Shown one piece after another: positions 1 through 64,000 of a DNA stretch of 64,000 bases. A model generated the notes under the pieces. The model was not told where the DNA came from. It did no database searches and was given only the letters and a program-made list of their open reading frames with translations. The stretch is from Entophlyctis helioformis (lineage: Eukaryota > Chytridiomycota > Chytridiomycetes > Chytridiales > Chytriomycetaceae). Numbering within the stretch: position 1 is the first letter of the stretch; the number at the start of each line of letters is the position of its first letter. Location: assembly GCA_025526915.1 (NCBI GenBank), contig JAHLKH010000002.1:124001-188000 (forward strand), given 5' to 3'. The position numbers and the translations under genes are program-made.

Positions 1-2001
1 GCTTGACATCTTCCTGGGAGAGATGGACAACATCAGCGCCTTGCTTGCCTTGCCGGGCCTTGGGGTGAACAAGAATGCAGTCGCGATGTAGCCAGCAGCT
101 GCATTGCAATCCAATCAAACACAGAATGCCAAGTCAGTCATACAGCACACACCAAGCAATGTCATGCATGTGTACCTTGTGGTGGTTGTGCCAACAGCTG
201 TGCTGCTGTCAATGGCATGTAGGGATGGACAGTCAGTAGAGTGTTGTGCATGCAAATGCATCTGTGCCACCATGCTATGACCAGTCAAACAAAATCTTGC
301 CTCTGCGCTGGTGCATCACCTGATGGGCTGCTGTGACTGGGTGGGGATGTGGTCTCACCAACAGAGCTTCCTGATTCATCGTGGTGGACAAAAACGCCAA
401 AGGCGTTCAGGAAGCTCTTGGTGAGAGCCACACCACCATCCAGCAACAACAGATCCTTGCAGTATGCGTCCTTGATTGCATTTGCAAATGCAACTGCCTT
501 GTCGCGGTCATGGAGGTGGGCACAGTAGTCGACCGGCTTGATGCCTGCCTTTCTGGCCGCGGCCTCGACAAACTTGTTGATGAACTTGACAGCGGCAGGT
601 AGACCTTCCATGTCATGGGAGTGGCAATGTGCATTAGTCATCATCACAACATGGATGGCAAGCAAGAGCAGAGTCATGCAATGAACATACCGCGACCGTA
701 GCAATCATGATAGTCATTCTTGGCCATGGAGGCAGCCAGCTGACATGCCAGGGGGAAGTTGTACAACCGTAAGGCTGCTGCAGTAGATGCAGCACCACTG
801 TAGTTGTACAATTGGACCTGGCTGACACGTCCCTTCTGCATGCATGTCAGGATGACAGGGCAGCATCCAGTACAATGCACAACCAGGTCCGAGTCCCCAG
901 CAATGACAGCCATTGGCATGCCATTGCTGGGATGCAGGTTGTCAGCCATTGATCATAAACAACAGATACCATGGTGATGAATACCTTGGCTCGCGTGCAT
1001 AGAGGGCAGCCTTGCGGGCGATGCAGACATCCGACTCGTTGTCACACTGATGGACAGTGTGTTGCGATGATGGGCCGAGGATTGCCGCGATTGCCTCAGC
1101 AATGTTCTTCTTGTCTGACCGTGTAAGAGTGAAGGAGCCAAGTAGTGCCTTTCTCTCCTTCCTGTAGCATCAACTAAAAGTTAGAATCATGTGTATGAAG
1201 CACAAAGAGGCAGACATACCAAGACAAACGTCCAGACCGTCCATGCTTGCGGCGCCAGTAGATGGATCGCTGGATGGCGGCCACTGATTGAAGTACTCGA
1301 AGAGCACGGCTGCTATATGCACGCTTGATTCCCGTCTCGGCAAGCCTGCCATCAACATGGAACTGTAGGACCCGCCCGTCACCGACCGACTTGAGAAACG
1401 TCTTGAGAACAGGTGCAACGATTGTCACCCACTCATCAACAGACGACGGCCGGTGGAAAGCGGCCAGCCCACGTAGCGCTCCATAGAAGATGCTCAGGGC
1501 ATCAACATGTATGACACTGGATGCACTCATGTGTGGTTGCAGCAGTGGTGGTGGTCGTGGCGGTTGTGGTGGCAGTTGTATCCGAGGTGCCGGTAGAAGG
1601 GCTGGCCGCTGATGCAGAGGAGTTGGCAGCGGATACAGCCGACGGAAAGCTGGTGGCCGCAGAGGTGCCGTCAGAAGTGACGGCAGATGGGGCAGCAGAG
1701 GTGGTGGTGGCAGCAGAGGAGGCAGTGGCAACCGTAGGTGTCGAAACGGCGATGCTGGCAGCTGTGGCTGCCTTGGATACAAATCCAGCAGTGATGGTGG
1801 CTGCAGCAGCGACGGTCGAGGAGTTGCACTGGTGTCGTCCACAGCGATGTCGTCGACGTCCATGTCGTCGATGGCAGGGTCGCCGTGTTGCTTGACCTCT
1901 CCGAGTACCGTGGAAAGTGCGTCGGACAAGCTTGCACCGTCGCCGAACACGATGACGTAGCCAAACTCCTTGAGGAGTCGCAGCCAGTCAGGGACTCCCA
2001 T
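1..2001 (-). CDS. FEN1/XPG-family nuclease, copy 1 (3' end beyond window)
   Basis: Structure-specific nuclease-like gene reading leftward off the window. The start at 2001 is chosen because it gives an XPG-type N-terminus, MGVPDWLRLLKEFG. Exons: 2001-1220, 1161-985, 926-691 and 604 to about 300, with a further coding piece near 1-80. FEN/XPG acidic motifs appear in order: IHVDALSIFYG, FHVDGRLAETGIKR, DNESDVCIARKA, AGDSDLVVHC and NDYHDCYGRG. The last is followed across an intron by a GLPAAVKFI helix-hairpin-like segment. A proline/leucine-rich insert of roughly 100 residues lies between the MGV helix and the first aspartate motif; it is absent from copy 2 (53917-62525). Every visible splice junction keeps frame, so this copy looks intact as far as it is seen. 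Substrate is unknown. Location in a dispersed family beside a Fanzor gene suggests a mobile-element passenger (inference). Confidence 0.72.
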
Positions 2002-2520
2002 GCTGCAGCGAGCAGTGTTGAGAGCGTCTGGGTGTGTGCACAGGCGGCGTGGATGTCGGTGGTCGGTATCAGCATGCAGAGCGTGCAGGGCGTGCAAGGA
2101 CATGCAACAGCCAGCAAGCAGAGACTTACGAGCTGGCTTGCTGGGCAAGAGGGCCGAGCGGTTGTGGGATGGGCAAGGTGCAACAAGCGGCGGCGGTCGT
2201 GCTGGCCTGTGTGCACTTGGCTGGCTGGGCGAGTGGTGGTGTCGTTGAACGAGAGGGCAAGCGGCGAGTAGCGGCGATGTGCTTGCTGCTGCTGGCTGGC
2301 TGAGCGGCGAGTGAGTGCGAGGTCGGTGGTGCGACGAGCGACAACAAGCAGGCCTGTGTGTGTGCACAGGTCGGTGGTGCCAAGCAGCAAGCAGCGTTGC
2401 TGATGCAACAGCAGCTGCAGAACGAGAGCAGCGGAGAAAACGGGCAAGTTTGAGCAAGTCGCCGTTGCTGGTTTGCTGATGGCGGCGGTGGGCAGCGTCG
2501 TACGGCACTCAGTGCCGCTG

Positions 2521-2650
2521 TTGCTGTGCTCGCATCGCGCAGTGTCTGAACCTTGCAAGGGCTCTCTCGATCGACCAATCACAGCGATCCCACCAAGATT
2601 GACCAATCACAGCGATTCCATCAAGATCGACCAATCACAGCGATCCCACC
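2521..2650. promoter_or_regulatory. Shared upstream block with three CCAAT boxes (copy 1)
   Basis: Three units of about 28 bp each contain GACCAATCACAGCGAT; the CCAAT cores are at 2575-2579, 2603-2607 and 2631-2635. A 26-bp stretch at 2521-2546 is identical to 62783-62808 upstream of copy 2, which also carries three CCAAT boxes at the same spacing. The block lies between the minus-strand nuclease gene and the divergent gene at 2686, so it may be a bidirectional promoter (CCAAT boxes bind the HAP/NF-Y complex), the end of a mobile element, or both. Confidence 0.6.
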
Positions 2651-2685
2651 ACCAGTGGCAGTGGCGCTCTGGCGACAGAGTTGGA

Positions 2686-4434
2686 ATGGACGAGCAACAG
2701 CCACAACATGCCGCCATGCACCAGCAGGACGACATGGACGCAGCAGCCGCCACAGAGCCAGCTCCCAGTCAAGCAGACCCACAGGCCATCGACCCAACGG
2801 GGAAGATTCTGGACTATGGCTTGGGCTTCCACCGCGACGACGGTTTATTCGACAGCATGACTCTGGAGGACGAGAAGAACCAAATATACTCGCTGCTGCC
2901 ACTCATCAAGCTCACAGATGGCCCGCGTAAAGGCGTCATATGCATCCAAGTGTCTCACCTCCCCTTGGTTCTGACAAGCTTCGTGCCAAGATGACTTGAC
3001 AACAACGTCCCTGCTTTTGCCATCAAGGTGGAACTTGGCGGCCATGAAGTATAGGTGGTGCTTCTCAAAGACATTGACAAGCTTCTTGTCAAGCTCTCGT
3101 GCCTCATAGATCCCAGCAATCCTGACATCGTGATGCATGGCATTGCATCCGATCCCTCGTTCAAGAGCAGCGTCCTCCAACTCCTTGAGCACTATGCAAA
3201 GTACCGCGATCATCACAAGGTAAGTCTGATCACCCACAACGCACAATAAGCAGTGCAATCACTCCAAACCTCACACGACAGTTTGCCGAGACGAGCGTCT
3301 TTGCAGCAGCCAACAACCAGAATCTGGGCATGCTTGCGACACTTGATCCAAAAGCAGAGTTTGCAGTCCCAGAAGGAGCGACCTTTACGCACCTGTATGG
3401 TCGTGTGCTTACGTCCTATCCCGTGGAGCAAGTAAGCCTACAAGCATGCAGACAACACACTATCCTTGACGATCAGCACTAACCATTGCATGGGACACAG
3501 CTGTCTAACGCGTGGCGAGACAGTTTACGACGGACTGGAAAGGGCCGGAATGACAAGCCAGACCTGGAAGAGTTCATGTCAGTCGCGCGACAGATGCAAC
3601 TCATCTTCAAGATCAGGTCGATGGACGTTGAGGAGCGCGGATTCCTTGTTGAGCCATCCTGCAAATGCCGGTAGGATGTTCTCATAGGATGTGTATGCAC
3701 TGATCGCACAGCAGACTGACTGCACAAACAGCACATACACATCCTACGACAAATCATACAACATCTTTGTATGGGGATCCATCAGCGATCCCGTCTGGAA
3801 AGAGTATGCTGTCTACACAAAGGCAGCCAGGACAGAGGTTGAGAAACGTGTGAGCAGAATTGCTGCAGGCATTCTCTGTGTATCGCCTCGACAGTTCTCA
3901 AAGTCAGATCAATCCAAGTGCGAGGCCTTACAGCAGCTCGACGATACGCAGCAGCTCAACAATACGCCGAGTGATCCATCCATGACCTTGTTGGTGAGCT
4001 CGTCTGCCTCTTGTGTGATGGCTGTCAACAGTTGCGACTCTGTTGACACTGTGTGCCTTGACAAGCTCGACGACGGCAAGGACCTTACGGACGAGCCTGG
4101 ACAGCCAGCCGTTGCTGTAGCTGCCACGCCAACAGCCAGCCGCCAAAGAGCACCAAGCAAGCGGAAGAGAGCAGCAGCAGCAGATGCCAGTGCGTCTGTG
4201 TCGGCTGTGACGTCGCCCGTTCGGACATTGCAGCAGGCAGCCCCAGCAGCACGCACAAGAGCGCCGACTGGACGCAGAGGGCCAACAGCCGCAACAGGCA
4301 GTAGCAGGACAGTCCTTGGTGACACTACCAACACGCAGGCAACTGCTGCCCCTGGGACGGGCTCAGCAGTCCACAAGCCAGCGCCAAAGCGACCACGACT
4401 TGAGAAGGCATCGGCTGCTGGCCGCTCAGAGTGA
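2686..4434 (+). CDS. Uncharacterised basic, probably nuclear protein
   Basis: I do not recognise the family. Five exons with in-frame junctions (2686-2949, 3055-3219, 3282-3431, 3501-3670, 3732-4434) give about 483 residues. The N-terminal three quarters looks globular (for example DYGLGFHRDDGLFDSMTLED and FVWGSISDPVWKEYAVY). The last 150 residues are rich in Ala, Thr, Pro and Arg, with basic clusters PSKRKRAA and PKRPRLEK that resemble nuclear localisation signals. It starts within 55 bp of the third CCAAT box of the block at 2521-2650, divergent from nuclease copy 1. The first intron (2950-3053) is the least certain junction. A transposon-related origin is possible, but copy 2 has no homologue of it alongside, which argues for a host gene. 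Confidence 0.6.
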
Positions 4435-4595
4435 CTGGGAATCCGGACAAGAATATGAAATTGGATTCAAAAAGATTGGAAATTGGATGCCAAATTGAAC
4501 AAAATTCGAGGCAAACCAGCCGGCCAATCAGGTGCCGGCGCACGGTGCTCTATGGGAACGAAATCAATTACCCCCCCCTCCATGGCTATCGGCCC

Positions 4596-7500
4596 ATGGA
4601 CAGCAGACCCGCATCGCAGCCTGTGCCCGTGCCCGTGCCTGTGGCAGCAGACGGCAACGGCGACGGCAGCAACGTCTCGCCCGCCACGCCCAAGCAGCAC
4701 CGCCCGCCCCGCACGTCGTCGCTGCCCTCCAGCTCGTCGCTGTCCGCCGGCCTCGCTGCACGCACACCGCCCACACACGCACATGCCACCGCACACGCCG
4801 CCACGTTGGACTCTGTCGACCTTGGCCTCGAGCTCGCCTCCCATCCCGCCCTCCTCGCCCTCTCCTCGTCCGCCTCTTCCACCACCACCACCACCACCAC
4901 CACCACCTCGTCGTCGTCGTCGTTGCAACCACCACCACCACCCGCCGCCCACATGCACCTGCTCGCAAGCCAGCAGGCGCTGCTCGCGCTGCCCGTGTCG
5001 CGCTCCATGACCGCCATCGGCCGCCCCGACGCGGCGTTCTTTGCCCGCCACGTCTTCATGACCCATCCGACCGACCCGTGCCTGCTGCTGTCGGTCCAGG
5101 GCATGCGGGCCGTGGTGAACAGGTGCGTGGAAGCCTGATCGTGTGCGTGATTGTATGCAGTGGACTGACACGGATCGGATGTGTATAGGAACCGGTTGTT
5201 TCTGCTGGGGCCGGTGCCGAGCGAGGACGAGCTGGTGCGGCAGTGGACGAGTCGTGACGCAGAAGGCGAGGTAGGGGGAGGGGGAGATGACGAGGGAAAG
5301 ACGCAGCGCGTGTCCAAACGCCGCACGCTATGGGACTCGTTTCCTGCGATCCGTAGTGGTAGCGGCAGTGGCGGCAGTGGCAGTGACGCAAGCGCGGCGG
5401 GAGAAGCAGCAGGACGAGAGCAAGACGCCGATGCGATGGATCTGCCCATCACACGGTATCCGTCGCTCGAGCTGTACAGTGCCGAGCGTATCGTGCATCA
5501 GCTGCAGTTGACCGACAAGGACGGCAACTGTTCCGGCAGCGCGAGTGTGCAGCTGCTGCTCATCAGCCGGCCGATCATGGACGACGACATGGAGCACCAG
5601 AGCTGGTCACCGCAGTCGCCGTCGCCGCCGCCCAAGCCCAACACAGAGTCCGTCGAGCAGCCTGCAACCGCGTCGACAGGGCCGATGGTCGATGCGTCTG
5701 AACCGCTCATCATACCGTTCATGGGCCGTGGTGCGATGCCGCCTGTTGTACGTGCACGGACCGTGTCACCGCCATCGCCGTCTGTACGGCCATCGCAGCT
5801 ATCGTCTGCCCTCGCGTCCACCGCACCACCACTGGCCACACCGTCCGCACCGTCCGCCGTGCCATCCGCCGCACAAGCCGCGTCAGCCGCGGCAGCCACA
5901 CTGCTCGCCCTGCCGTCGCAGGTGCTGGACACCATCAACCCGTTCACGGCGCTCCCGTCGCTGTTCAGTCGGCCCGACCAGCCGCCGCTGCCGCCCGTCG
6001 CCCACCGCCACGCGTCTCTCGCGACGTACACGCCGCTGCTGACGTTTATGGGGCTCATGCACGACGCCCGCTCGGCCATTATCCTGGCGCAGGCGCACCG
6101 GTTTGCCGGCGAGTTGGACAGCACGGTGTCGGCGCTTGATCCATCTGCCACTGCTGGATCCGGCGCTGGTGGATCTGGTGGTGTTGCTGGTGGTGCACTG
6201 CTTCCACTGGGCCGCAGTGTGAGTGGCGGTGGCGGTGGCGGTGGACGACGCACTTCGGAGATGCTGGCGGGCAAGGTGCATGGATATGTGGATGCCATGG
6301 CAGGCTTCCTGGCATCGATACGGTTTGTGCGCGTGCAAGGGGACGCGTACATGGCCGAGGTGCTTGACGGTCTCGAGACGTACCTGCTGGGCCGCCACCA
6401 TGACCTGTGAGTGTGTGCGTTTGTGAGAAGGCGAGCGCATGTGTTTGTGGAGAAAGTGGAGATTGGGGGCTGATGCAGGGATCTGCAGGATACTCGCAGT
6501 GTCAAGGGCCGAGGAGGAAGAGAGCGACGCGAGACTGTCGATTCGCTTGTCGGTGCTTGGGCTGACGTCGTTTGGGCTGGCCGAGCTCGGCGTGGACGGC
6601 ATCGTGGAAGACGACGCGTTTTGGCGTGCGGTCAAGGCCGCCGGTCTAGGTGAGAAGCGATCACTGTGGTGCGAGGGCATGGCCGTGTGTGGATGCCGCC
6701 ACTCACTCACTCACACTCACACACATACACACGACAGAGTTGTTGCGGTTTGAGCGCGAGATCGTGCCTGCGCGTATGATTGAGCGACTGATACAAGTGC
6801 ACGGCCACTTGGTGGGTACGTGGCAGATACAGCGACTCAGGCAGGGACACTGGACACTGGAGACTGGACGCTGGACACTGGACGCAACGCCACGTGGGCA
6901 TGCTAACACGCGTGCATTGCATGGCCAGACTACATCACGGGGCTGCAGCAACGGGATGCCAGCGCGAGCACCACATTGGACGGCGCCACGTCGGCACAGA
7001 TCACCAATGCCGACACGCTGCTGGGGCTCCTCATTTTTGTCGTGTTCAAGTACGTCCCGCTACCTGCCTGCCTGCGTGTCTACCTGCCTGCCACACACAT
7101 TCACACATTCACGCATACACAACTCACACGCACGCATGGCTGTCCAGATCACGGCCGACGCGGCTCGTATCGGCCCTTCGGTACACGCAGCTGTACCGCC
7201 ACCCGTCGCTGCTGGACGGCCAGGCGTCGTACTGCCTCGTCAACCTGGACGCCGCCGTGAGCTACCTGTGCACCGCACTCGACCTGTCGCTCTTTGATCT
7301 CCCGGCCGACGTCCTTGACAGGTGAGGTCATGGCAAGAGTGGTGCTGTGACGCGTCATCTCATTCTAACACGCCACGCCACGCCAGTTTATCGACACCGG
7401 CACCCACACAAACACAGGCACAAACACAAGCACAGGCACAGGCACTGACAAATGGCCGACATGGCCGGTCAGGCTCGCTGCCCATCACGTTCGCAGGCCC

Positions 7501-8053
7501 CTCGGCGGCGATGCTGTTTTCGGGGATCTCTGCCGTGGGCGGCGATGTGCACAAGGCCGTGACTCGGCTATGGACATCCCGGCCATCCCCATCGCCATCG
7601 CCATCACCCGTGCCCGCGCCAACCGCCGCCATGTCCATGTCCATGCCCGTACCAGCCGTACCTGTTGCCAAGACAGGCAGTGCGGATAGCATGGGCAGCA
7701 TGGGCAGTGTGGGCGGTATGGGCGTGCGGCCGCCACGCACATCGTCGCGCTCGGCAGCCTCGTCGCCGGCTTCGTCGGCCGCGTCGGTCGACACGCGCGC
7801 GTGGGGGCATCTGGCACCCACATCGGTGCCTGCCGGGCTACCTGCGACGACAGCGACAGAGACAGCGGACACGGACACAGACACGACCGCGGCGTCGCTG
7901 CTGCCTTCGGCTGGTGACCACGATGCCGTGTCGCCAGCAGCGTCCGACACATCGACGTTCAGCGACCGGTTCCGCGAGTCCCTGCGCGGCCGCAGCAAGA
8001 GCAAGAGCCCCGTGCGGGACCCGTCGCCGACGCCGTCGCCATCACGGCGCTAG
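4596..8053 (+). CDS. VPS9-domain Rab GEF
   Basis: Probable guanine-nucleotide exchange factor for Rab5-type GTPases in endosomal traffic. Seven exons (4596-5122, 5189-6406, 6489-6649, 6738-6815, 6929-7049, 7148-7321, 7387-8053) splice in frame to about 981 residues. The VPS9 core spans exons 3-6: a helical segment DDAFWRAVKAAG, then ADTLLGLLIFVVFK, then YCLVNLDAAVSYLCTAL, the usual VPS9 order. Sequence before it is low complexity with a Thr run (nine or so ACC codons near 4881) and Ser/Pro stretches. The tail is Ser/Ala/Thr rich with SPVRDPSPTPSPSRR, typical of phosphorylated disordered ends. No ankyrin, RCC1 or CUE domain was recognised, so the subfamily is open. It converges on the DAHP synthase gene with 118 bp between stop codons. 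Confidence 0.8.
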
Positions 8054-8171
8054 CCAGTCACGCCACCCGCCACCCGCCACCCTTTACGCAGCCGACTCCA
8101 AAACGCACAAGACTTTATTAAAGTGGGATGTTTGCAATCGTCTAGTGCACCGACGCGCCGATGCCAGAGAG

Positions 8172-10044
<1,873 letters not shown>

Positions 10045-10249
10045 GAGTGGGTGAGTGGGTGAGTGTTGGTGGAAGTTGGTGAGTTGGTGAGTGGAAGACA
10101 ATTGGTTGGTTGGTTGGTTGGTTGCACACACGTCACGTGAGAGTGCACGTGACTTGTAGATGGCTTGAACCGCACACCACGGTCACTCTGCCCACGGTCA
10201 CTCTGCCCACGGTCACTCTGCCCACTCACTCTGCCCACTCACTCGCATC
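10045..10249. promoter_or_regulatory. Divergent promoter with 15-bp tandem repeat
   Basis: Only 205 bp separate the divergent ATGs of DAHP synthase (10044, minus) and the sorting nexin (10250, plus). It holds GGTT repeats (about 10103-10121), two CACGTGA motifs (about 10133-10152) and three exact 15-bp units of CCACGGTCACTCTGC at 10178-10222, followed by two shorter degenerate units to 10247. The repeats sit directly against the sorting-nexin start codon, so they are probably in its 5' leader. Confidence 0.6.
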
Positions 10250-13130
10250 ATGGAACCCGATCTCGACCCGTGGGGCTCTGCCGCCGTGTGGGCAGACTCG
10301 CCTTCGACCACGCAGCCAACTCAACAGACGCCTTTGAACACGCAGCCCACTCAGCCCACGCAGCAGACGCCTACGACCACGCAGCCAACTCAGCACGACG
10401 AGCCGCTCATCCCGCCCGCTGCATCCGCCTACTACTCGGGCCACGCTGCCGATCGGGCCTCGGCACTCGAGTCTGCATCTGCACTCGAGTCTGCGTCTGC
10501 ATCTGCATCTGCGTCTGCCCCCTGCACGCCCTCGCTCGACTCGCCTGCGCCGTTTCCGCACCACAACCACAACAACTCGTCGCCCACGTCTGGCACCCTC
10601 GCAGGCACCCTCGCAGGCGCTCTTGCAGATGCAGGCACTCGTGCAGATGCAGACCCCCTCGCTCGCACAGACCCTCGCCCCTCGCAGCTGCGCTACTTTG
10701 ACGACGTCTTTGACTCGTCCACAGACCTCGCCCACCCGGACCCTGCTGATGCCCTGCACGAGTCCCTCTCGACCTTGGGCTTCAACTCGGTCAGCCAGTC
10801 TGCTCCGTCGACGTCGGCCACTACTGCCCCGACGGCCACTACTGCCACTCCAACGCCTGCCACAGCTGCCTCGGCTGCCGCGCCTGCCTCGCTCCGCCCC
10901 GTGGCCGCTCTGCAGGCGCCCCTCATCCCAACACTCGCGCCGACCCTTGCTGCCACGCCTGGGATCTGGCCCTCAATACGCATCGTCGACATCCGCTTCC
11001 GGCCCTGTCCACCACCCGCTCTCCGCCGTCGTCCACGATCCGCTGCTGAGCGGCCTGCTTGGCATCGAGGCTCCTGCTCCTGCCTCGACCCCTCCACATG
11101 CAGCTACTCCTACTCCTGCTCCTACTCCTGCCCTGCTCCTGCTCGGCCACTCAGCGCGCTACAAACACCGCTGATCCCCATCAAGCAGCCGCAGCCTTGG
11201 CTCACCAGTGCACCCAGCCCGTCTCATCTGCTGTCGTCCAGTGCCGACAATGCATCCACCCGCCCCATGCCCCCCTCGGACAGCTCGTCCCACTCGGACG
11301 ACGATCAGCCACTTCGCCCAAGATCCGCTGCCCGCGACCCGCTCTTTGACCCGCTGCTCTCGCCGTCCCACCCCAGAGACCGCGGCACCGTCAACGACAA
11401 CGACAATGACAACGACAGCAACAACGCCAACACGCCCTCGTCGTCCGCCGTCAACTCGCCTTTCCGCGGCCCGTCCTCTTCTGCCACGCCGTCCATCGCC
11501 CCCGTCGTGTCCACGCACCTGTACGGCTCGCTGCCCGTGTACGCGTTCGAGGTGCGCGTCGCTGAGCCGTTCAAGGTCGGCGAGGCCCTGTCGTCGCACA
11601 TTGCCTACAAGATCCGCACAAAGACCACGTCGCCCGAGTACCGCAACGCAGAGTTTGTCGTCAACCGCCGCTTCAGAGACTTTTTGTGGCTGTACAACCA
11701 GCTCGTGGCCCGCTTCCCCGGCGTCATTGTGCCGCCCGTCCCGGAGAAGCACGCCATTGGTAACGAGTCTGTGCAGTCTGTCCGGCTGCCGCGAGTGCAC
11801 TGACACGCCACCCATTTGGAATGCAATGCAATCCTGCAATGCTATGCAAACGACAGGTCGCTTCCAGGAAGAGTTTGTCGAGGGCCGCCGTGCTGCCCTT
11901 GAGCGCTTCATCCAAAAAGTCGTTGCGCATCCGATCCTGCAGTCGGACGCGGACCTGCGGCTCTTTCTCGAGTCCGAGACGTTCTCGTCCGATGTGAGTG
12001 CTTGACCTTGGCTAGGCGTTGGCTGGTGATGCATGGCCACACCCCACTCACCGCCCTCCATCTTGCCCGCCCTTGGGTAACGGAAACAGAAAAAGACGGA
12101 CCGCAAGACGGGCTTCATGAGCGCCTTTTCCGAGACCACACCGCAGGTCAACCAGCCGTTCCCCAAGGTGCCCGACAATGACGCCGAGCTCGAGCGGCGC
12201 CGGCAGCTGGCCGAGGCCCACGAGATGCAGCTCAAGTCTCTGGCCAAGTCGATCGAGCTGCTCATCAAGCAACGGCGCGACCTGGCGCTCGCGGTGCTCG
12301 AGATGGGTGACAGCCTCGCCAGCCTCGCCAACATTGAGCGCAGCCCGACGCTCGCGAGCAAGCTGGTGCGGCTCGGCACGATCCACAAGACGATCCGCGA
12401 GCTGCACGACAAGCAGGCCAAGGACGACCTCGGGCATATCTTCCTGACGGTGGACGAGCACATTCGCGTCGTTGGGTCGGTCAAGGTCGCGTATGCGGCG
12501 CGCGCCAAGGCGTATGCGAGCCTGATGGCTGCTGAGGCCAACCTTGTCAAGCGCAATGACGCGCTGGCCAAGCTCGAGTCGTCGAGCAAGATCCGCACGG
12601 ACAAGGTGGCCGTGGCCAAGCTCGAGGCACGCGATGTAAGAGGATGTCGTGGAATGTCGTGGGATGTCCTGGGATGTGTATGGGACATGCGGCTCATTGC
12701 AGATGAACGGAATCGGATGTGATCGGATGTGCAGGCACAACAGCAGGTGGAGGACTTGTCACGCGGGTTCCAGAACATGACGGGGCTGCTCATCCGCGAG
12801 CTGGACCGGCTGGACAAGGAGAAGACGGCCGACTTTAGCGAGTCGATGAAGCAGTTTCTGACGTCGCTGATGCAGACGCAGCAGCAGGTGAGCGTGGCCG
12901 TGGATCGCTGTGCGGGTGGCTGGCTTGGACTGACAGGATGACATACGATGCCATATGATGCCATACAATGTCATGCGGTGAACGGCCGCTAGATCATTGC
13001 GGCTTGGGAATCGTACTTTGTGCCGATCGAGGGCGAGGCGGCCGTGGGCGGGGCGGCCGTGGGCGGGGCAGGCGGCCAGCTGCTGGATGCCGGCCAAGGG
13101 AGTCTGCTGCCGAACGGGGCCGCCGCGTGA
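10250..13130 (+). CDS. PX-BAR sorting nexin (Vps5/SNX1-like)
   Basis: Predicted endosomal membrane-binding subunit of the retromer pathway. Five exons (10250-11759, 11857-11993, 12090-12635, 12735-12887, 12993-13130) give 827 residues. The first 420 are low complexity (Thr/Gln/Pro/Ser, Asn-Asp runs). The PX domain follows (FEVRVAEPFKVGEALSSHIAY, then FVVNRRFRDFLWLYNQLVARFPGV and PPVPEKHAIG), continuing in exon 2 with FVEGRRAALERFIQKVVAHP. The C-terminal half is a long helical BAR region with FSETTPQVNQPF, the YAARAKAY segment and AWESYFVPIEGE at the end. Domain order and length fit Vps5/SNX1/SNX2. The long disordered N-terminus also resembles Vps5. Exon junctions are all in frame with GT-AG borders. 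Confidence 0.9.
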
Positions 13131-13193
13131 GTGCCGCGGTGGCGATTAAAGCGATCAACATCCGCCACGTTTGATTCGATTCGTTAAGCTTCA

Positions 13194-15931
13194 ATGTCGG
13201 CGGCGTTGACGGCCGTGAGTGCAACAGTGGCAGCAACAGTGGCAGCAACAGCAACAGCAGCGACGCCGGCGGCAGCAGCAGACCGCGGGCCGTGGTCGGT
13301 CGGCGACACGCTTGACCACGTGCTCAGAGCCGCGTGGGGCCGCCTGGCCAGGACGGTGTGGTCTGCGTCGTCGTCGTCGGCTGCGTCTGCGGCTGCTGCT
13401 GCTGCTTCGGCCGACGGGGCGTCGTCTGCGACTGCTGCGTCTGCTGCCGCCAAGTCGATGCTGTCCATGAGGTGCGTGCGTCTGCCTGCGGGGCTGTCTG
13501 CGGGGCTGTCTGCGGGGCTGTCTGCGGGGCTGCCTGTGGGGCTGCCTATGGACCTGCCATACAGCCTGCCCGCTGGCCACTCACTCGCCTGGTGCACTCC
13601 TGCGGCCTTTCTCGCCTCGCCTCGCCTTCCTCGCCTCGCCTTCCTCGCCGCTTGTCGCCACGCCGCCTTGAACAGCTCCGTCGTTTCCTCTGCTTGTGCG
13701 TATCGCTGCTACTGCTCTGCTACTGCTGCTACTGCCGCCCATGCATCTCGTGTACGTTGCGCTGCTGTCTGCCCTGTCTCACGCCGTCTGTGCCCGCCCC
13801 CTCCCGGCAGTCTTTCTGGTCGCCGGCGTCACGCTCGTGCTCGTGCGCCGCATCTCGTCCATCGCCCAGCCCATCCAGCCGCGCCGTCTGAGGTGCGCTA
13901 CCCCGTTTGTCCCGCATCTGTCTCACCGCCACCTCGCATCGTGTCTCGCCGCATCGTGTCTCGCATCTGTCTCACATCTGCCTCCTCGACAGGTTCCTGC
14001 CGCGCCTGCTGCTGCGTCTGCCCGTGACGCTGGCCGCCGTCATGCTCATGTTCAGCTTCGCCCGCCTCTACGCCCTCGACGAGCTGCCCGAGAACTCGGA
14101 CCTCACCTTCCTGCTGTTCTTTGTGCTGCACTGCTTCGACTTTGTCGTGAGCTCCTTCATCTCCGTGCTCGAGACCGGCCGCGCCCGCCACGACGAGCAC
14201 CAGGGCGAGCCGCCCAACGTCATCGAGTGGGGCGCCGCCCTCTACTTCAACGCCGACAAGCTCACCTCGGCCAACAGCCCCGTCATCGTCATGATCGCCA
14301 TCCAGCTCGTCCAGATCGTGCTCACCAACACCATCGGCATCGTCGACAGCGTGCACAAGCACCGCCTGATCCCGTCCATGCTCGTTGGCCTCGTCAACAT
14401 CGCCCACGCCTTCTACTGGACCATGCTCCTCCAGCGGCCCGGCTACCCCGCCATCTTTTGGATCGCCCGCATCCCAGAGATGCTGCTGGTCCTCTACTTT
14501 GGCATCCTCGGCACCGCCTACGTGGCCAGCCGACTGGTGCTCGGCGACAACATGCGCACCGACCCTGACCTGTGGAGCGGCGTCTCGCTGCGCGACGATT
14601 TTAACATGGCGCTGCGCAAGTGGGCCACGGCGAGCGCCAAGACCGTCTCGAGCGTCGAGTCGGGCTACTCGCGCGAGCTCGAGCCCATCTTTGCACCGGC
14701 CGGCATCGGTCTGCCGCCTTCGATCCTCATGGACGCTGTCGAGCCGCCCACCGGCTTCCGCCTCAACCTCGACGAGCTCGAGATCCGCAAGGACAAGTCG
14801 ACCGTGTGGAGCCGCATACTGGACTCGGCGCGCAACGATGACGTGGCCGAGGGCCCGTACCGTGTCATGACCATGTACTCGCAGTCGTTTGGCGCGGTCG
14901 GCTCGTCGCTGCAGATTGGTGCTGCCCGCGCCATGAAGTGGTTTGGCATGGATCTGGCGTCGCGGCGCCGCAACAGCCGCAGTGGGCGTGAGAGCGACGT
15001 GGACGAGGACGACGTGGGCGATGACGACTACAGACCCGAGTGGGAGGACGCGAATGGACTCGAGCGCCACGCCGCGTTTGACGGAGCGGAGCAGTGGGGA
15101 CATGGCCATGGCGCTGTTGGCCACTATGCTGCTTCCCCTGCTGCTGATAACGACGACGACGATGCCAGCAGCGTGAGCACCACCCGGTCAGACTGCGATG
15201 ACGACGAGTACGCCGAAGACGACGAGCAGGAACAGGACGAAATGTACAAGGAGGTGTTCTGGCTCGCCAAGGATCTGCAGACGCCAGTGTCCGAGACGCC
15301 GCATGTCGTTCTGCCTGGCAACACAACGCCGATGAAGCAGGGTGCGAGACGGCGGTCGTCTGCACGCGATGTGGGGAGCCCGGCATCGCCCGGCGGGCTC
15401 TTTGCTCTCGCGCCGGTGCTCCAGCAAGCGCAGGCCGAGGACCGGGTGCTCACACGGCGCCAACGCCGGCTCATGGGCATCCCGCTGTCGTCACTCGCAG
15501 ACGCGTTGTTTGTCGGTGGTGGCGGTGGCAGCGGCATACCTGGATCGCCGCTCGGCCGCTCGCCCACATCGCCACCGCGCAGCGCACCTGCCTCGCCGTC
15601 GATGTCGCAGTCGTTCTCTGGCGAGCATGCCGCCCAGTACATGGACGACGAGGGCGATGGGCCGAGCGCCGACTTTTCTACACGGCCATGCGTGGTGTGC
15701 CATTTAGAGCCGCGATCGATTGTGCTGCGGCCGTGCGGCTGTCTGTGTCTGTGCGACACGGGCTGCCGCGAGGCGCTCGCCCTTCGCGATTACAGTACGT
15801 GGACGTGCATGTAATGTAACACGATGCCGCGGTGTTGGTGGCATGGACTGACATGATGCTGGCACTGAACAGAGGAATGCCCGTGCTGCCGTCGGCCTGT
15901 CAAGGGATACCAAAAGATCTTCCAGCCTTGA
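13194..15931 (+). CDS. Polytopic RING-finger E3 ligase, Asi1/Asi3-like
   Basis: Multi-pass membrane protein with a C-terminal RING, resembling fungal Asi1/Asi3 inner-nuclear-membrane ubiquitin ligases (family assignment by architecture). The first exon is Ala/Ser rich (13194-13471). A middle exon ending at 13892 encodes hydrophobic segments. The main exon (13993-15794) has several predicted membrane helices up to about 14550, then an acidic cytosolic/nucleoplasmic region. The RING begins CVVCHLEPRSIVLRPCGCLCLC in the main exon and is completed in a short last exon (15872-15931) that adds KECPCCRRPVKGYQKIFQP and the stop. Without that splice the reading frame would end before the last cysteine pair. 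The start of the second exon is uncertain because several acceptors exist in 13550-13690. Confidence 0.72.
13487..13550. repeat. 12-bp tandem repeat
   Basis: Four to five near-perfect copies of TGCGGGGCTGTC lie just after the first donor of the RING-protein gene, inside its probable first intron. Confidence 0.85.
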
Positions 15932-16189
15932 TCGCGTTCAGTCTCCTTTTCTCTTCTGTGTGCCATATCTGTCTGTCTCTGTGTGTGTCTCTGTGTGTGT
16001 GTGTGTGTGCTGGGACCGTGGTGCCTGTTGGCCTGCGACTCGAATGAATGAGTATTCCACTCACACTGCTAGCCAGTCGTTTTCTGGATACGAGTGTTAC
16101 CATAAGGGCACTTCCGCCCACTACATCTGGGGCAAATCGCGACCAAATCGCGACTTTCCCGCTCAAACCAAAAACCCCACTGCCAGCAC

Positions 16190-17984
16190 ATGGTATCGCT
16201 CATCATACAGAGCCCATACACGCTCACCTATGCCGGCAGTCTCGTCTTCGACCTCGCTCTCCTATGCTTCTGGGCCGCGTCCGCCATCCGCAACCGCGTG
16301 CGCGGGTTCCACCTGTCCCTGTTTGACATCCTCACAGCCTACCTGGTCCTCAAGATCATCGAGGACGCCATGAGCGTGTCGTCGATGGTCTGTTTTGAGC
16401 TGCAGAGTAAGCCGGTCGACCTTTAGACCCGCCGTAAGAGGGCAACGAGGCGATGGGTGGTTTGTTCTTACTGACAATGACCACGCACTCACACGCTCGC
16501 GTGTCTGGCTGTCGGGTTGTCTGTCTGCGGTGGCAGTCGATGCGACGAACCTGTACGTAGCGACCAACCTCGTATCGCTCGCATCGGTTGCGTGTTTCTA
16601 CGGTATCCAGGCACTCATATGCGTAAGTGGTGGCACCAAAGAATGTACCTGTCGCGTCGATGCGATTGCACGTGTGCTGACTCGTGGTGCTTTGCGCGCG
16701 GGGTGGTTGTGGCGGCATCTGTCGTTTCCAGAAAGGGCTGAGCGTCACTCGGTCCGCATTGCTGCCAACCGAGCAGCAGATCGCGTTGGGTGAGTCGTGT
16801 CATCGTACGTCGACCACCGCTTCACCAGCATGCGTCTAACACGGAAGGCATTGCAAGTCGTCGGGCTGTCCATGACCATTGTCGACCTGCTCGCCAGCGG
16901 ATCAACGCAGATCTACTCGATATCGCTCGTGTGTATCATTATTGTTATCCTGCGGCTGCTGCTCCTGCAACTCGATCGCAATATCCACGCGGTCACTGTA
17001 CAGCTCGAGACGATGGCAGTGCGTCCCCTCTCCCCTCTCGCCCTCTCCCCTTTAATCTCCCCTCTTGCCTTCACTCTCACATACACTGACACATGGAACA
17101 CGAGCCAGATCAACCCAAGCGTGCCACGGGGCTTCCTGACCATCCTACAGCAAAAGATTGTGCTGCTCTCGTACTACCGACTGACGCTCATCTCGTACAT
17201 GACGTCGTCGGTCGTTATCCATATCGCCAAGTTCATCGCCCCACCCGTGAACGTGTTTGTGGCCGAGAAGATTGCGCTCGCGATGGCGTTGACGAGCGTG
17301 TTCTGGCTGTTCCGGATACAGAGACCCACCGAGGTGCGGCTGCGTGTCGGCATCGACGGGCGGCTGATTGTGACGGTCGGGCCGTTCCCGACACCGACGG
17401 TCGCGCCGGGCGGCCGGGAGACGCAACGGCGGGACAGGTGGTGACGGGCGGCACGCCTGCTGTCGCTGTATCGCCAACACCTGTTGCGGGAATGGTTGCG
17501 CCTGGATCAACGACTGCTGCTGCTGCTGCTGCTGCTGGTGGAGCCGACACACCTGTTGATGTGAATGGCGTGGCGGCAGGACCACTCGCGGCCCTGCGAA
17601 CACACGCGTTCACTGCACAACCGTCGTCCTCGAGTCTCGGATCAGGGAGTATCGTAAGCCACTTCATCTCATCCTTACCACACTCTCACAATCCCCCCTG
17701 CCCCTCAATCCCAACACACAACTAACGCCTTGCACGAAACAACAACGATGGCTGAGCAGAGCCAGTCACAGGACGGCATCAACATGAGCAGACTGCTGCA
17801 TCCACCGATCCTCCCACACCCGCTATACTTTGTGGTGCTCCATCCGCGGACCGTCGAGTACATGCACCAGCACAGTGCCAAACACGCTTTGCACGGGTTG
17901 CTCGACGACGGATCGCGGCCGTGGATGTCCAAGCCGCCCATCACGCTCGGCGTCCTTGTCAAGGACAGCATACGGCCTGAATAA
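16190..17984 (+). CDS. Polytopic membrane protein of unknown family
   Basis: About seven hydrophobic segments are encoded in exons beginning 16190 (LTYAGSLVFDLALLCFWAAS), 16537 (DATNLYVATNLVSLASVACF), 16732, about 16800 (QVVGLSMTIVDLLASG, ISLVCIIIVILRLLLLQL) and about 17100 (LTLISYMTSSVVIHIAKFI, KIALAMALTSVFWLF). The layout suggests a seven-helix or solute-carrier-like protein, but no signature motif was recognised. The cytosolic tail is Ala/Thr rich, and an exon from about 17758 to 17984 can be joined in frame through a GTAAGC donor near 17655. Two places do not connect cleanly: around 16790-16830, and near 17420 where coding shifts frame. Either unusual introns or sequence indels are involved. 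Nothing else is seen in 15932-16189. Confidence 0.55.
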
Positions 17985-18101
17985 CATCCTCTGGTATACC
18001 CGATTCATTATTGGTGCATAGTCGGTGCTTAACGGAGGGACGGGGCGGGGCGGCGGTGGCCAATCCGCGGGCCACGTTGGCCAAAACGGGGAGTGGCTGT
18101 G

Positions 18102-19443
18102 ATCACCAGATACCGACACTGGGTCTGTACACGACAGCCACAGGCGACGAAGCGTCTTGCTGTTGCTGCTGCTGTTGTTGTGTGGACTGGTCGCGCACAA
18201 GGACGACGCGCAGTCCCGACACGGGCGAGCCGTCCCTTGCTGCGTATGTGGTCGTCTCAATACCTGGATTGATTTCGCATCAGTTTGCTGCCCCACGATC
18301 AAACTGACGAGCGGATGAACAGGCCAATGGTTGCACAGAGTCAAGGGAGTCCAAAAGAGCGAGTACCTTGATCAAACGCTATAGAGCGCTCACGCAACAC
18401 GAGCGTGATCGAGACAATAATGGTCAAGGCTGCACATTGCCATCGCATCGCGTCAGCACAGTCATTCGATGCAACACGAGTCGACCGAGCGTACCTGGAT
18501 CAACACTGCAATCAGCACGCAGCCAGCGTGTTAGTCACTCGAGCGAGGCGATAAGGGGGGTGCCAGGTGTGCCATGCATGCCCACGTACCCTATCAGCTC
18601 GATCTGGTCCATCTCGCGCAGACATGCAGTGATCCAGTCGACGTATCTAGTCCAATGGCGATCAGCCATCAGCCATCAGCACCACCGTAGCCATCCATGC
18701 ACACACATACACACACACACCCTTCAATCTGGCGATCGCCTGCAAGTTCCATGGCAGGCCCATCCACAACAACAGACGGCACAATCGGAAGCGGCTCGCC
18801 CACAAGCGGTAGCATGGCGACCGCCGGCGGTTTCGGATACTGGTCCTTTGAGCTCGAGGCCTGTTGATGCTGATGCTGATGCTGATGCTGATGCTGATGC
18901 CGTCTCGCATGCTGCGGCTGCTGGCTCGGGCTGGCGTCTGCTGGGCCCTTGTCTTTCTTGGACGATCGTCTGGGACCGGCTGTGTTGGGCCTGTGCTTGG
19001 ACGGACTGCTGCCACCTGCAGCAGCTGCATGCGGAGTCGCAGGAACAGCAACAGGAACTGCAGATCCAAGGTCGGCGGATGGAACAAAGACTGGCGCCAT
19101 GGGCGAGAGCGTCACCGCTGCTGATGCTGGGGGCTGATGCTGATGCTGATGCTGCTGATGCTGATGCTGCTGTCTGCGGCGACGGGCCAGAGCGAGAGCC
19201 ATGCCGTCTGTTCTTGGTCGGTGTGGTGGATGCAGTGGCAGAGTTGGCTGGTGCTGGAGAACCCGATAAGGGCTTGCGGCCCGAATGCTTGCGGGCTCCG
19301 CTGGCATTGGCGCCAGTGTCGGCAACACTGGCGGAAGGGGTGAAGGCAGCAGCGGCAGCGGCGGTTGCGGTTGTGGTGCTCATGTTCTGCATAATGGCCA
19401 TCTGCGCATGCCGTCCATCTGGGTCAGACACGGCCACGGGCAT
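18102..19443 (-). CDS. Probable small membrane protein with disordered N-terminus
   Basis: Reading leftward, an Ala/Thr/Ser-rich start (about 19443-19200) leads into a His-Gln-rich and Lys/Ser-rich region (to 18725). Short exons follow: RYVDWITACLREMDQIELIG (near 18600), then one containing a hydrophobic segment CAALTIIVSITLVL (near 18430), one with HPLVSLIVGQQ (near 18310), and a last exon DGSPVSGLRVVLVRDQ with a Gln run ending at the stop 18102-18104. Two short hydrophobic segments after a helix and a polar tail are reminiscent of Spo7/CNEP1R1, the Nem1 phosphatase partner, but this is a weak architectural guess. The frame changes near 19200, so the N-terminal part may not belong to it. CAG-type trinucleotide repeats at 18865-18900 and 19130-19165 lie within it. 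Confidence 0.4.
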
Positions 19444-19485
19444 CTGTCGAGCAGCACACGGAGCACTGACATTTTTCAGCAAAAC

Positions 19486-22400
19486 ATGGTAAGAGTTTGC
19501 TTGGCAAGCTGCTTATCAATAGCTCGATATGAGTGGCAAGAAGTCGCTTGCGCGCGTTGGTGGCAGCAGCCACTCGCCGGCGATGCTGCTGCTCTGCGCA
19601 GAGTGCAGCACGTGTATGCAGTGCTGGCTGCTCCAGGCGACGGCAGCCACGGCGCCAGCAATGGCGGCAGCAACAACGGCAACAGTGAGTTGGCAGGCCA
19701 CAGCCATAACAGACACAACACACACAGACACCACAGACACACACAGACAAGCTTGGCGCGCTGACACGTGCTGCTTCCTCGGCCAGACGACAAGAGCAAG
19801 GTGACGGTGCGCATCGGCGATGTCGTCTTCGAGGTCCGCGTGCCCGAGTGGCCCGAGTGTGTGCCCAGCGCTCTGCTCCCCTTCTTTGGAGACTCGCAGG
19901 TGCGTCCGCCCGCTTGCCCGATGGTGCCGCTCCAGATCTGCGTGTCGCTGACCCGCTCGCTGCGCAGGATCTGATTGCACATCTGCGCTGGATGGCCCAA
20001 AAGGACCAGCTGGGACAGGACATGTTCCTGACGGGGTAAGCAGGCCGCCTGCGAATCCAGCCGATCCGCTTCATCTCACGCCTCTCGCCTCGTCTTGCCC
20101 AACAGAGTTCCTGGCCCGCTCAAGCGCAGTCTGGTACGAGCGGTGCATGTCGCATGACCCACAGGGACCATCCATTCATCCGTCCGTCGGTCGGGTCGTG
20201 CAGACCACTTGCGCTGACACTTTGGACACGTTCGACAGGTGCTGCGCTATGCACAGCTGGCGCAGCGTGAGATCGAGTACGTTGCTCTCTCGCGCGACGT
20301 GACAGACAGCGATCTCAAGCAGCGACGCGAGATCCGCAACGGCACTGCCGTTTACATTGACCAAGCCTGTGTGCGCGCTGCCACCAAGGGCCGGCTGCTC
20401 ATTCTGGACGGCGTCGAGGTAAGCACCTGCGCAACTCTGCACAGTCTGGTTGGGCATTCCGCCAACACTCGCGCGCATTGACATGCACAGAAAGCAGAAC
20501 GCAATGTGCTTCCGGTCCTCAACAACCTGCTCGAGAACCGCGAGATGGCGCTCGAAGACGGCCGGTTTCTTGTGCATGCCAAGCGCTACGACAGCCTTGT
20601 CAGCGATCGCAGCCAGTCAGCCATGGAAAATGCAAAGGTATGTAGAGCGCCGTTCATGGTCTCGCAAGACTCTGCAACCCGGCCATTTTCGCTGATCCGT
20701 GCTCGTCTCGAACAGCTTGTGCGCACATCGGAAAGCTTTATCGTGGTCGCCCTGGGACTGCCGGTGCCAAAGTACGATGGCTTTCCTCTTGATCCGCCGC
20801 TGCGCAGCCGGTTCCAAGCGCGCTTCATTCCATCGCCCGGATTCAAGAGCCAGCTCGATCACCTGGGCCGCCTCTACCCAAGCGTGGCAAAGCGCAGCAT
20901 CGAGCGCGTCGTGTCCGTCGGCATGGTGCTCAACGACGACTCTGTTGACCACGGCATGCCCATCCCCGAGTTTCCTGCACTGCTCGACCATTTCATGGCC
21001 GTGCTCAGCAAGTTCCCCAAAGCCGATCCCCGCGAAATCATGGACATGTGCTACCCGTACCCGTCCATGTCCAACTTTGACGAGAACACGGCCAATGTCA
21101 TCAACAGTCTCTACGAGCGTTTCGAGCTCACGCCACGCCGTGTTCTGGCTCCGCTGCAGCCTGCATCTGCAGCCGGGCAGCCAGCACCGCCACTGTCGTC
21201 CGACACCATCGCCATGGAGTACAAGCTCGTCTCGTTTGGCCGCCAGAAACTCGATGCCTCGCATGGCTCCTTCTTCTCGGTCCCAGTCTTCCAGCGCAAT
21301 GGACGGTTCAGCGATCGCAACGGCGGCATTCTGCGTGTGCAGTTCCCAAGCGGCCCGCTCGACTCGTCTGAATCCGCGTACTTTGTGCAGGCAGCCTACC
21401 ATGAGTCGCTGCTGATCAAGCTCCTCATGGCCCACTCGTCTGGCGACATATGTCTCATTGGCGAGAAGGGATCAGGCAAGTCGGCTGTTCTGCGGGCCTT
21501 TACGCGTCTGCTTGGCTACGAGGTCGAGTACATCCCAGTGCACAAGGACATGTCCGCCCGCGACCTTCTCCAGCGCCGCAACACCGTCCCTTCTGGCGAC
21601 ACGGTCTGGGAGAACTCTGGTCTGGTCGAGGCCGCCTTGAACGGCCGCGTGGCTGTGCTGGATCCCATAGAAGTCCTATCTTTTGGCACGCTCGCCAGCA
21701 TCCAGCGCCTGGTGACTGAGCGCGAAGTTGCGCTGCCCAGCGGCCTGACACTCATCCACCCTGACCGGTTCAAGATGCTGGTCTCCAAGCATGGATACAC
21801 GGCAGAGGATCTCGCCAAGCGCCAGATCATGCCTGTGCACCCGTCGTTCCGCATCATTGCCGTCGCTCGGCCAACCACCACGGCCAACACCAAGGGCACA
21901 TGGCTGACCCCCGAGCTGGCGTCCATGTTCCTGTTTGTGCCCATGCGTCCGCTCAACTCGGTCGAAGAGAACCATGTGATCCAGACGCTCTTCCCAAGCG
22001 TGCCCTTTGACACGATCAGGTCGCTGTCGTCCCTCGCCCACGAGCTCAGACTCGAAAAGGACGAGATGCTCCAGACGCTCGCAACAAGTCTTTCGACGCG
22101 CCAGCTGCTGCGAATCGCACGCCGCCTGACCCTCTACCCCAACGAGAACCTGCGGTCCATCATCTTCAAGGCCAGTCTCTACCGCTTTCTGCCGTCCATG
22201 GCCAAAGACGCCTTTGGCAAGTACCTGGACGACCACAAGATCCCGCCCGAGGCCGACTGGCCAGAGGACTCTGAGCTCGTCACAGAGGTTGTTCCAGCCA
22301 CTGCCAGCAAGCCCAGCGTGCTGCGCATTGGCGACATTGAGCATCCCGTCTCGCTCGACACCAACCCGCTCATGATCCCCGATGTTGTGTTTTACGAAAA

Positions 22401-25400
22401 CACCAAGCAGACGTTTGTGCTGCAGGACATGCTCAAGGACTACGCGCTTGGCGAGCATCTGCTTCTCATTGGCAACCAGGGCGTCGGCAAGAACAAGCTT
22501 GTCGATCGATTCCTTCAGCTGCTGCGTCTGCCGCGCGAGTACATTCAGCTGCACCGCGATGTGACCGTGTACAGTCTGACATCGAGCCCGACGGTCATCA
22601 ACGGCCGCCTGGTGTACGAGGACTCGCCGCTCGTCCGTGCGGTCCGCGAGGGATACATCCTCGTCGTCGACGAGGCCGACAAGGCACCGACACACGTCAC
22701 GTCTGTGCTCAAGTCGCTCGTGGAGGACGGCGAGATGGTGCTGAGCGACGGCCGCCGCATTGTGGCCGAGCCTGTCAAGGGCGAGTCCACGTCCAAGACG
22801 ATCCTGATCCACCCCAACTTCCGCATGTTTGTGCTCGCCAACCGGCCGGGCTTCCCCTTCCTGGGCAACGACTTTTGGCGCGAGATTGGCGACGTCTTTG
22901 CCTGCCACTGCGTCGACAACCCGGACGCGCAGTCTGAGATGCAGCTGCTCAAAAAGTACGCTCCCAATGTCTCTGACGACCTGCTCATGAAACTCATTTC
23001 GTCGTTCAAGGACCTGCGCCGTCTTGTGGACGAGGGTCTCATCAACTACCCGTACTCGACGCGCGAGCTGGTCAATGTCGTCAAGCATCTGCAGACGTAC
23101 CCGGGCGAGGGTCTTTCACGGGCCCTGCAGAACGTGTTTGACTTTGACCAGCACGAGTCGGACGTTAAGAACATTCTCATCGAGACCATGAACAAGAACG
23201 GCATTCCCACAGGCATGCAGTCGACGTTCCGCGTCGATCTCGCTGCTGTGATTGACTTGCCGAGCCCGGTTGTGCTTGAGCAATGGACCGTGTCGCCCAA
23301 GCCGAAGCTGGCCGTTGCCGGCAAGACGCAAGAGATCAGCATCCGCGGCTCGTGGCGTCTCGACCGTCCCAAGACGTGGGAGCCCCTCCACCGTCGCGAC
23401 GGCCGCGCCGTTGTCTTTTCCGAGCTGGTGCATTCGTTCCAGCTGCCTGCCAAGGGCGAGGCTGTCGACATCATCCGCGGCGGCGACGGCTCGCTCGTGG
23501 CGCTGACGGTCAATCCGGCCATGCTCACCATCATCTCGCCCGACCACCGCACGTTCCAGAGCATGGAGCTGTACGAGTACATTCCCTCGACACGCGCCAC
23601 GACGCTGCGGCTGGCAGAGATTGGCCAAGGGAAGCTGTGCATCCACAACTCGGTCGAAAACGGCCTTGTGCTGATTGACTTCAAGCAGGGTCTGATCTCC
23701 ATGGCCACCATCAAAGGCGTGGATCCCGTGCTGGAAACCACCCTATGCAGCGGGTCAGAGCAGTACGGGTACCTTGTCTGCTTCCAGCGCGAGATGGGCA
23801 TCATTGTGCACCTGGACTTTGGCAAAATGGTGCAGTCGGTGTTCCGCACCGCACTGGACATCGCATCCATCCAGATCCTGTCTGGACAGCGCTGGGTCAT
23901 TCAAGAAACCGACTCCAAGCTGCATCTCGTGTCGCTCATCCGCACGGACAAGAGGTAGCGTGCTCGCCGTCTGTTCCTGCCAGAGTACGACTCTGAGGTT
24001 CTGACTTTCTGATGTGCTTGGCATGAAATGGCATGGCATGACATGATGGCAGCATCTCTATTGAAACGAGACCTGTGGCGCGTAGCGACTGTCTGCGCGG
24101 CACACCAGCGTTCCTCCAAGCCGCGTCTCTCCCCGACCAAGACAATACATCATGGCTCAACGTCGCGCCACCGCCGTCTTTGGCGCCAAGCTCGATTTCG
24201 GCAGCTTGCAGACGCTGACGGCCTCGCCCATCCCGGTCACGGCATGGGTCAAGGGCGATGCGGATCTGGCTGCGAACCGGTTCCTCAACTTGGCGTCTGC
24301 GTTCAAGGTCCTGGAGCAGACACACCAAGTCGCGTCACTTGTTCCATCCGATGACGTAAGCGCGATGTCGATCACTGTCTGGCTGGTCTGGCTGGCAATG
24401 CTGGCCGTCGACTGACCATGGATATGCCGCTTCACAGGTTGTGCAAAAGCCGCGCGGATGGATTGATTTGATGGATGTGCAGGCAAAGCGTGTGCGTCGC
24501 ATCAAAGTCCCGCTCGCTATCCCCATGAGCGCTGTCCGCGCACGCGACCTGCCGCTGTCAGGCAAGTCCGAGCGACCGATTGCGCCGACCGTGGCAGCCG
24601 GCAAGCTGATCGAGCTGTCCAAGGGCGATCTGCTGCTCATGGACCGCGCGGGTCTTGTGAGCGTGTTCCAGACTCGCTACGACCAGACACTGGCGGACGT
24701 CAAGCAGTGGACCAAGCTGACGGGATCGCTTGATTCTGGCACGCTCAGCATCATCTACGAGGGCCGCCACCCTGACGCCATCAACCGCGACGCTGGTGTT
24801 GCTGGTGATGGCGGCGGCGGGGGTCTGGTGGCGGCGGGTCTGGCGGAGGCGAGTCTGGCGGCGAAGGATCGCCGGGAGTGGGTGGCGAAGGCGGAGATGG
24901 CATGGGGGGCGAAGGTGGTGAAGGTGAGGGGGCCACGATCGCCATGCATGCATCCAATGATCATACACTCATGTGAGGCGTGTACGGAACCCAGGCAGCG
25001 GCGGCTCTGGCGGTACAGGCGGAAACGGCGAAGGTCAAGGCAACCCCAAACCAGGCCAAGAGGGCCGCCAGTCCGGCACGATTGATGCCGCCAACTTCAA
25101 GCTGCGCACGCCTGACGAAGTGCCCAAGGAGGTCACTGAAGCCCAGAAAGAGCTGCACAACAAGGCCATGCAGGCACGTCTGCAGAACCTGGACATGTCG
25201 GCCAAGGACATGGCGACGTTTACCGAGTACAGGCAGAACGTGCAGCGCGAGATCCGCGAGCTGCGCGTGATTCTCGAGTCGGTCGAGGCCAAGAACAAGG
25301 AACGCATCTGGCTGCGCAACAAGACGTCGGGCGAAATCGACGACACCAAGCTGTGAGTGCGGGCACTGTGTCCTGGCTATTGCGCGTCGTTTGTCGCGCT

Positions 25401-26561
25401 GACCCTGTGGAGCGCAGTGTCGAGGGTCTCGCGGGCGACCGCGCCATTTACAGGACACGCGGCGACAATGACAACGACCCGACGTTCCAGGAGAAGCCCA
25501 AGAAGATGTTCTTTGTGTTTGATCTGAGTGCGAGGCGAGTCATGCATGTGCTGGTGCACGAGTGATGGTCGGCTGACTGGCATGGTTCCGTGCTTGCTCG
25601 TTTAGTATGATGCGCTTCAATGGCCACGATGGACGGTAAGGATACATGCCGATTGACAGCTGGACATGCTGTGCACACAGCTGACACGGCTTTCCTTGCA
25701 GCATGGACCGCAGTCTAGAGTGTGCCATTAGTAAGAGAGTCTTGCCTGATATCCTGCATGATGAATGACGAGAGCTGACGCAGCTGGCACTGCCTGCCTT
25801 TGAACCTTGCAGTGATCATGGAAGGTATCTCACAACTCATTATCATTGCGACCATCGGGATGTAGGGCCTGACATTGCCATGCAATGGCAGCTTTCCGTG
25901 GCTTTGAGCACAAGTTCCGCTACAAGATCTGCGGCCACTCGGTATGATGAGCTATGCGCCGACAAGCGACAACAGTGCTAACATGGCTGGGCTTGAATCG
26001 CTAGGGTGACGGACCAGAAACGCCGTTTGTGCTTGAAGACAAGTACCCGCGCAACGAAAGGAGGTGCTGAATGTCGTGAGCCGCATGAGCGGACACGCAT
26101 CCTTTTGCATGAGCGGAGGTGGGGTCATGCGCGTGGGGCTTGCCTAACTGGCCGGCCGACTGACACTGAGTGCGCAACAGACACGACGGTTGCTGCCGTG
26201 ACATCTGCCGTCAAGAGCATTGTCAAGGACGAGGCGGACGACTACTTTGTGCTCGTGCTGTCGGATGCCAACCTGCACCAGTACAACATTGCACCTGCAA
26301 CCCTTGCTGCAGGTGCGTCTTTGCCATAGGCATGTGCCGTGTGTGGATGCATCGCCAAGCTGACTGACTGTCTGTCTGGCCATGCATGCAGCCCTCAAGG
26401 CCGACTCGCGCGTCAACGCGAGCATGATCTTCATTGGCAATGTCGCGGAGCAGGCCGACCGCCTCGTCAAGGGCCTGCCCGGCCATGCACACGTGTGTCT
26501 CAACAACCAGGATCTGCCCAAGATCATGAAGTCGATCTTCTTGGCGTCCCTCTCAAAGTAG
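19486..26561 (+). CDS. VWA8: VWA8 homologue (AAA ATPase with C-terminal VWA domain)
   Basis: Large AAA-type ATPase; the animal protein is mitochondrial. The start at 19486 gives an Arg/Ala-rich leader MVRVCLASCLSIARYEW that could be a targeting sequence. Conserved order: VRIGDVVFEVRVPEWPECVP, HLRWMAQKDQLGQDMFLTG, a first AAA unit with ALSRDVTDSDLKQRREIRNG, a second with LIGEKGSGKSAVLRAF (P-loop), a third with LIGNQGVGKNKLVDRF and VVDEADKAP, a beta-rich region, a Gly-rich linker, then the VWA domain ending FVLVLSDANLHQYNI and LPKIMKSIFLASLSK. Main exon 20716-23954; many short exons on both sides. Two single-base frame breaks are needed to explain conservation: a G run at 24819-24823 in the Gly-rich linker and an AAA run at 26057-26059. 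Both look like homopolymer undercalls or overcalls. Full length would be near 1,900 residues, as in animals. Confidence 0.9.
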
Positions 26562-26736
26562 CCCCAATGAATCCTTTCTGGTGGCCACGGGCCATACCTC
26601 ACATGCATGGACTACTTGAGGCCCTTTACAACGATCAGACGGACCCTCGAAGTTTGCTCTGTTTGCCATCAAAACACGCCCGCAACACGACACAACACGA
26701 CACGACCGCCTGTGACGCGAGCGGCAACCATTCGCC

Positions 26737-29700
26737 ATGGCCAGTGTTGTGCTTGAAGAAGAGTAAGGGAGAGGGACGGCAGCAGCACATGCAAGCCTCT
26801 GACACTGGGTCTCACACATGCACGTCCCTGCCACGCCATCTGCCATGGCCGCCTGCCAAGATACGACGAAGAGTACGAGCCCACCGAAGATGGTCCGTTG
26901 CCTGCTCTTGTCGATGGTGGCAGCAACACAGCGGTTAAGCTCACCTCAATGGCTCCCTTGCTCCATTTCACAGAAATCATCGAGTATGCCAAGTTCTTGG
27001 GCATGGACCCTGACAAGGAGAAGCACCTGCTGTGGATAGCCCGAGACTCGCTCAAGGCACCGTTGCCAAGCGACTGGAAGCCATGGTGAGGCTCGTGCTC
27101 TTGTTGCCTGTCGAGACTGTCCACCGGCCGCAGCTGACACGGACACGGCATCGATGGACGTCCGCAGCCAGACCGACGACGGCAACATCTACTACTTCAA
27201 CTTCAAGTCGGGCGAGTCCATCTGGGACCACCCGTGCGACGAGCACTATCGCAACTTGTACCAGAAGGAAAAGGAAAAGGCACAGGCACAGGCGGCCGGC
27301 AGTCTTGGATCTGGTGGTGCCAAGGCTGCCGCGTCGGCCAATTCCGTGCCGGCTGGCGCTTCGGCGGGCAAGAAGCCTTCTGGTCCAACGCCACCATCGC
27401 TGTCACCCCAGCATCGGATCCAAAGAACAGTCCGCTGGGCGATAAGATTCTCGAAGATGACGACGGCGACTTTGACAGCGATGACAGCATGCCAAGTGTA
27501 GGGGGCTTGCGCTCTGTCACGGCCTGATGCTGGTTGGGATGCCACGACACGCGACTAACACGCCACACATGTCGGAACGAGCAGGGTGCGCTCGTCAGAA
27601 AGTCGACATTCAACAACATGGAGTCGCTCACGTCGAGCACCAAGACACCTCTAAAGCCGTTTTGGCATCAGGCGGCCCGGCCGCTGCTATCGGCGTGTCG
27701 CTCACAAGCCCGGCTCTTGGCGGCGGCGGATTGGCAGATCTCAAGCGTGCTCCTGCCGCTCTCGCGCCACTTGGCGGCAAGCCGTCTGCGCTGTACCTGG
27801 ACACATCCGAGGAAGACGAGAGCGCGTCGGCTGGCGACTGAGCCCCAAATCGACTGCTGGTCTTGGCCAGAGCAACCCAAGCCAGGATCGTCGTTGGCAT
27901 CGTCGGCACTTGCAAACAAGCCGCTTCCGAAACAGCCGCTCAAAGATGACAGGGGTTCGATGACGACGACGAGATGACGACGACGATCTGTTCAATGACA
28001 TCAACGACCTGCTTCCCATGGAGATGAAGCCCAAGGAGACCAGGCCAGAAAAGTCACAGCCCGCACCGGCATCCGCATCGCAACCAACTGCAGCACCCCT
28101 TTCACGTCCGTCGTCCATTCCCGTGCTTGCCCAAAATCCCGCAAAGTCGGCCATATCGCCTAGCAGCTCGGCTGGATCTGCGCTTTCAGGGCTCGCCGGC
28201 GGGATCTCGGCATCCAACAGCAAGTCGTCACTAAGCAAGCGCGTCAGCTTCGACGACGACTTTGATCTTGTGAGCGAGGACTCTGAGCAAGCACTCAAGC
28301 AAGACATCAAGCCGCCGCGACATCAGCAGCATCGACAGCAGCACCAACAGCAGCACCAACAGCAGCACCAACAGCAGCACCAACAGCAGCACCGACAGAA
28401 AATCCATCCGCCACACCAGCAAAGATTGCACTTGCACCGCTTAGTGCTTCCAAGACAGTGCTTGCCAGTGTTGGCCCGCAGTCATCGACTCCCTCGATCG
28501 TGGTGACGTCGCCGAGTTTCGACAAGCCCTCAGCATTTTAAACAAGCAAGAGGCAGTCGATGACATTGACAACTTTGACAGCGACGAAGAGGATACGACG
28601 CCAAAGCAAGGCGACACAAAAAGCCAGACGCCTTCAACCGCAGCCGCAGCACCTGCCAAGGAAGTTGTTTCTCTCACCAGCATCGCGCAAGCCGCATCTT
28701 CATCAGCGGCCAAAGCACTTCCGTCCATGACAACAGCATCTGTCGCACCAATGTCTGCAACCCCAAGCGTGGCAGCGTCCGCCTCCTCTGCCGACAGCAG
28801 CAAAAGAGCGACGATCGCGTCAAGACCGAGATGGCGGAAAAGTATGCTGCCAAGCTCAAAGAAGTCGAAGCCCACGAGCAGTCCAAGTTTGACAAGCAGG
28901 TTGCAGACCTGCGCGGAGTGTTTCAGTCCAAGCTCGCGGACATCCAGCAGCAGGAAGACGCCAGATACAAGACGGCCGTTGCGGATATCCAGCAGAAATC
29001 GTGTGCGGCCATCGACAAGGCTCAAGCAGAGGCGAAACGGGTCGTCGAGCAAGAGATTGAGCGTATCCGCAAACTCTCTCTGTCGTCGCTCGAAACGATC
29101 GGCGGCGACGATGTTGGCGGAGAGGGAGACAAGGATGCCTTTATTCGCAAGAAGCGGGCCGATTTTGAGCGCGATATGCAGACGCTACGCAGTGCGCTTA
29201 CCGCAGAATACAAAACCAAGGAGTCGCAGGCCAAGGAGCGTCTGGCTGAGGAGTATCGCGTCGGGCTTGAAGCTGAGATGCAGAAAATGCGGCAAGAGGC
29301 GATACGCAGGAACGAGGACGCGCTGGCCAAGGCCAAGGCATCACAGGATGCCGGAATCGAGCAGGAGTCTGGAGCAGCTGCAGGGATCACTCAAGGACAA
29401 GGAGGACGCCGTGCGACGCGAAGCTGAGCAACGACTCAAGAGCCTGATTGACGAGATGAAGGCCAAGGAGGCTGATGTCGCAGAAGCCGAGCGGAAGTTG
29501 GGTGACACGTACGACACGATGCGCCGGCAGTGGGAAAAGAAGTTGTCCCGCTTGGAGGAGGAGATGAATGCCAAGGAGCGTGAGTTGGTGCAAGCCAAGT
29601 CTGCGTCGCCAAATGGAAAGCCGTCGTCGGTACCGCCAGCGTCCACTGTTGCAGAAGTAGCCGCAGCTTCTTCTGCGGCCGCTGCTGCCATTGCACTTGC

Positions 29701-31769
29701 CGAGCGGGCTGAGGTCGAGGCCAGACAGCGCGAGTCGGAAGCAAGAGAAGCGTCGGCACGCGCCGCATCTGCCAAAGAAGCAGCCGAGAGGTCGGCGACG
29801 ATCGCAGCAGAGCGAGACCGAGAGCTGAAATCCATCCAGCTGGAGACGGAGCGAGCCATGTCGGACGAGAAAGAGCGCCGACGTAAAGTGGACGAGATCC
29901 TCGACGACATTGTGCGCCAAGAGCACGAGGCTCGTACACGCCGCGACATTCTCCAAGACGAGTTTGCCAAGCAGGAGCGGGAAGCGCGGTCGCGACACCA
30001 GACGGCGCTCGACGAGATAGCACGTCTTGAACGTGATGTGCGGTCCAAGCAGGCGATGCTCAAGCAGGACACTGACAAGATGGAGCGCGAGCACCGCGAG
30101 GTTGAGCGGAAGCAACAGCAGTATCGCGACGAGCTACGGCAGTTTGATTTGCAAATGGCGCAGAAGCGGCAGTCGGCCATGGATCTCGGACCGCTGGAAA
30201 AAGAGGTCGAGACCCGACGCCAGGATCTGGTGCAGGAGAAGCTGCGACTCGAGGATAGCGAGTCAGAGTTGCGGGCGAGACGCCAGCGACTGGAGGACGA
30301 CAAGTTCCGCCTTGGGCTGACGGAGAAGGAGGTCCTGCTGCTTCGACGCCAGCTAGAGGAGGAGAAGCGCAGTCTGGAGACGGCGCAGACGGATCTCGCT
30401 GCAGAGAGGAGACACCTGTCAGCGATTCGGACATCACTGCACAGCGCGACCGGGATTCTGGCATCTGGCGATCGTCCGGGCAGTCGCGGAGTTGGTGCTG
30501 CGTCAAGCGGCGGATCACGACCATCGTCGGCGCGAGGAGGAAAGCATCGCAAGGCAAGACAACGCTCGACGTCACGGAGCTCGACGGGCGGCGGCGATGC
30601 CGAGCGCGCTGACGACATTCGCGGCCGCAGTGCAGGCATCGATGATGGAGATTCTCATGACGACCCGATCAGCGACAGCAGCTCAAGGAGTGACGATGCC
30701 GATTTCGCCAGATACTTGAGCAAGCACAGCGGCCGCTCAAAGGGATCGCGAGGCGATCGGTCCAAGGGCGTCGCGTCGGACGATTCAGAGAGCGAGGCGG
30801 TGCCGGGCGGAGCGGTGCTCAAGCAGTTCAAGTCTCGGCTGCGAAGGGAAGAGCAGGAGTTGCAGAAAGCCAAGATGTTCCTGACGCTGCAGCGACAAGG
30901 GATCGACGAGCGGGCAAGCCAGCTGGATGCAACTCGGCGTGTTTGGGACGCTCCTGGCCAAGGAATGTACCAGCCATCTGCAGCCCCAACGTTTGCACCC
31001 CAGTCTCAGATGCAGACACAAGCACATGGAAATGGCGCAGACCATGGTGCTGAGCGAGACTATTCGCAGCAGCAGCAGCATCAGCAGCAGGAACCTCGCG
31101 GCTCGTTGTCGCCAACGATTCATCACCATCATCAAGCACCGCCTGGACCCTCATACACGTATGGCAAGCCAGCCGTGTCAAACAGCCATACAGAGGTACG
31201 GTTATCACTATAGAGACAGGCTGTGCCGGTACATGGCGCTGACATGAGTGCAATGATGCAGGACACCACAACGCCACGCCTCACGCGTCTGCAGCAACGC
31301 AGCGGATCGCTTGACGAAATCGAAGGCGAGCTCAACAGGCTGCTGGATGTTCTCAAGGTCCAGACATTCTCAAGCAGCCACACCAGCGTCAGACGCGACC
31401 CTCTCAACATGTACGTCCACTGTGGCAACCACATCTACAGCCCAACTTCCGCTAACCCGACCGCACAGTGACCCGATCCTCGACGCAAGAGCACCCGCAT
31501 CATCGACACTCGCAGTTGCCATGCGTGCACTCGACCGCACAGTCTCTCCATCACGTCCGCACCAAAGCAGAACCGCGTCGCGATCTGTGGCAGATATCCT
31601 GGGCGGCCATCGGTACACAGCCAAGGCCCACTCGCCAGGCCGCCGGCAGCCAAGCACGGCCGAGCAGGCGCACCGGTCACGGGCCTGGGAGAGTGGCCAC
31701 ACACACAACAAAGCGCTGCTGGCCGAGCACTCGGAATGGCTGCGCCAATTCAACTCGCAGTACTCGTGA
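26737..31769 (+). CDS. CEP164: CEP164 homologue (basal-body distal appendage protein)
   Basis: Centriolar distal-appendage protein needed for docking basal bodies; its presence implies a flagellate. Exons 26737-26762, 26861-26892, 26974-27085 and 27168 onward encode the diagnostic N-terminus: [20 protein letters not shown], then [20 protein letters not shown], then a WW domain [20 protein letters not shown] followed by [11 protein letters not shown]. The middle is disordered with acidic patches and a CAG/CAA-rich Gln-His tract (28325-28395). From about 28830 to 30440 is a long coiled coil ([20 protein letters not shown] type). The end is [15 protein letters not shown]. Between 27380 and 29370 the coding frame changes at least five times (for example near 27385, 27660, 27845, 28520 and 29365), too closely for all to be introns. 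Either the locus has indel errors or it is decaying. The 3' end overlaps the convergent BRCA2 reading frame. Confidence 0.85.
28325..28395. repeat. CAGCAC/CAACAG repeat encoding Gln-His tract
   Basis: Repeated CAGCAGCACCAA units inside the CEP164 reading frame. Length variation here would be a simple source of frame or repeat-number differences between strains. Confidence 0.8.
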
Positions 31770-34700
31770 ATAGACACTCCGCGAATACATTGTCCACGGC
31801 CATACGCCCATGGATGCCATACATCTACATTCGTGTTCATTGGTCGGGCTTGGTGGGGGTGTGGGCTGCGACATGTGCGCCAGCAGCTGTGCAAGCCGAC
31901 GCCGGGATTCCTCGATCTGCTTGTCGACGTCGTGTGGATGCCTGGACGTGGCATCTGAATGTGCCGCTGTGTGCGGTGCTGCCCATGCCCAAGCCTGCGA
32001 TTGCGGGTATGTGGGCTGCGGCGGAGACACCGAGTCCCAGAACATGTCGGCGGCGGCGTCGAGAGACGCCTCACCTGAGCTGAAGACGATGCCGGACGGC
32101 TGCTGCTGGTGCTGCTGGTGCTGTTGGTGGTTGCGTGTTTGCGGCGAGGCTTGGGCCAAGATGTGCGGGCCGTCCGGTCCGAGCGATGGCGCAGAGGGAG
32201 GCTGCGGCACAGAGGAGCGTGGCTTGGCGTGCGGCAGGTGGGCCGTGTGTGCGTGGTGCATCATGAACTCTGCCAGCCACTGGTCGTTGGCAGCCTGTGG
32301 AGCGTCTCCATGCACATTCAGCGCCAGCAGCGACGACAGGATGTCGCTGTTGCTGCCATCGCTTGGCGGGCGGTGCGGACGGTGCAGCGACAGGCTGGCG
32401 CATGGCCGCAGACCGCCGCCGCTGCTGATGTTGCTGCTGCTGCTGGTTGTGGTTGTTGTGGTTGTGGTTGTGGTTGTGGCGGGCAGAGTGCGGCTGGTAG
32501 GCCGTCGCATTGGCCACCAAGCTGGCCAGAGGGCTGTGCTTCATTATGAACAAGAAAGAGCAGATTCACGAGCCACGCCACGACGACATGTCAGACAGCA
32601 ACGACCCGTGCTGTGCACGCAGCTGCTCGACAACCGGCCGGTTCCTGTTGATGCAGCGAGTCAGCACCACGCCTCATCCATCCATCCATCCAGCACAGCA
32701 GCAGCAGCAGCATCGGGCAACCATACATTTGCAGCCAAGCCTCGAGATCCTGCCGTGGCTCAGCTCCAAACGGCTGCATGCGGCTCGCCGATCTCACGTC
32801 CGAGAACGTTGTCGCCTTGAGCTTGTGCGTCTGGAAGTTGGCGTCAAAGTACACATACTCAAGGCCCTTGAACCACAAGAGTGCCGATGGCCGGATGTCG
32901 CCCACACGCACGCTTGTTAACAGCTCGACGACAAACAGCCGCAGGCTGCTGTCGGTGCACAGCATCTGGTATCTGAGCCGCGGCATTGACGCGGACGATG
33001 CCGCTGTCGTTGATGGTCCGGGCTTTGGTTCGCCTCTCTCGTCGAAACAACTGCAGCATTTGTTTTGTCAGTGCTGGCAGGTGCCCAATCCTGGCAGGAT
33101 CCCAAGCTTACCAAGAACATATCCAAGCATGTCCATTTCGTCCCGCGCACGGCATCCGTCGAGCTGGTCAGCGCGAACGAGTCTGCGTGGCTCGAACAGC
33201 GTCTGTTCAGCCACGACTTGCGGGTCGGCCGGCAGCCCTTGGAACCGTGAAAAGTTGGACATGTTGAGCCGGATGATCTCTCCGCTCTCAGTCGACGAGC
33301 CAGATCTGGCCGAGCATCCAAGCTGGAAAAACTGTGCACGCCAATCTCTTGTCAGCATCAAAGTATCAGCGGATCACAGCCGCAAAGCGAAGCAGCCAAC
33401 CTTGAATCGTTTGCCTTCTTGGAACTGGCCGAGATACCCGTCGTCGTCGTTCCACACGGTCAGGACCGCAAACCGAGTCTGCGACTTTGGGACGCCTTTG
33501 GGCGGGTAGTCGCACACAAGCAGCCGAACATACTTTCGCACACTCCGCGGCTCAAGCCGTTCCTGGCATCGCTGGATCAGCATCTCAGTCGAGCATCTCA
33601 GTCCAGCATCAGGTGTCTTACCGTGGCGAGACGGTTGACACGATCGCCAAGCATGCCCGAGTCATCGTTGCCCACGCTCCCGGCCATCCTCTGCTCCTGC
33701 TGCACCTCCTGCAACGCCTGTCCGCAAACGCGAGAGAAGGCAGTCTCCCACACAGCCGCTGAAGCCGTCTCTTCTCTCTCGTTGAGCGTGACACTGCTGC
33801 CGTCGGCCAGACGCTCATAGTAAACGGTCGGATACCGTCGAGCAACCAACACATCGATACAGGCAACGATGCCGCCAGACTGCACGAGGCTATGGATGCC
33901 CCGCGTGACAAACTGCGGGAGCGTGTATCCAAGACGAGCGTCCCATGGCGCGCGTTGGACTCCGTTGGCGTGCAGTTTGAGTATCGTGTTGTTTGAGACT
34001 TCGACAGCCGGCTGCGCTTCAGCTGATCCGCCCAGCTGTGCGCCTTGGACGTGGATCTTGTGGCCAATAGCGAGCAGCTGCCGCCCAACAAGGAACCGCA
34101 GCCGGTCGTCAAGGGATGCACGGATATGGTACCATCCATCTGTCACCTCGATCGATCCTGCATACAGGGCATTGAAAGTGTGAGTTGCGCCGGTCACGGC
34201 TGTATTAAAGCAGTTGAAGCAACACCAAACAAACCATCGGGAAAGATGTCCGAGACACAAAGCACCATATGCTTGGACGGCATATCATCACGCTCAATCA
34301 CAGACTTGAGAGCTGAGGACCGCACTTGGTTGATCTCCGTCTCATATCTGCACGGGCACGCACACTCAGCTCAGCACAACAGCCGTTTCGACGAGTCAGC
34401 CCACGCTGCGCTTACCGATACTTGAGCTGATGAACCACGTTTGCGAACGTCCAGGTCTCAGCAAACGAGGCCGGAAACCTGCGGCATATGCTCGCCATTT
34501 TCCACACAATCCATCGGTAGTGGTTGCGCACCCAGGCATCCGTGGCAAGTGGCCGACAGCCCCCGCGGCTATCAGTTGAGAGCGCGCTTCATCTACCCCG
34601 CTTGATCCAAACATGTAATCTGATGCCGACCGTGAAGTGATGGCCAGCACATCATACGGGCTGCATAAACACAGTTTGTCAGCTGCAATCGAGGGCAGGG

Positions 34701-37007
34701 ATTGCGGGGGCAGAATCGATGCAGACTTACAATCGTAGTTGAAGCAGGTCTTGTGCAGACGGCCACGCTGCATCGCCAAACCACGATCGAAGGGTCGGCC
34801 GATGTGGTCCAAAAGCCGACAGATCGACCAGCGGTTGACGAGATGGCTTGGTAGCCGGTGTGCGTGACGCGGTCACGCCCTCTGGAGCGCTGCGAGTACG
34901 AAGGCCAGATCCAGGAGTCGATGACGCCGAACTCGAGCCAGCCGCCATAGAATCGAATGCATGCGGATGCAATGTGGTTCGTCGTGCCAGCGGCGTGCTC
35001 ATGGTGGGCATCTTGAACGGGCTGTTGCGCATGCCAGATGGAGCTGCGGTTGCAGAGGCAGGTGCCGTATGCAAGTTGGGGTGACTCACGTGCACGGCTG
35101 GCTGCTGCTGCTGTTGTTGTGTCTGCGAGTCATGCGGCCGTCTGAGCGATGACAGCGACAGGACGTTCTTGTTGCGGAGAGCGGGCCGTGACGGTGTCGT
35201 CCAGTGCGTCGGAATAGCGAGCCCAACAGGACTCTGCAGATGCAGGTCTGGCTGGATTTGACGCGGCTGTTGCAGCTGCTGACCTTGTCCGAATGGCGAC
35301 TGTGCAGCATCAAGCAGTCGAGCCCCAACTTTCATAGCACGTGCGGACGGTGCAGCCAGCTTGCGGCCAGATCCAGTCGTGAATCCAGACGAGATGGGCG
35401 TTGCAGAAACAGGAGCAGCAGGCTTTAGTGTCCACGACTGTGGCTCTGCAGCGACTCCAGAAAAAAGTGCCTCTGACTTGCGGCGCGCGTCTTCAGAGGG
35501 CGGTGGGAGCAGCCTGCCACTGGCCGACTTGAACCCAAGAAACGCGCTCGCATCTGGGTTGGCATTCGACGGTGTTTGCGCATCAGGTGCTGCATATGGG
35601 ACGGATGGGCCAACGGACGGAGACGAGGATCGAGCAGACGGCGTGCTGCTGTCGCGGAGAGATGAGCGAGCGGCTGACCTGTGACTGCTGCTCCTGCCAG
35701 CATCCTCGGTGCCTGATGGTGCCGATGTGTCAGCGGGTGTCTGCAGTAGGCGGTTGGCGCGCGCCAAAGAAGCGGCAGACGGAGGCGCAAGCACCCTGCC
35801 TCTTGCAGTGGTGAATCCGACAAACTCGGCCGTGACAGGCGGCCCCACCGGTGTTGTGGAGGCAGACTCAATATCAGCCGGCGGACGCGCAGGAGCATCA
35901 CTGCCAGAAACCACGCCGTCAAGCAGCCGTGCCGCTCTTTGTGCAGCCTCGCGCGACGGAGCGGCAATGGGCTTGCCAGACCCAGTCGTGAAGCCAGCAT
36001 TCAACGGTCTCTGAGCCACAGCCGATTGCATCATGCCAGTGAGCGCGGCAGGCCGTTCGCCCTTGAATGTGCTGTTGGCCGTGACTTGGACGGGAGGACA
36101 TGGCCGGGACACGTCCTGCAAGACCATGGGCCGTGCAAACGCTGATGCAAGACGCGACGGATCAACCTTACTGCGTACGACATGCGTGGCATACGAATCA
36201 AGATCATCCTGATCGTTGACAAACATCTGTCCAATGCGATGAGACTCGCGGTCAACAACCGCAGCACGGCCCGAGGCAAACACAAAGTCCGTCGTAACAC
36301 CAGCCGGTTTGGCAGCCACGGCTAATTTCGTGGATGTACATAGCGCAGCAGCCGTCTCAGCTGGTACTGGATCGTGGTCGCAGCGAGACTCGGGTGCCAG
36401 CTGGTTGTCCTCAAAGTACATTTGGGTCGCCTGGTGCACCTGGTCCAGCAAATCCTGATCCAAATTGCCATCGTCGTACTCTTGGCTTGCAAAGGCGTCT
36501 TGCACAACGTCTTGCCGTAAATGGGCATGAGATTGGCCGTCGCATCGCTGGTCGGCAGGTACAGACACAGACATTGGCGCTGCGGGTATCGGTTGCTGCT
36601 GCGGTTCGGCCAGCGGCGGCGTCAAGTCAAGAAACCCGTCGAGCGGAATACGCGCGAGCATCTGCGTGCTCAAGTATCCATGCGCGGTGCCGTCACAGTG
36701 AAACCCCAGATCGCCATCCACGTCATCTGCTTCCTCTGTGCTTTCGGTATGGCCGATCGTCGCGCCGGTGCTTTCGGTTGTGCTCGTCGTGGTCATGGCC
36801 GTCGCAGTTGTCGCAATTGTCGTTGCCGTTGTGGCAGTGACGGATGCAGTTGTAGCAGATGCCCCGCTGGTGTCGCGGACCAGCGCAGATGCAGCCATAG
36901 CAATCCCATGCTCACGCTCAATCTCGTCCATTGGAATCTGCGCAAGCAGCTGCGTGCTGAGAAACCCGTCAAACAGAAACTGGGTTGCTGGTATAGAATG
37001 CCGCTCG

Positions 37008-37043
<36 letters not shown>

Positions 37044-38990
37044 CCGGGTCCAGCAACCCGCCCTCCCTCCTCCTCCTCCCTCCTCCTCCCTCCTCCTGCT
37101 CCTCGAGGTCTTGATCTCCTGCTGCTGCTGCGAATGATATGGGTCTTGGTAGATCGCAGTCGCCAACAAGCGGCGAGCTAGCGTCGGGCAGACACCGCTA
37201 TCTCAAAGCATTCAGTCAGAACCTCACCTGGATGACAAAACATTGCATCAAATAGAAACTCACCAAGAGGACGGGAGATGGGATAGAGCTTGAATGGTCG
37301 GCTGTGTGCGGGTCAGCCACCACGCGAACAGGGCGTCGAGGGTTGTTCATCTTTGGTGTGACAGGCGGTGGGTATGGATGCGACGAGGGTATGTGACGCG
37401 TTGGGCTCTGCTGAGGGACATGCTGGCTCTGTCTGAACTGCGTGAATGTGCGGCTGGGAATGACTGGTGTTGGTGCTGCGCAAGTTTCCTGGGAGTCTGC
37501 AGGACCAGTTGCATCAGTGGTATCGGACGCCTTGGCTGGTTGCTGCTCTGGCTGTGCATCTGGGACGCCACCATTGACGACGGGCTCGACAGACGCCACG
37601 GCGGATGAGCTTACACGTCTGCTGGATGCCTGTTGTGGCTGATCGACGACCCACTGCTGCGATAGCCGTGCTGCTGCTGCCCGCGTTGACGCTGTCAAGT
37701 GATGATCCACAGCAAAGTCCATACTGATGGGCTCCCGCAGCACATATGCGCCAACACTGCCGGCATTATCAGACACGTCGGAATCGGAAGCAGCAGTAGC
37801 AGTAACAGGCTCGCTGCTTTCTGGACGGGTCTCGTGCGGAGGGCCAGGAAGGTGAAGACGCGTTGGCAGAGGGTAAACAGCGAGCGACATCTGGCTCACA
37901 ATGTCGGGCGAGGTCGGAGCATTGCTGACGAATGTTCCTGTTGACGCACTTGCGCTGCCAGAGCGACGGTCAAGCCGTCAGAAATGGACGTTGACGGCAA
38001 TAGTCGCGCACTTGCCGATGACGTTGTCGCAGTCGCCGGTTCATCCGCTGCTGGAGTCCCTTCAGTGGAAGGCTCCGCAGGCGTGCAGCTACCAACAGCC
38101 GGAATCTGCTTGAATGCAATATCAGCCGTATGCACGCAGCCTGTTTTGTCGGCTTGATTGCCACAATGGCTCATGATCACTTACCGGCTGTTGAATCCCA
38201 CTGAGAGTCTCTTGGGAATCAGGAACGACTTCCACCTCGTCAGTCGTGTTGTCTTTGGCAGCGGATCTGGCAGAGGATGAGCAAGCGCGATTGGAGCTGA
38301 GCTGATCAGATCCAGCAGACAACCGCTGGCGCTTCCCAGGCGAGACCTCGTATGCATCCTCCTCGCCGTCTGTGGAATGCCTTGCCGGCGCATCACTGCT
38401 CCCTTTCGGCCGCGTCGCCAATGTGGTCTTGACGACTGTCGTTGGTGCCGAAACCGTGCGGTTGGACGACGAAGACGATGACGAGGAGGGTGCTTTGGTG
38501 TTGTTCGGCTTGGATGCCGATACAGGATGGACAAGCGACATGCGCGGCCGCTTCTCAATGCGCATCTTTGGTGTCTTGGTAAACATCCAGCTGGGATGCT
38601 CAGGCAGAACTAGTGCGGATAGAGCCGTTTCCTTTGACTGCCCTTTGGCACCACTTGCTCGAAGCCTTGTGTCGCCCGACGTGCCAGCCTGGTTTGGTGC
38701 TGAAAACGACGGCAACGCTCTGTCAGACTGCGTGCCAGTGCTGGCCAAATGCCGATGTGCAGCCGTTTCTTTGGGTTTGCGCGATATGACGGGTGTGGGT
38801 GCTGTTGAGGCCAACGATGCCTCTGCGGATGACGGCGCGGGCGTGACGTCCCTCTTGCTGAGGCTGGCTACGGTTGGCGTGCTGGCTTGATTAGGATGGC
38901 TGGCTTGAGAATGCAGCAGATCCTGCCGGTCTGTGGCGAGCGACACTGACAGACGCTGTCGCATGGAAGACTTGCCCGCATCATTATGCG
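31677..38990 (-). CDS. BRCA2: BRCA2 homologue with BRC repeats and OB folds
   Basis: Recombination mediator that loads Rad51. The exon 36931-34740 carries four clear BRC repeats ([52 protein letters not shown]) and a degenerate fifth ([10 protein letters not shown]), spanning 35309-36292. The DNA-binding domain follows: helical motif [16 protein letters not shown] (near 34520), OB1 with [20 protein letters not shown] and [20 protein letters not shown] (34370-33950), OB2 with [13 protein letters not shown] (near 33530) and OB3 to about 32600. A Gln/His/Ser-rich tail runs to the stop at 31677, overlapping CEP164 by 93 bp. Upstream coding (37216-37899 and 37900-38960, with a GTAAGT-AG intron near 38180-38070) joins through spliceable sites, so the N-terminus is long and disordered. 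A frame break lies in a run of five C at 34560-34564, and another probable one near 37985. Confidence 0.88.
37010..37100. repeat. CTG/CAG run and GGAGGAGG tract
   Basis: About eleven CTG codons on the plus strand (poly-Gln on the minus strand, near 37010-37044), next to CTCC-rich repeats to 37100. Both are in the BRCA2 reading direction, just upstream of its [20 protein letters not shown] segment. Confidence 0.85.
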
Positions 38991-41369
38991 CGTGTCGAGC
39001 GACTGGAGTAACGTCTGCTGCGACTGCCGGTGCGCGTCTGCTTTGGTCGGTTGGTGTCTCTGAGCGACAGAGGAGAGCTGCTGCTGCCGACGGTGCTGGA
39101 GTCCGTTGCTGTTGCTGCTGGTGCCATTCGCATCCACATCCAAGTTTCGAATGGCCAAGGTATGCCCATGGCGCACTGGGACCGGCCGTGCCGGTTTCGA
39201 TCCGCCACGCGCAACTCCCTCAAGCTCGAGAACGCGAAAGCTTCTTGCTGGCCCCTTGTGCTGCGGCGTATCTTCATCGGTACCGTCTGCATCCTCAATG
39301 TCATCCAGATCTGCATCTTCGTTGCCGTTGTGCACATAGTCTGAAAACAAATCCAGCGATCCGTTCTGGTTGTTGCTGCCCACAACAAGCAGCTCGGGAC
39401 CTTTCGGTGATGCAAACAAGTCCAGATCGCCATCCAGACCAGGCGTGTCGTCTTTGGAAGCGGGAGAAGCCTGGATTGTCCTTTCGCGCGTGTCAGACAA
39501 TGCTGCCGCCATGCCGAGATGCCGCGTCTGTCGAAGTCCAGCAGTCGCAATCTCTGAGCCTCGAGTACTGATGCGGCTTGGATCCTGTACGGTGTCGCCA
39601 AGCCCAGCAGGCGCAAGTTCGCCGAGAACTGGAGTTGGAGAGTTGCCAGAGTGATGGCCACTTGCAAGAAACCCGCTCGCCCTCGACTTTGCGGCTGCAG
39701 GCGTCTCGTAGGACGGCGACAGTGGAATATCGATCCCGTGTCCCGACTTGCGTAACACGCTCATGATGTTTGGGTGCTGGGTCAAGGCAGCCATCGATCT
39801 CGCGACATCGTCAACACTTGCAGACGCATCCACGGTGTCAGCACCAAGACCACCACCAAAAGTTGGCAAGTTGTCGAGCCCGATTGGCAGCACGGCTGTT
39901 GCTGGATGTGTAGGTGTCTCGTCCGAGGGCGACCAGGCCATTGAGTGCGGCTGAGATGCCGAGCGCAAGCCGCTTTCCAGAGCAAGAAACGCGCCCGATC
40001 CAGCTGCACGCTTGCTTGACGACCGTCCAGTCAGGCCACCAGTCGAGTCGCCTTCTGTGCGATGCCGCTTCGGTCGAATGCGTCCAACCGGCGTCTGCAT
40101 CCCAAACTGTGGGATTGTGGTCGCTTCTGCTGCCAATCCGCCAGGAAACAGCAACCCAGACTCGGCATCATCGCCAAAATCCGGCTCCAGCGAAAGCAGA
40201 TTGGGAAACGGCGAGAGTGTACTGTTTCCGCCTCCAGACGACAGGCCGCCCGATCCAAGAGCACGCTCGAATGAAAACGGAGACGCGGACTCAGTGGTGT
40301 CTGAACGCCTCAGCTGGGATGGCCGCGATGCCTTCTCTGACGATATCAACGCGGGCGAATAGCGTCTGCGAGTAGTGGCTGCTGGCGTGTTAGCAGCAGC
40401 AGACGCCGGCGCTGGATTGAACGTGCTGCGGGGTAATGTAGGTGTGTTTGGCTGATCGCTGTTTGTGCGGCTTAGTGCGGGTATCTTGAAGCTGCTCGTC
40501 TCGTCACTTGACGCAATCGACGCAGTGGATGATGATAGTGGGATTGCTGCTGGAATGACTACCAAGGGGGCTACGGCTGCCGTTTTCCGCCTGTCTGGGA
40601 CGGCTCGCGACGACGACACGATGGTCTGCGACTTTGAGAAGACGTGGGACGTTGTATGCCGACGTTTGTGCAGTGCGCGGGGTGCATGATCTGCAGCTGG
40701 ATTGGATACCGCTTGGGTGAGGTGCCGAGACGAACTGAGCAGCGCCGGCGAGGAGGGAGTGGATGCAGACATGGACGGCGCCGATCGCACTGGGAGGGCA
40801 GCGAACGGATCCTGCAAGCTGCGAGGCAGCTGCGCTTTCGATAGGCGCTGGTTGTGCTGGACGTGGTTCTGGTCGAGCTGCGATGGCTCTGCGCTGGCCA
40901 TGGACAGACGGGCAGACTTGCGGACAGCAGTCGAGGCCGTCTGCGTCGAAGGCATGAACGACGGCAGCAGCGACGAGGGCCGGCTGCCGCTGCTGCTGCT
41001 GCTGCTGTCGTCGTCGCCGTTGATGTTGGTGCTGCTGGCATGGGAGGCTGCATGAGTGTGCCGGCCAGCAGCTGCTGACCGTGAGGCAGATGGCGCTGGA
41101 GCAGACGGAGCGGCTGGCTGGACTGGGCGAGGCACTGCAGCCGTGGCGAGCAGTGCCAGAGGCTGGCGGGCAGGCGAGACAGGCGGCGCTGCCGACGCCG
41201 TGAACTGGAGCACGCTGCGGGTGATGGCAGCCGACGGCCGTGCCTGTGCAGCCGCCTGTGACGCCGTCTGTGCCTGCATCTGCAGTGGACGGCCGCGGGT
41301 GCTTGTGCGTCGGCCGCCTGCGCTGCCATCGTTGCCACTGCCGCCGTGCTGCCCGTGCCGCCTGCGCAT
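38868..41369 (-). CDS. Ser/Thr/Pro-rich reading frame, possibly the BRCA2 N-terminus
   Basis: An uninterrupted 833-residue frame on the minus strand. It is Ser/Ala/Thr rich with scattered charged patches (RRRYSPALISSEKASRPSQL, NEDADLDDIEDADGTDEDTP) and no recognised domain. Its last 100 bases overlap, in another frame, the start of the coding region assigned to BRCA2. Composition-based coding appears to pass from this frame to the next near 39000-39060 without a usable intron. It is therefore either the N-terminal extension of BRCA2 broken by an indel, or a separate regulatory protein immediately upstream on the same strand. The start at 41369 is the longest option; an upstream ATG in another frame (about 41434) is also possible. 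Confidence 0.5.
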   Translation of the reverse strand: MRRRHGQHGGSGNDGSAGGRRTSTRGRPLQMQAQTASQAAAQARPSAAITRSVLQFTASAAPPVSPARQPLALLATAAVPRPVQPAAPSAPAPSASRSAAAGRHTHAASHASSTNINGDDDSSSSSSGSRPSSLLPSFMPSTQTASTAVRKSARLSMASAEPSQLDQNHVQHNQRLSKAQLPRSLQDPFAALPVRSAPSMSASTPSSPALLSSSRHLTQAVSNPAADHAPRALHKRRHTTSHVFSKSQTIVSSSRAVPDRRKTAAVAPLVVIPAAIPLSSSTASIASSDETSSFKIPALSRTNSDQPNTPTLPRSTFNPAPASAAANTPAATTRRRYSPALISSEKASRPSQLRRSDTTESASPFSFERALGSGGLSSGGGNSTLSPFPNLLSLEPDFGDDAESGLLFPGGLAAEATTIPQFGMQTPVGRIRPKRHRTEGDSTGGLTGRSSSKRAAGSGAFLALESGLRSASQPHSMAWSPSDETPTHPATAVLPIGLDNLPTFGGGLGADTVDASASVDDVARSMAALTQHPNIMSVLRKSGHGIDIPLSPSYETPAAAKSRASGFLASGHHSGNSPTPVLGELAPAGLGDTVQDPSRISTRGSEIATAGLRQTRHLGMAAALSDTRERTIQASPASKDDTPGLDGDLDLFASPKGPELLVVGSNNQNGSLDLFSDYVHNGNEDADLDDIEDADGTDEDTPQHKGPARSFRVLELEGVARGGSKPARPVPVRHGHTLAIRNLDVDANGTSSNSNGLQHRRQQQLSSVAQRHQPTKADAHRQSQQTLLQSLDTRIMMRASLPCDSVCQCRSPQTGRICCILKPAILIKPARQP

Positions 41370-41539
41370 GCGCCGGTCGCCGCACTGCCGGCAGCCGGGC
41401 CCGTCTGCGCAAGCGGCCGAGATGTCCTGCGCTGCGTCATGGCGTCGCTGCGTCGGTGCGTCGGTGAGTTGCGTCCGATGGGCAAGCCGTTCAATCGGAC
41501 AACACGCGATCGTTCATTGCACCAAGCGCATGGCAACGC

Positions 41540-42914
41540 TCACGCGGCGACGTCCAGGCTCTTGCGCTGGCCAACGGGCGCACGCAACCACGCCAAAATC
41601 TCCTCAAAGGCCGTAAAGTACAACATGTGCCCGCCGTCCGTGTCCACCACGATGCTGCACCCGATCTGCGCCGCTATCCACTGGCCCATGGGCAGCGTCG
41701 TCCCCGTGTCCCTGGCTCCGTGCCACACGCGCACCGGCGCGCGAATGCCTGCCAGCCACCATCAGTCAATGCGCTTGCGGCACAATGCCAGCCGCCAGCC
41801 GCCAGCCGCCAGTCCCGCGCCTGCTTACCTGCAAGATCAAAGCCCCACGGCCTTCCCCAGCAGCAGAACTCGTCTGCAATCGTGCCTTCCTGTCGTCGGC
41901 CATACAACTCCACAACACTCGCCACAAACATGGCCTCCACGTCTGGCCTGAACTCGCACCTTGTCAGACAGCTTTGTACAGCACAAACCGCATGGCTTCC
42001 ATGCACTCGATAGCCGTCCCACGACCCATACCGTGTCACGATCTCTTGGTCAGTGGGCGGCATCATGGCCAGATCTTCGCGCTGGAACGCAACCGGATCC
42101 TTGCGCGCATTCGCCGCACCAGTCGTCACAATCATCTTCAAGAGCGATGGCCAGTGCGCCGCTAAGAACCACGCCAGCTTGTACGTGAACGTCATGTTCG
42201 TGTAGATCCCTGGCGCATCGCGTGGCGATATGGAGCTCACAACCGCGACCTTGTGGAGCCGGTCTGGCAGGGCATGCGCAACGGCCTGGACAGCATGCGT
42301 TGGTAACGTGTGCACAGACGAGATGTGGCAGATGCCCATGGCACGAGGCTCAGACTCACAAGGGCATAGGGGCCGCCGGCAGAATAGCCAATCACCGACA
42401 CCTTGTCAAGATGCAGCTGGTCGAGCAGCTCGGCAACATCTGCTGGCCAGTCGCTGATCTGCCGGTTTGGTTTGGGTGTCGACAGGCCCAGCCCTGGTCG
42501 GTCGATGGAGAGGAGGCGGATCCCCTGTGCCACCGTGAATCGTGTTAGCAGCGTTGCTACTGGCAGGCGTTGGACGGCAACAAACCAGAGGCGATCCTTG
42601 TGCTACAAGCGGGTGGGTGAACAGACGACTGCCTGGGATGCCTGGGAATCTGTCGCCAAGACACACCAGCAGGCCCAGTCAGCGCAGACCGGCCTACTCT
42701 GTGTGCTGAAGCAGAGCACTCACAGCAGCACAGTCGGAAGGCTGTCGGAGCCTGTGGATGCCGGGCAGATGTACTCTTCGTATGCCAGCGTGCGGCCGTC
42801 TCGAAGTGTGATGGTTTTGCCTGTGCAAGCAAGACGGTCAGCAGGCTGAGTCAAGCTGGCTCGATTGCTTGCTGCAACCGCTACGAGACCTTTGTCGGAT
42901 GGATCTGACGACAT
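41540..42914 (-). CDS. Alpha/beta hydrolase
   Basis: Serine hydrolase of the alpha/beta fold, substrate unknown. The start at 42914 gives MSSDPSDKGLVAVAASNRAS; an in-frame ATG at 43037 abuts the stop of the upstream F-box gene and is less likely. First exon: KTITLRDGRTLAYEEY, the usual first strands. A second exon has FHGIPGSRLFTHPL (oxyanion region). The third has LLSIDRPGLGLSTPKPNRQI and the nucleophile elbow VIGYSAGGPYAL (42371-42388). Later exons encode a lid region (TFTYKLAWFLAAHWP), then the acid and histidine in VRVWHGARDTGTTLPMGQW and DGGHMLYF before the end KSLDVAA. The triad Ser-Asp-His is therefore complete. It lies in tandem downstream of the F-box gene, 123 bp apart. Confidence 0.85.
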
Positions 42915-43037
42915 TGGTGTCGGTTGGCACGATTCAAGTTGTCCGTGAAAGCCTATCGACCGCAATCGGTCAGATCCCAGGCTGTGACTGTGCAGCGGCT
43001 TGGCAGATATCCCCAGGGGTCTCCGGGAGATCTTCAT

Positions 43038-44250
43038 TTACAACTCTGCAGGTTTCGGGCGGGACGCCTTGATCGCCCGCATGGCTTCTTCAATACTCGC
43101 GCCAGGCATTGTATACACCGAGTATTGGCTTGTGAGCACCCAGCCCCAGTCCTTGGTGCGAACGCATCGCGACGGTGGATACTGCTCCACCTGGATATGA
43201 TCGCCGTAGAAGCGCCAGTGGAGTGGTTTCGCAAACAGCGGCGAGTGGTAAGAGTAGTCGGATCGGAATTCAACAGAAACACTTGGGTCTTGCCACCCTT
43301 GTATAAACCGAAAGTCCCTGTCAATGGTGGATTGTCGATCCAGACAGAGGTGAGACTCGCTGGCTGGCTGGCTGGCTGACCAGTGTGATCGCAGGAGAAG
43401 AGACAATGCACGCAAGATGAGCTGAGAGCGAGAGAGACGCACCACTTGATGCCGCATAACTCGGGCTTGGTGATCACAACACGCCGCGCATCAATCTCGG
43501 CAACAATGTACGACGCCTTCCACTTGGGCCGCCAGTTGCCGACCGGCGACTTGCCGGCGTGGTGCGCTTGAGCAGCGCCACCATGTCCGACTTTTCGATG
43601 CAGCCGCGCATGTCTGCCTTGCGGCGACGCAGCAGCGCCTTGATCTCGCGCACAGACAGCTCGTCGGCCATGTTTGTATAGTCGACTCGCGGGTGCAGTT
43701 CAAGCGGATGGTCCACCTTGTCTGCCCACCGTGTGCGGCTGTCGAGGGGAGGTGCATCACAGGATGTGTGTGTGCAGTGTCAGTCGGGATCGGCCTGCAC
43801 GGCTGGAAAGTCGTGGAAAGTTGCTCGTCGCTGCGTGCGGCTGATGCGAGCTGCGATGGCACAAGCCTCGGCGAACTGGACTGGACTGGCATCGACTGGC
43901 ATCGACTGGCATCGACAGCGATTGCCGGCTGCACCGTCCACCACACTGCTGCCACACTGCTGCCACACGGCCACTCACCAAAGGTCTCGCCACAGCGAAT
44001 CGTCCTCGGCCAGCTGCGACCATCGCCGAGACACCTGGCCACAGCGCAGCAGCTGCTTGGGGGTTGTGATGAACGACAGGATGCGGATGCCCAGCTCGAC
44101 AGGCAGCGCCGTCACCAGGTCGACTCGCTTGTCGTCCTGCCGCCGCTCCATTCGCTGCTGTTCCTGCTGCTGCTGCTCGGATTGCAGCTGTGTGTCCTGC
44201 ACCGGCAGCAGCTGCTCCTCTTGAACCTTGTCGTCGCCCGCTTGACTCAT
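43038..44250 (-). CDS. F-box protein
   Basis: Likely substrate adaptor of an SCF ubiquitin ligase. Exon 1 (44250-43979) has a Gln/Glu-rich start and an F-box ALPVELGIRILSFITTPKQL, then CGQVSRRWSQLAEDDSLWRDL, ending at a GTGAGT donor. Exon 2 encodes MADELSVREIKALLRRRKAD, a SAP-like helix pair, and WKASYIVAEIDARRVVITKP. The last exon encodes an aromatic region FRSDYSYHSPLFAKPLHWRF to YSVYTMPGASIEEAMRAIKA and stops at 43038. A one-base frame change between 43540 and 43570 is needed to link the SAP-like and following parts. The C-terminal domain is not one of the common WD40/LRR/kelch types and I cannot name it. Confidence 0.72.
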
Positions 44251-45193
44251 TCGGGTTTATCCGACTGCTGGGAAAGTGCCGCTTGAAGGTCTTTGCTCGA
44301 CAGCCGCGCTTGAAGGTCTCGCTTGAACAGACTCCACCGCGCTGCATGGCCAGCCAACGACCACTCCAACCATCTCCCTGCTTGCATCTGGCAGCAAGAG
44401 CCGTGCAGCAGCACCAACATGGCTGGCTGGCTGGCAAGCACGCTCACGCTTGGCGGATGCCCGATCGTGCCGTTGACGCTTTCACATGCGTGCGTCAGGT
44501 GCGACAGACCAAACGACTTGTGAAGGAGTGATGCGGAAACGACGGAAACCCCTAGTGTGATGAGCACGAATGACACGCCCATCGAATGACGTTTGCTTTG
44601 TGTCAACAACGGATGGATCGTTGGGACAATTCCAGTCCCTTTCCGAATCAATCATTTCGTGTCCATCTCGTGGCGTGTATTTCGCGTGTTCTTAGTCGAC
44701 CCTCCTGTTCTTAGTATTGGTAAGCCATCAACACCGTCGGGCACTGCTGCATGCTGTTATGGTCGCGCACCATGGGCGCATGTCGGCAGCGTATCTCTGG
44801 TTTCCGCTGCGCGTGGCTCGCTGCACCGGCAGCGATGTAAAAATGCCCCAAGAAGCCCGAGAAGCGCGACGCAGTGTTGTCCTTGACAAGCCGTGTTTTG
44901 GTCCAGCCGCGTTGTGCGCTCTGGCGTTGCTGCACTCCACTCTCAACCATAACTTCAGCAGCACCAGCACCAGCATCCTTTACTGGCTGGCATTGGTAGC
45001 AGCCAACAACACAGCATCATTGCCACTTTGGCTGGTCTGCAGGGTCTGGCGTGCCCTTTGTTCCAGACCATTGGCATCTACTCCGAGCATTACTGACCAT
45101 CTGGCACGTGTGCTTTCGGTGTCCACATTCCAAACCACACAGCTCAATTGTTCCTATTGTGGTTGCCTCGCCTTCGCCGTACCGCCGCAGACA
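44251..45193. other. Intergenic region between F-box and HMG-box genes
   Basis: Divergent spacer of about 940 bp. I see a duplicated CGCTTGAAGGTCT (near 44280-44330) and short open frames without coding character. No TATA box or known motif was identified with confidence. Confidence 0.5.
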
Positions 45194-48100
45194 ATGTATT
45201 CGACCGCCGCCATTCTCTCAGCCGATCAGCCCAGTTACGGTACTGCCGGTCCGCACGATCGCACCAGTGTAGCCACCGACGTCCCTCTCATTCCGGCGAA
45301 TGCTGCTGCGTCTACAGCAACGGCTTCCCGTGGCGTTGGCCGCCACGATGCCACCAACGCAGCCAAATCCCCTTTTCTTCTCAAGCACGTCCACGACGGC
45401 CCTTTGCGCACGGATGTGCCGCAGCATGCAGAGGCTGCTGCAGACACGTCGCGAGCCAGGGGCAGCGGTCAACATCAAGACGCCTCCACCACCGATCGCT
45501 CGTACCTGCACTGCGCAGGGAATGCCAACCACGAGCCCCGCACGCTTCATGGTGAGCAGCCGTGCTATTGCGTCTTGTCTGTCCGCACCTCTGCACGTCT
45601 GCCCGCCTATGGATGCATTGCATCTCCATCCCTGTCATCGCATAAATCTCGCCCCTGCATCCACTCCCATCACCCCCCACGCTCGTCCAGCAACTCCCTC
45701 CATCCCCTTGACGCTCCCTCTCTGGTGCTCCTCTGTCTCAATCACTCGTCGCATCACTCGACACCTACTGACGGCGATCACCTGTTTGCGGTGGCAAGCA
45801 GCTCCCTCCTCCTCCTCCTCTTCGTCGTCGTCGTCGCCAAGTATCACCAAGCGTGCCCGCATCTCGGCACAAGGCCAGAACCCGGCCATCGAGATTGCCA
45901 TGCCAACCGAGCCGACACTCGCGGTGTATCCGAGTGCCACGCCAAACACGTCTGCCACGGCTGCAACGTCTCTTGAAGCCGCCTTCGCAAGTCAGCGAAA
46001 GGAGACGACCAAGGACAGTCAGTCGTCTTCCAGCACCAACGACAGCGATGATGCCAGCCAGCCGAACCTTCCGACGCCGCCCTGTGATGCCGTCAACCTC
46101 GCACTGGCTGCCGCTCGCCAGCTGCCATCGCCACTCGCGTCACAGCCATGCTCATCGCGCGATCTTGCTGTCCAAGGCGATACCAGCGGCGATGGACAGT
46201 CGCGCATCCTCTCTGCAAGCGATCAGTTCCCAACACCAGTCGAATCTGACACCAACATGCAGAACCAGGCCGGCGTTCAGCCGGGCGACGACATCATGGC
46301 CGCCACCCAAGCCGAGATTCAGTCTGCCCAGGACGAGCAGCACGCGTGCCAAAGCAAGCAGGACACGCCACACAGAGACTGCTCGGCCGTTGTGGACCAG
46401 CCTAGCATGCACCAGCAGATCAGCCCAGTGCATGGCGTCAACGACATTGATGCGCACGGTCTCGACCAGGCGAACAACTACCTTTTCCTTGCACGTGACG
46501 GCAACGATGGATTCGGAACGCTTGCCAACCAGAGTCGGGGCGGGTTCCGCGTCCCAGCCGCACAGCTCTTTGTGGACACGGCTCGCGAGGCGTTGCTGCC
46601 GCCATCGTCGGGCATATCTGCGTTCTCTGCCAGCCCCATGCCGACTGCCATGAGCACGCCGTCCAACCATCTCCACATGTGCGTCACGCCCAACATGCCA
46701 GACGGATCGGCCACCCCCACATCGTCGCTTGCACCCATGTCAACCCTGCATTCGCCTGTCCAAGCCAGGAGCGCCAGCGCCAGTGCCAAAAAGGGTGGTG
46801 CTGCCAAGCGCGAGCGGCCCAAGACGCACACACCGCGTCCGGCCAACTCGTTTATTCTCTACCGACGCGAGAAACACATTGAGATCATGGCCCAGTACAA
46901 GGGCTCCAAGACGCTCAACAACAATGTCATTTCCAAGATCGTCGCGGATATGTGGCGGTCCGAGGTGCCCGAGATCAAGGCGCGGTATGCCGCCATGGCT
47001 GACGAAGAGAAGCGCGCGCACATGGCCAAGTACCCGGATTACAAGTACCGTCCAAGAAAGAATGCCAAAAAGGCTGGCGTCGCCGTGGAAGCTTGCAAGG
47101 ATGCTGCTTCGGCTGCTGGCGACGACGAGTTGGACATGCCGTCGCCGACTGGCATGCATGCATCGCGATTGAGCCCAAGCCATGGACGCACCGGCCACAT
47201 CGCGCCAGTTTTCCAGGCCAATAGCGGCAGCCGCGGGTCGGAGCTGCGTCCAGGAGCGTGTGGCAGTGTTGCCAGTGACAGCCAGATGGCCATTGCGCGC
47301 CACCACTATGTGTCGCAGCAGCTGTCGGCACAAGGCACGTCCATCTCGCCACAAGACAGCTTCTATGGCAGCATGACGCACATGGGCTTGAGCGAGATGA
47401 GCATGCTTGGGGTCCAGGACGTTGGCATGATGGACAATATCATGGGCCAGCAGATGGTTGCGATTCCAAACGGCAAGAACGGTCTCGGCGTCGGCATCCT
47501 GGCACATGGCGCCAGCATGCACAGCATGGCATCGAGCAGCGGAGGCAGCAACCGTACGAACAGCAACAGCAACAGCACCAGGAGCAATGCCCGCCGCAGC
47601 ATGCAGAATGCAAATGGCGTCGCCAGCAGCGATGGCAACAGCAGCGGCGCAGGCGGCAGTGGCAGCGGCAGCGGCGACAGCATGGATCAGGACCAGCACA
47701 TGAGCATGCACTACCAAGGCAGCCAGATGATACAGCAAACGATTCTGATCTCATCGGGACAGATGGCTGGCGGGGCGTGTGTGTCGTCTGCCGATCCCCG
47801 GGCGTACTCTGCGTTTGGCGCGCCGTGGGGACACATCATGGCACACCAGAAGCCCATTCACGGCCAGTCGTTTGCGCATCTCGGAGGGCACAGCTACGCG
47901 CACGCCAACAATGCCGCTGACATTGCGAATGCAGCCGCCGCAGCGATTCGCCAGCACAATCCGGCAAGCCAGATGCAAATGTCCCACGATCAACAGCACT
48001 CGTTCTTTTCGTCTGTATCTCGCCAGCACCAGCAACAAGAGCACGAGCACGAGCAGCAGCAGCAGCCCGACCAGCAGAACCAGCACAACAATGATCAGTA

Positions 48101-48836
48101 CCAGCCAGCCAAGCAACCCGGCATGAACCAGGCAAGGCAAGGACAGAAGCGGCTGTTTGACGACGACCAGCGGCAACAACACATGATCGCCATGCACCCG
48201 AGCCATATGGATCTCGGCCACGTTGCCATGGAGCCATCTTCCATGTTTGATCCGCAGACGGGACAAGTGTATCATATCCAGCACGCGCATCCAGGCCACC
48301 GCCATCTGGCAGCCATTGCATCCTCGGCCAATCTCGACGGCATGGCCACATTTGTGCCGGCCGGCGGCATGTTTGCTGGAATGGGCGGCAGTTTCCACAT
48401 GGTGCACAGCAACGACCCGTCGCGTTCAGGATCAGCCATGGCAGTTGCAGTCGCTGCAGCCAACGCGCCCGCCGGCAACAGCTCATTGACGCCTGAGCGT
48501 CCCTCGGGCACAGGCAGTGCCTCGATGGCGGCTCCAGCTGGCCTCTCGAGTATGTCTGGGTCGCTCGCCATGGCGACTGGCCACGCCGGCGGGCCGCCGC
48601 TGACATTTGAAGTCGTGTCGTCGGACGAGTTTATCATGTCACCCATCTACGATCCGACTGGAAATGCCGAGTTTCTGAGCCATGTATGGCCCATTGGCGC
48701 TGGGCAAGGCGGCGGCAGCACAGGCGTCGGCGTCGGCGTGGGCCTCATTCCCGCGGGAGCATCGATGCCAGGCACGTGGATGAACATGGGCGGTGCGTGG
48801 GATCTTGCGGCCCTCGACAACAAGCCGCTTGCGTAG
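45194..48836 (+). CDS. MATA-type HMG-box transcription factor
   Basis: Sequence-specific HMG-box DNA-binding protein of the fungal mating-type/Ste11/SRY class. Two exons (45194-45551 and 45799-48836) splice in frame to 1,131 residues. The HMG box lies at about residues 463-540: RPANSFILYRREKHIEIMAQ, then NVISKIVADMWRSEVPEIKA, then AHMAKYPDYKYRPRKNAKK. The NSFILYR and KYRPR ends are typical of MATA_HMG rather than HMGB proteins. The remainder is low complexity: a Ser run after the splice, Met/Gly/Ser/Asn-rich stretches, and His-Gln-rich HQQQEHEHEQQQQPDQQNQ near 48030. It is far longer than most mating-type HMG proteins (200-400 residues) and there is no flanking evidence of a mating locus, so a general sexual or environmental regulator is as likely. 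Confidence 0.85.
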
Positions 48837-48879
48837 CTCTAAATCCTGAGGGGTGGGCAATTCGGCGAGGGGTGCGAGT

Positions 48880-49109
48880 GAAATGAAATTTGGCTTCATT
48901 TCGGCCCGATATTCATACAATTACCAAGGATTTTGGAATTGATTCGTCGCAAGAGGCGTCGAATAGATGCCCGCATATCACACGATGGAAGGTTCGAGTC
49001 AGCAACGAGCATGCGACGACAAGCGGGCGAGGCACATCCACATGCATGAGGGTCTTACCTTTATCGTTAGAAAAAGTGACCCGTTAGGTCGATCGGGAGG
49101 TGCCCCGAT
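48880..49109 (-). other. Structured region downstream of the Fanzor gene; candidate guide-RNA locus
   Basis: Between the convergent stops of the HMG and Fanzor genes are three inverted repeats: 48880-48887/48895-48902 (8-bp perfect stem, 7-nt loop, rich in A/T), 48942-48950/48956-48964 (9 bp with one T-T mismatch, 5-nt loop), and 49092-49097/49104-49109 (6-bp perfect GC-rich stem, 6-nt loop) which directly abuts the Fanzor stop codon. TnpB and Fanzor guide RNAs are made from the 3' end of the nuclease gene and adjoining noncoding DNA, so this is where one would be expected. The first hairpin may instead belong to HMG-gene 3'-end formation. Confidence 0.35.
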
Positions 49110-49603
49110 TCAAAGTTGGTAGTCAAACAAGTCACTGTGTGGGATGCAGGTCAAGTGACTTGAGGGCAGGCTGTCTGCGTGTTGGTCGCAGCTGGTCGGC
49201 GGATGGACCGTGTCTTGAACGCCACAGGACGGCAGGCTGATCTGGTCCCATGAGGCCACATGCGACTTGAAGTGTTTCCGCGTTTGAGGCTGTGGGACAA
49301 CAGACGGAGCATTTCGTGCACGCCACTGGATGAATAGATGCATTGCCTCGATGTCTGCAAGGTACTCTGTCGTGGCTGGATTGCTGTCAGGTTTTGCGTG
49401 TGTCAAGTAGAGCGGCCGGTGTCCAAAGAGCAGATGCCCCAGTGCGACCATCCCGATGTTGGTGGCTCCAAGCACATCGCGGTGGTAGACGGTCGTGCAT
49501 GGTATGCACTCGTAGCGTCGCAGGTTGGTGCGGTTCTTGTATGGGATCCGCTGCTTGCACTGCGGGCACATCTGGCTGGTCAGGTTCTCGTTGCAGCGGT
49601 AGA

Positions 49604-49677
<74 letters not shown>

Positions 49678-52600
49678 TGTGGTGTGTGGTGTGTGTGTGG
49701 TGTGTGTGTGGTCAGTTGGTGCACAGATGGATAGATGGATGGATGGATGGACAGCATGGCATCAGACGCACATAGGCATATCCAGACGACCGCAGATGCC
49801 TGATGAGAAACTTCTCAAACACAGCGTGCCGGCCACCTTGGCCTGTAAAGTCGATGCCAAATGCCCAGACAACGGGAATGTTGTCCTCTGTCGACTTTGT
49901 TCGGTCGACAGGGAGGCCTTGAGATGCAGCAGATGCGCGCTTTCCAGTGGTCGATCCTGCCAGCTTCATGATGCCCTCAAGAGCGTTTCCGCGAATAGAC
50001 GTGCGGCTGCTGCGCATGGTGAACCGCTTGGCCTTGACCTTCTGTGGAATGCCATGCCATGCCATGCCATCCAGTGCAATCAGCATGCGATCAAGCAGCA
50101 TGGCGGCCATGTCAATGGGCATCCAGAAACAGAGAAACCGTACCCGTGCATTCAGGAATGGCGTGCAGTACGCATGGCAGCGCAGATCCCAAAAGGCTCT
50201 CTCGCCAGGCTTGACGTTTGGATCGGCATGCTTTGCTGTCTTGAATGCAATGGCCGCCTGGATGTCCGTTGCCTTGGCATATCGATTGTTGAGCCTGGCA
50301 CAATAGACAGGCACTGTGAGTTGATCTGGTCAAGAGTGCACGTAGCAGAGTCATTGCATGCATACCACCGCTGAAAGTCACGCTCAGCTTGAAACATGCC
50401 AGAGGAGAGCACATAGTTGGACTCGAGCGTATACGAAAAGTCTCTGAGATCAACCAAGATACTGGATGCGCCATACAGGTACCGCTGGCCCCAATCAAAG
50501 CTGACAACGCGAACAGTCTGGTAGCCTTGGTCAGTGAACAGATTGTTGGCATTGATGATGTCGGGCAGTCGCTGCGAGGCGTAAAAGTTGCGCTTGCCCT
50601 GTCATGCCATGAATGAGTGAGGGATGTGCAATGCATGTGCACCAATGTGCGAGTTTAGCATGCAAGTGGCTTACAGGATTGGGCGTTTTGGCTTGGTGGC
50701 TGATGGGTTGGCTGGATTGGCGGCTGTGGATGGCATGTCAGTCAGTGTGGACAACAAGAACGCGTCTGGATTGATACAGCAACTCACATTCGCCGTTAAT
50801 GTAATCGGGCTCGCCATCAGCCTCGTCAACAAGCCACGGCTGCTCGCCTGAAGACGCCGCGTTGGGATCTGCAGATCAAGGCGGCAGTCAGAATCAATGT
50901 GTGCACCAAGCATTCAGCACGCCACATACTGCGAGGTGACTCTGGACGGTTTGTGCGGCAGTCCAGTGCCAGCTGGTAGATGCTGTATCCATCCGTCATG
51001 ATGCTGCCAAGTAGGATCGCCTTGGTGGTCTCGCTGGACGCACGGCCTTGATCGCAGCCTGATATGCTTCTCGCGCTCCTTGCCACCCAGACTCTGCTCA
51101 TCGGCCTCTTGTGTTGCCTTGGCTGTGGCCTTGGTAACCGCGTCCATCTCATCTTTGGCTTCTGAAGGTGTCTGGAAGCGACCTTTCTTGGGGCGGAGAC
51201 CTGGGAGAAGGATGTCAAAGATGCAAACCTCACGGCTTGCGCTGAATGGCATCCTTGGGATCATGCTATTGGGGCAACTTAAGAGGCTGGACCTGGGCAT
51301 CCTTTGGTAGCCCTTTGGAGGAGAAAAGTGGCAGAGTCAGCCATCAAAATTTGTGGTACGTACACAGTGGGCACTATACAGGGCCAGTGCGACCAACCGA
51401 GTGCAGCCAGAAGCTGTAGTCTCAATGCCTGCAAAGCAGGATCCTGATTGCCACGGATGCGCTCATCCTTTGCCCTCATCACCGCCCAAAAGAGGGTGGT
51501 CTCAGTAATGAGGACAAACGGATCGCGGCCTGCAGGCTGCGGACACAACTTGAGGGATGAGCCTGCGAGATCACACAACTGCTTGAACTTGCCGGCCTCT
51601 GACAGCGACTTGTTGCGCACGACCACCGTGAGCCTGTGCAGTGCTTGTGGGATCTTGACAACGCGTCCGTCTTGTCTGGTTGACAGTGGCGTGCCAGACG
51701 TGGCGTCCCCAGTGGCTGTATCCATTGCCTTGGCAAATTCCGCTGCCTTGTCAGCAGATATACCAGGAATCAGTCGGTGGATTGCCCAGTCAATGAGCAT
51801 CGACTGGTGGGTCATGAAGTGCACAGCAAGCATGCCACAGATGCCCCGTGCCAGATTTTTGTAGATGTCGTTCCAAGCAGCTGCACACAAACTGTCGTCA
51901 AGCCTGCCAGGCAAAACGGCATGCATCGTGCTTGCGTCCATGTGCACAATAGCTGACAGCAATGAGCCGCCTGCGTCGCGTCCATCTTGGCTGCCCGCGC
52001 CACACCAGCCGCATCTTGGTCATGCTGTCCCGGATCATCTGCTGTGTCCATTCGCGGTTGATGATCATCTGCATGACCGTCACAATCCACGAGTGGGCCA
52101 CATGCTTTGTCGCCCGCGGCATGACCGACTCCTGACCGGTGAGAATGTAGCCCAGGTATCGCAGAAGCATTTGACAGCTCCCTCGCCACTAGAGGTGCTG
52201 TTTGTGAGCACCTTGAGCAGATCATTTGCCGATGGTACTGCCCGTTGTAGTGGTGGCTCGATGGCTGGTGGTTGGGCATCGGTGCTGCTGGATGCGGCGG
52301 CTACTGCTGCTGGTGCTGCTGTTGCTACTGCTGGTGCTGTGTCGTCGGTGAAGGTGCAGATCTTGACCATCGTGCCGCCTCAAGTCTCACCAAGTCGCCA
52401 TAGTGAGCAATGTCGGTGTTGCTGCAGAGCGGGCTTCGCCGTACATGCGCCGGGCATTAACTGGCCATCTGAGGACGCATCCAGCGGCGTAGAGCCACGC
52501 GCTCTTGTCCTTGAAGTGATCAGGATCAATAAAGACATATTCCATCTCACCATTCCTCCTGGCCTCCATGACGCAGAACTTGAGTGGCAGCGGTGCATCT

Positions 52601-53770
52601 GGGTCAAGTGCGACGAGCTCTTCAACGATGGCGCCGATCATAGTGATGCATGCATGCCGCACGTCGGCTGTGTATCGGTACACGCCATTGAAGATGCTTT
52701 CTGAGACCGAACCGCGGGTCTGTGTTGCCGGCGCCGTCTTGGCCTGGCGTCCAAAATACTTTGCAAGCATTGGATCTCCAGAGAGCATTTCCTGTATGTA
52801 GCACAAGTCAACATACACAAAGCCAGACATGCAGAGCGACATGGCAATCCAAACTCATACCTCCATTTTGACAATCTGCTCAGGGCAATCGTATGTGCTC
52901 TCCACCGGCCTTGCCTCATTGCCATGGATGGCAGCAGCAGCCGTCATGACTGGCAATGCCATCATGCGGTGGATCTTTTCAAGCATCTGCTCTATCGCCG
53001 ATCTTTCACCACGCTCATATCTGTCAAAGAACGCACCAGTCAGCACACACACTCAAGGCACATGCCATGCCATATGTCACTTACGCCTGTGTCTCGTCCT
53101 CAGATGGAACCTGGCGGGCTTGCCTGCTCGCATCCTTCTTGTGCTCCTGGATGAACTTCTTGGTCTTGGCCTTCTCAGCTTGCTCAGCTCGCTCCTTATC
53201 ACGCTCAGCCTGCATGGCCGGTGTGACCAGGTATGGATCCTGCTGTGGTTGAATGCAATGTTAGGCATGCATCTTGAATGTGCACAAGATGCTCGCAATC
53301 ACAAGCCTGCAGTTCAACTCACAGTCGTCCTTGTGTCTTGAAGCACACCAATGTGAAAGACCTTGTCGCAATCTGTGCCTCTATCATCTGTGGCTCGAGG
53401 TGGCAGCAGCATCTTGCATGGTTTTGGTGGCTTGACGGCCTGTTGAGTGGAAGGATAAGCAATTGCAGCAAGCCGTCACATGCAAACAGAGCCAGCAAAT
53501 GCAAAGACGCACTGGTACTCGATTGATAATCGACTGCAGCATCTGCTTTGCTTGGTCATAACACTTGCCAAATTCTGACGCTCGGAAATCAGCATGCCTG
53601 ACATCCGTTGGGTTTGTCAGGGCGTTGAGCGTCTTTATGGCCGTTTTGCAAATATCGGCAACAGCTTCTGGGGTCGCGATCCGTGTGCTCCTTCTGAGCG
53701 GCTGCTTTGTCTTTTTACCCTTGACTGTCACACAAATGCCGTGATCAGTGGTGAATACACAATGCCACAC
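49110..53770 (-). CDS. Fanzor (eukaryotic TnpB-like) RNA-guided endonuclease
   Basis: Predicted programmable DNA nuclease with a split RuvC domain. Last exon 49604-49110: IYRCNENLTSQMCPQC (RuvC-II Glu plus first zinc pair), RRYECIPCTTVYHRDVLGAT (second zinc pair and RuvC-III Asp), ending FDYQL. Exon 50313-49772 contains VVWAFGIDFTGQGGRH and FEKFLIRHLRSSGYAY, splicing in frame to it. Exon 50598-50366 contains RuvC-I, RVVSFDWGQRYLYGASS (Asp codon 50494-50496). Exon near 51230-50940 has ILLGSIMTDGYSIYQLALD, matching the TDG segment of Fanzor1 proteins. Helical upstream exons reach at least 53770; the start is not determined. No clean frame joins the 50366/50313 junction or the region near 51060, so indels or decay are possible. 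The catalytic residues D, E, D and all four cysteines are present. It lies directly downstream of the FEN/XPG-like gene on the same strand. Confidence 0.78.
49606..49711. repeat. GT microsatellite in a Fanzor intron
   Basis: About 105 bp of (GT)n with GGTGTG interruptions on the plus strand. On the coding strand it is a (CA)n tract that ends at the CACACAG acceptor of the last Fanzor exon, separating the main RuvC part from the RuvC-II/zinc-ribbon exon. A short ATGG repeat follows (49725-49750). Confidence 0.9.
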
Positions 53771-55084
53771 TGTGTCAACCCGTGCAGAGCGAACCTGGCG
53801 TTTTTAGACGCCTGAAAGATGCGCATTTCAAGCCTGGATACTTCTTGAGCCGCTCATTCAGTCTTGCTATCACCTTCTGCTCGCCCAGTAATGGATCAAG
53901 TCGGCAGCATTGAAGATCAGCAACAGCATGCAGTGGACAGCCAAGACACGCATCCAAGCCTCGCAAAACCCACCAATGCGTGATAAAGAATCTTGCCAGC
54001 CGGGCTGAGCTTTGCATATGCTTCTTTAGCGATACGCCAGTCATGCACAGCCTGCAGCAGCTGCTTGCTTGCATTCTCGCAGATATCAGCAAGGATGTCG
54101 CGGCCGTTGAGAATGTCATCGGCAAGGAGGTCTGCCGTGCATCGGAGAGCGCAGCTAAACACGACACGGCAGCCATTGAGCATGACAAAAACGTCGTCCA
54201 GTTGCCTTGTGTTGACAATGTGCTTGGCGAGCACCATGACTTCATCCCGTGTAACGTGCCAAACCGCACCGCTGGCATTGCCCTTCAGCTGCTGTGCCGT
54301 GTGGCTCAAGCAGCAGTCACTGCCGACCATGCATGCAGAGGCAGATCTGCCAGTGGCATCCATCAGAGTCAGTGCCATGAGAATCCTCCAGATATCACAA
54401 GCACACCTACTTTTTTCGAGCCGAGGCGGTCCTGTTGGCAGTCCTGCTGTTGCCATTGGATGATGCATGCATTCATGTCAATGCCATGCTGTCCAAGTGC
54501 ATCCAAAGCAAGACTTACAGCGGTATCATTTGAGCAAAAACATCCCCATAACAACCATGGCTTTGGTCTGTGAACTCTCCAATATCCGCTCCAGTTTCGT
54601 CACGGTCGAGAAACACCGCGAAGGCATTGCTGAACGATTGAGCAAGAGGCTTGCCGCCGATCTTGTACATCTGCAACATAAATGAGGCCTTGAAGACGTC
54701 CACAAACATCCTGGCAATGTCTGGGTCTTGCAGGTGTTGACAGAACTCTGCGACAGTGATCCCTGCCCATGTTGCCTCAAAACGAATGCATGCCATAATG
54801 CACTTTGCAGCCGTGACAATCCCTTGCAAGTCATCATTGCAGCATCACGAGTAAGTCAAGGTCGCAGCGCATGGCATCCAAAATTGCAAAGCAGGCAAGC
54901 CAACATACCAATCTCATCACAATGAAAATAGTCATTTCTCGCTGCGGCTGCCGCCAACCGGCAGATGTCAAGAATCTCTGGCAAGTCAAAGGCGGCTGCA
55001 ATAGATGCTACACCTGGGTGGTTGTACGATCTCATCTGTGCAATCTGTCTGCCGCGCATTTGCAGCAGCAGGACAGGGCAATAC

Positions 55085-55089
55085 CCCGC
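55085..55089. repeat. Target-site duplication, left copy (CCCGC)
   Basis: CCCGC directly precedes the TGTAAC start of the left LTR; the matching copy is at 61740-61744 after the right LTR. Five base pairs is the usual duplication length for Ty3/gypsy elements. Confidence 0.92.
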
Positions 55090-55346
55090 TGTAACACTGG
55101 GCCTCCAGGCGGACTTGCCGGCTGGTTGCAGGGGCAGTGAGTATGCACGCGAGGAAGGGCGGGCAGACGACTTCATTGAGACATGAGCACGGACCTGGTT
55201 GCAGGGGCAGTGAGTATGCACGCGAGGAAGGGCGGGCAGACGACTGCAAGAACGGGGGCAACCAGAGCGGGGGACGCGGCCGGGCGATGTCTGTCCGGTC
55301 ACGTGGGTCACGTGGATCACGTGACCGCGACCGAGCATCCGTTACA
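55090..55346 (-). repeat. 3' LTR (left)
   Basis: 257 bp, TGTAACACTGG to CATCCGTTACA on the plus strand. It carries a 46-bp segment in tandem (GTTGCAGGGGCAGTGAGTAT...), separated by 27 bp, which makes it 73 bp longer than the right LTR. Near the outer end are three CACGTG palindromes. Confidence 0.95.
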
Positions 55347-55354
55347 CTCCCCCC
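55347..55354 (-). promoter_or_regulatory. Polypurine tract
   Basis: Coding-strand GGGGGGAG immediately before the 3' LTR, the expected position of the plus-strand primer for reverse transcription. Confidence 0.8.
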
Positions 55355-55399
55355 AGCGTAGACAGCCACTCATAAGAAAGAAGAGTGGATGAACAGCGA

Positions 55400-57460
55400 C
55401 TAAGAGGATGCAGGGGCGTTGCACACACGAGAGGCAGAAGTGCGGGCAACGATGGACGCATAGGACACAGGACGGGGAACCGTGCGCTCAGAGCGGCGAG
55501 GTGGGGCGGGATGGTTGAGAGGGGGGAGAAAAGAGAGGGAGAAGGAAGGAGGAGAAGAGGGAGGAGGGAGAGGAGGGAAAGATGGAGAGAGAGAGGGAGA
55601 TGCGGGTGCAGCAGGTGCGATCGGCTCGTCAGCCGGAGCAGGTGCCGCGGGCGTGGCTGCCGCTGGAGCAGGGGCCACTGGTGCAGGAGCAGGCGCAGTG
55701 CGCTTGCGGCGAGAGGGCTTGGATGCCTTGGGCTGCGTGGGAGCGGGCGCCGCGGCGGGAGCAGGAGCAGCCGGTGCAGGAGCAGCCGGAGCAGGGGCCG
55801 CGCGCGTGGGCTGAGCCGGTTTGGACGCCTTGCCCTTAGGCGCCTTGGTCGGTCGAGCGTGGAACGCCTTGACGAGGTCCTGGGCCTTGCGCATGTCGGC
55901 GGCTGGGACCCATGTGTTGTCGTCGGCTGGATAACCGACCCACTTGACCAGATACTCGATCTTGCCGCGATAAGTGCGCGAGTCAACGATCCGCTCGACC
56001 TCGTAGTTGTCCGACGTGCCGTCGTCGGCGTGGTACTCGGGGTCCGGCCGGGAGGGCACATCCTTGCGGCTGGTGGGCGCAGACAGAGGGTCGACATACG
56101 GGCAGATCCGGTCAGCATGGAACACGTTGTGGACGCGGTGCAGCGAGGCAGGCAGCGCGAGCGTGTAGTTGAGGCCAGATTCGCCAGAGTCCAGGCTGGT
56201 GATGGCAAAGGGGCCGAGCCACTTGGCGGCCGTGAGCGGCGGGCGGTGCGAGTCCGCCGGCCAGGAGATGCCCTCGGCGTTGAGGAGCACCATGTCGCCG
56301 ACCTTGTACGCAGGGTGACGGCGGCGACGCTTGTTTGCCTGAACGGCCATGGCTGCCTGGGCTTTGCGCCGATTCAGAATGGCCGAGTCGCGAGCAGCAG
56401 CCATGTCCAGCAGCAGGTCGCGGGCCGCGGCAGATGGTGCCAGGGCTGGCTCGGACGGGAAGGACCGCGGGTGGCGGCCAAACGCCAGGAAGAAGGGTGC
56501 AAAGCCAGACGACGCAGACGGCGCGCAGTTGAGGCCAAAGCAGGTGGGACCGAGCAGCAGCGGCCAGTCAGAGCCGTGGTAATCGGCCGCCTTGGCGAGC
56601 GCATCCTTGATGGTGCGGATGCTGCGTTCGGCCAAGCCGTCAGTCTGCTGGTGGCGAGCCGTGCTGAGGTTCTGCTTGATCCGGGCAGCGGTGCAGAGGC
56701 TCGACCAGAAAGCCGACAACCAGCGGGCGTCGCGGTCCGAGACGATGTCGACAGGGAAGCCCTTGCCCGAGCAGACCCAGCGAGTCAGGAAGAGCTCGGC
56801 CAGCTCCTGGGCCGACGACGAGCGGCGGCACGGGAACGCGTCGCAGAGACCGGACAGGCGATCGACCACAACCAGAGCAGCATCAAACGCATCGTCTTGT
56901 CCGCCCGCGGGCAGGAACATGACGTCCATGGCGACGCTCGAGAAGCAGTCGTCCGGGATCGCGAGTGGATGCAGCAGGCCGTCAGGCCGGTGGTTGGGCG
57001 TGCGGTGGCGCTGGCACACGTCGCATGAGGCGACATAGGCAGCAATGTCCTCAGACATTCTGGGCCAGAAGTACCGGTTCGACAAGCGGCTGGTGGTCCG
57101 CTGACGTCCCTGGTGCGCACCAAAGGGAGAGTCGTGGTAGTGGGCGAGCAGATCCGCGCGCAGAGACTGCGGCACATACAAGCGGTTGCCTTTGTACCAC
57201 CACGCACCATCCAAGCACTCCATGTGCACTACGACCTTGCGGTCGGCCGGCGTGGCTGACGACGGGTCGGCCTTCCAGCCAGGCAGTCTGGAGGCAAATG
57301 GGTCGGCCGGCAACGCCGCACGCACGTCTTTCGCCCAGTCAGAGTCAGTGCGCAGATTGGCAGCACGGATCGGGACAGGCGAGCGACAGTTTGTGCAGAG
57401 AGGGGCCTTTGAGGGATCGCGGGACAGCAGATCGGCCAGCGAGTTGAGCTCGCCAGGCAC
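55400..57460 (-). CDS. Retrotransposon integrase with chromodomain
   Basis: C-terminal part of pol, open for 686 codons. It begins with the end of RNase H (PGELNSLADLLSRDPS). The integrase HHCC zinc finger is in HYHDSPFGAHQGRQRT and CDVCQRH; the catalytic triad residues lie in AMDVMF, VSDRDARWLSAFW and DGLAERSIRTIKDAL. A GPY-like segment (KWLGPFAITSL) precedes the chromodomain YEVERIVDSRTYRGKIEYLV...VGYPADDNTW (about 55905-56010), which in chromoviruses targets insertion to modified histones. After it is an unusual tail of about 170 residues rich in Ala and Pro ending near 55400. Host-domain targeting is inferred from family knowledge. Confidence 0.92.
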   Translation of the reverse strand: MPGELNSLADLLSRDPSKAPLCTNCRSPVPIRAANLRTDSDWAKDVRAALPADPFASRLPGWKADPSSATPADRKVVVHMECLDGAWWYKGNRLYVPQSLRADLLAHYHDSPFGAHQGRQRTTSRLSNRYFWPRMSEDIAAYVASCDVCQRHRTPNHRPDGLLHPLAIPDDCFSSVAMDVMFLPAGGQDDAFDAALVVVDRLSGLCDAFPCRRSSSAQELAELFLTRWVCSGKGFPVDIVSDRDARWLSAFWSSLCTAARIKQNLSTARHQQTDGLAERSIRTIKDALAKAADYHGSDWPLLLGPTCFGLNCAPSASSGFAPFFLAFGRHPRSFPSEPALAPSAAARDLLLDMAAARDSAILNRRKAQAAMAVQANKRRRRHPAYKVGDMVLLNAEGISWPADSHRPPLTAAKWLGPFAITSLDSGESGLNYTLALPASLHRVHNVFHADRICPYVDPLSAPTSRKDVPSRPDPEYHADDGTSDNYEVERIVDSRTYRGKIEYLVKWVGYPADDNTWVPAADMRKAQDLVKAFHARPTKAPKGKASKPAQPTRAAPAPAAPAPAAPAPAAAPAPTQPKASKPSRRKRTAPAPAPVAPAPAAATPAAPAPADEPIAPAAPASPSLSPSFPPLPPPSSPPSFSLSFLPPLNHPAPPRRSERTVPRPVSYASIVARTSASRVCNAPASS

Positions 57461-57464
57461 ATAC

Positions 57465-59119
57465 TCATGGATGTATCAAACTCCTGCAGAGACAGGACCC
57501 ATCGAGCCTGCCGATCCGACAGGTGGGGCTGCGTGGCCAACCAGACCAGCGCCTTGTGGTCAGTGTGCGTGACAGAGCGCACACTGGACAGCAGATGACG
57601 GAAACGCGAGAAAACTCCACGATGGCGAGCAACTCGCGTTCATGGGTTGGATAGTTCATCTCGGCGGGCTAAGCTTACGTGACCAGCAGGCCACCAGCTT
57701 CTCGCCATCTGGGTGGATCTGCGACAGGTAGCCGGCAATGACGTAGTTGCTGGCATCAGTGTAGACATGCGTTTCCAGAGCCGGGTCAAAGAACCGCAGC
57801 TCGGTCGCTTTCAGCACTGCCTGACGCAGGTCTTCCACAGCCTGCTTTTGAGCAGGGCCCCATCCCACTTGGCATTCTTGGCTAGTAGCTTGTAAAGTGG
57901 CAGACACATGGTGGCGTACGCCTTTGCAGGGTTCGGCCCACCAATGAATGACTTTAACCACACAAGCTTACCTAGCCAAGTTGCCAGAGTGGTTGTGTTG
58001 GAGATGTGGGGGCAGCTGCCATGTCCTGCAAGTGCTTTGGCGCAATGGAATAACCAGTGGGCGAAAGCACGTGACCGCAGAACTCAATGTCCTGCTGCAG
58101 GATCATGCACTTAGATGGCTTAATGTACAATTGAGCCTTCAGTAGCAGCTTGAGAACAGTGTGTAGGTGTTTGATATGCTCCTTGTACGTCGCGCTGTAG
58201 ATGTAGATGTCGTCCATGTACACCGAGACGCACGTGCCCAGCAGCTCATTGAGCGTCGACTGGATGGCCTGTGTAAACACAGCCGGAGCATTGGTCAGCC
58301 CAAAAGGCATGACCGTGAACTCAAAGTGACCAAACTGGGTGGAGAACGCAGTTTTCCACTGGTCCTCCGCCTTAACACGGATGTTAAGGAAGCCCTCGCG
58401 GATGTCAAGCATCGAGCGGAAGGGTTTGTTTGCCAAGTTATCACGGAGGGTCTCAATCTCCGGGATCGCACTGTGGAACTTCACCGAGATGTTGTTCAAG
58501 CCGCGGTAGTCAATGACCAGCCGCAGCGAACCATCCTTCTTGCGGACAAAGAGCGTGCCGGCGCCCAAAGGCGATGACGAGCGGCGGATGTAACCTTTGG
58601 TGTACCACTCGTCCAGCTGCTTCTTGAGCGCTACGGATGCATCCTGGTTCAGTTCTTGAGGCCACGACGCGGCGGCAGCTGCGCATCCTTAATGAAAGGG
58701 ATCGCGATCTCGAACTCCGAGTCGTGCGCACGGCCTTGCGGCGGGCAGCAGACCTCGTAGTAGTCGATGAATGCCTTCTGCGTCTCCTCGTCCGGGCAGA
58801 CTGGAAGGTAGGGGTACTTCTCCTTCAGCTCGTCCGGGGTGAGGCCGTTTGCAGCCGCGACGCGAAGGCGCGCATCGGCAGCTGCCTCACGGTCCTCAGG
58901 CAGGTCATCCACATAGACCAGCTCCGCATACTCGTCAGGATGGGCGAGGATATCCGACATGGTAACCACGATGTCAGAGTGCGGCCGGTTGTGGGGTGCA
59001 GCAGACGGCGGAGCGTCTTCGTGCTGCCAGATGTGGTGCACATCGGGGCGCGACTCGGTTGAGAAGCGGAAAACCCGCGACGGAAGTTGAATGATGCCTT
59101 CGCGGTGGTGCGCAGCCAC
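57465..59119 (-). pseudogene. Retrotransposon pol: linker, reverse transcriptase and RNase H, frame-broken
   Basis: The coding continues gag-protease but in shifted frames. A linker with YAELVYVDDLPEDREAAADA (59119-58649) passes, with a frame break near 58655, into reverse transcriptase (58640-57972). RT motifs: RKKDGSLRLVIDYRGLN, SMLDIREGFLNIRV, MPFGLTNAPAVF and the catalytic SVYMDDIYIYS (58209-58220). Frame changes near 57985, 57862, 57665 and 57600 interrupt the connection/RNase H part, where THVYTDASNYVIAGYLS, NYPTHERELLAIV and VTHTDHKALVW are recognisable. The breaks are described, not repaired, here. With LTRs nearly identical, this number of breaks is more than expected from age alone. 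Confidence 0.85.
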
Positions 59120-61464
59120 GGCATGCCCAGGATGACATCGTCCACACCGTCATAGACAAGGAACCGCACTCTGCCAACAGCATCTGTTCTGTCAGCGAGC
59201 GTGAGGTAGACCTCTGAATCTAGCCTCTGCAAGTTGCCGTTGGCAAACTCGAGAGTCACCGCCTGCCGGGTGAACGGCCGGGCAGCGGCGAGCAGGCCGT
59301 TGGCATCCAACCAACGGCGAGCCACTAGATTCGTGCTGCTGCCAGTGTCCACCAGGACGCTGGCGCTGCGATTGTCCAGGAACACCGGGAAGGTGCACCG
59401 GTTCTCTGTGATGGGCTTCACGGGAGCCAGGTGCCCCTCCTTTAGCCGCGATGGCGGCATCACAGGACAAACAGGGTGATCAGGGGCCACAGAGGGCAAC
59501 CTTTTATTCGCATCAGCCACAACTGGACTACTCTTCTTCATCTGCGTCGCTGTACTGGGTCCCGTCGTCTGAGAACGACGAGACGGTTTCGAGCGACCGC
59601 GAGCCGGAGCCATTGCTGGTGCGCCGTCGTCACGGGCAGGGACCGATGGAGGTTCGGTGTCAGCATTGGGCTTACGCACGGCCGCAGGCTTAGCCGCCGA
59701 AGCGTGCTTAGCCGCAGGAGCAGGAGGAGCCAGAGGGGGCGAGCGAACGTACCCGGGTGCCTTGGCCTTTGCCGCGATGCGCCCGACCTTAGAGTGGGGC
59801 GGGCGCTGGCTAGGCGATCGGCTGGCCTGGTCGGCTGTCGCAGCGGGCGAGGCGGCCTTACGCGTTTCAGATGCGCTGTTGTTGCCAGAGGGCGCAGGAG
59901 TGGCCTTGGGCGATGAGGAGCTCCAAGAACGCGGCGACGCGGCGGCTGTCTTGCCAGAGCTGGGCGTCGACTTGGCGTCTTGGGCCTTGTGAGCGTTGGC
60001 GAGGGCAGTGGCAATTGCAATGTCACGCTCGTGTTCCTCCGCGCCTGAGTGTCGCTTGATGAACGCCTCGCGGAGGGCCGAGTAGGTCGTGAGCGAATCC
60101 CATGCCTCGGGCTTGTCCTTGATGCGCGTGCGGAGGAATGTGAGCCTCTCCGCCTCCGTAAGCTGGGCGTCATCGAACAGCCGCTCGGCTGCATGCAGCC
60201 AATCCTGCGGGACACGGCCATGGCACTCAGTGGGCGCAAAGTCACGCTCCAGCTTCTGGCGAGCCTGGCCTCGGACTCGTTCCGGGGCACTGTGGCGCGG
60301 CACGAGGTCCGCAAGGAAGTGGGCGAGCGTCGGGGGCGGATCGTCTGTCTTGAGCGACTTGAACCAGGCGGTGGCGAATACACGGGCCTCGCCTGTGAGG
60401 AGCGTCAAGAGGGTTGCACCAATGTCGCTCAGGGGGATCGCGTCCACGCCGGTTGCCTTGCAGGCGCTCTTGTAGGCCATCTCGATGGCCAGGACGAACG
60501 GCTCGAGGCTCTCGCGAGTGGCGTTCCAGTTGACCGTCAGCTGCGAGCCCTTGACCATGACAAGGCCGTTGAACGGCACCTGTCTGCCAAGCGATTCCGA
60601 GAACACCTTGGCCAAGTTTGGTGCACGGGCTTCCACGGCTGCTGGCAGGCGAGCATCCACCGAGGATCCCGACGCGTGGGCCGGACGCGAGTCCACCGAG
60701 GACCCAAGCGCCTGGACCGGATGCTCCGCAAGCAGGGTCGCCGTGGCTGAGGCCTGCGCCAACGCAGCGTTTGCCGTTTTGGTGGCCTTGGCGACGGCAT
60801 CCGAGAAGACCTGCTCCAGTGCAATCACGGATTCCGACGTGTTGGCGACGCTCTTCTGCAGGCCCCGTATGGCCTCTGAGTTGGCCTCGACAGAGTCAAA
60901 GAGTGCCACCAGGCGTTGATGGTGGAGCTGGGTGGCGTTGGAGTAGGCCTCAGCCTGCCTGGCGGCCATGTCGCGGTCCGACTGCAGCTGAAGCCGCAGA
61001 TCGTCGATGGCAGTGTGGGCGGCGGCCGCAGATGATGTGGTCGCCTTGAGTGCTCGGCTGGTGTCTGACGCCCCCGTGTGGAGGCGCACGAGTTCGTAGA
61101 ACATGTGCTCTCCAGTGATGGTGAAGGGCCGCCTGGGGGCACTCCCAGCACCGGGCTGGACGGCCGGCGTGCTGGAGAGGAACGCCTCTTGGCGCCGACC
61201 AGCGTCTGCGTCGTGGCGGCCCAACAGATCGGCCGAGGAGTGGCGGCGCGCTGGTGAGGCGCCAAAAGACGCGCCCAGAGCAGAGTCGGCCATCAAGACG
61301 GACGACGTACCCACAGGGTCGGGGCGGTGCTGGGACCTTGGGGGGGTGGCGTCGATGAACGAGCGGGCCGTATCGAACGAGGCCTCGCCGAGGAGGTCCT
61401 GGTCAGTGCCCAAGGGGGCGGCGGCCGAGCGAGCCGCGGGCTGGGGCGAGCGCTCGACGGCCAT
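58825..61464 (-). CDS. Retrotransposon Gag-protease
   Basis: Start at 61464 (MAVERSPQPAARSAAAPLG), about 90 bp inside the 5' LTR. The N-terminal 150 residues are Ser/Ala/Arg rich, then a helical region and a retrotransposon Gag domain (ATAWFKSLKTDDPPPTLAHF, QDWLHAAERLFDDAQLTEAE, then LTTYSALREAFIKRH). A basic Pro/Ser-rich region takes the place where a CCHC zinc knuckle is normally found; no such motif is seen. The aspartic protease motif SVLVDTGSSTNLVARRWLD is at about residue 700 (59337-59354), with VDDVILGMPWLR marking its second conserved strand. Conserved coding leaves this frame near 59085; the remaining codons to 58825 appear to be out of frame. Confidence 0.9.
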   Translation of the reverse strand: MAVERSPQPAARSAAAPLGTDQDLLGEASFDTARSFIDATPPRSQHRPDPVGTSSVLMADSALGASFGASPARRHSSADLLGRHDADAGRRQEAFLSSTPAVQPGAGSAPRRPFTITGEHMFYELVRLHTGASDTSRALKATTSSAAAAHTAIDDLRLQLQSDRDMAARQAEAYSNATQLHHQRLVALFDSVEANSEAIRGLQKSVANTSESVIALEQVFSDAVAKATKTANAALAQASATATLLAEHPVQALGSSVDSRPAHASGSSVDARLPAAVEARAPNLAKVFSESLGRQVPFNGLVMVKGSQLTVNWNATRESLEPFVLAIEMAYKSACKATGVDAIPLSDIGATLLTLLTGEARVFATAWFKSLKTDDPPPTLAHFLADLVPRHSAPERVRGQARQKLERDFAPTECHGRVPQDWLHAAERLFDDAQLTEAERLTFLRTRIKDKPEAWDSLTTYSALREAFIKRHSGAEEHERDIAIATALANAHKAQDAKSTPSSGKTAAASPRSWSSSSPKATPAPSGNNSASETRKAASPAATADQASRSPSQRPPHSKVGRIAAKAKAPGYVRSPPLAPPAPAAKHASAAKPAAVRKPNADTEPPSVPARDDGAPAMAPARGRSKPSRRSQTTGPSTATQMKKSSPVVADANKRLPSVAPDHPVCPVMPPSRLKEGHLAPVKPITENRCTFPVFLDNRSASVLVDTGSSTNLVARRWLDANGLLAAARPFTRQAVTLEFANGNLQRLDSEVYLTLADRTDAVGRVRFLVYDGVDDVILGMPWLRTTAKASFNFRRGFSASQPSRAPMCTTSGSTKTLRRLLHPTTGRTLTSWLPCRISSPILTSMRSWSMWMTCLRTVRQLPMRAFASRLQTASPRTS

Positions 61465-61547
61465 CCAAAGGAAAAAAAAAACGGAAAAACGACGGAAAAA
61501 TCGATCGACGGCGGCGGGGAACGGCGGCCGACGGCGTCGAGAGGGCG

Positions 61548-61555
61548 GTTCTTGC
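61548..61555 (-). promoter_or_regulatory. Putative self-priming primer-binding site
   Basis: Coding-strand GCAAGAAC directly abuts the 5' LTR and does not resemble the 3' end of a tRNA (no TGG start). Its exact 8-base complement, GTTCTTGC on the coding strand, lies inside the LTR at 61646-61639, 93 bp from the LTR start, where R could begin. This is the arrangement of Tf1-type self-primed elements. Confidence 0.5.
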
Positions 61556-61739
61556 TGTAACACTGGGCCTCCAGGCGGACTTGCCGGCTGGTTGCAGGGG
61601 CAGTGAGTATGCACGCGAGGAAGGGCGGGCAGACGACTGCAAGAACGGGGGCAACCAGAGCGGGGGACGCGGCCGGGCGATGTCTGTCCGGTCACGTGGG
61701 TCACGTGGATCACGTGACCGCGACCGAGCATCCATTACA
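61556..61739 (-). repeat. 5' LTR (right)
   Basis: 184 bp, TGTAACACTGG to CATCCATTACA on the plus strand. Apart from lacking the 73-bp duplication of the left LTR, I find a single base difference near the outer end. It contains three CACGTG palindromes (about 61693-61718). Confidence 0.95.
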
Positions 61740-61744
61740 CCCGC
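61740..61744. repeat. Target-site duplication, right copy (CCCGC)
   Basis: Partner of 55085-55089. Confidence 0.92.
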
Positions 61745-62525
61745 GCAATGAAAGATGAGGTCGGTATCACCACTGATGACGACGACCGGCACATTGCTGT
61801 CAAGAAAGGCGCATGAGCCATGGATTGGAGAGGCATGCAGAAGACCAACCAACCTTGCTTCGCGCACACGGCATGCAATGCAAACATCCGCCTCGTTTTT
61901 ACAAAGGCACACAGACGACCCTTCCCCAAAGTATCCAAGAAGACCCCCAATGGCCCCACAGATTGCCGCCTTACGCTTGCATGTCAATGGAAACGCCCAC
62001 TGGAGTGACTGGATCTCGTCCCTGGAAGGGCACTCAGTCAGCACGGCATGCAAATCAACAACAGCAAGTGGCATACTTTGTGAGCCTGTTGCCTTTCTGG
62101 TCTGCTTTTCGCTTGGCCACCATTGTCTGGATCGACAATGCTGCTTCCAAATTTACCCGTGCCCGCTCAGTGCGGACAGCCTTGATATTGGTGTTGAGAA
62201 GCGAGCCATCGACATGGAGCCGGACCATGTGGAACTTTCCAATTGATGCTGCGAGGCTGGCAATGAGCGGCTCGAGTGTCGGCGTCCAGTTTTCCTCTGG
62301 CTGTGCCAGCAGTATTGGTGCTGCTTTGTAGATATCGCCGGCAAAAAGACTGAGAACGTCCACATGCACAATGCATTGGATGGGCGGACGCTCTGTGTTG
62401 TGCTGCTGCCGTGTTTGATGGGGCTGTACCACGACCTGAATTGCACCCGAGAGAGGGTTTGTGGGATCAAGGGTTTTGCTACCACCTGCTTTGTCGATGG
62501 GTGCAGTCGCGCCGACGACTCCCAT

Positions 62526-62910
62526 GCGTGTTGGGCGTGCTTGTTGGTTTGTTGTTGCGTGTTGTTGTGTGTCGTGGCAAGTCGCGATCTGGTGTTTGTT
62601 TGCATTGACATGCTCTGATTGTTTGGCAGCAATGCATGGAGCACTGGTCTGTGTGTGGAATGGCATGCTCCTCAGAGAGAGAGAGCGTTGCACATGACTA
62701 TGCATTCGCCCCTCTTTATTCATGGAGGACACACACGCACCGCCCAGCGAGACAGCAGGCGCTGCTGCCTGCACCACTGCCGTTGCTGTGCTCGCATCGC
62801 GCAGTGTCAGCACTTCTCAAGGGCTCTCTAGATCGACCAATCACAGCGATTCCACCAGGATTGACCAATCACAGCGATTCCACCGGAAGTTGACCAATCA
62901 GGAATATTCC
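62526..62910. promoter_or_regulatory. 5' region of copy 2 with three CCAAT boxes
   Basis: 62783-62808 is identical to 2521-2546. CCAAT cores are at 62837-62841, 62865-62869 and 62894-62898 (spacing 28 and 29 bp), in the same GACCAATCA context as copy 1. The rest (62526-62780) is A/C-rich leader-like sequence on the coding strand, with no other feature seen. Beyond 62910 similarity to copy 1 ends, which marks the likely 5' boundary of the shared element. Confidence 0.6.
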
Positions 62911-63134
62911 ACCAGGGGTAATGGTATGAGAACCGGGCCCTTTCCTCTCATCAAACTACAGCGAGCCCGCGCCACCCACGACAGCCCACAGCCAGCTCGA
63001 CAGCCCTCACACACCCAACCCATCCAGCGCACTGGCGGGCCCATCCAACGACCTCTACGACGCCCTGCTCCTCCACTCGGAGCCCTTATCGCCGACCCCC
63101 ATAACGTAACCACCCTTATCAGTCGCTCGTCACC

Positions 63135-63491
63135 ATGACGCACTGGTCGGTCCTTCGCCTGTGGTCCGAGCCAAGCCGCTCAGAGTCGCCCCTCCCTCGC
63201 TCCCTGCCACGCATCAGCTGGAAGCGCCAGCCCCTGCCGCCGGTGCAGCTGCAGCAGCCCCTGAACCTAGCCTCGTCGTCGTCGTCGTCGCCGCAGCAGC
63301 AGACGGCGGTCTCGCTTCCTGTGGACATTCCGCAGACCGCGCTTGCAACCAAGGTGGCGCCGCTGTCGTCGCAATCGTCGTCGTCGTCGATGGGCGACGA
63401 TCCAGCCCACACGGGTGCCAGCTGGTCGTCTGCGCAGTCGCCCGAGCTGCGTTTCCAGCACTTTATGCACGACAGCACCATGACTCCGTGA
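63135..63491 (+). CDS. Small hypothetical protein
   Basis: A 118-residue open frame, MTHWSVLRLWSEPSRSESPL to FQHFMHDSTMTP, with a Ser/Gln-rich middle (SSSSSSPQQQ) and no recognised domain. It begins about 225 bp from the CCAAT block, divergent from nuclease copy 2. It is not similar to the protein at 2686-4434 that holds the equivalent position at copy 1. Coding character is moderate; it could be a short regulatory protein or chance. Confidence 0.4.
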   Translation: MTHWSVLRLWSEPSRSESPLPRSLPRISWKRQPLPPVQLQQPLNLASSSSSSPQQQTAVSLPVDIPQTALATKVAPLSSQSSSSSMGDDPAHTGASWSSAQSPELRFQHFMHDSTMTP

Positions 63492-63606
63492 CCTCCTCTT
63501 CCTTCTTTCCTCGTTCCCTTTGTCTCCTTATCATCAATCCCGCCGGCCCTTACCTGATCTCTGACGACTGAATGCGCAATGAATGCTCTGCTTGGACCGC
63601 AGCTGG

Positions 63607-64000
63607 TCAAGCCGTTCTCATTGCTCGATCGTATGCCTTGGATGCAGATGGCAAGATGCCGCCAAACCCATTCTGTCCGCACTTGGCAGAGGCGAGCTGT
63701 GTTGCAAAGTTGCCAGCCACAACCGGACTTTGCTGCGCACATCCCATTCCAAACAGGACGCCTGCGACAAAGGTGTCTCCAGCCCCGATCGTGTCCACCG
63801 CATGGACGGGCGGCGACGGCAGATGCGTGACGGCATCCTGACCCGCCTGCACATGGAACGCGCCGTGCTCGCCCCATGTTGCAAACAGGTGTGCTCTGTC
63901 GTTTGGCCTGGGTCAGTATCCTATGCACATTTCCCACGCGCAGCTCGCACGAGATGCCGCCAAAACATACCCGGCTCGGCACTGGGCTTTGCCAACCGAT
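63607..64000 (-). CDS. PfkB-family carbohydrate kinase (5' end beyond window)
   Basis: C-terminal part of a ribokinase/ketohexokinase-type sugar kinase. The last exon (63907-63607) contains FATWGEHGAFHVQAG and the PfkB signature 2, VDTIGAGDTFVAGVLFGMG, whose Asp is the catalytic base and whose GAGD forms the anion hole, then FATQLASAKCGQNGF and the stop at 63607. An intron 63908-63970 with GTATGT and CAG borders separates it from a further exon that runs off the window. Short length after the signature fits ketohexokinase, but the subfamily cannot be fixed. Confidence 0.85.

Follow-up and report, generated by a model that had tools for sequence, protein, structure and literature searches.

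The window studied here, a stretch of 64,000 nucleotides from the aquatic chytrid fungus Entophlyctis helioformis, carries one copy of a Fanzor-type transposon that is present at well over a hundred places in this fungus. Our preferred reading, which we hold with moderate confidence as a whole, is that of a high-copy chytrid transposon, dead in the window, whose intact relative (copy L020) has a predicted protein of 1,785 residues in which an FEN/XPG-like flap-nuclease domain is likely fused with a Fanzor-type nuclease guided by RNA.

The 23-bp terminal inverted repeats (TIRs; Table 1) matched the E. helioformis genome 76 times (5' end) and 140 times (3' end) at two mismatches or fewer, and the reversed control gave 0 for each. 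The family leaves 8-bp target duplications (TSDs), perfect at some copies: 214 of 320 flank positions agreed against 110.7 +/- 8.9 after shuffling (0 of 2000 shuffles reached 214), and among the 35 distinct 5' flanks 11 agreed at 8/8 positions and 18 at 7/8 or more. With these repeats and duplications the gene is carried by a transposable element, as Fanzor elements are. The transposon is 7.2-7.4 kb long, with a larger form of about 9 kb, and either end of the gene has about 150 scored matches in the genome. No strong TAM-like motif was seen upstream of the duplication in the 35 flanks; the most skewed position, four bases before the duplication, was G in 20/35, and the duplication itself is A-rich at its start.

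In the window the gene runs on the minus strand from 62525 down to 49110, and the conserved nuclease motifs occupy only its 3' part. The first-pass annotation had placed the gene at 49110..53770, but exon 3 is interrupted by a Ty3/gypsy element of 6.65 kb (55090-61739), so that this span holds only exons 7-18; its multi-exon structure and unusually long N-terminal region were borne out, the N-terminus being far longer than first seen. The retrotransposon is a young chromodomain element, with a 5-bp duplication (CCCGC at 55085-55089 and 61740-61744) and LTR pieces that are 99% identical. The window copy is dead, since this element splits exon 3 and indels break other exons. Measured against L013, another copy, exon 11 lacks 5 nt and contains 9 in-frame stops, exon 12 has 10 extra nt (L020, the intact copy, has 3) and a mapped acceptor without AG, and exon 14 lacks 1 nt. 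The suggestion that the gene is active or recently active fits the family, which has an uninterrupted copy, perfect 8-bp duplications at some copies and 14 closest other copies that are 92-96% identical in the C-terminal exon, but not the window copy with its interrupted exon 3 and frameshifts.

Table 1. Features of the transposon copy, by position in the window
Feature	Position	Strand	Remarks
Whole Fanzor-type transposon (gypsy insertion included)	48903..62939	-	sharp ends against other copies; TIRs
5' TIR, 23 bp	62917..62939 (contig JAHLKH010000002.1: 186917-186939)	-	GGCCCGGTTCTCATACCATTACC
Exon 1	62077..62525	-	first FEN-like acidic motifs HVD, HVDG; 97.3% to L020 exon 1
Exon 2	61854..62021	-	NEADVCIA at 61874-61897
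Exon 3, first part	61740..61796	-	interrupted by LTR element
Ty3/gypsy chromodomain retrotransposon in exon 3	55090..61739	-	Integrase_H2C2 and Chromo domains
Exon 3, second part	54909..55089	-	carries RNDYF
Exon 4	54519..54822	-	98.7% to L020 exon 4
Exon 5	53974..54404	-	
Exon 6	53795..53876	-	
Exon 7	53514..53724	-	
Exon 8	53323..53439	-	
Exon 9	53085..53239	-	
Exon 10	52861..53020	-	
Exon 11	51400..52791	-	frame broken
Exon 12	50930..51311	-	length altered; no AG at mapped acceptor; TDG segment in its frame
Exon 13	50788..50868	-	
Exon 14	50675..50723	-	1 nt short
Exon 15	50366..50598	-	RuvC-I, FDWGQR 50482-50499
Exon 16 (aligned part)	50144..50284	-	
Exon 17	49772..50041	-	WAFGIDFTG 49841-49867
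Exon 18	49110..49604	-	RuvC-II with displaced glutamate, CNENLTS 49575-49595; zinc pairs CPQC 49557-49568 and YECIPC 49497-49514; RuvC-III, HRDVLGAT 49461-49484; PF07282 E 2.7e-9
3' non-coding end	48903..49109	-	candidate guide-RNA scaffold (inferred)
3' TIR, 23 bp	48903..48925 (contig JAHLKH010000002.1: 172903-172925)	-	GGTAATTGTATGAATATCGGGCC

Copy L020, the only intact one among nine complete close copies compared, reads without stops through 1,785 codons in 18 predicted exons, all bounded by GT..AG. The exon model is based on landmarks and was checked on transposon copies; it replaced automatic gene finding, which over-split the gene. We found 13 public gene models, all of them anonymous pieces of 168-397 residues, so the complete gene has probably escaped notice so far.

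The C-terminal part is akin to Fanzor/TnpB, as the first-pass annotation had proposed from RuvC, zinc and TDG motifs that were all recovered on the minus strand in the order it gave. A profile search supported this kinship: Pfam Cas12f1-like_TNB (PF07282) matched the window copy and, at E 1.7e-9 (38.1 bits against a cut-off of 26.3), the intact L020, so the motif set is not a chance occurrence. The Fanzor/TnpB motif of 2013, D-X(125,275)-[TS][TS]XX-[C4 zinc finger]-X(5,50)-RD (PMC3627910), is found in L020 as D1441, 188 residues, T1630 S1631, C1634 C1637 C1654 C1657, 5 residues and R1663 D1664. As in the Fanzor fingerprint of 2023 (PMC10711439), the RuvC-II glutamate lies six residues before the zinc finger, and ENLTSQMC together with HRD was present in 21/21 readable copies of exon 18. 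The DPG of the same fingerprint was not found in RuvC-I, where 20 of the 24 readable copies of exon 15 have DWG and the remaining four have no DWG in the frame read. By its motifs the C-terminal part is thus of the Fanzor type in its displaced glutamate, but with DWG replacing DPG.

Downstream of this part, the 3' non-coding end is 80-94% identical to that of L020 in seven divergent copies, and we regard it as a candidate guide-RNA scaffold. Consensus folding of this end gave no significant signal at five lengths (alifold z -1.5 to +0.4), Rfam had no match in window positions 48700-49300 and no tRNA was found in L020. Relatives outside this species were sought among 5.8 billion proteins with the full-length query and with C-terminal and N-terminal profiles. 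With the full-length query, for which candidates were restricted to proteins of similar length, not one of the 7,985 that were scored reached E<=0.001, and the C-terminal and N-terminal profiles gave 10 and 3 matches, each named E. helioformis.

At its N-terminus the protein probably carries a second nuclease, one that would trim flaps. FEN-like exon 3 has 149 matches in the genome. For 86 of these a scored TNB exon lies 3-16 kb downstream in the same orientation (median distance 6.0 kb; 72 at 5-6.8 kb), against 0 at 3-16 kb upstream and 6 with a TNB exon on the other strand. Alignment A5 shows the acidic positions [HL][VI]D, HVDG, E[AS]D, D[ST]D and [NST]D again in the lineages that contain the corresponding exons, in the XPG/FEN order D, D, E-x-D, D-x-D, D. 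In a PIN/FEN fold D56, D106, E193, D195, D216, D218 and D276 would lie close together, and we take the conserved acidic residues to be the catalytic XPG/FEN positions, the motifs having been compared by eye with host XPG and EXO1. With Pfam XPG_I_2 at E<=1, eight of nine lineages matched (best E 2.7e-4) and the ninth lacks exons 2-4; the public model P0012 matched at E 1.9e-4.

Alternatively, the protein might be a Fanzor-type one of the ordinary kind, whose long N-terminus is specific to the lineage and whose XPG/FEN resemblance is due to chance or to a decayed, inactive domain. Such a reading gains from the XPG_I_2 scores, since those listed (14.8-21.5 bits) do not reach the curated cut-off of 24.2, and for L020 alone two unrelated families do equally well (DUF7742 at E 0.017 and FAD_binding_4 at 0.020, against 0.021 for XPG_I_2). 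An initial Pfam scan of the N-terminus and the full-length scan of L020 listed no XPG family, and searches of PDB sequences turned up nothing related. In profile comparison the N-terminus matched host XPG at E 0.076 and EXO1 at 0.12, with an unrelated C-terminal control hardly worse (0.34), and Foldseek gave 0 matches at E<=0.001, the pLDDT of the two AlphaFold models (33 and 37) being too low to show a fold. Fanzor N-termini are also known to vary (PMC3627910). Against this explanation stand the XPG_I_2 matches in eight of nine lineages, the ninth lacking exons 2-4, and the acidic positions, which are unchanged in lineages 33-40% identical to L020; we consider it doubtful.

That two adjacent, unfused genes travel together, one of them for an FEN-like nuclease (roughly exons 1-5) and the other of the Fanzor type, seems unlikely. 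The fragmentary public models would agree with it, and P0011 ends soon after exon 4. Yet P0011 splices exons 1-4 identically to our model, and L020 is open across all 18 exons with matching phases. In addition, dN/dS between L020 and five divergent copies was 0.45-0.53, below 1 overall, and summed over all exons dS exceeded dN in these five far comparisons, although in single short exons, among them 13, 14 and 17, pN was sometimes above pS.

In four divergent copies introns were more conserved than the four-fold sites of exons 1-9 and 11-12 (p from 6e-5 to 8e-13), but not than those of exons 13-18; taken over exons 12-18, 4/7 copies showed the excess (p<0.01). For this reason constraint on introns alone was rejected as the cause. 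The transposon subfamilies are mosaic, and there is a trace of conversion inside an exon.

It is quite improbable that the N-terminal nuclease is the cutting part of transposition, processing the inverted ends, with the RuvC part auxiliary or targeting. In its favour, no Pfam transposase domain was found in the full L020 protein, part of a divergent exon 11 or two ORFs in the extra 5' stretch of the 9-kb form, yet the ends and duplications are sharp. Against it, FEN/XPG enzymes are structure-specific and none is known to produce target duplications. Moreover, the single-ORF Fanzor element SPu-1 indicates that a carried transposase is not needed (PMC3627910).

Returning to the fused FEN/XPG-Fanzor protein, the C-terminal RuvC/zinc-ribbon part would, by analogy with Fanzor and TnpB, take up RNA from the 3' end of the element and its flank and cut matching unoccupied sites. 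The N-terminal domain may trim flaps or strands at the break, and repair would copy the element back or into the site, while insertion with 8-bp duplications is likely the work of a transposase, for which the element sequences searched gave no candidate. Cleavage of DNA and clean-up of the ends would then probably both be done by a single protein as the element spreads. DWG in RuvC-I, the 3' end without a significant consensus fold and the single intact copy among nine speak against this reading, as do the results given above for the ordinary Fanzor-type alternative. We tentatively suggest that one polypeptide combines two nucleases, an RuvC cutter guided by RNA and an FEN/XPG end processor, and that it would cut unoccupied or sister sites and trim the ends, repair copying the element or swapping modules between copies; if true, this would account for the mosaic subfamilies and the conversion trace as well as for the large number of copies. 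Fanzors have been studied as compact RNA-guided cutters, and a giant natural one with a second nuclease of the flap-processing type would, if confirmed, show how a eukaryotic element links cleavage with the processing of ends, and could serve as a ready-made fusion in editing. The family is large and diverse and has at least one intact copy, which puts its function, any guide RNA and its part in the spread within reach of experiment.

The E. helioformis protein shares with XPG/FEN/EXO1 and with XPG_I_2 proteins, which we take to be Asteroid-type, the order of the acidic motifs and a weak XPG_I_2 match. Unlike XPG/FEN/EXO1 it has no XPG_N match, its profile match to host XPG and EXO1 is insignificant and it is fused to a Fanzor-type core. 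The Fanzor1 genes CRe-1, -2 and -3 of Chlamydomonas are likewise multi-exon (5 or 10 exons), yet they are carried by Helitrons, and an FEN-like domain is not mentioned in the available part of the source (PMC3627910). SPu-1 with SpuFz1 (Fanzor1) in Spizellomyces punctatus is also an inverted-repeat element of a chytrid with a many-copy Fanzor gene, RuvC and zinc ribbon, and Ty3/gypsy insertions at some loci (PMC10432273, PMC3627910). SPu-1 is about 2.1 kb with a single ORF of 633 aa and a putative TA duplication, whereas the present element has 7.2-7.4 kb (about 9 kb in the larger form), 18 predicted exons, 1,785 aa, an 8-bp duplication, the extra N-terminal FEN-like domain and DWG. In prokaryotic TnpBs with a displaced glutamate, which include the pro-Fanzors, the glutamate of RuvC-II precedes the zinc finger by six residues as it does here, and by its DWG the E. 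helioformis protein resembles the other displaced-glutamate clade rather than the DPG clade of Fanzors and pro-Fanzors (PMC10711439).

The exons of the gene were read by eye from the sequence, in place of a first automatic gene model that was poor, and were then projected onto the fetched copies of the element, giving 18 exons separated by 17 introns, each 55-112 nt long. In the copy L020 all exons are in frame, every intron runs from GT to AG, and the 1,785-residue product is closed by a stop. It was the only intact one among the nine element-spanning copies of the close subfamily that were compared (L009, L010, L011, L013, L015, L017, L018, L020 and the window copy), each of the others having at least one frameshift or stop. 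The splicing of exons 1-4 in a public gene model (P0011) agrees with ours. Against five divergent copies (L025, L026, L027, L028 and L030), the overall dN/dS of L020 was 0.45-0.53, with pN above pS in some short exons, and because of this overall ratio the reading frame is taken to have been under selection. The RuvC and zinc motifs that the first-pass annotation had claimed for a Fanzor gene lie exactly where it placed them in the window sequence, and the zinc-ribbon exon of the window copy has a Pfam match (Cas12f1-like_TNB, PF07282, E 2.7e-9).

Acidic motifs were recognized by eye in exons 1-4 (VVHVD, LHVDG, NEADVCIA, VISGDTDL and RNDYF), in the order known from XPG/FEN nucleases. In an alignment of the N-terminal region over nine lineages (the eight others 31-66% identical to L020, and one of the nine without exons 2-4), the acidic residues hold their position across the sampled subfamilies, with minor substitutions next to them (HVD becoming LVD or HID, EAD becoming ESD, and ND becoming SD or TD). 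Pfam XPG_I_2 matched, always below its cut-off, eight of the nine members (best E 2.7e-4) and the public gene models P0011 (E 0.0038) and P0012 (E 1.9e-4). Several results speak against this assignment. With L020 alone, two other families, DUF7742 (E 0.017) and FAD_binding_4 (0.020), reach the level of XPG_I_2 (0.021), and no XPG family was listed in the first Pfam scan of the N-terminus or in that of the full-length protein. In profile comparison, E was 0.076 for the XPG and 0.12 for the EXO1 of the host itself, and 0.34 for an unrelated control, although in one of the two host alignments the DSD and ND positions are again paired. PDB sequence searches with the N-terminus returned nothing or unrelated chains; two AlphaFold models were unsuccessful, with pLDDT of 33.2 and 37.0, and Foldseek with the second gave 0 matches at E<=0.001. 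It is likely that the N-terminus is a FEN/XPG-type domain.

We observed that the FEN-like exon and the Fanzor-type end of the element travel together. In the genome searched (29.57 Mb in 482 contigs), the C-terminal exon has at least 150 matches (150 scored out of 293 candidates), the 14 closest other copies among those scored being 92-96% identical. For the FEN-like exon 3 the search gave 149 matches, with 150 of 153 candidates scored and a few places counted in two pieces. At least 86 of these matches are followed on their own strand, 3-16 kb downstream, by a scored C-terminal exon, which is a lower bound because 150 of the 293 C-terminal candidates were scored. The median distance was 5,975 bp, with 72 pairs within 5-6.8 kb; none of the 149 has a scored C-terminal exon 3-16 kb upstream on the same strand, and six have one on the opposite strand. 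A FEN-like exon lies within 9 kb of 63 of the 76 5' ends (13 are without), mostly at about 1.1-1.4 kb or 2.25-2.5 kb, and the second distance class corresponds to a 9-kb form (copies L123, L124 and L125) in which additional sequence separates the 5' inverted repeat from exon 1; in two ORFs of this added sequence Pfam detected no family at E below 0.1. The genome also holds chitin synthase and radial-spoke genes, as expected of a zoosporic fungus.

Features of the element family and of the window
Feature	Location	Strand	Description
5' terminal inverted repeat			GGCCCGGTTCTCATACCATTACC; 76 genome matches at <=2 mismatches, reversed control 0
3' terminal inverted repeat			GGTAATTGTATGAATATCGGGCC; 140 genome matches at <=2 mismatches, reversed control 0
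Intact copy L020	C139:32297-42296		1,785-residue product
Internal-deletion derivative L055	C436:7860-8911		1.05 kb; both inverted repeats and part of exons 17-18
Fanzor gene of the first-pass annotation	window 49110-53770	-	RuvC and zinc motifs
Insertion in exon 3 of the window copy	window 55090-61739		6.65 kb; TG..CA ends
Second, divergent element copy, exons 1-4	window 363-1530	-	
Second copy, C-terminal exon	C2:118713-119075		beyond the window
Long ORF	window 45273-48836	+	HMG-box-like segment (by eye); stop 66 bp from the element's 3' end

Comparison of copies (20 close ones, and three fetched later from other subfamilies) gave sharp ends with 23-bp imperfect inverted repeats, the 3' repeat being searched with variants permitted at three places. 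The counts of 76 and 140 ends are places in the assembly and not haploid copy numbers, because some contigs duplicate each other (C67 and C297 share flanks on both sides; C13/C356 and C18/C272 nearly so). Taking an 8-bp target duplication, the two flanks of 40 elements are the same at 214 of 320 positions, compared to 110.7 +/- 8.9 in shuffled pairings at this length (0 of 2000 reached 214); lengths 9 and 11 gave weaker signals, and lengths 4-7, 10 and 12 no excess. Once repeated 5' flanks were removed, 35 distinct ones were left, with 11 perfect duplications, 18 at >=7/8 and the other 17 poorer, and the duplicated 8-mer tends to start with C/A/G-A-A-A. By eye, L055 has a duplication of 7/8 bases. 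The copies L017 and L018 have the same 485-bp 5' flank but not the same 3' flank, and lack a matching duplication, the result of either recombination or assembly chimera, and the last 20 bp of this 5' flank recur on contig C150. At the 5' ends of the elements, the inverted repeat is followed by repeated units containing ATTGG (inverted CCAAT), possibly promoter elements.

The window copy is dead. Measured against L013, its exon 11 falls 5 nt short and contains nine stops, its exon 12 has 10 extra nucleotides and a mapped acceptor lacking AG, and its exon 14 lacks one nucleotide. The flanks of this copy agree at 3/8 only, with no matching duplication. Exon 3 of the window copy is split by a young Ty3/gypsy element, which is flanked by a 5-bp duplication (CCCGC), has LTR pieces 99% identical to one another and contains integrase and chromodomain matches.

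Between subfamilies, introns have kept their sequence far better than four-fold sites in exons 1-9 and in exons 11-12 (L020 vs L025-L031), for example in L026 with 4/106 in introns 11-12 vs 78/203 at the four-fold sites of exons 11-12 (p 8e-13). With exon 12 included, the excess is found at p<0.01 in four of seven copies; there is none in exons 13-18, nor in the close copies L009, L011 and L013. The subfamilies are also mosaics: L026 and L027 share 90-99% identity over exons 1-9, drop to 50-71% over exons 10-13 and return to 80-97% beyond. In exon 10 of L020, an inner tract is nearly identical to L025/L026, whereas the introns on either side resemble those of the close copies, which would be a trace of conversion. 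Speculatively, these patterns would fit an exchange between copies by conversion or recombination, perhaps set off by breaks that the element directs at itself.

By analogy with TnpB and SpuFz1, as described in excerpts of PMC10432273, the protein would bind an RNA made from the element's 3' end and flank and, when loaded, would cut matching DNA. If the polypeptide also carries a flap-type nuclease, this could plausibly process the overhangs from the RuvC cut, favouring repair from a sister copy. The 3' non-coding 200 nt are 80-94% conserved between subfamilies, and introns equally so; folding analysis and an Rfam search both gave no support for a guide RNA at this end. In the window, the long ORF stops so near the element's 3' end that a would-be guide sequence would read into its 3' region. 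No transposase was seen in the full-length L020 protein or in two ORFs of the 9-kb form, and it is likely that an unlinked transposase serves the element.

A fusion of a Fanzor with a flap nuclease (PIN/XPG) is not described in the open-access titles and abstract beginnings surveyed, a weak absence as subscription papers mostly lie outside these, nor in the selected passages of PMC11423790. L020 contains the 2013 Fanzor/TnpB motif given in PMC3627910 (D1441, then 188 residues, TS, the four cysteines, a further five residues and RD). According to passages of PMC10711439, Fanzors have a glutamate six residues before the zinc finger, and DPG in RuvC-I is near exclusive to them. In this family the displaced RuvC-II glutamate is likewise found six residues ahead of the zinc finger in 21/21 readable exon-18 copies, whereas RuvC-I reads DWG and not DPG in 20 of the 24 readable copies of exon 15. 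The protein is thus of TnpB/Fanzor type, but of the two fingerprints proposed for Fanzors in 2023 it lacks one. Pieces of the same gypsy retrotransposon lie in or beside four other fetched copies (L014, L021, L029 and L031), and gypsy insertions are likewise present at some Fanzor loci of Spizellomyces, according to PMC10432273.
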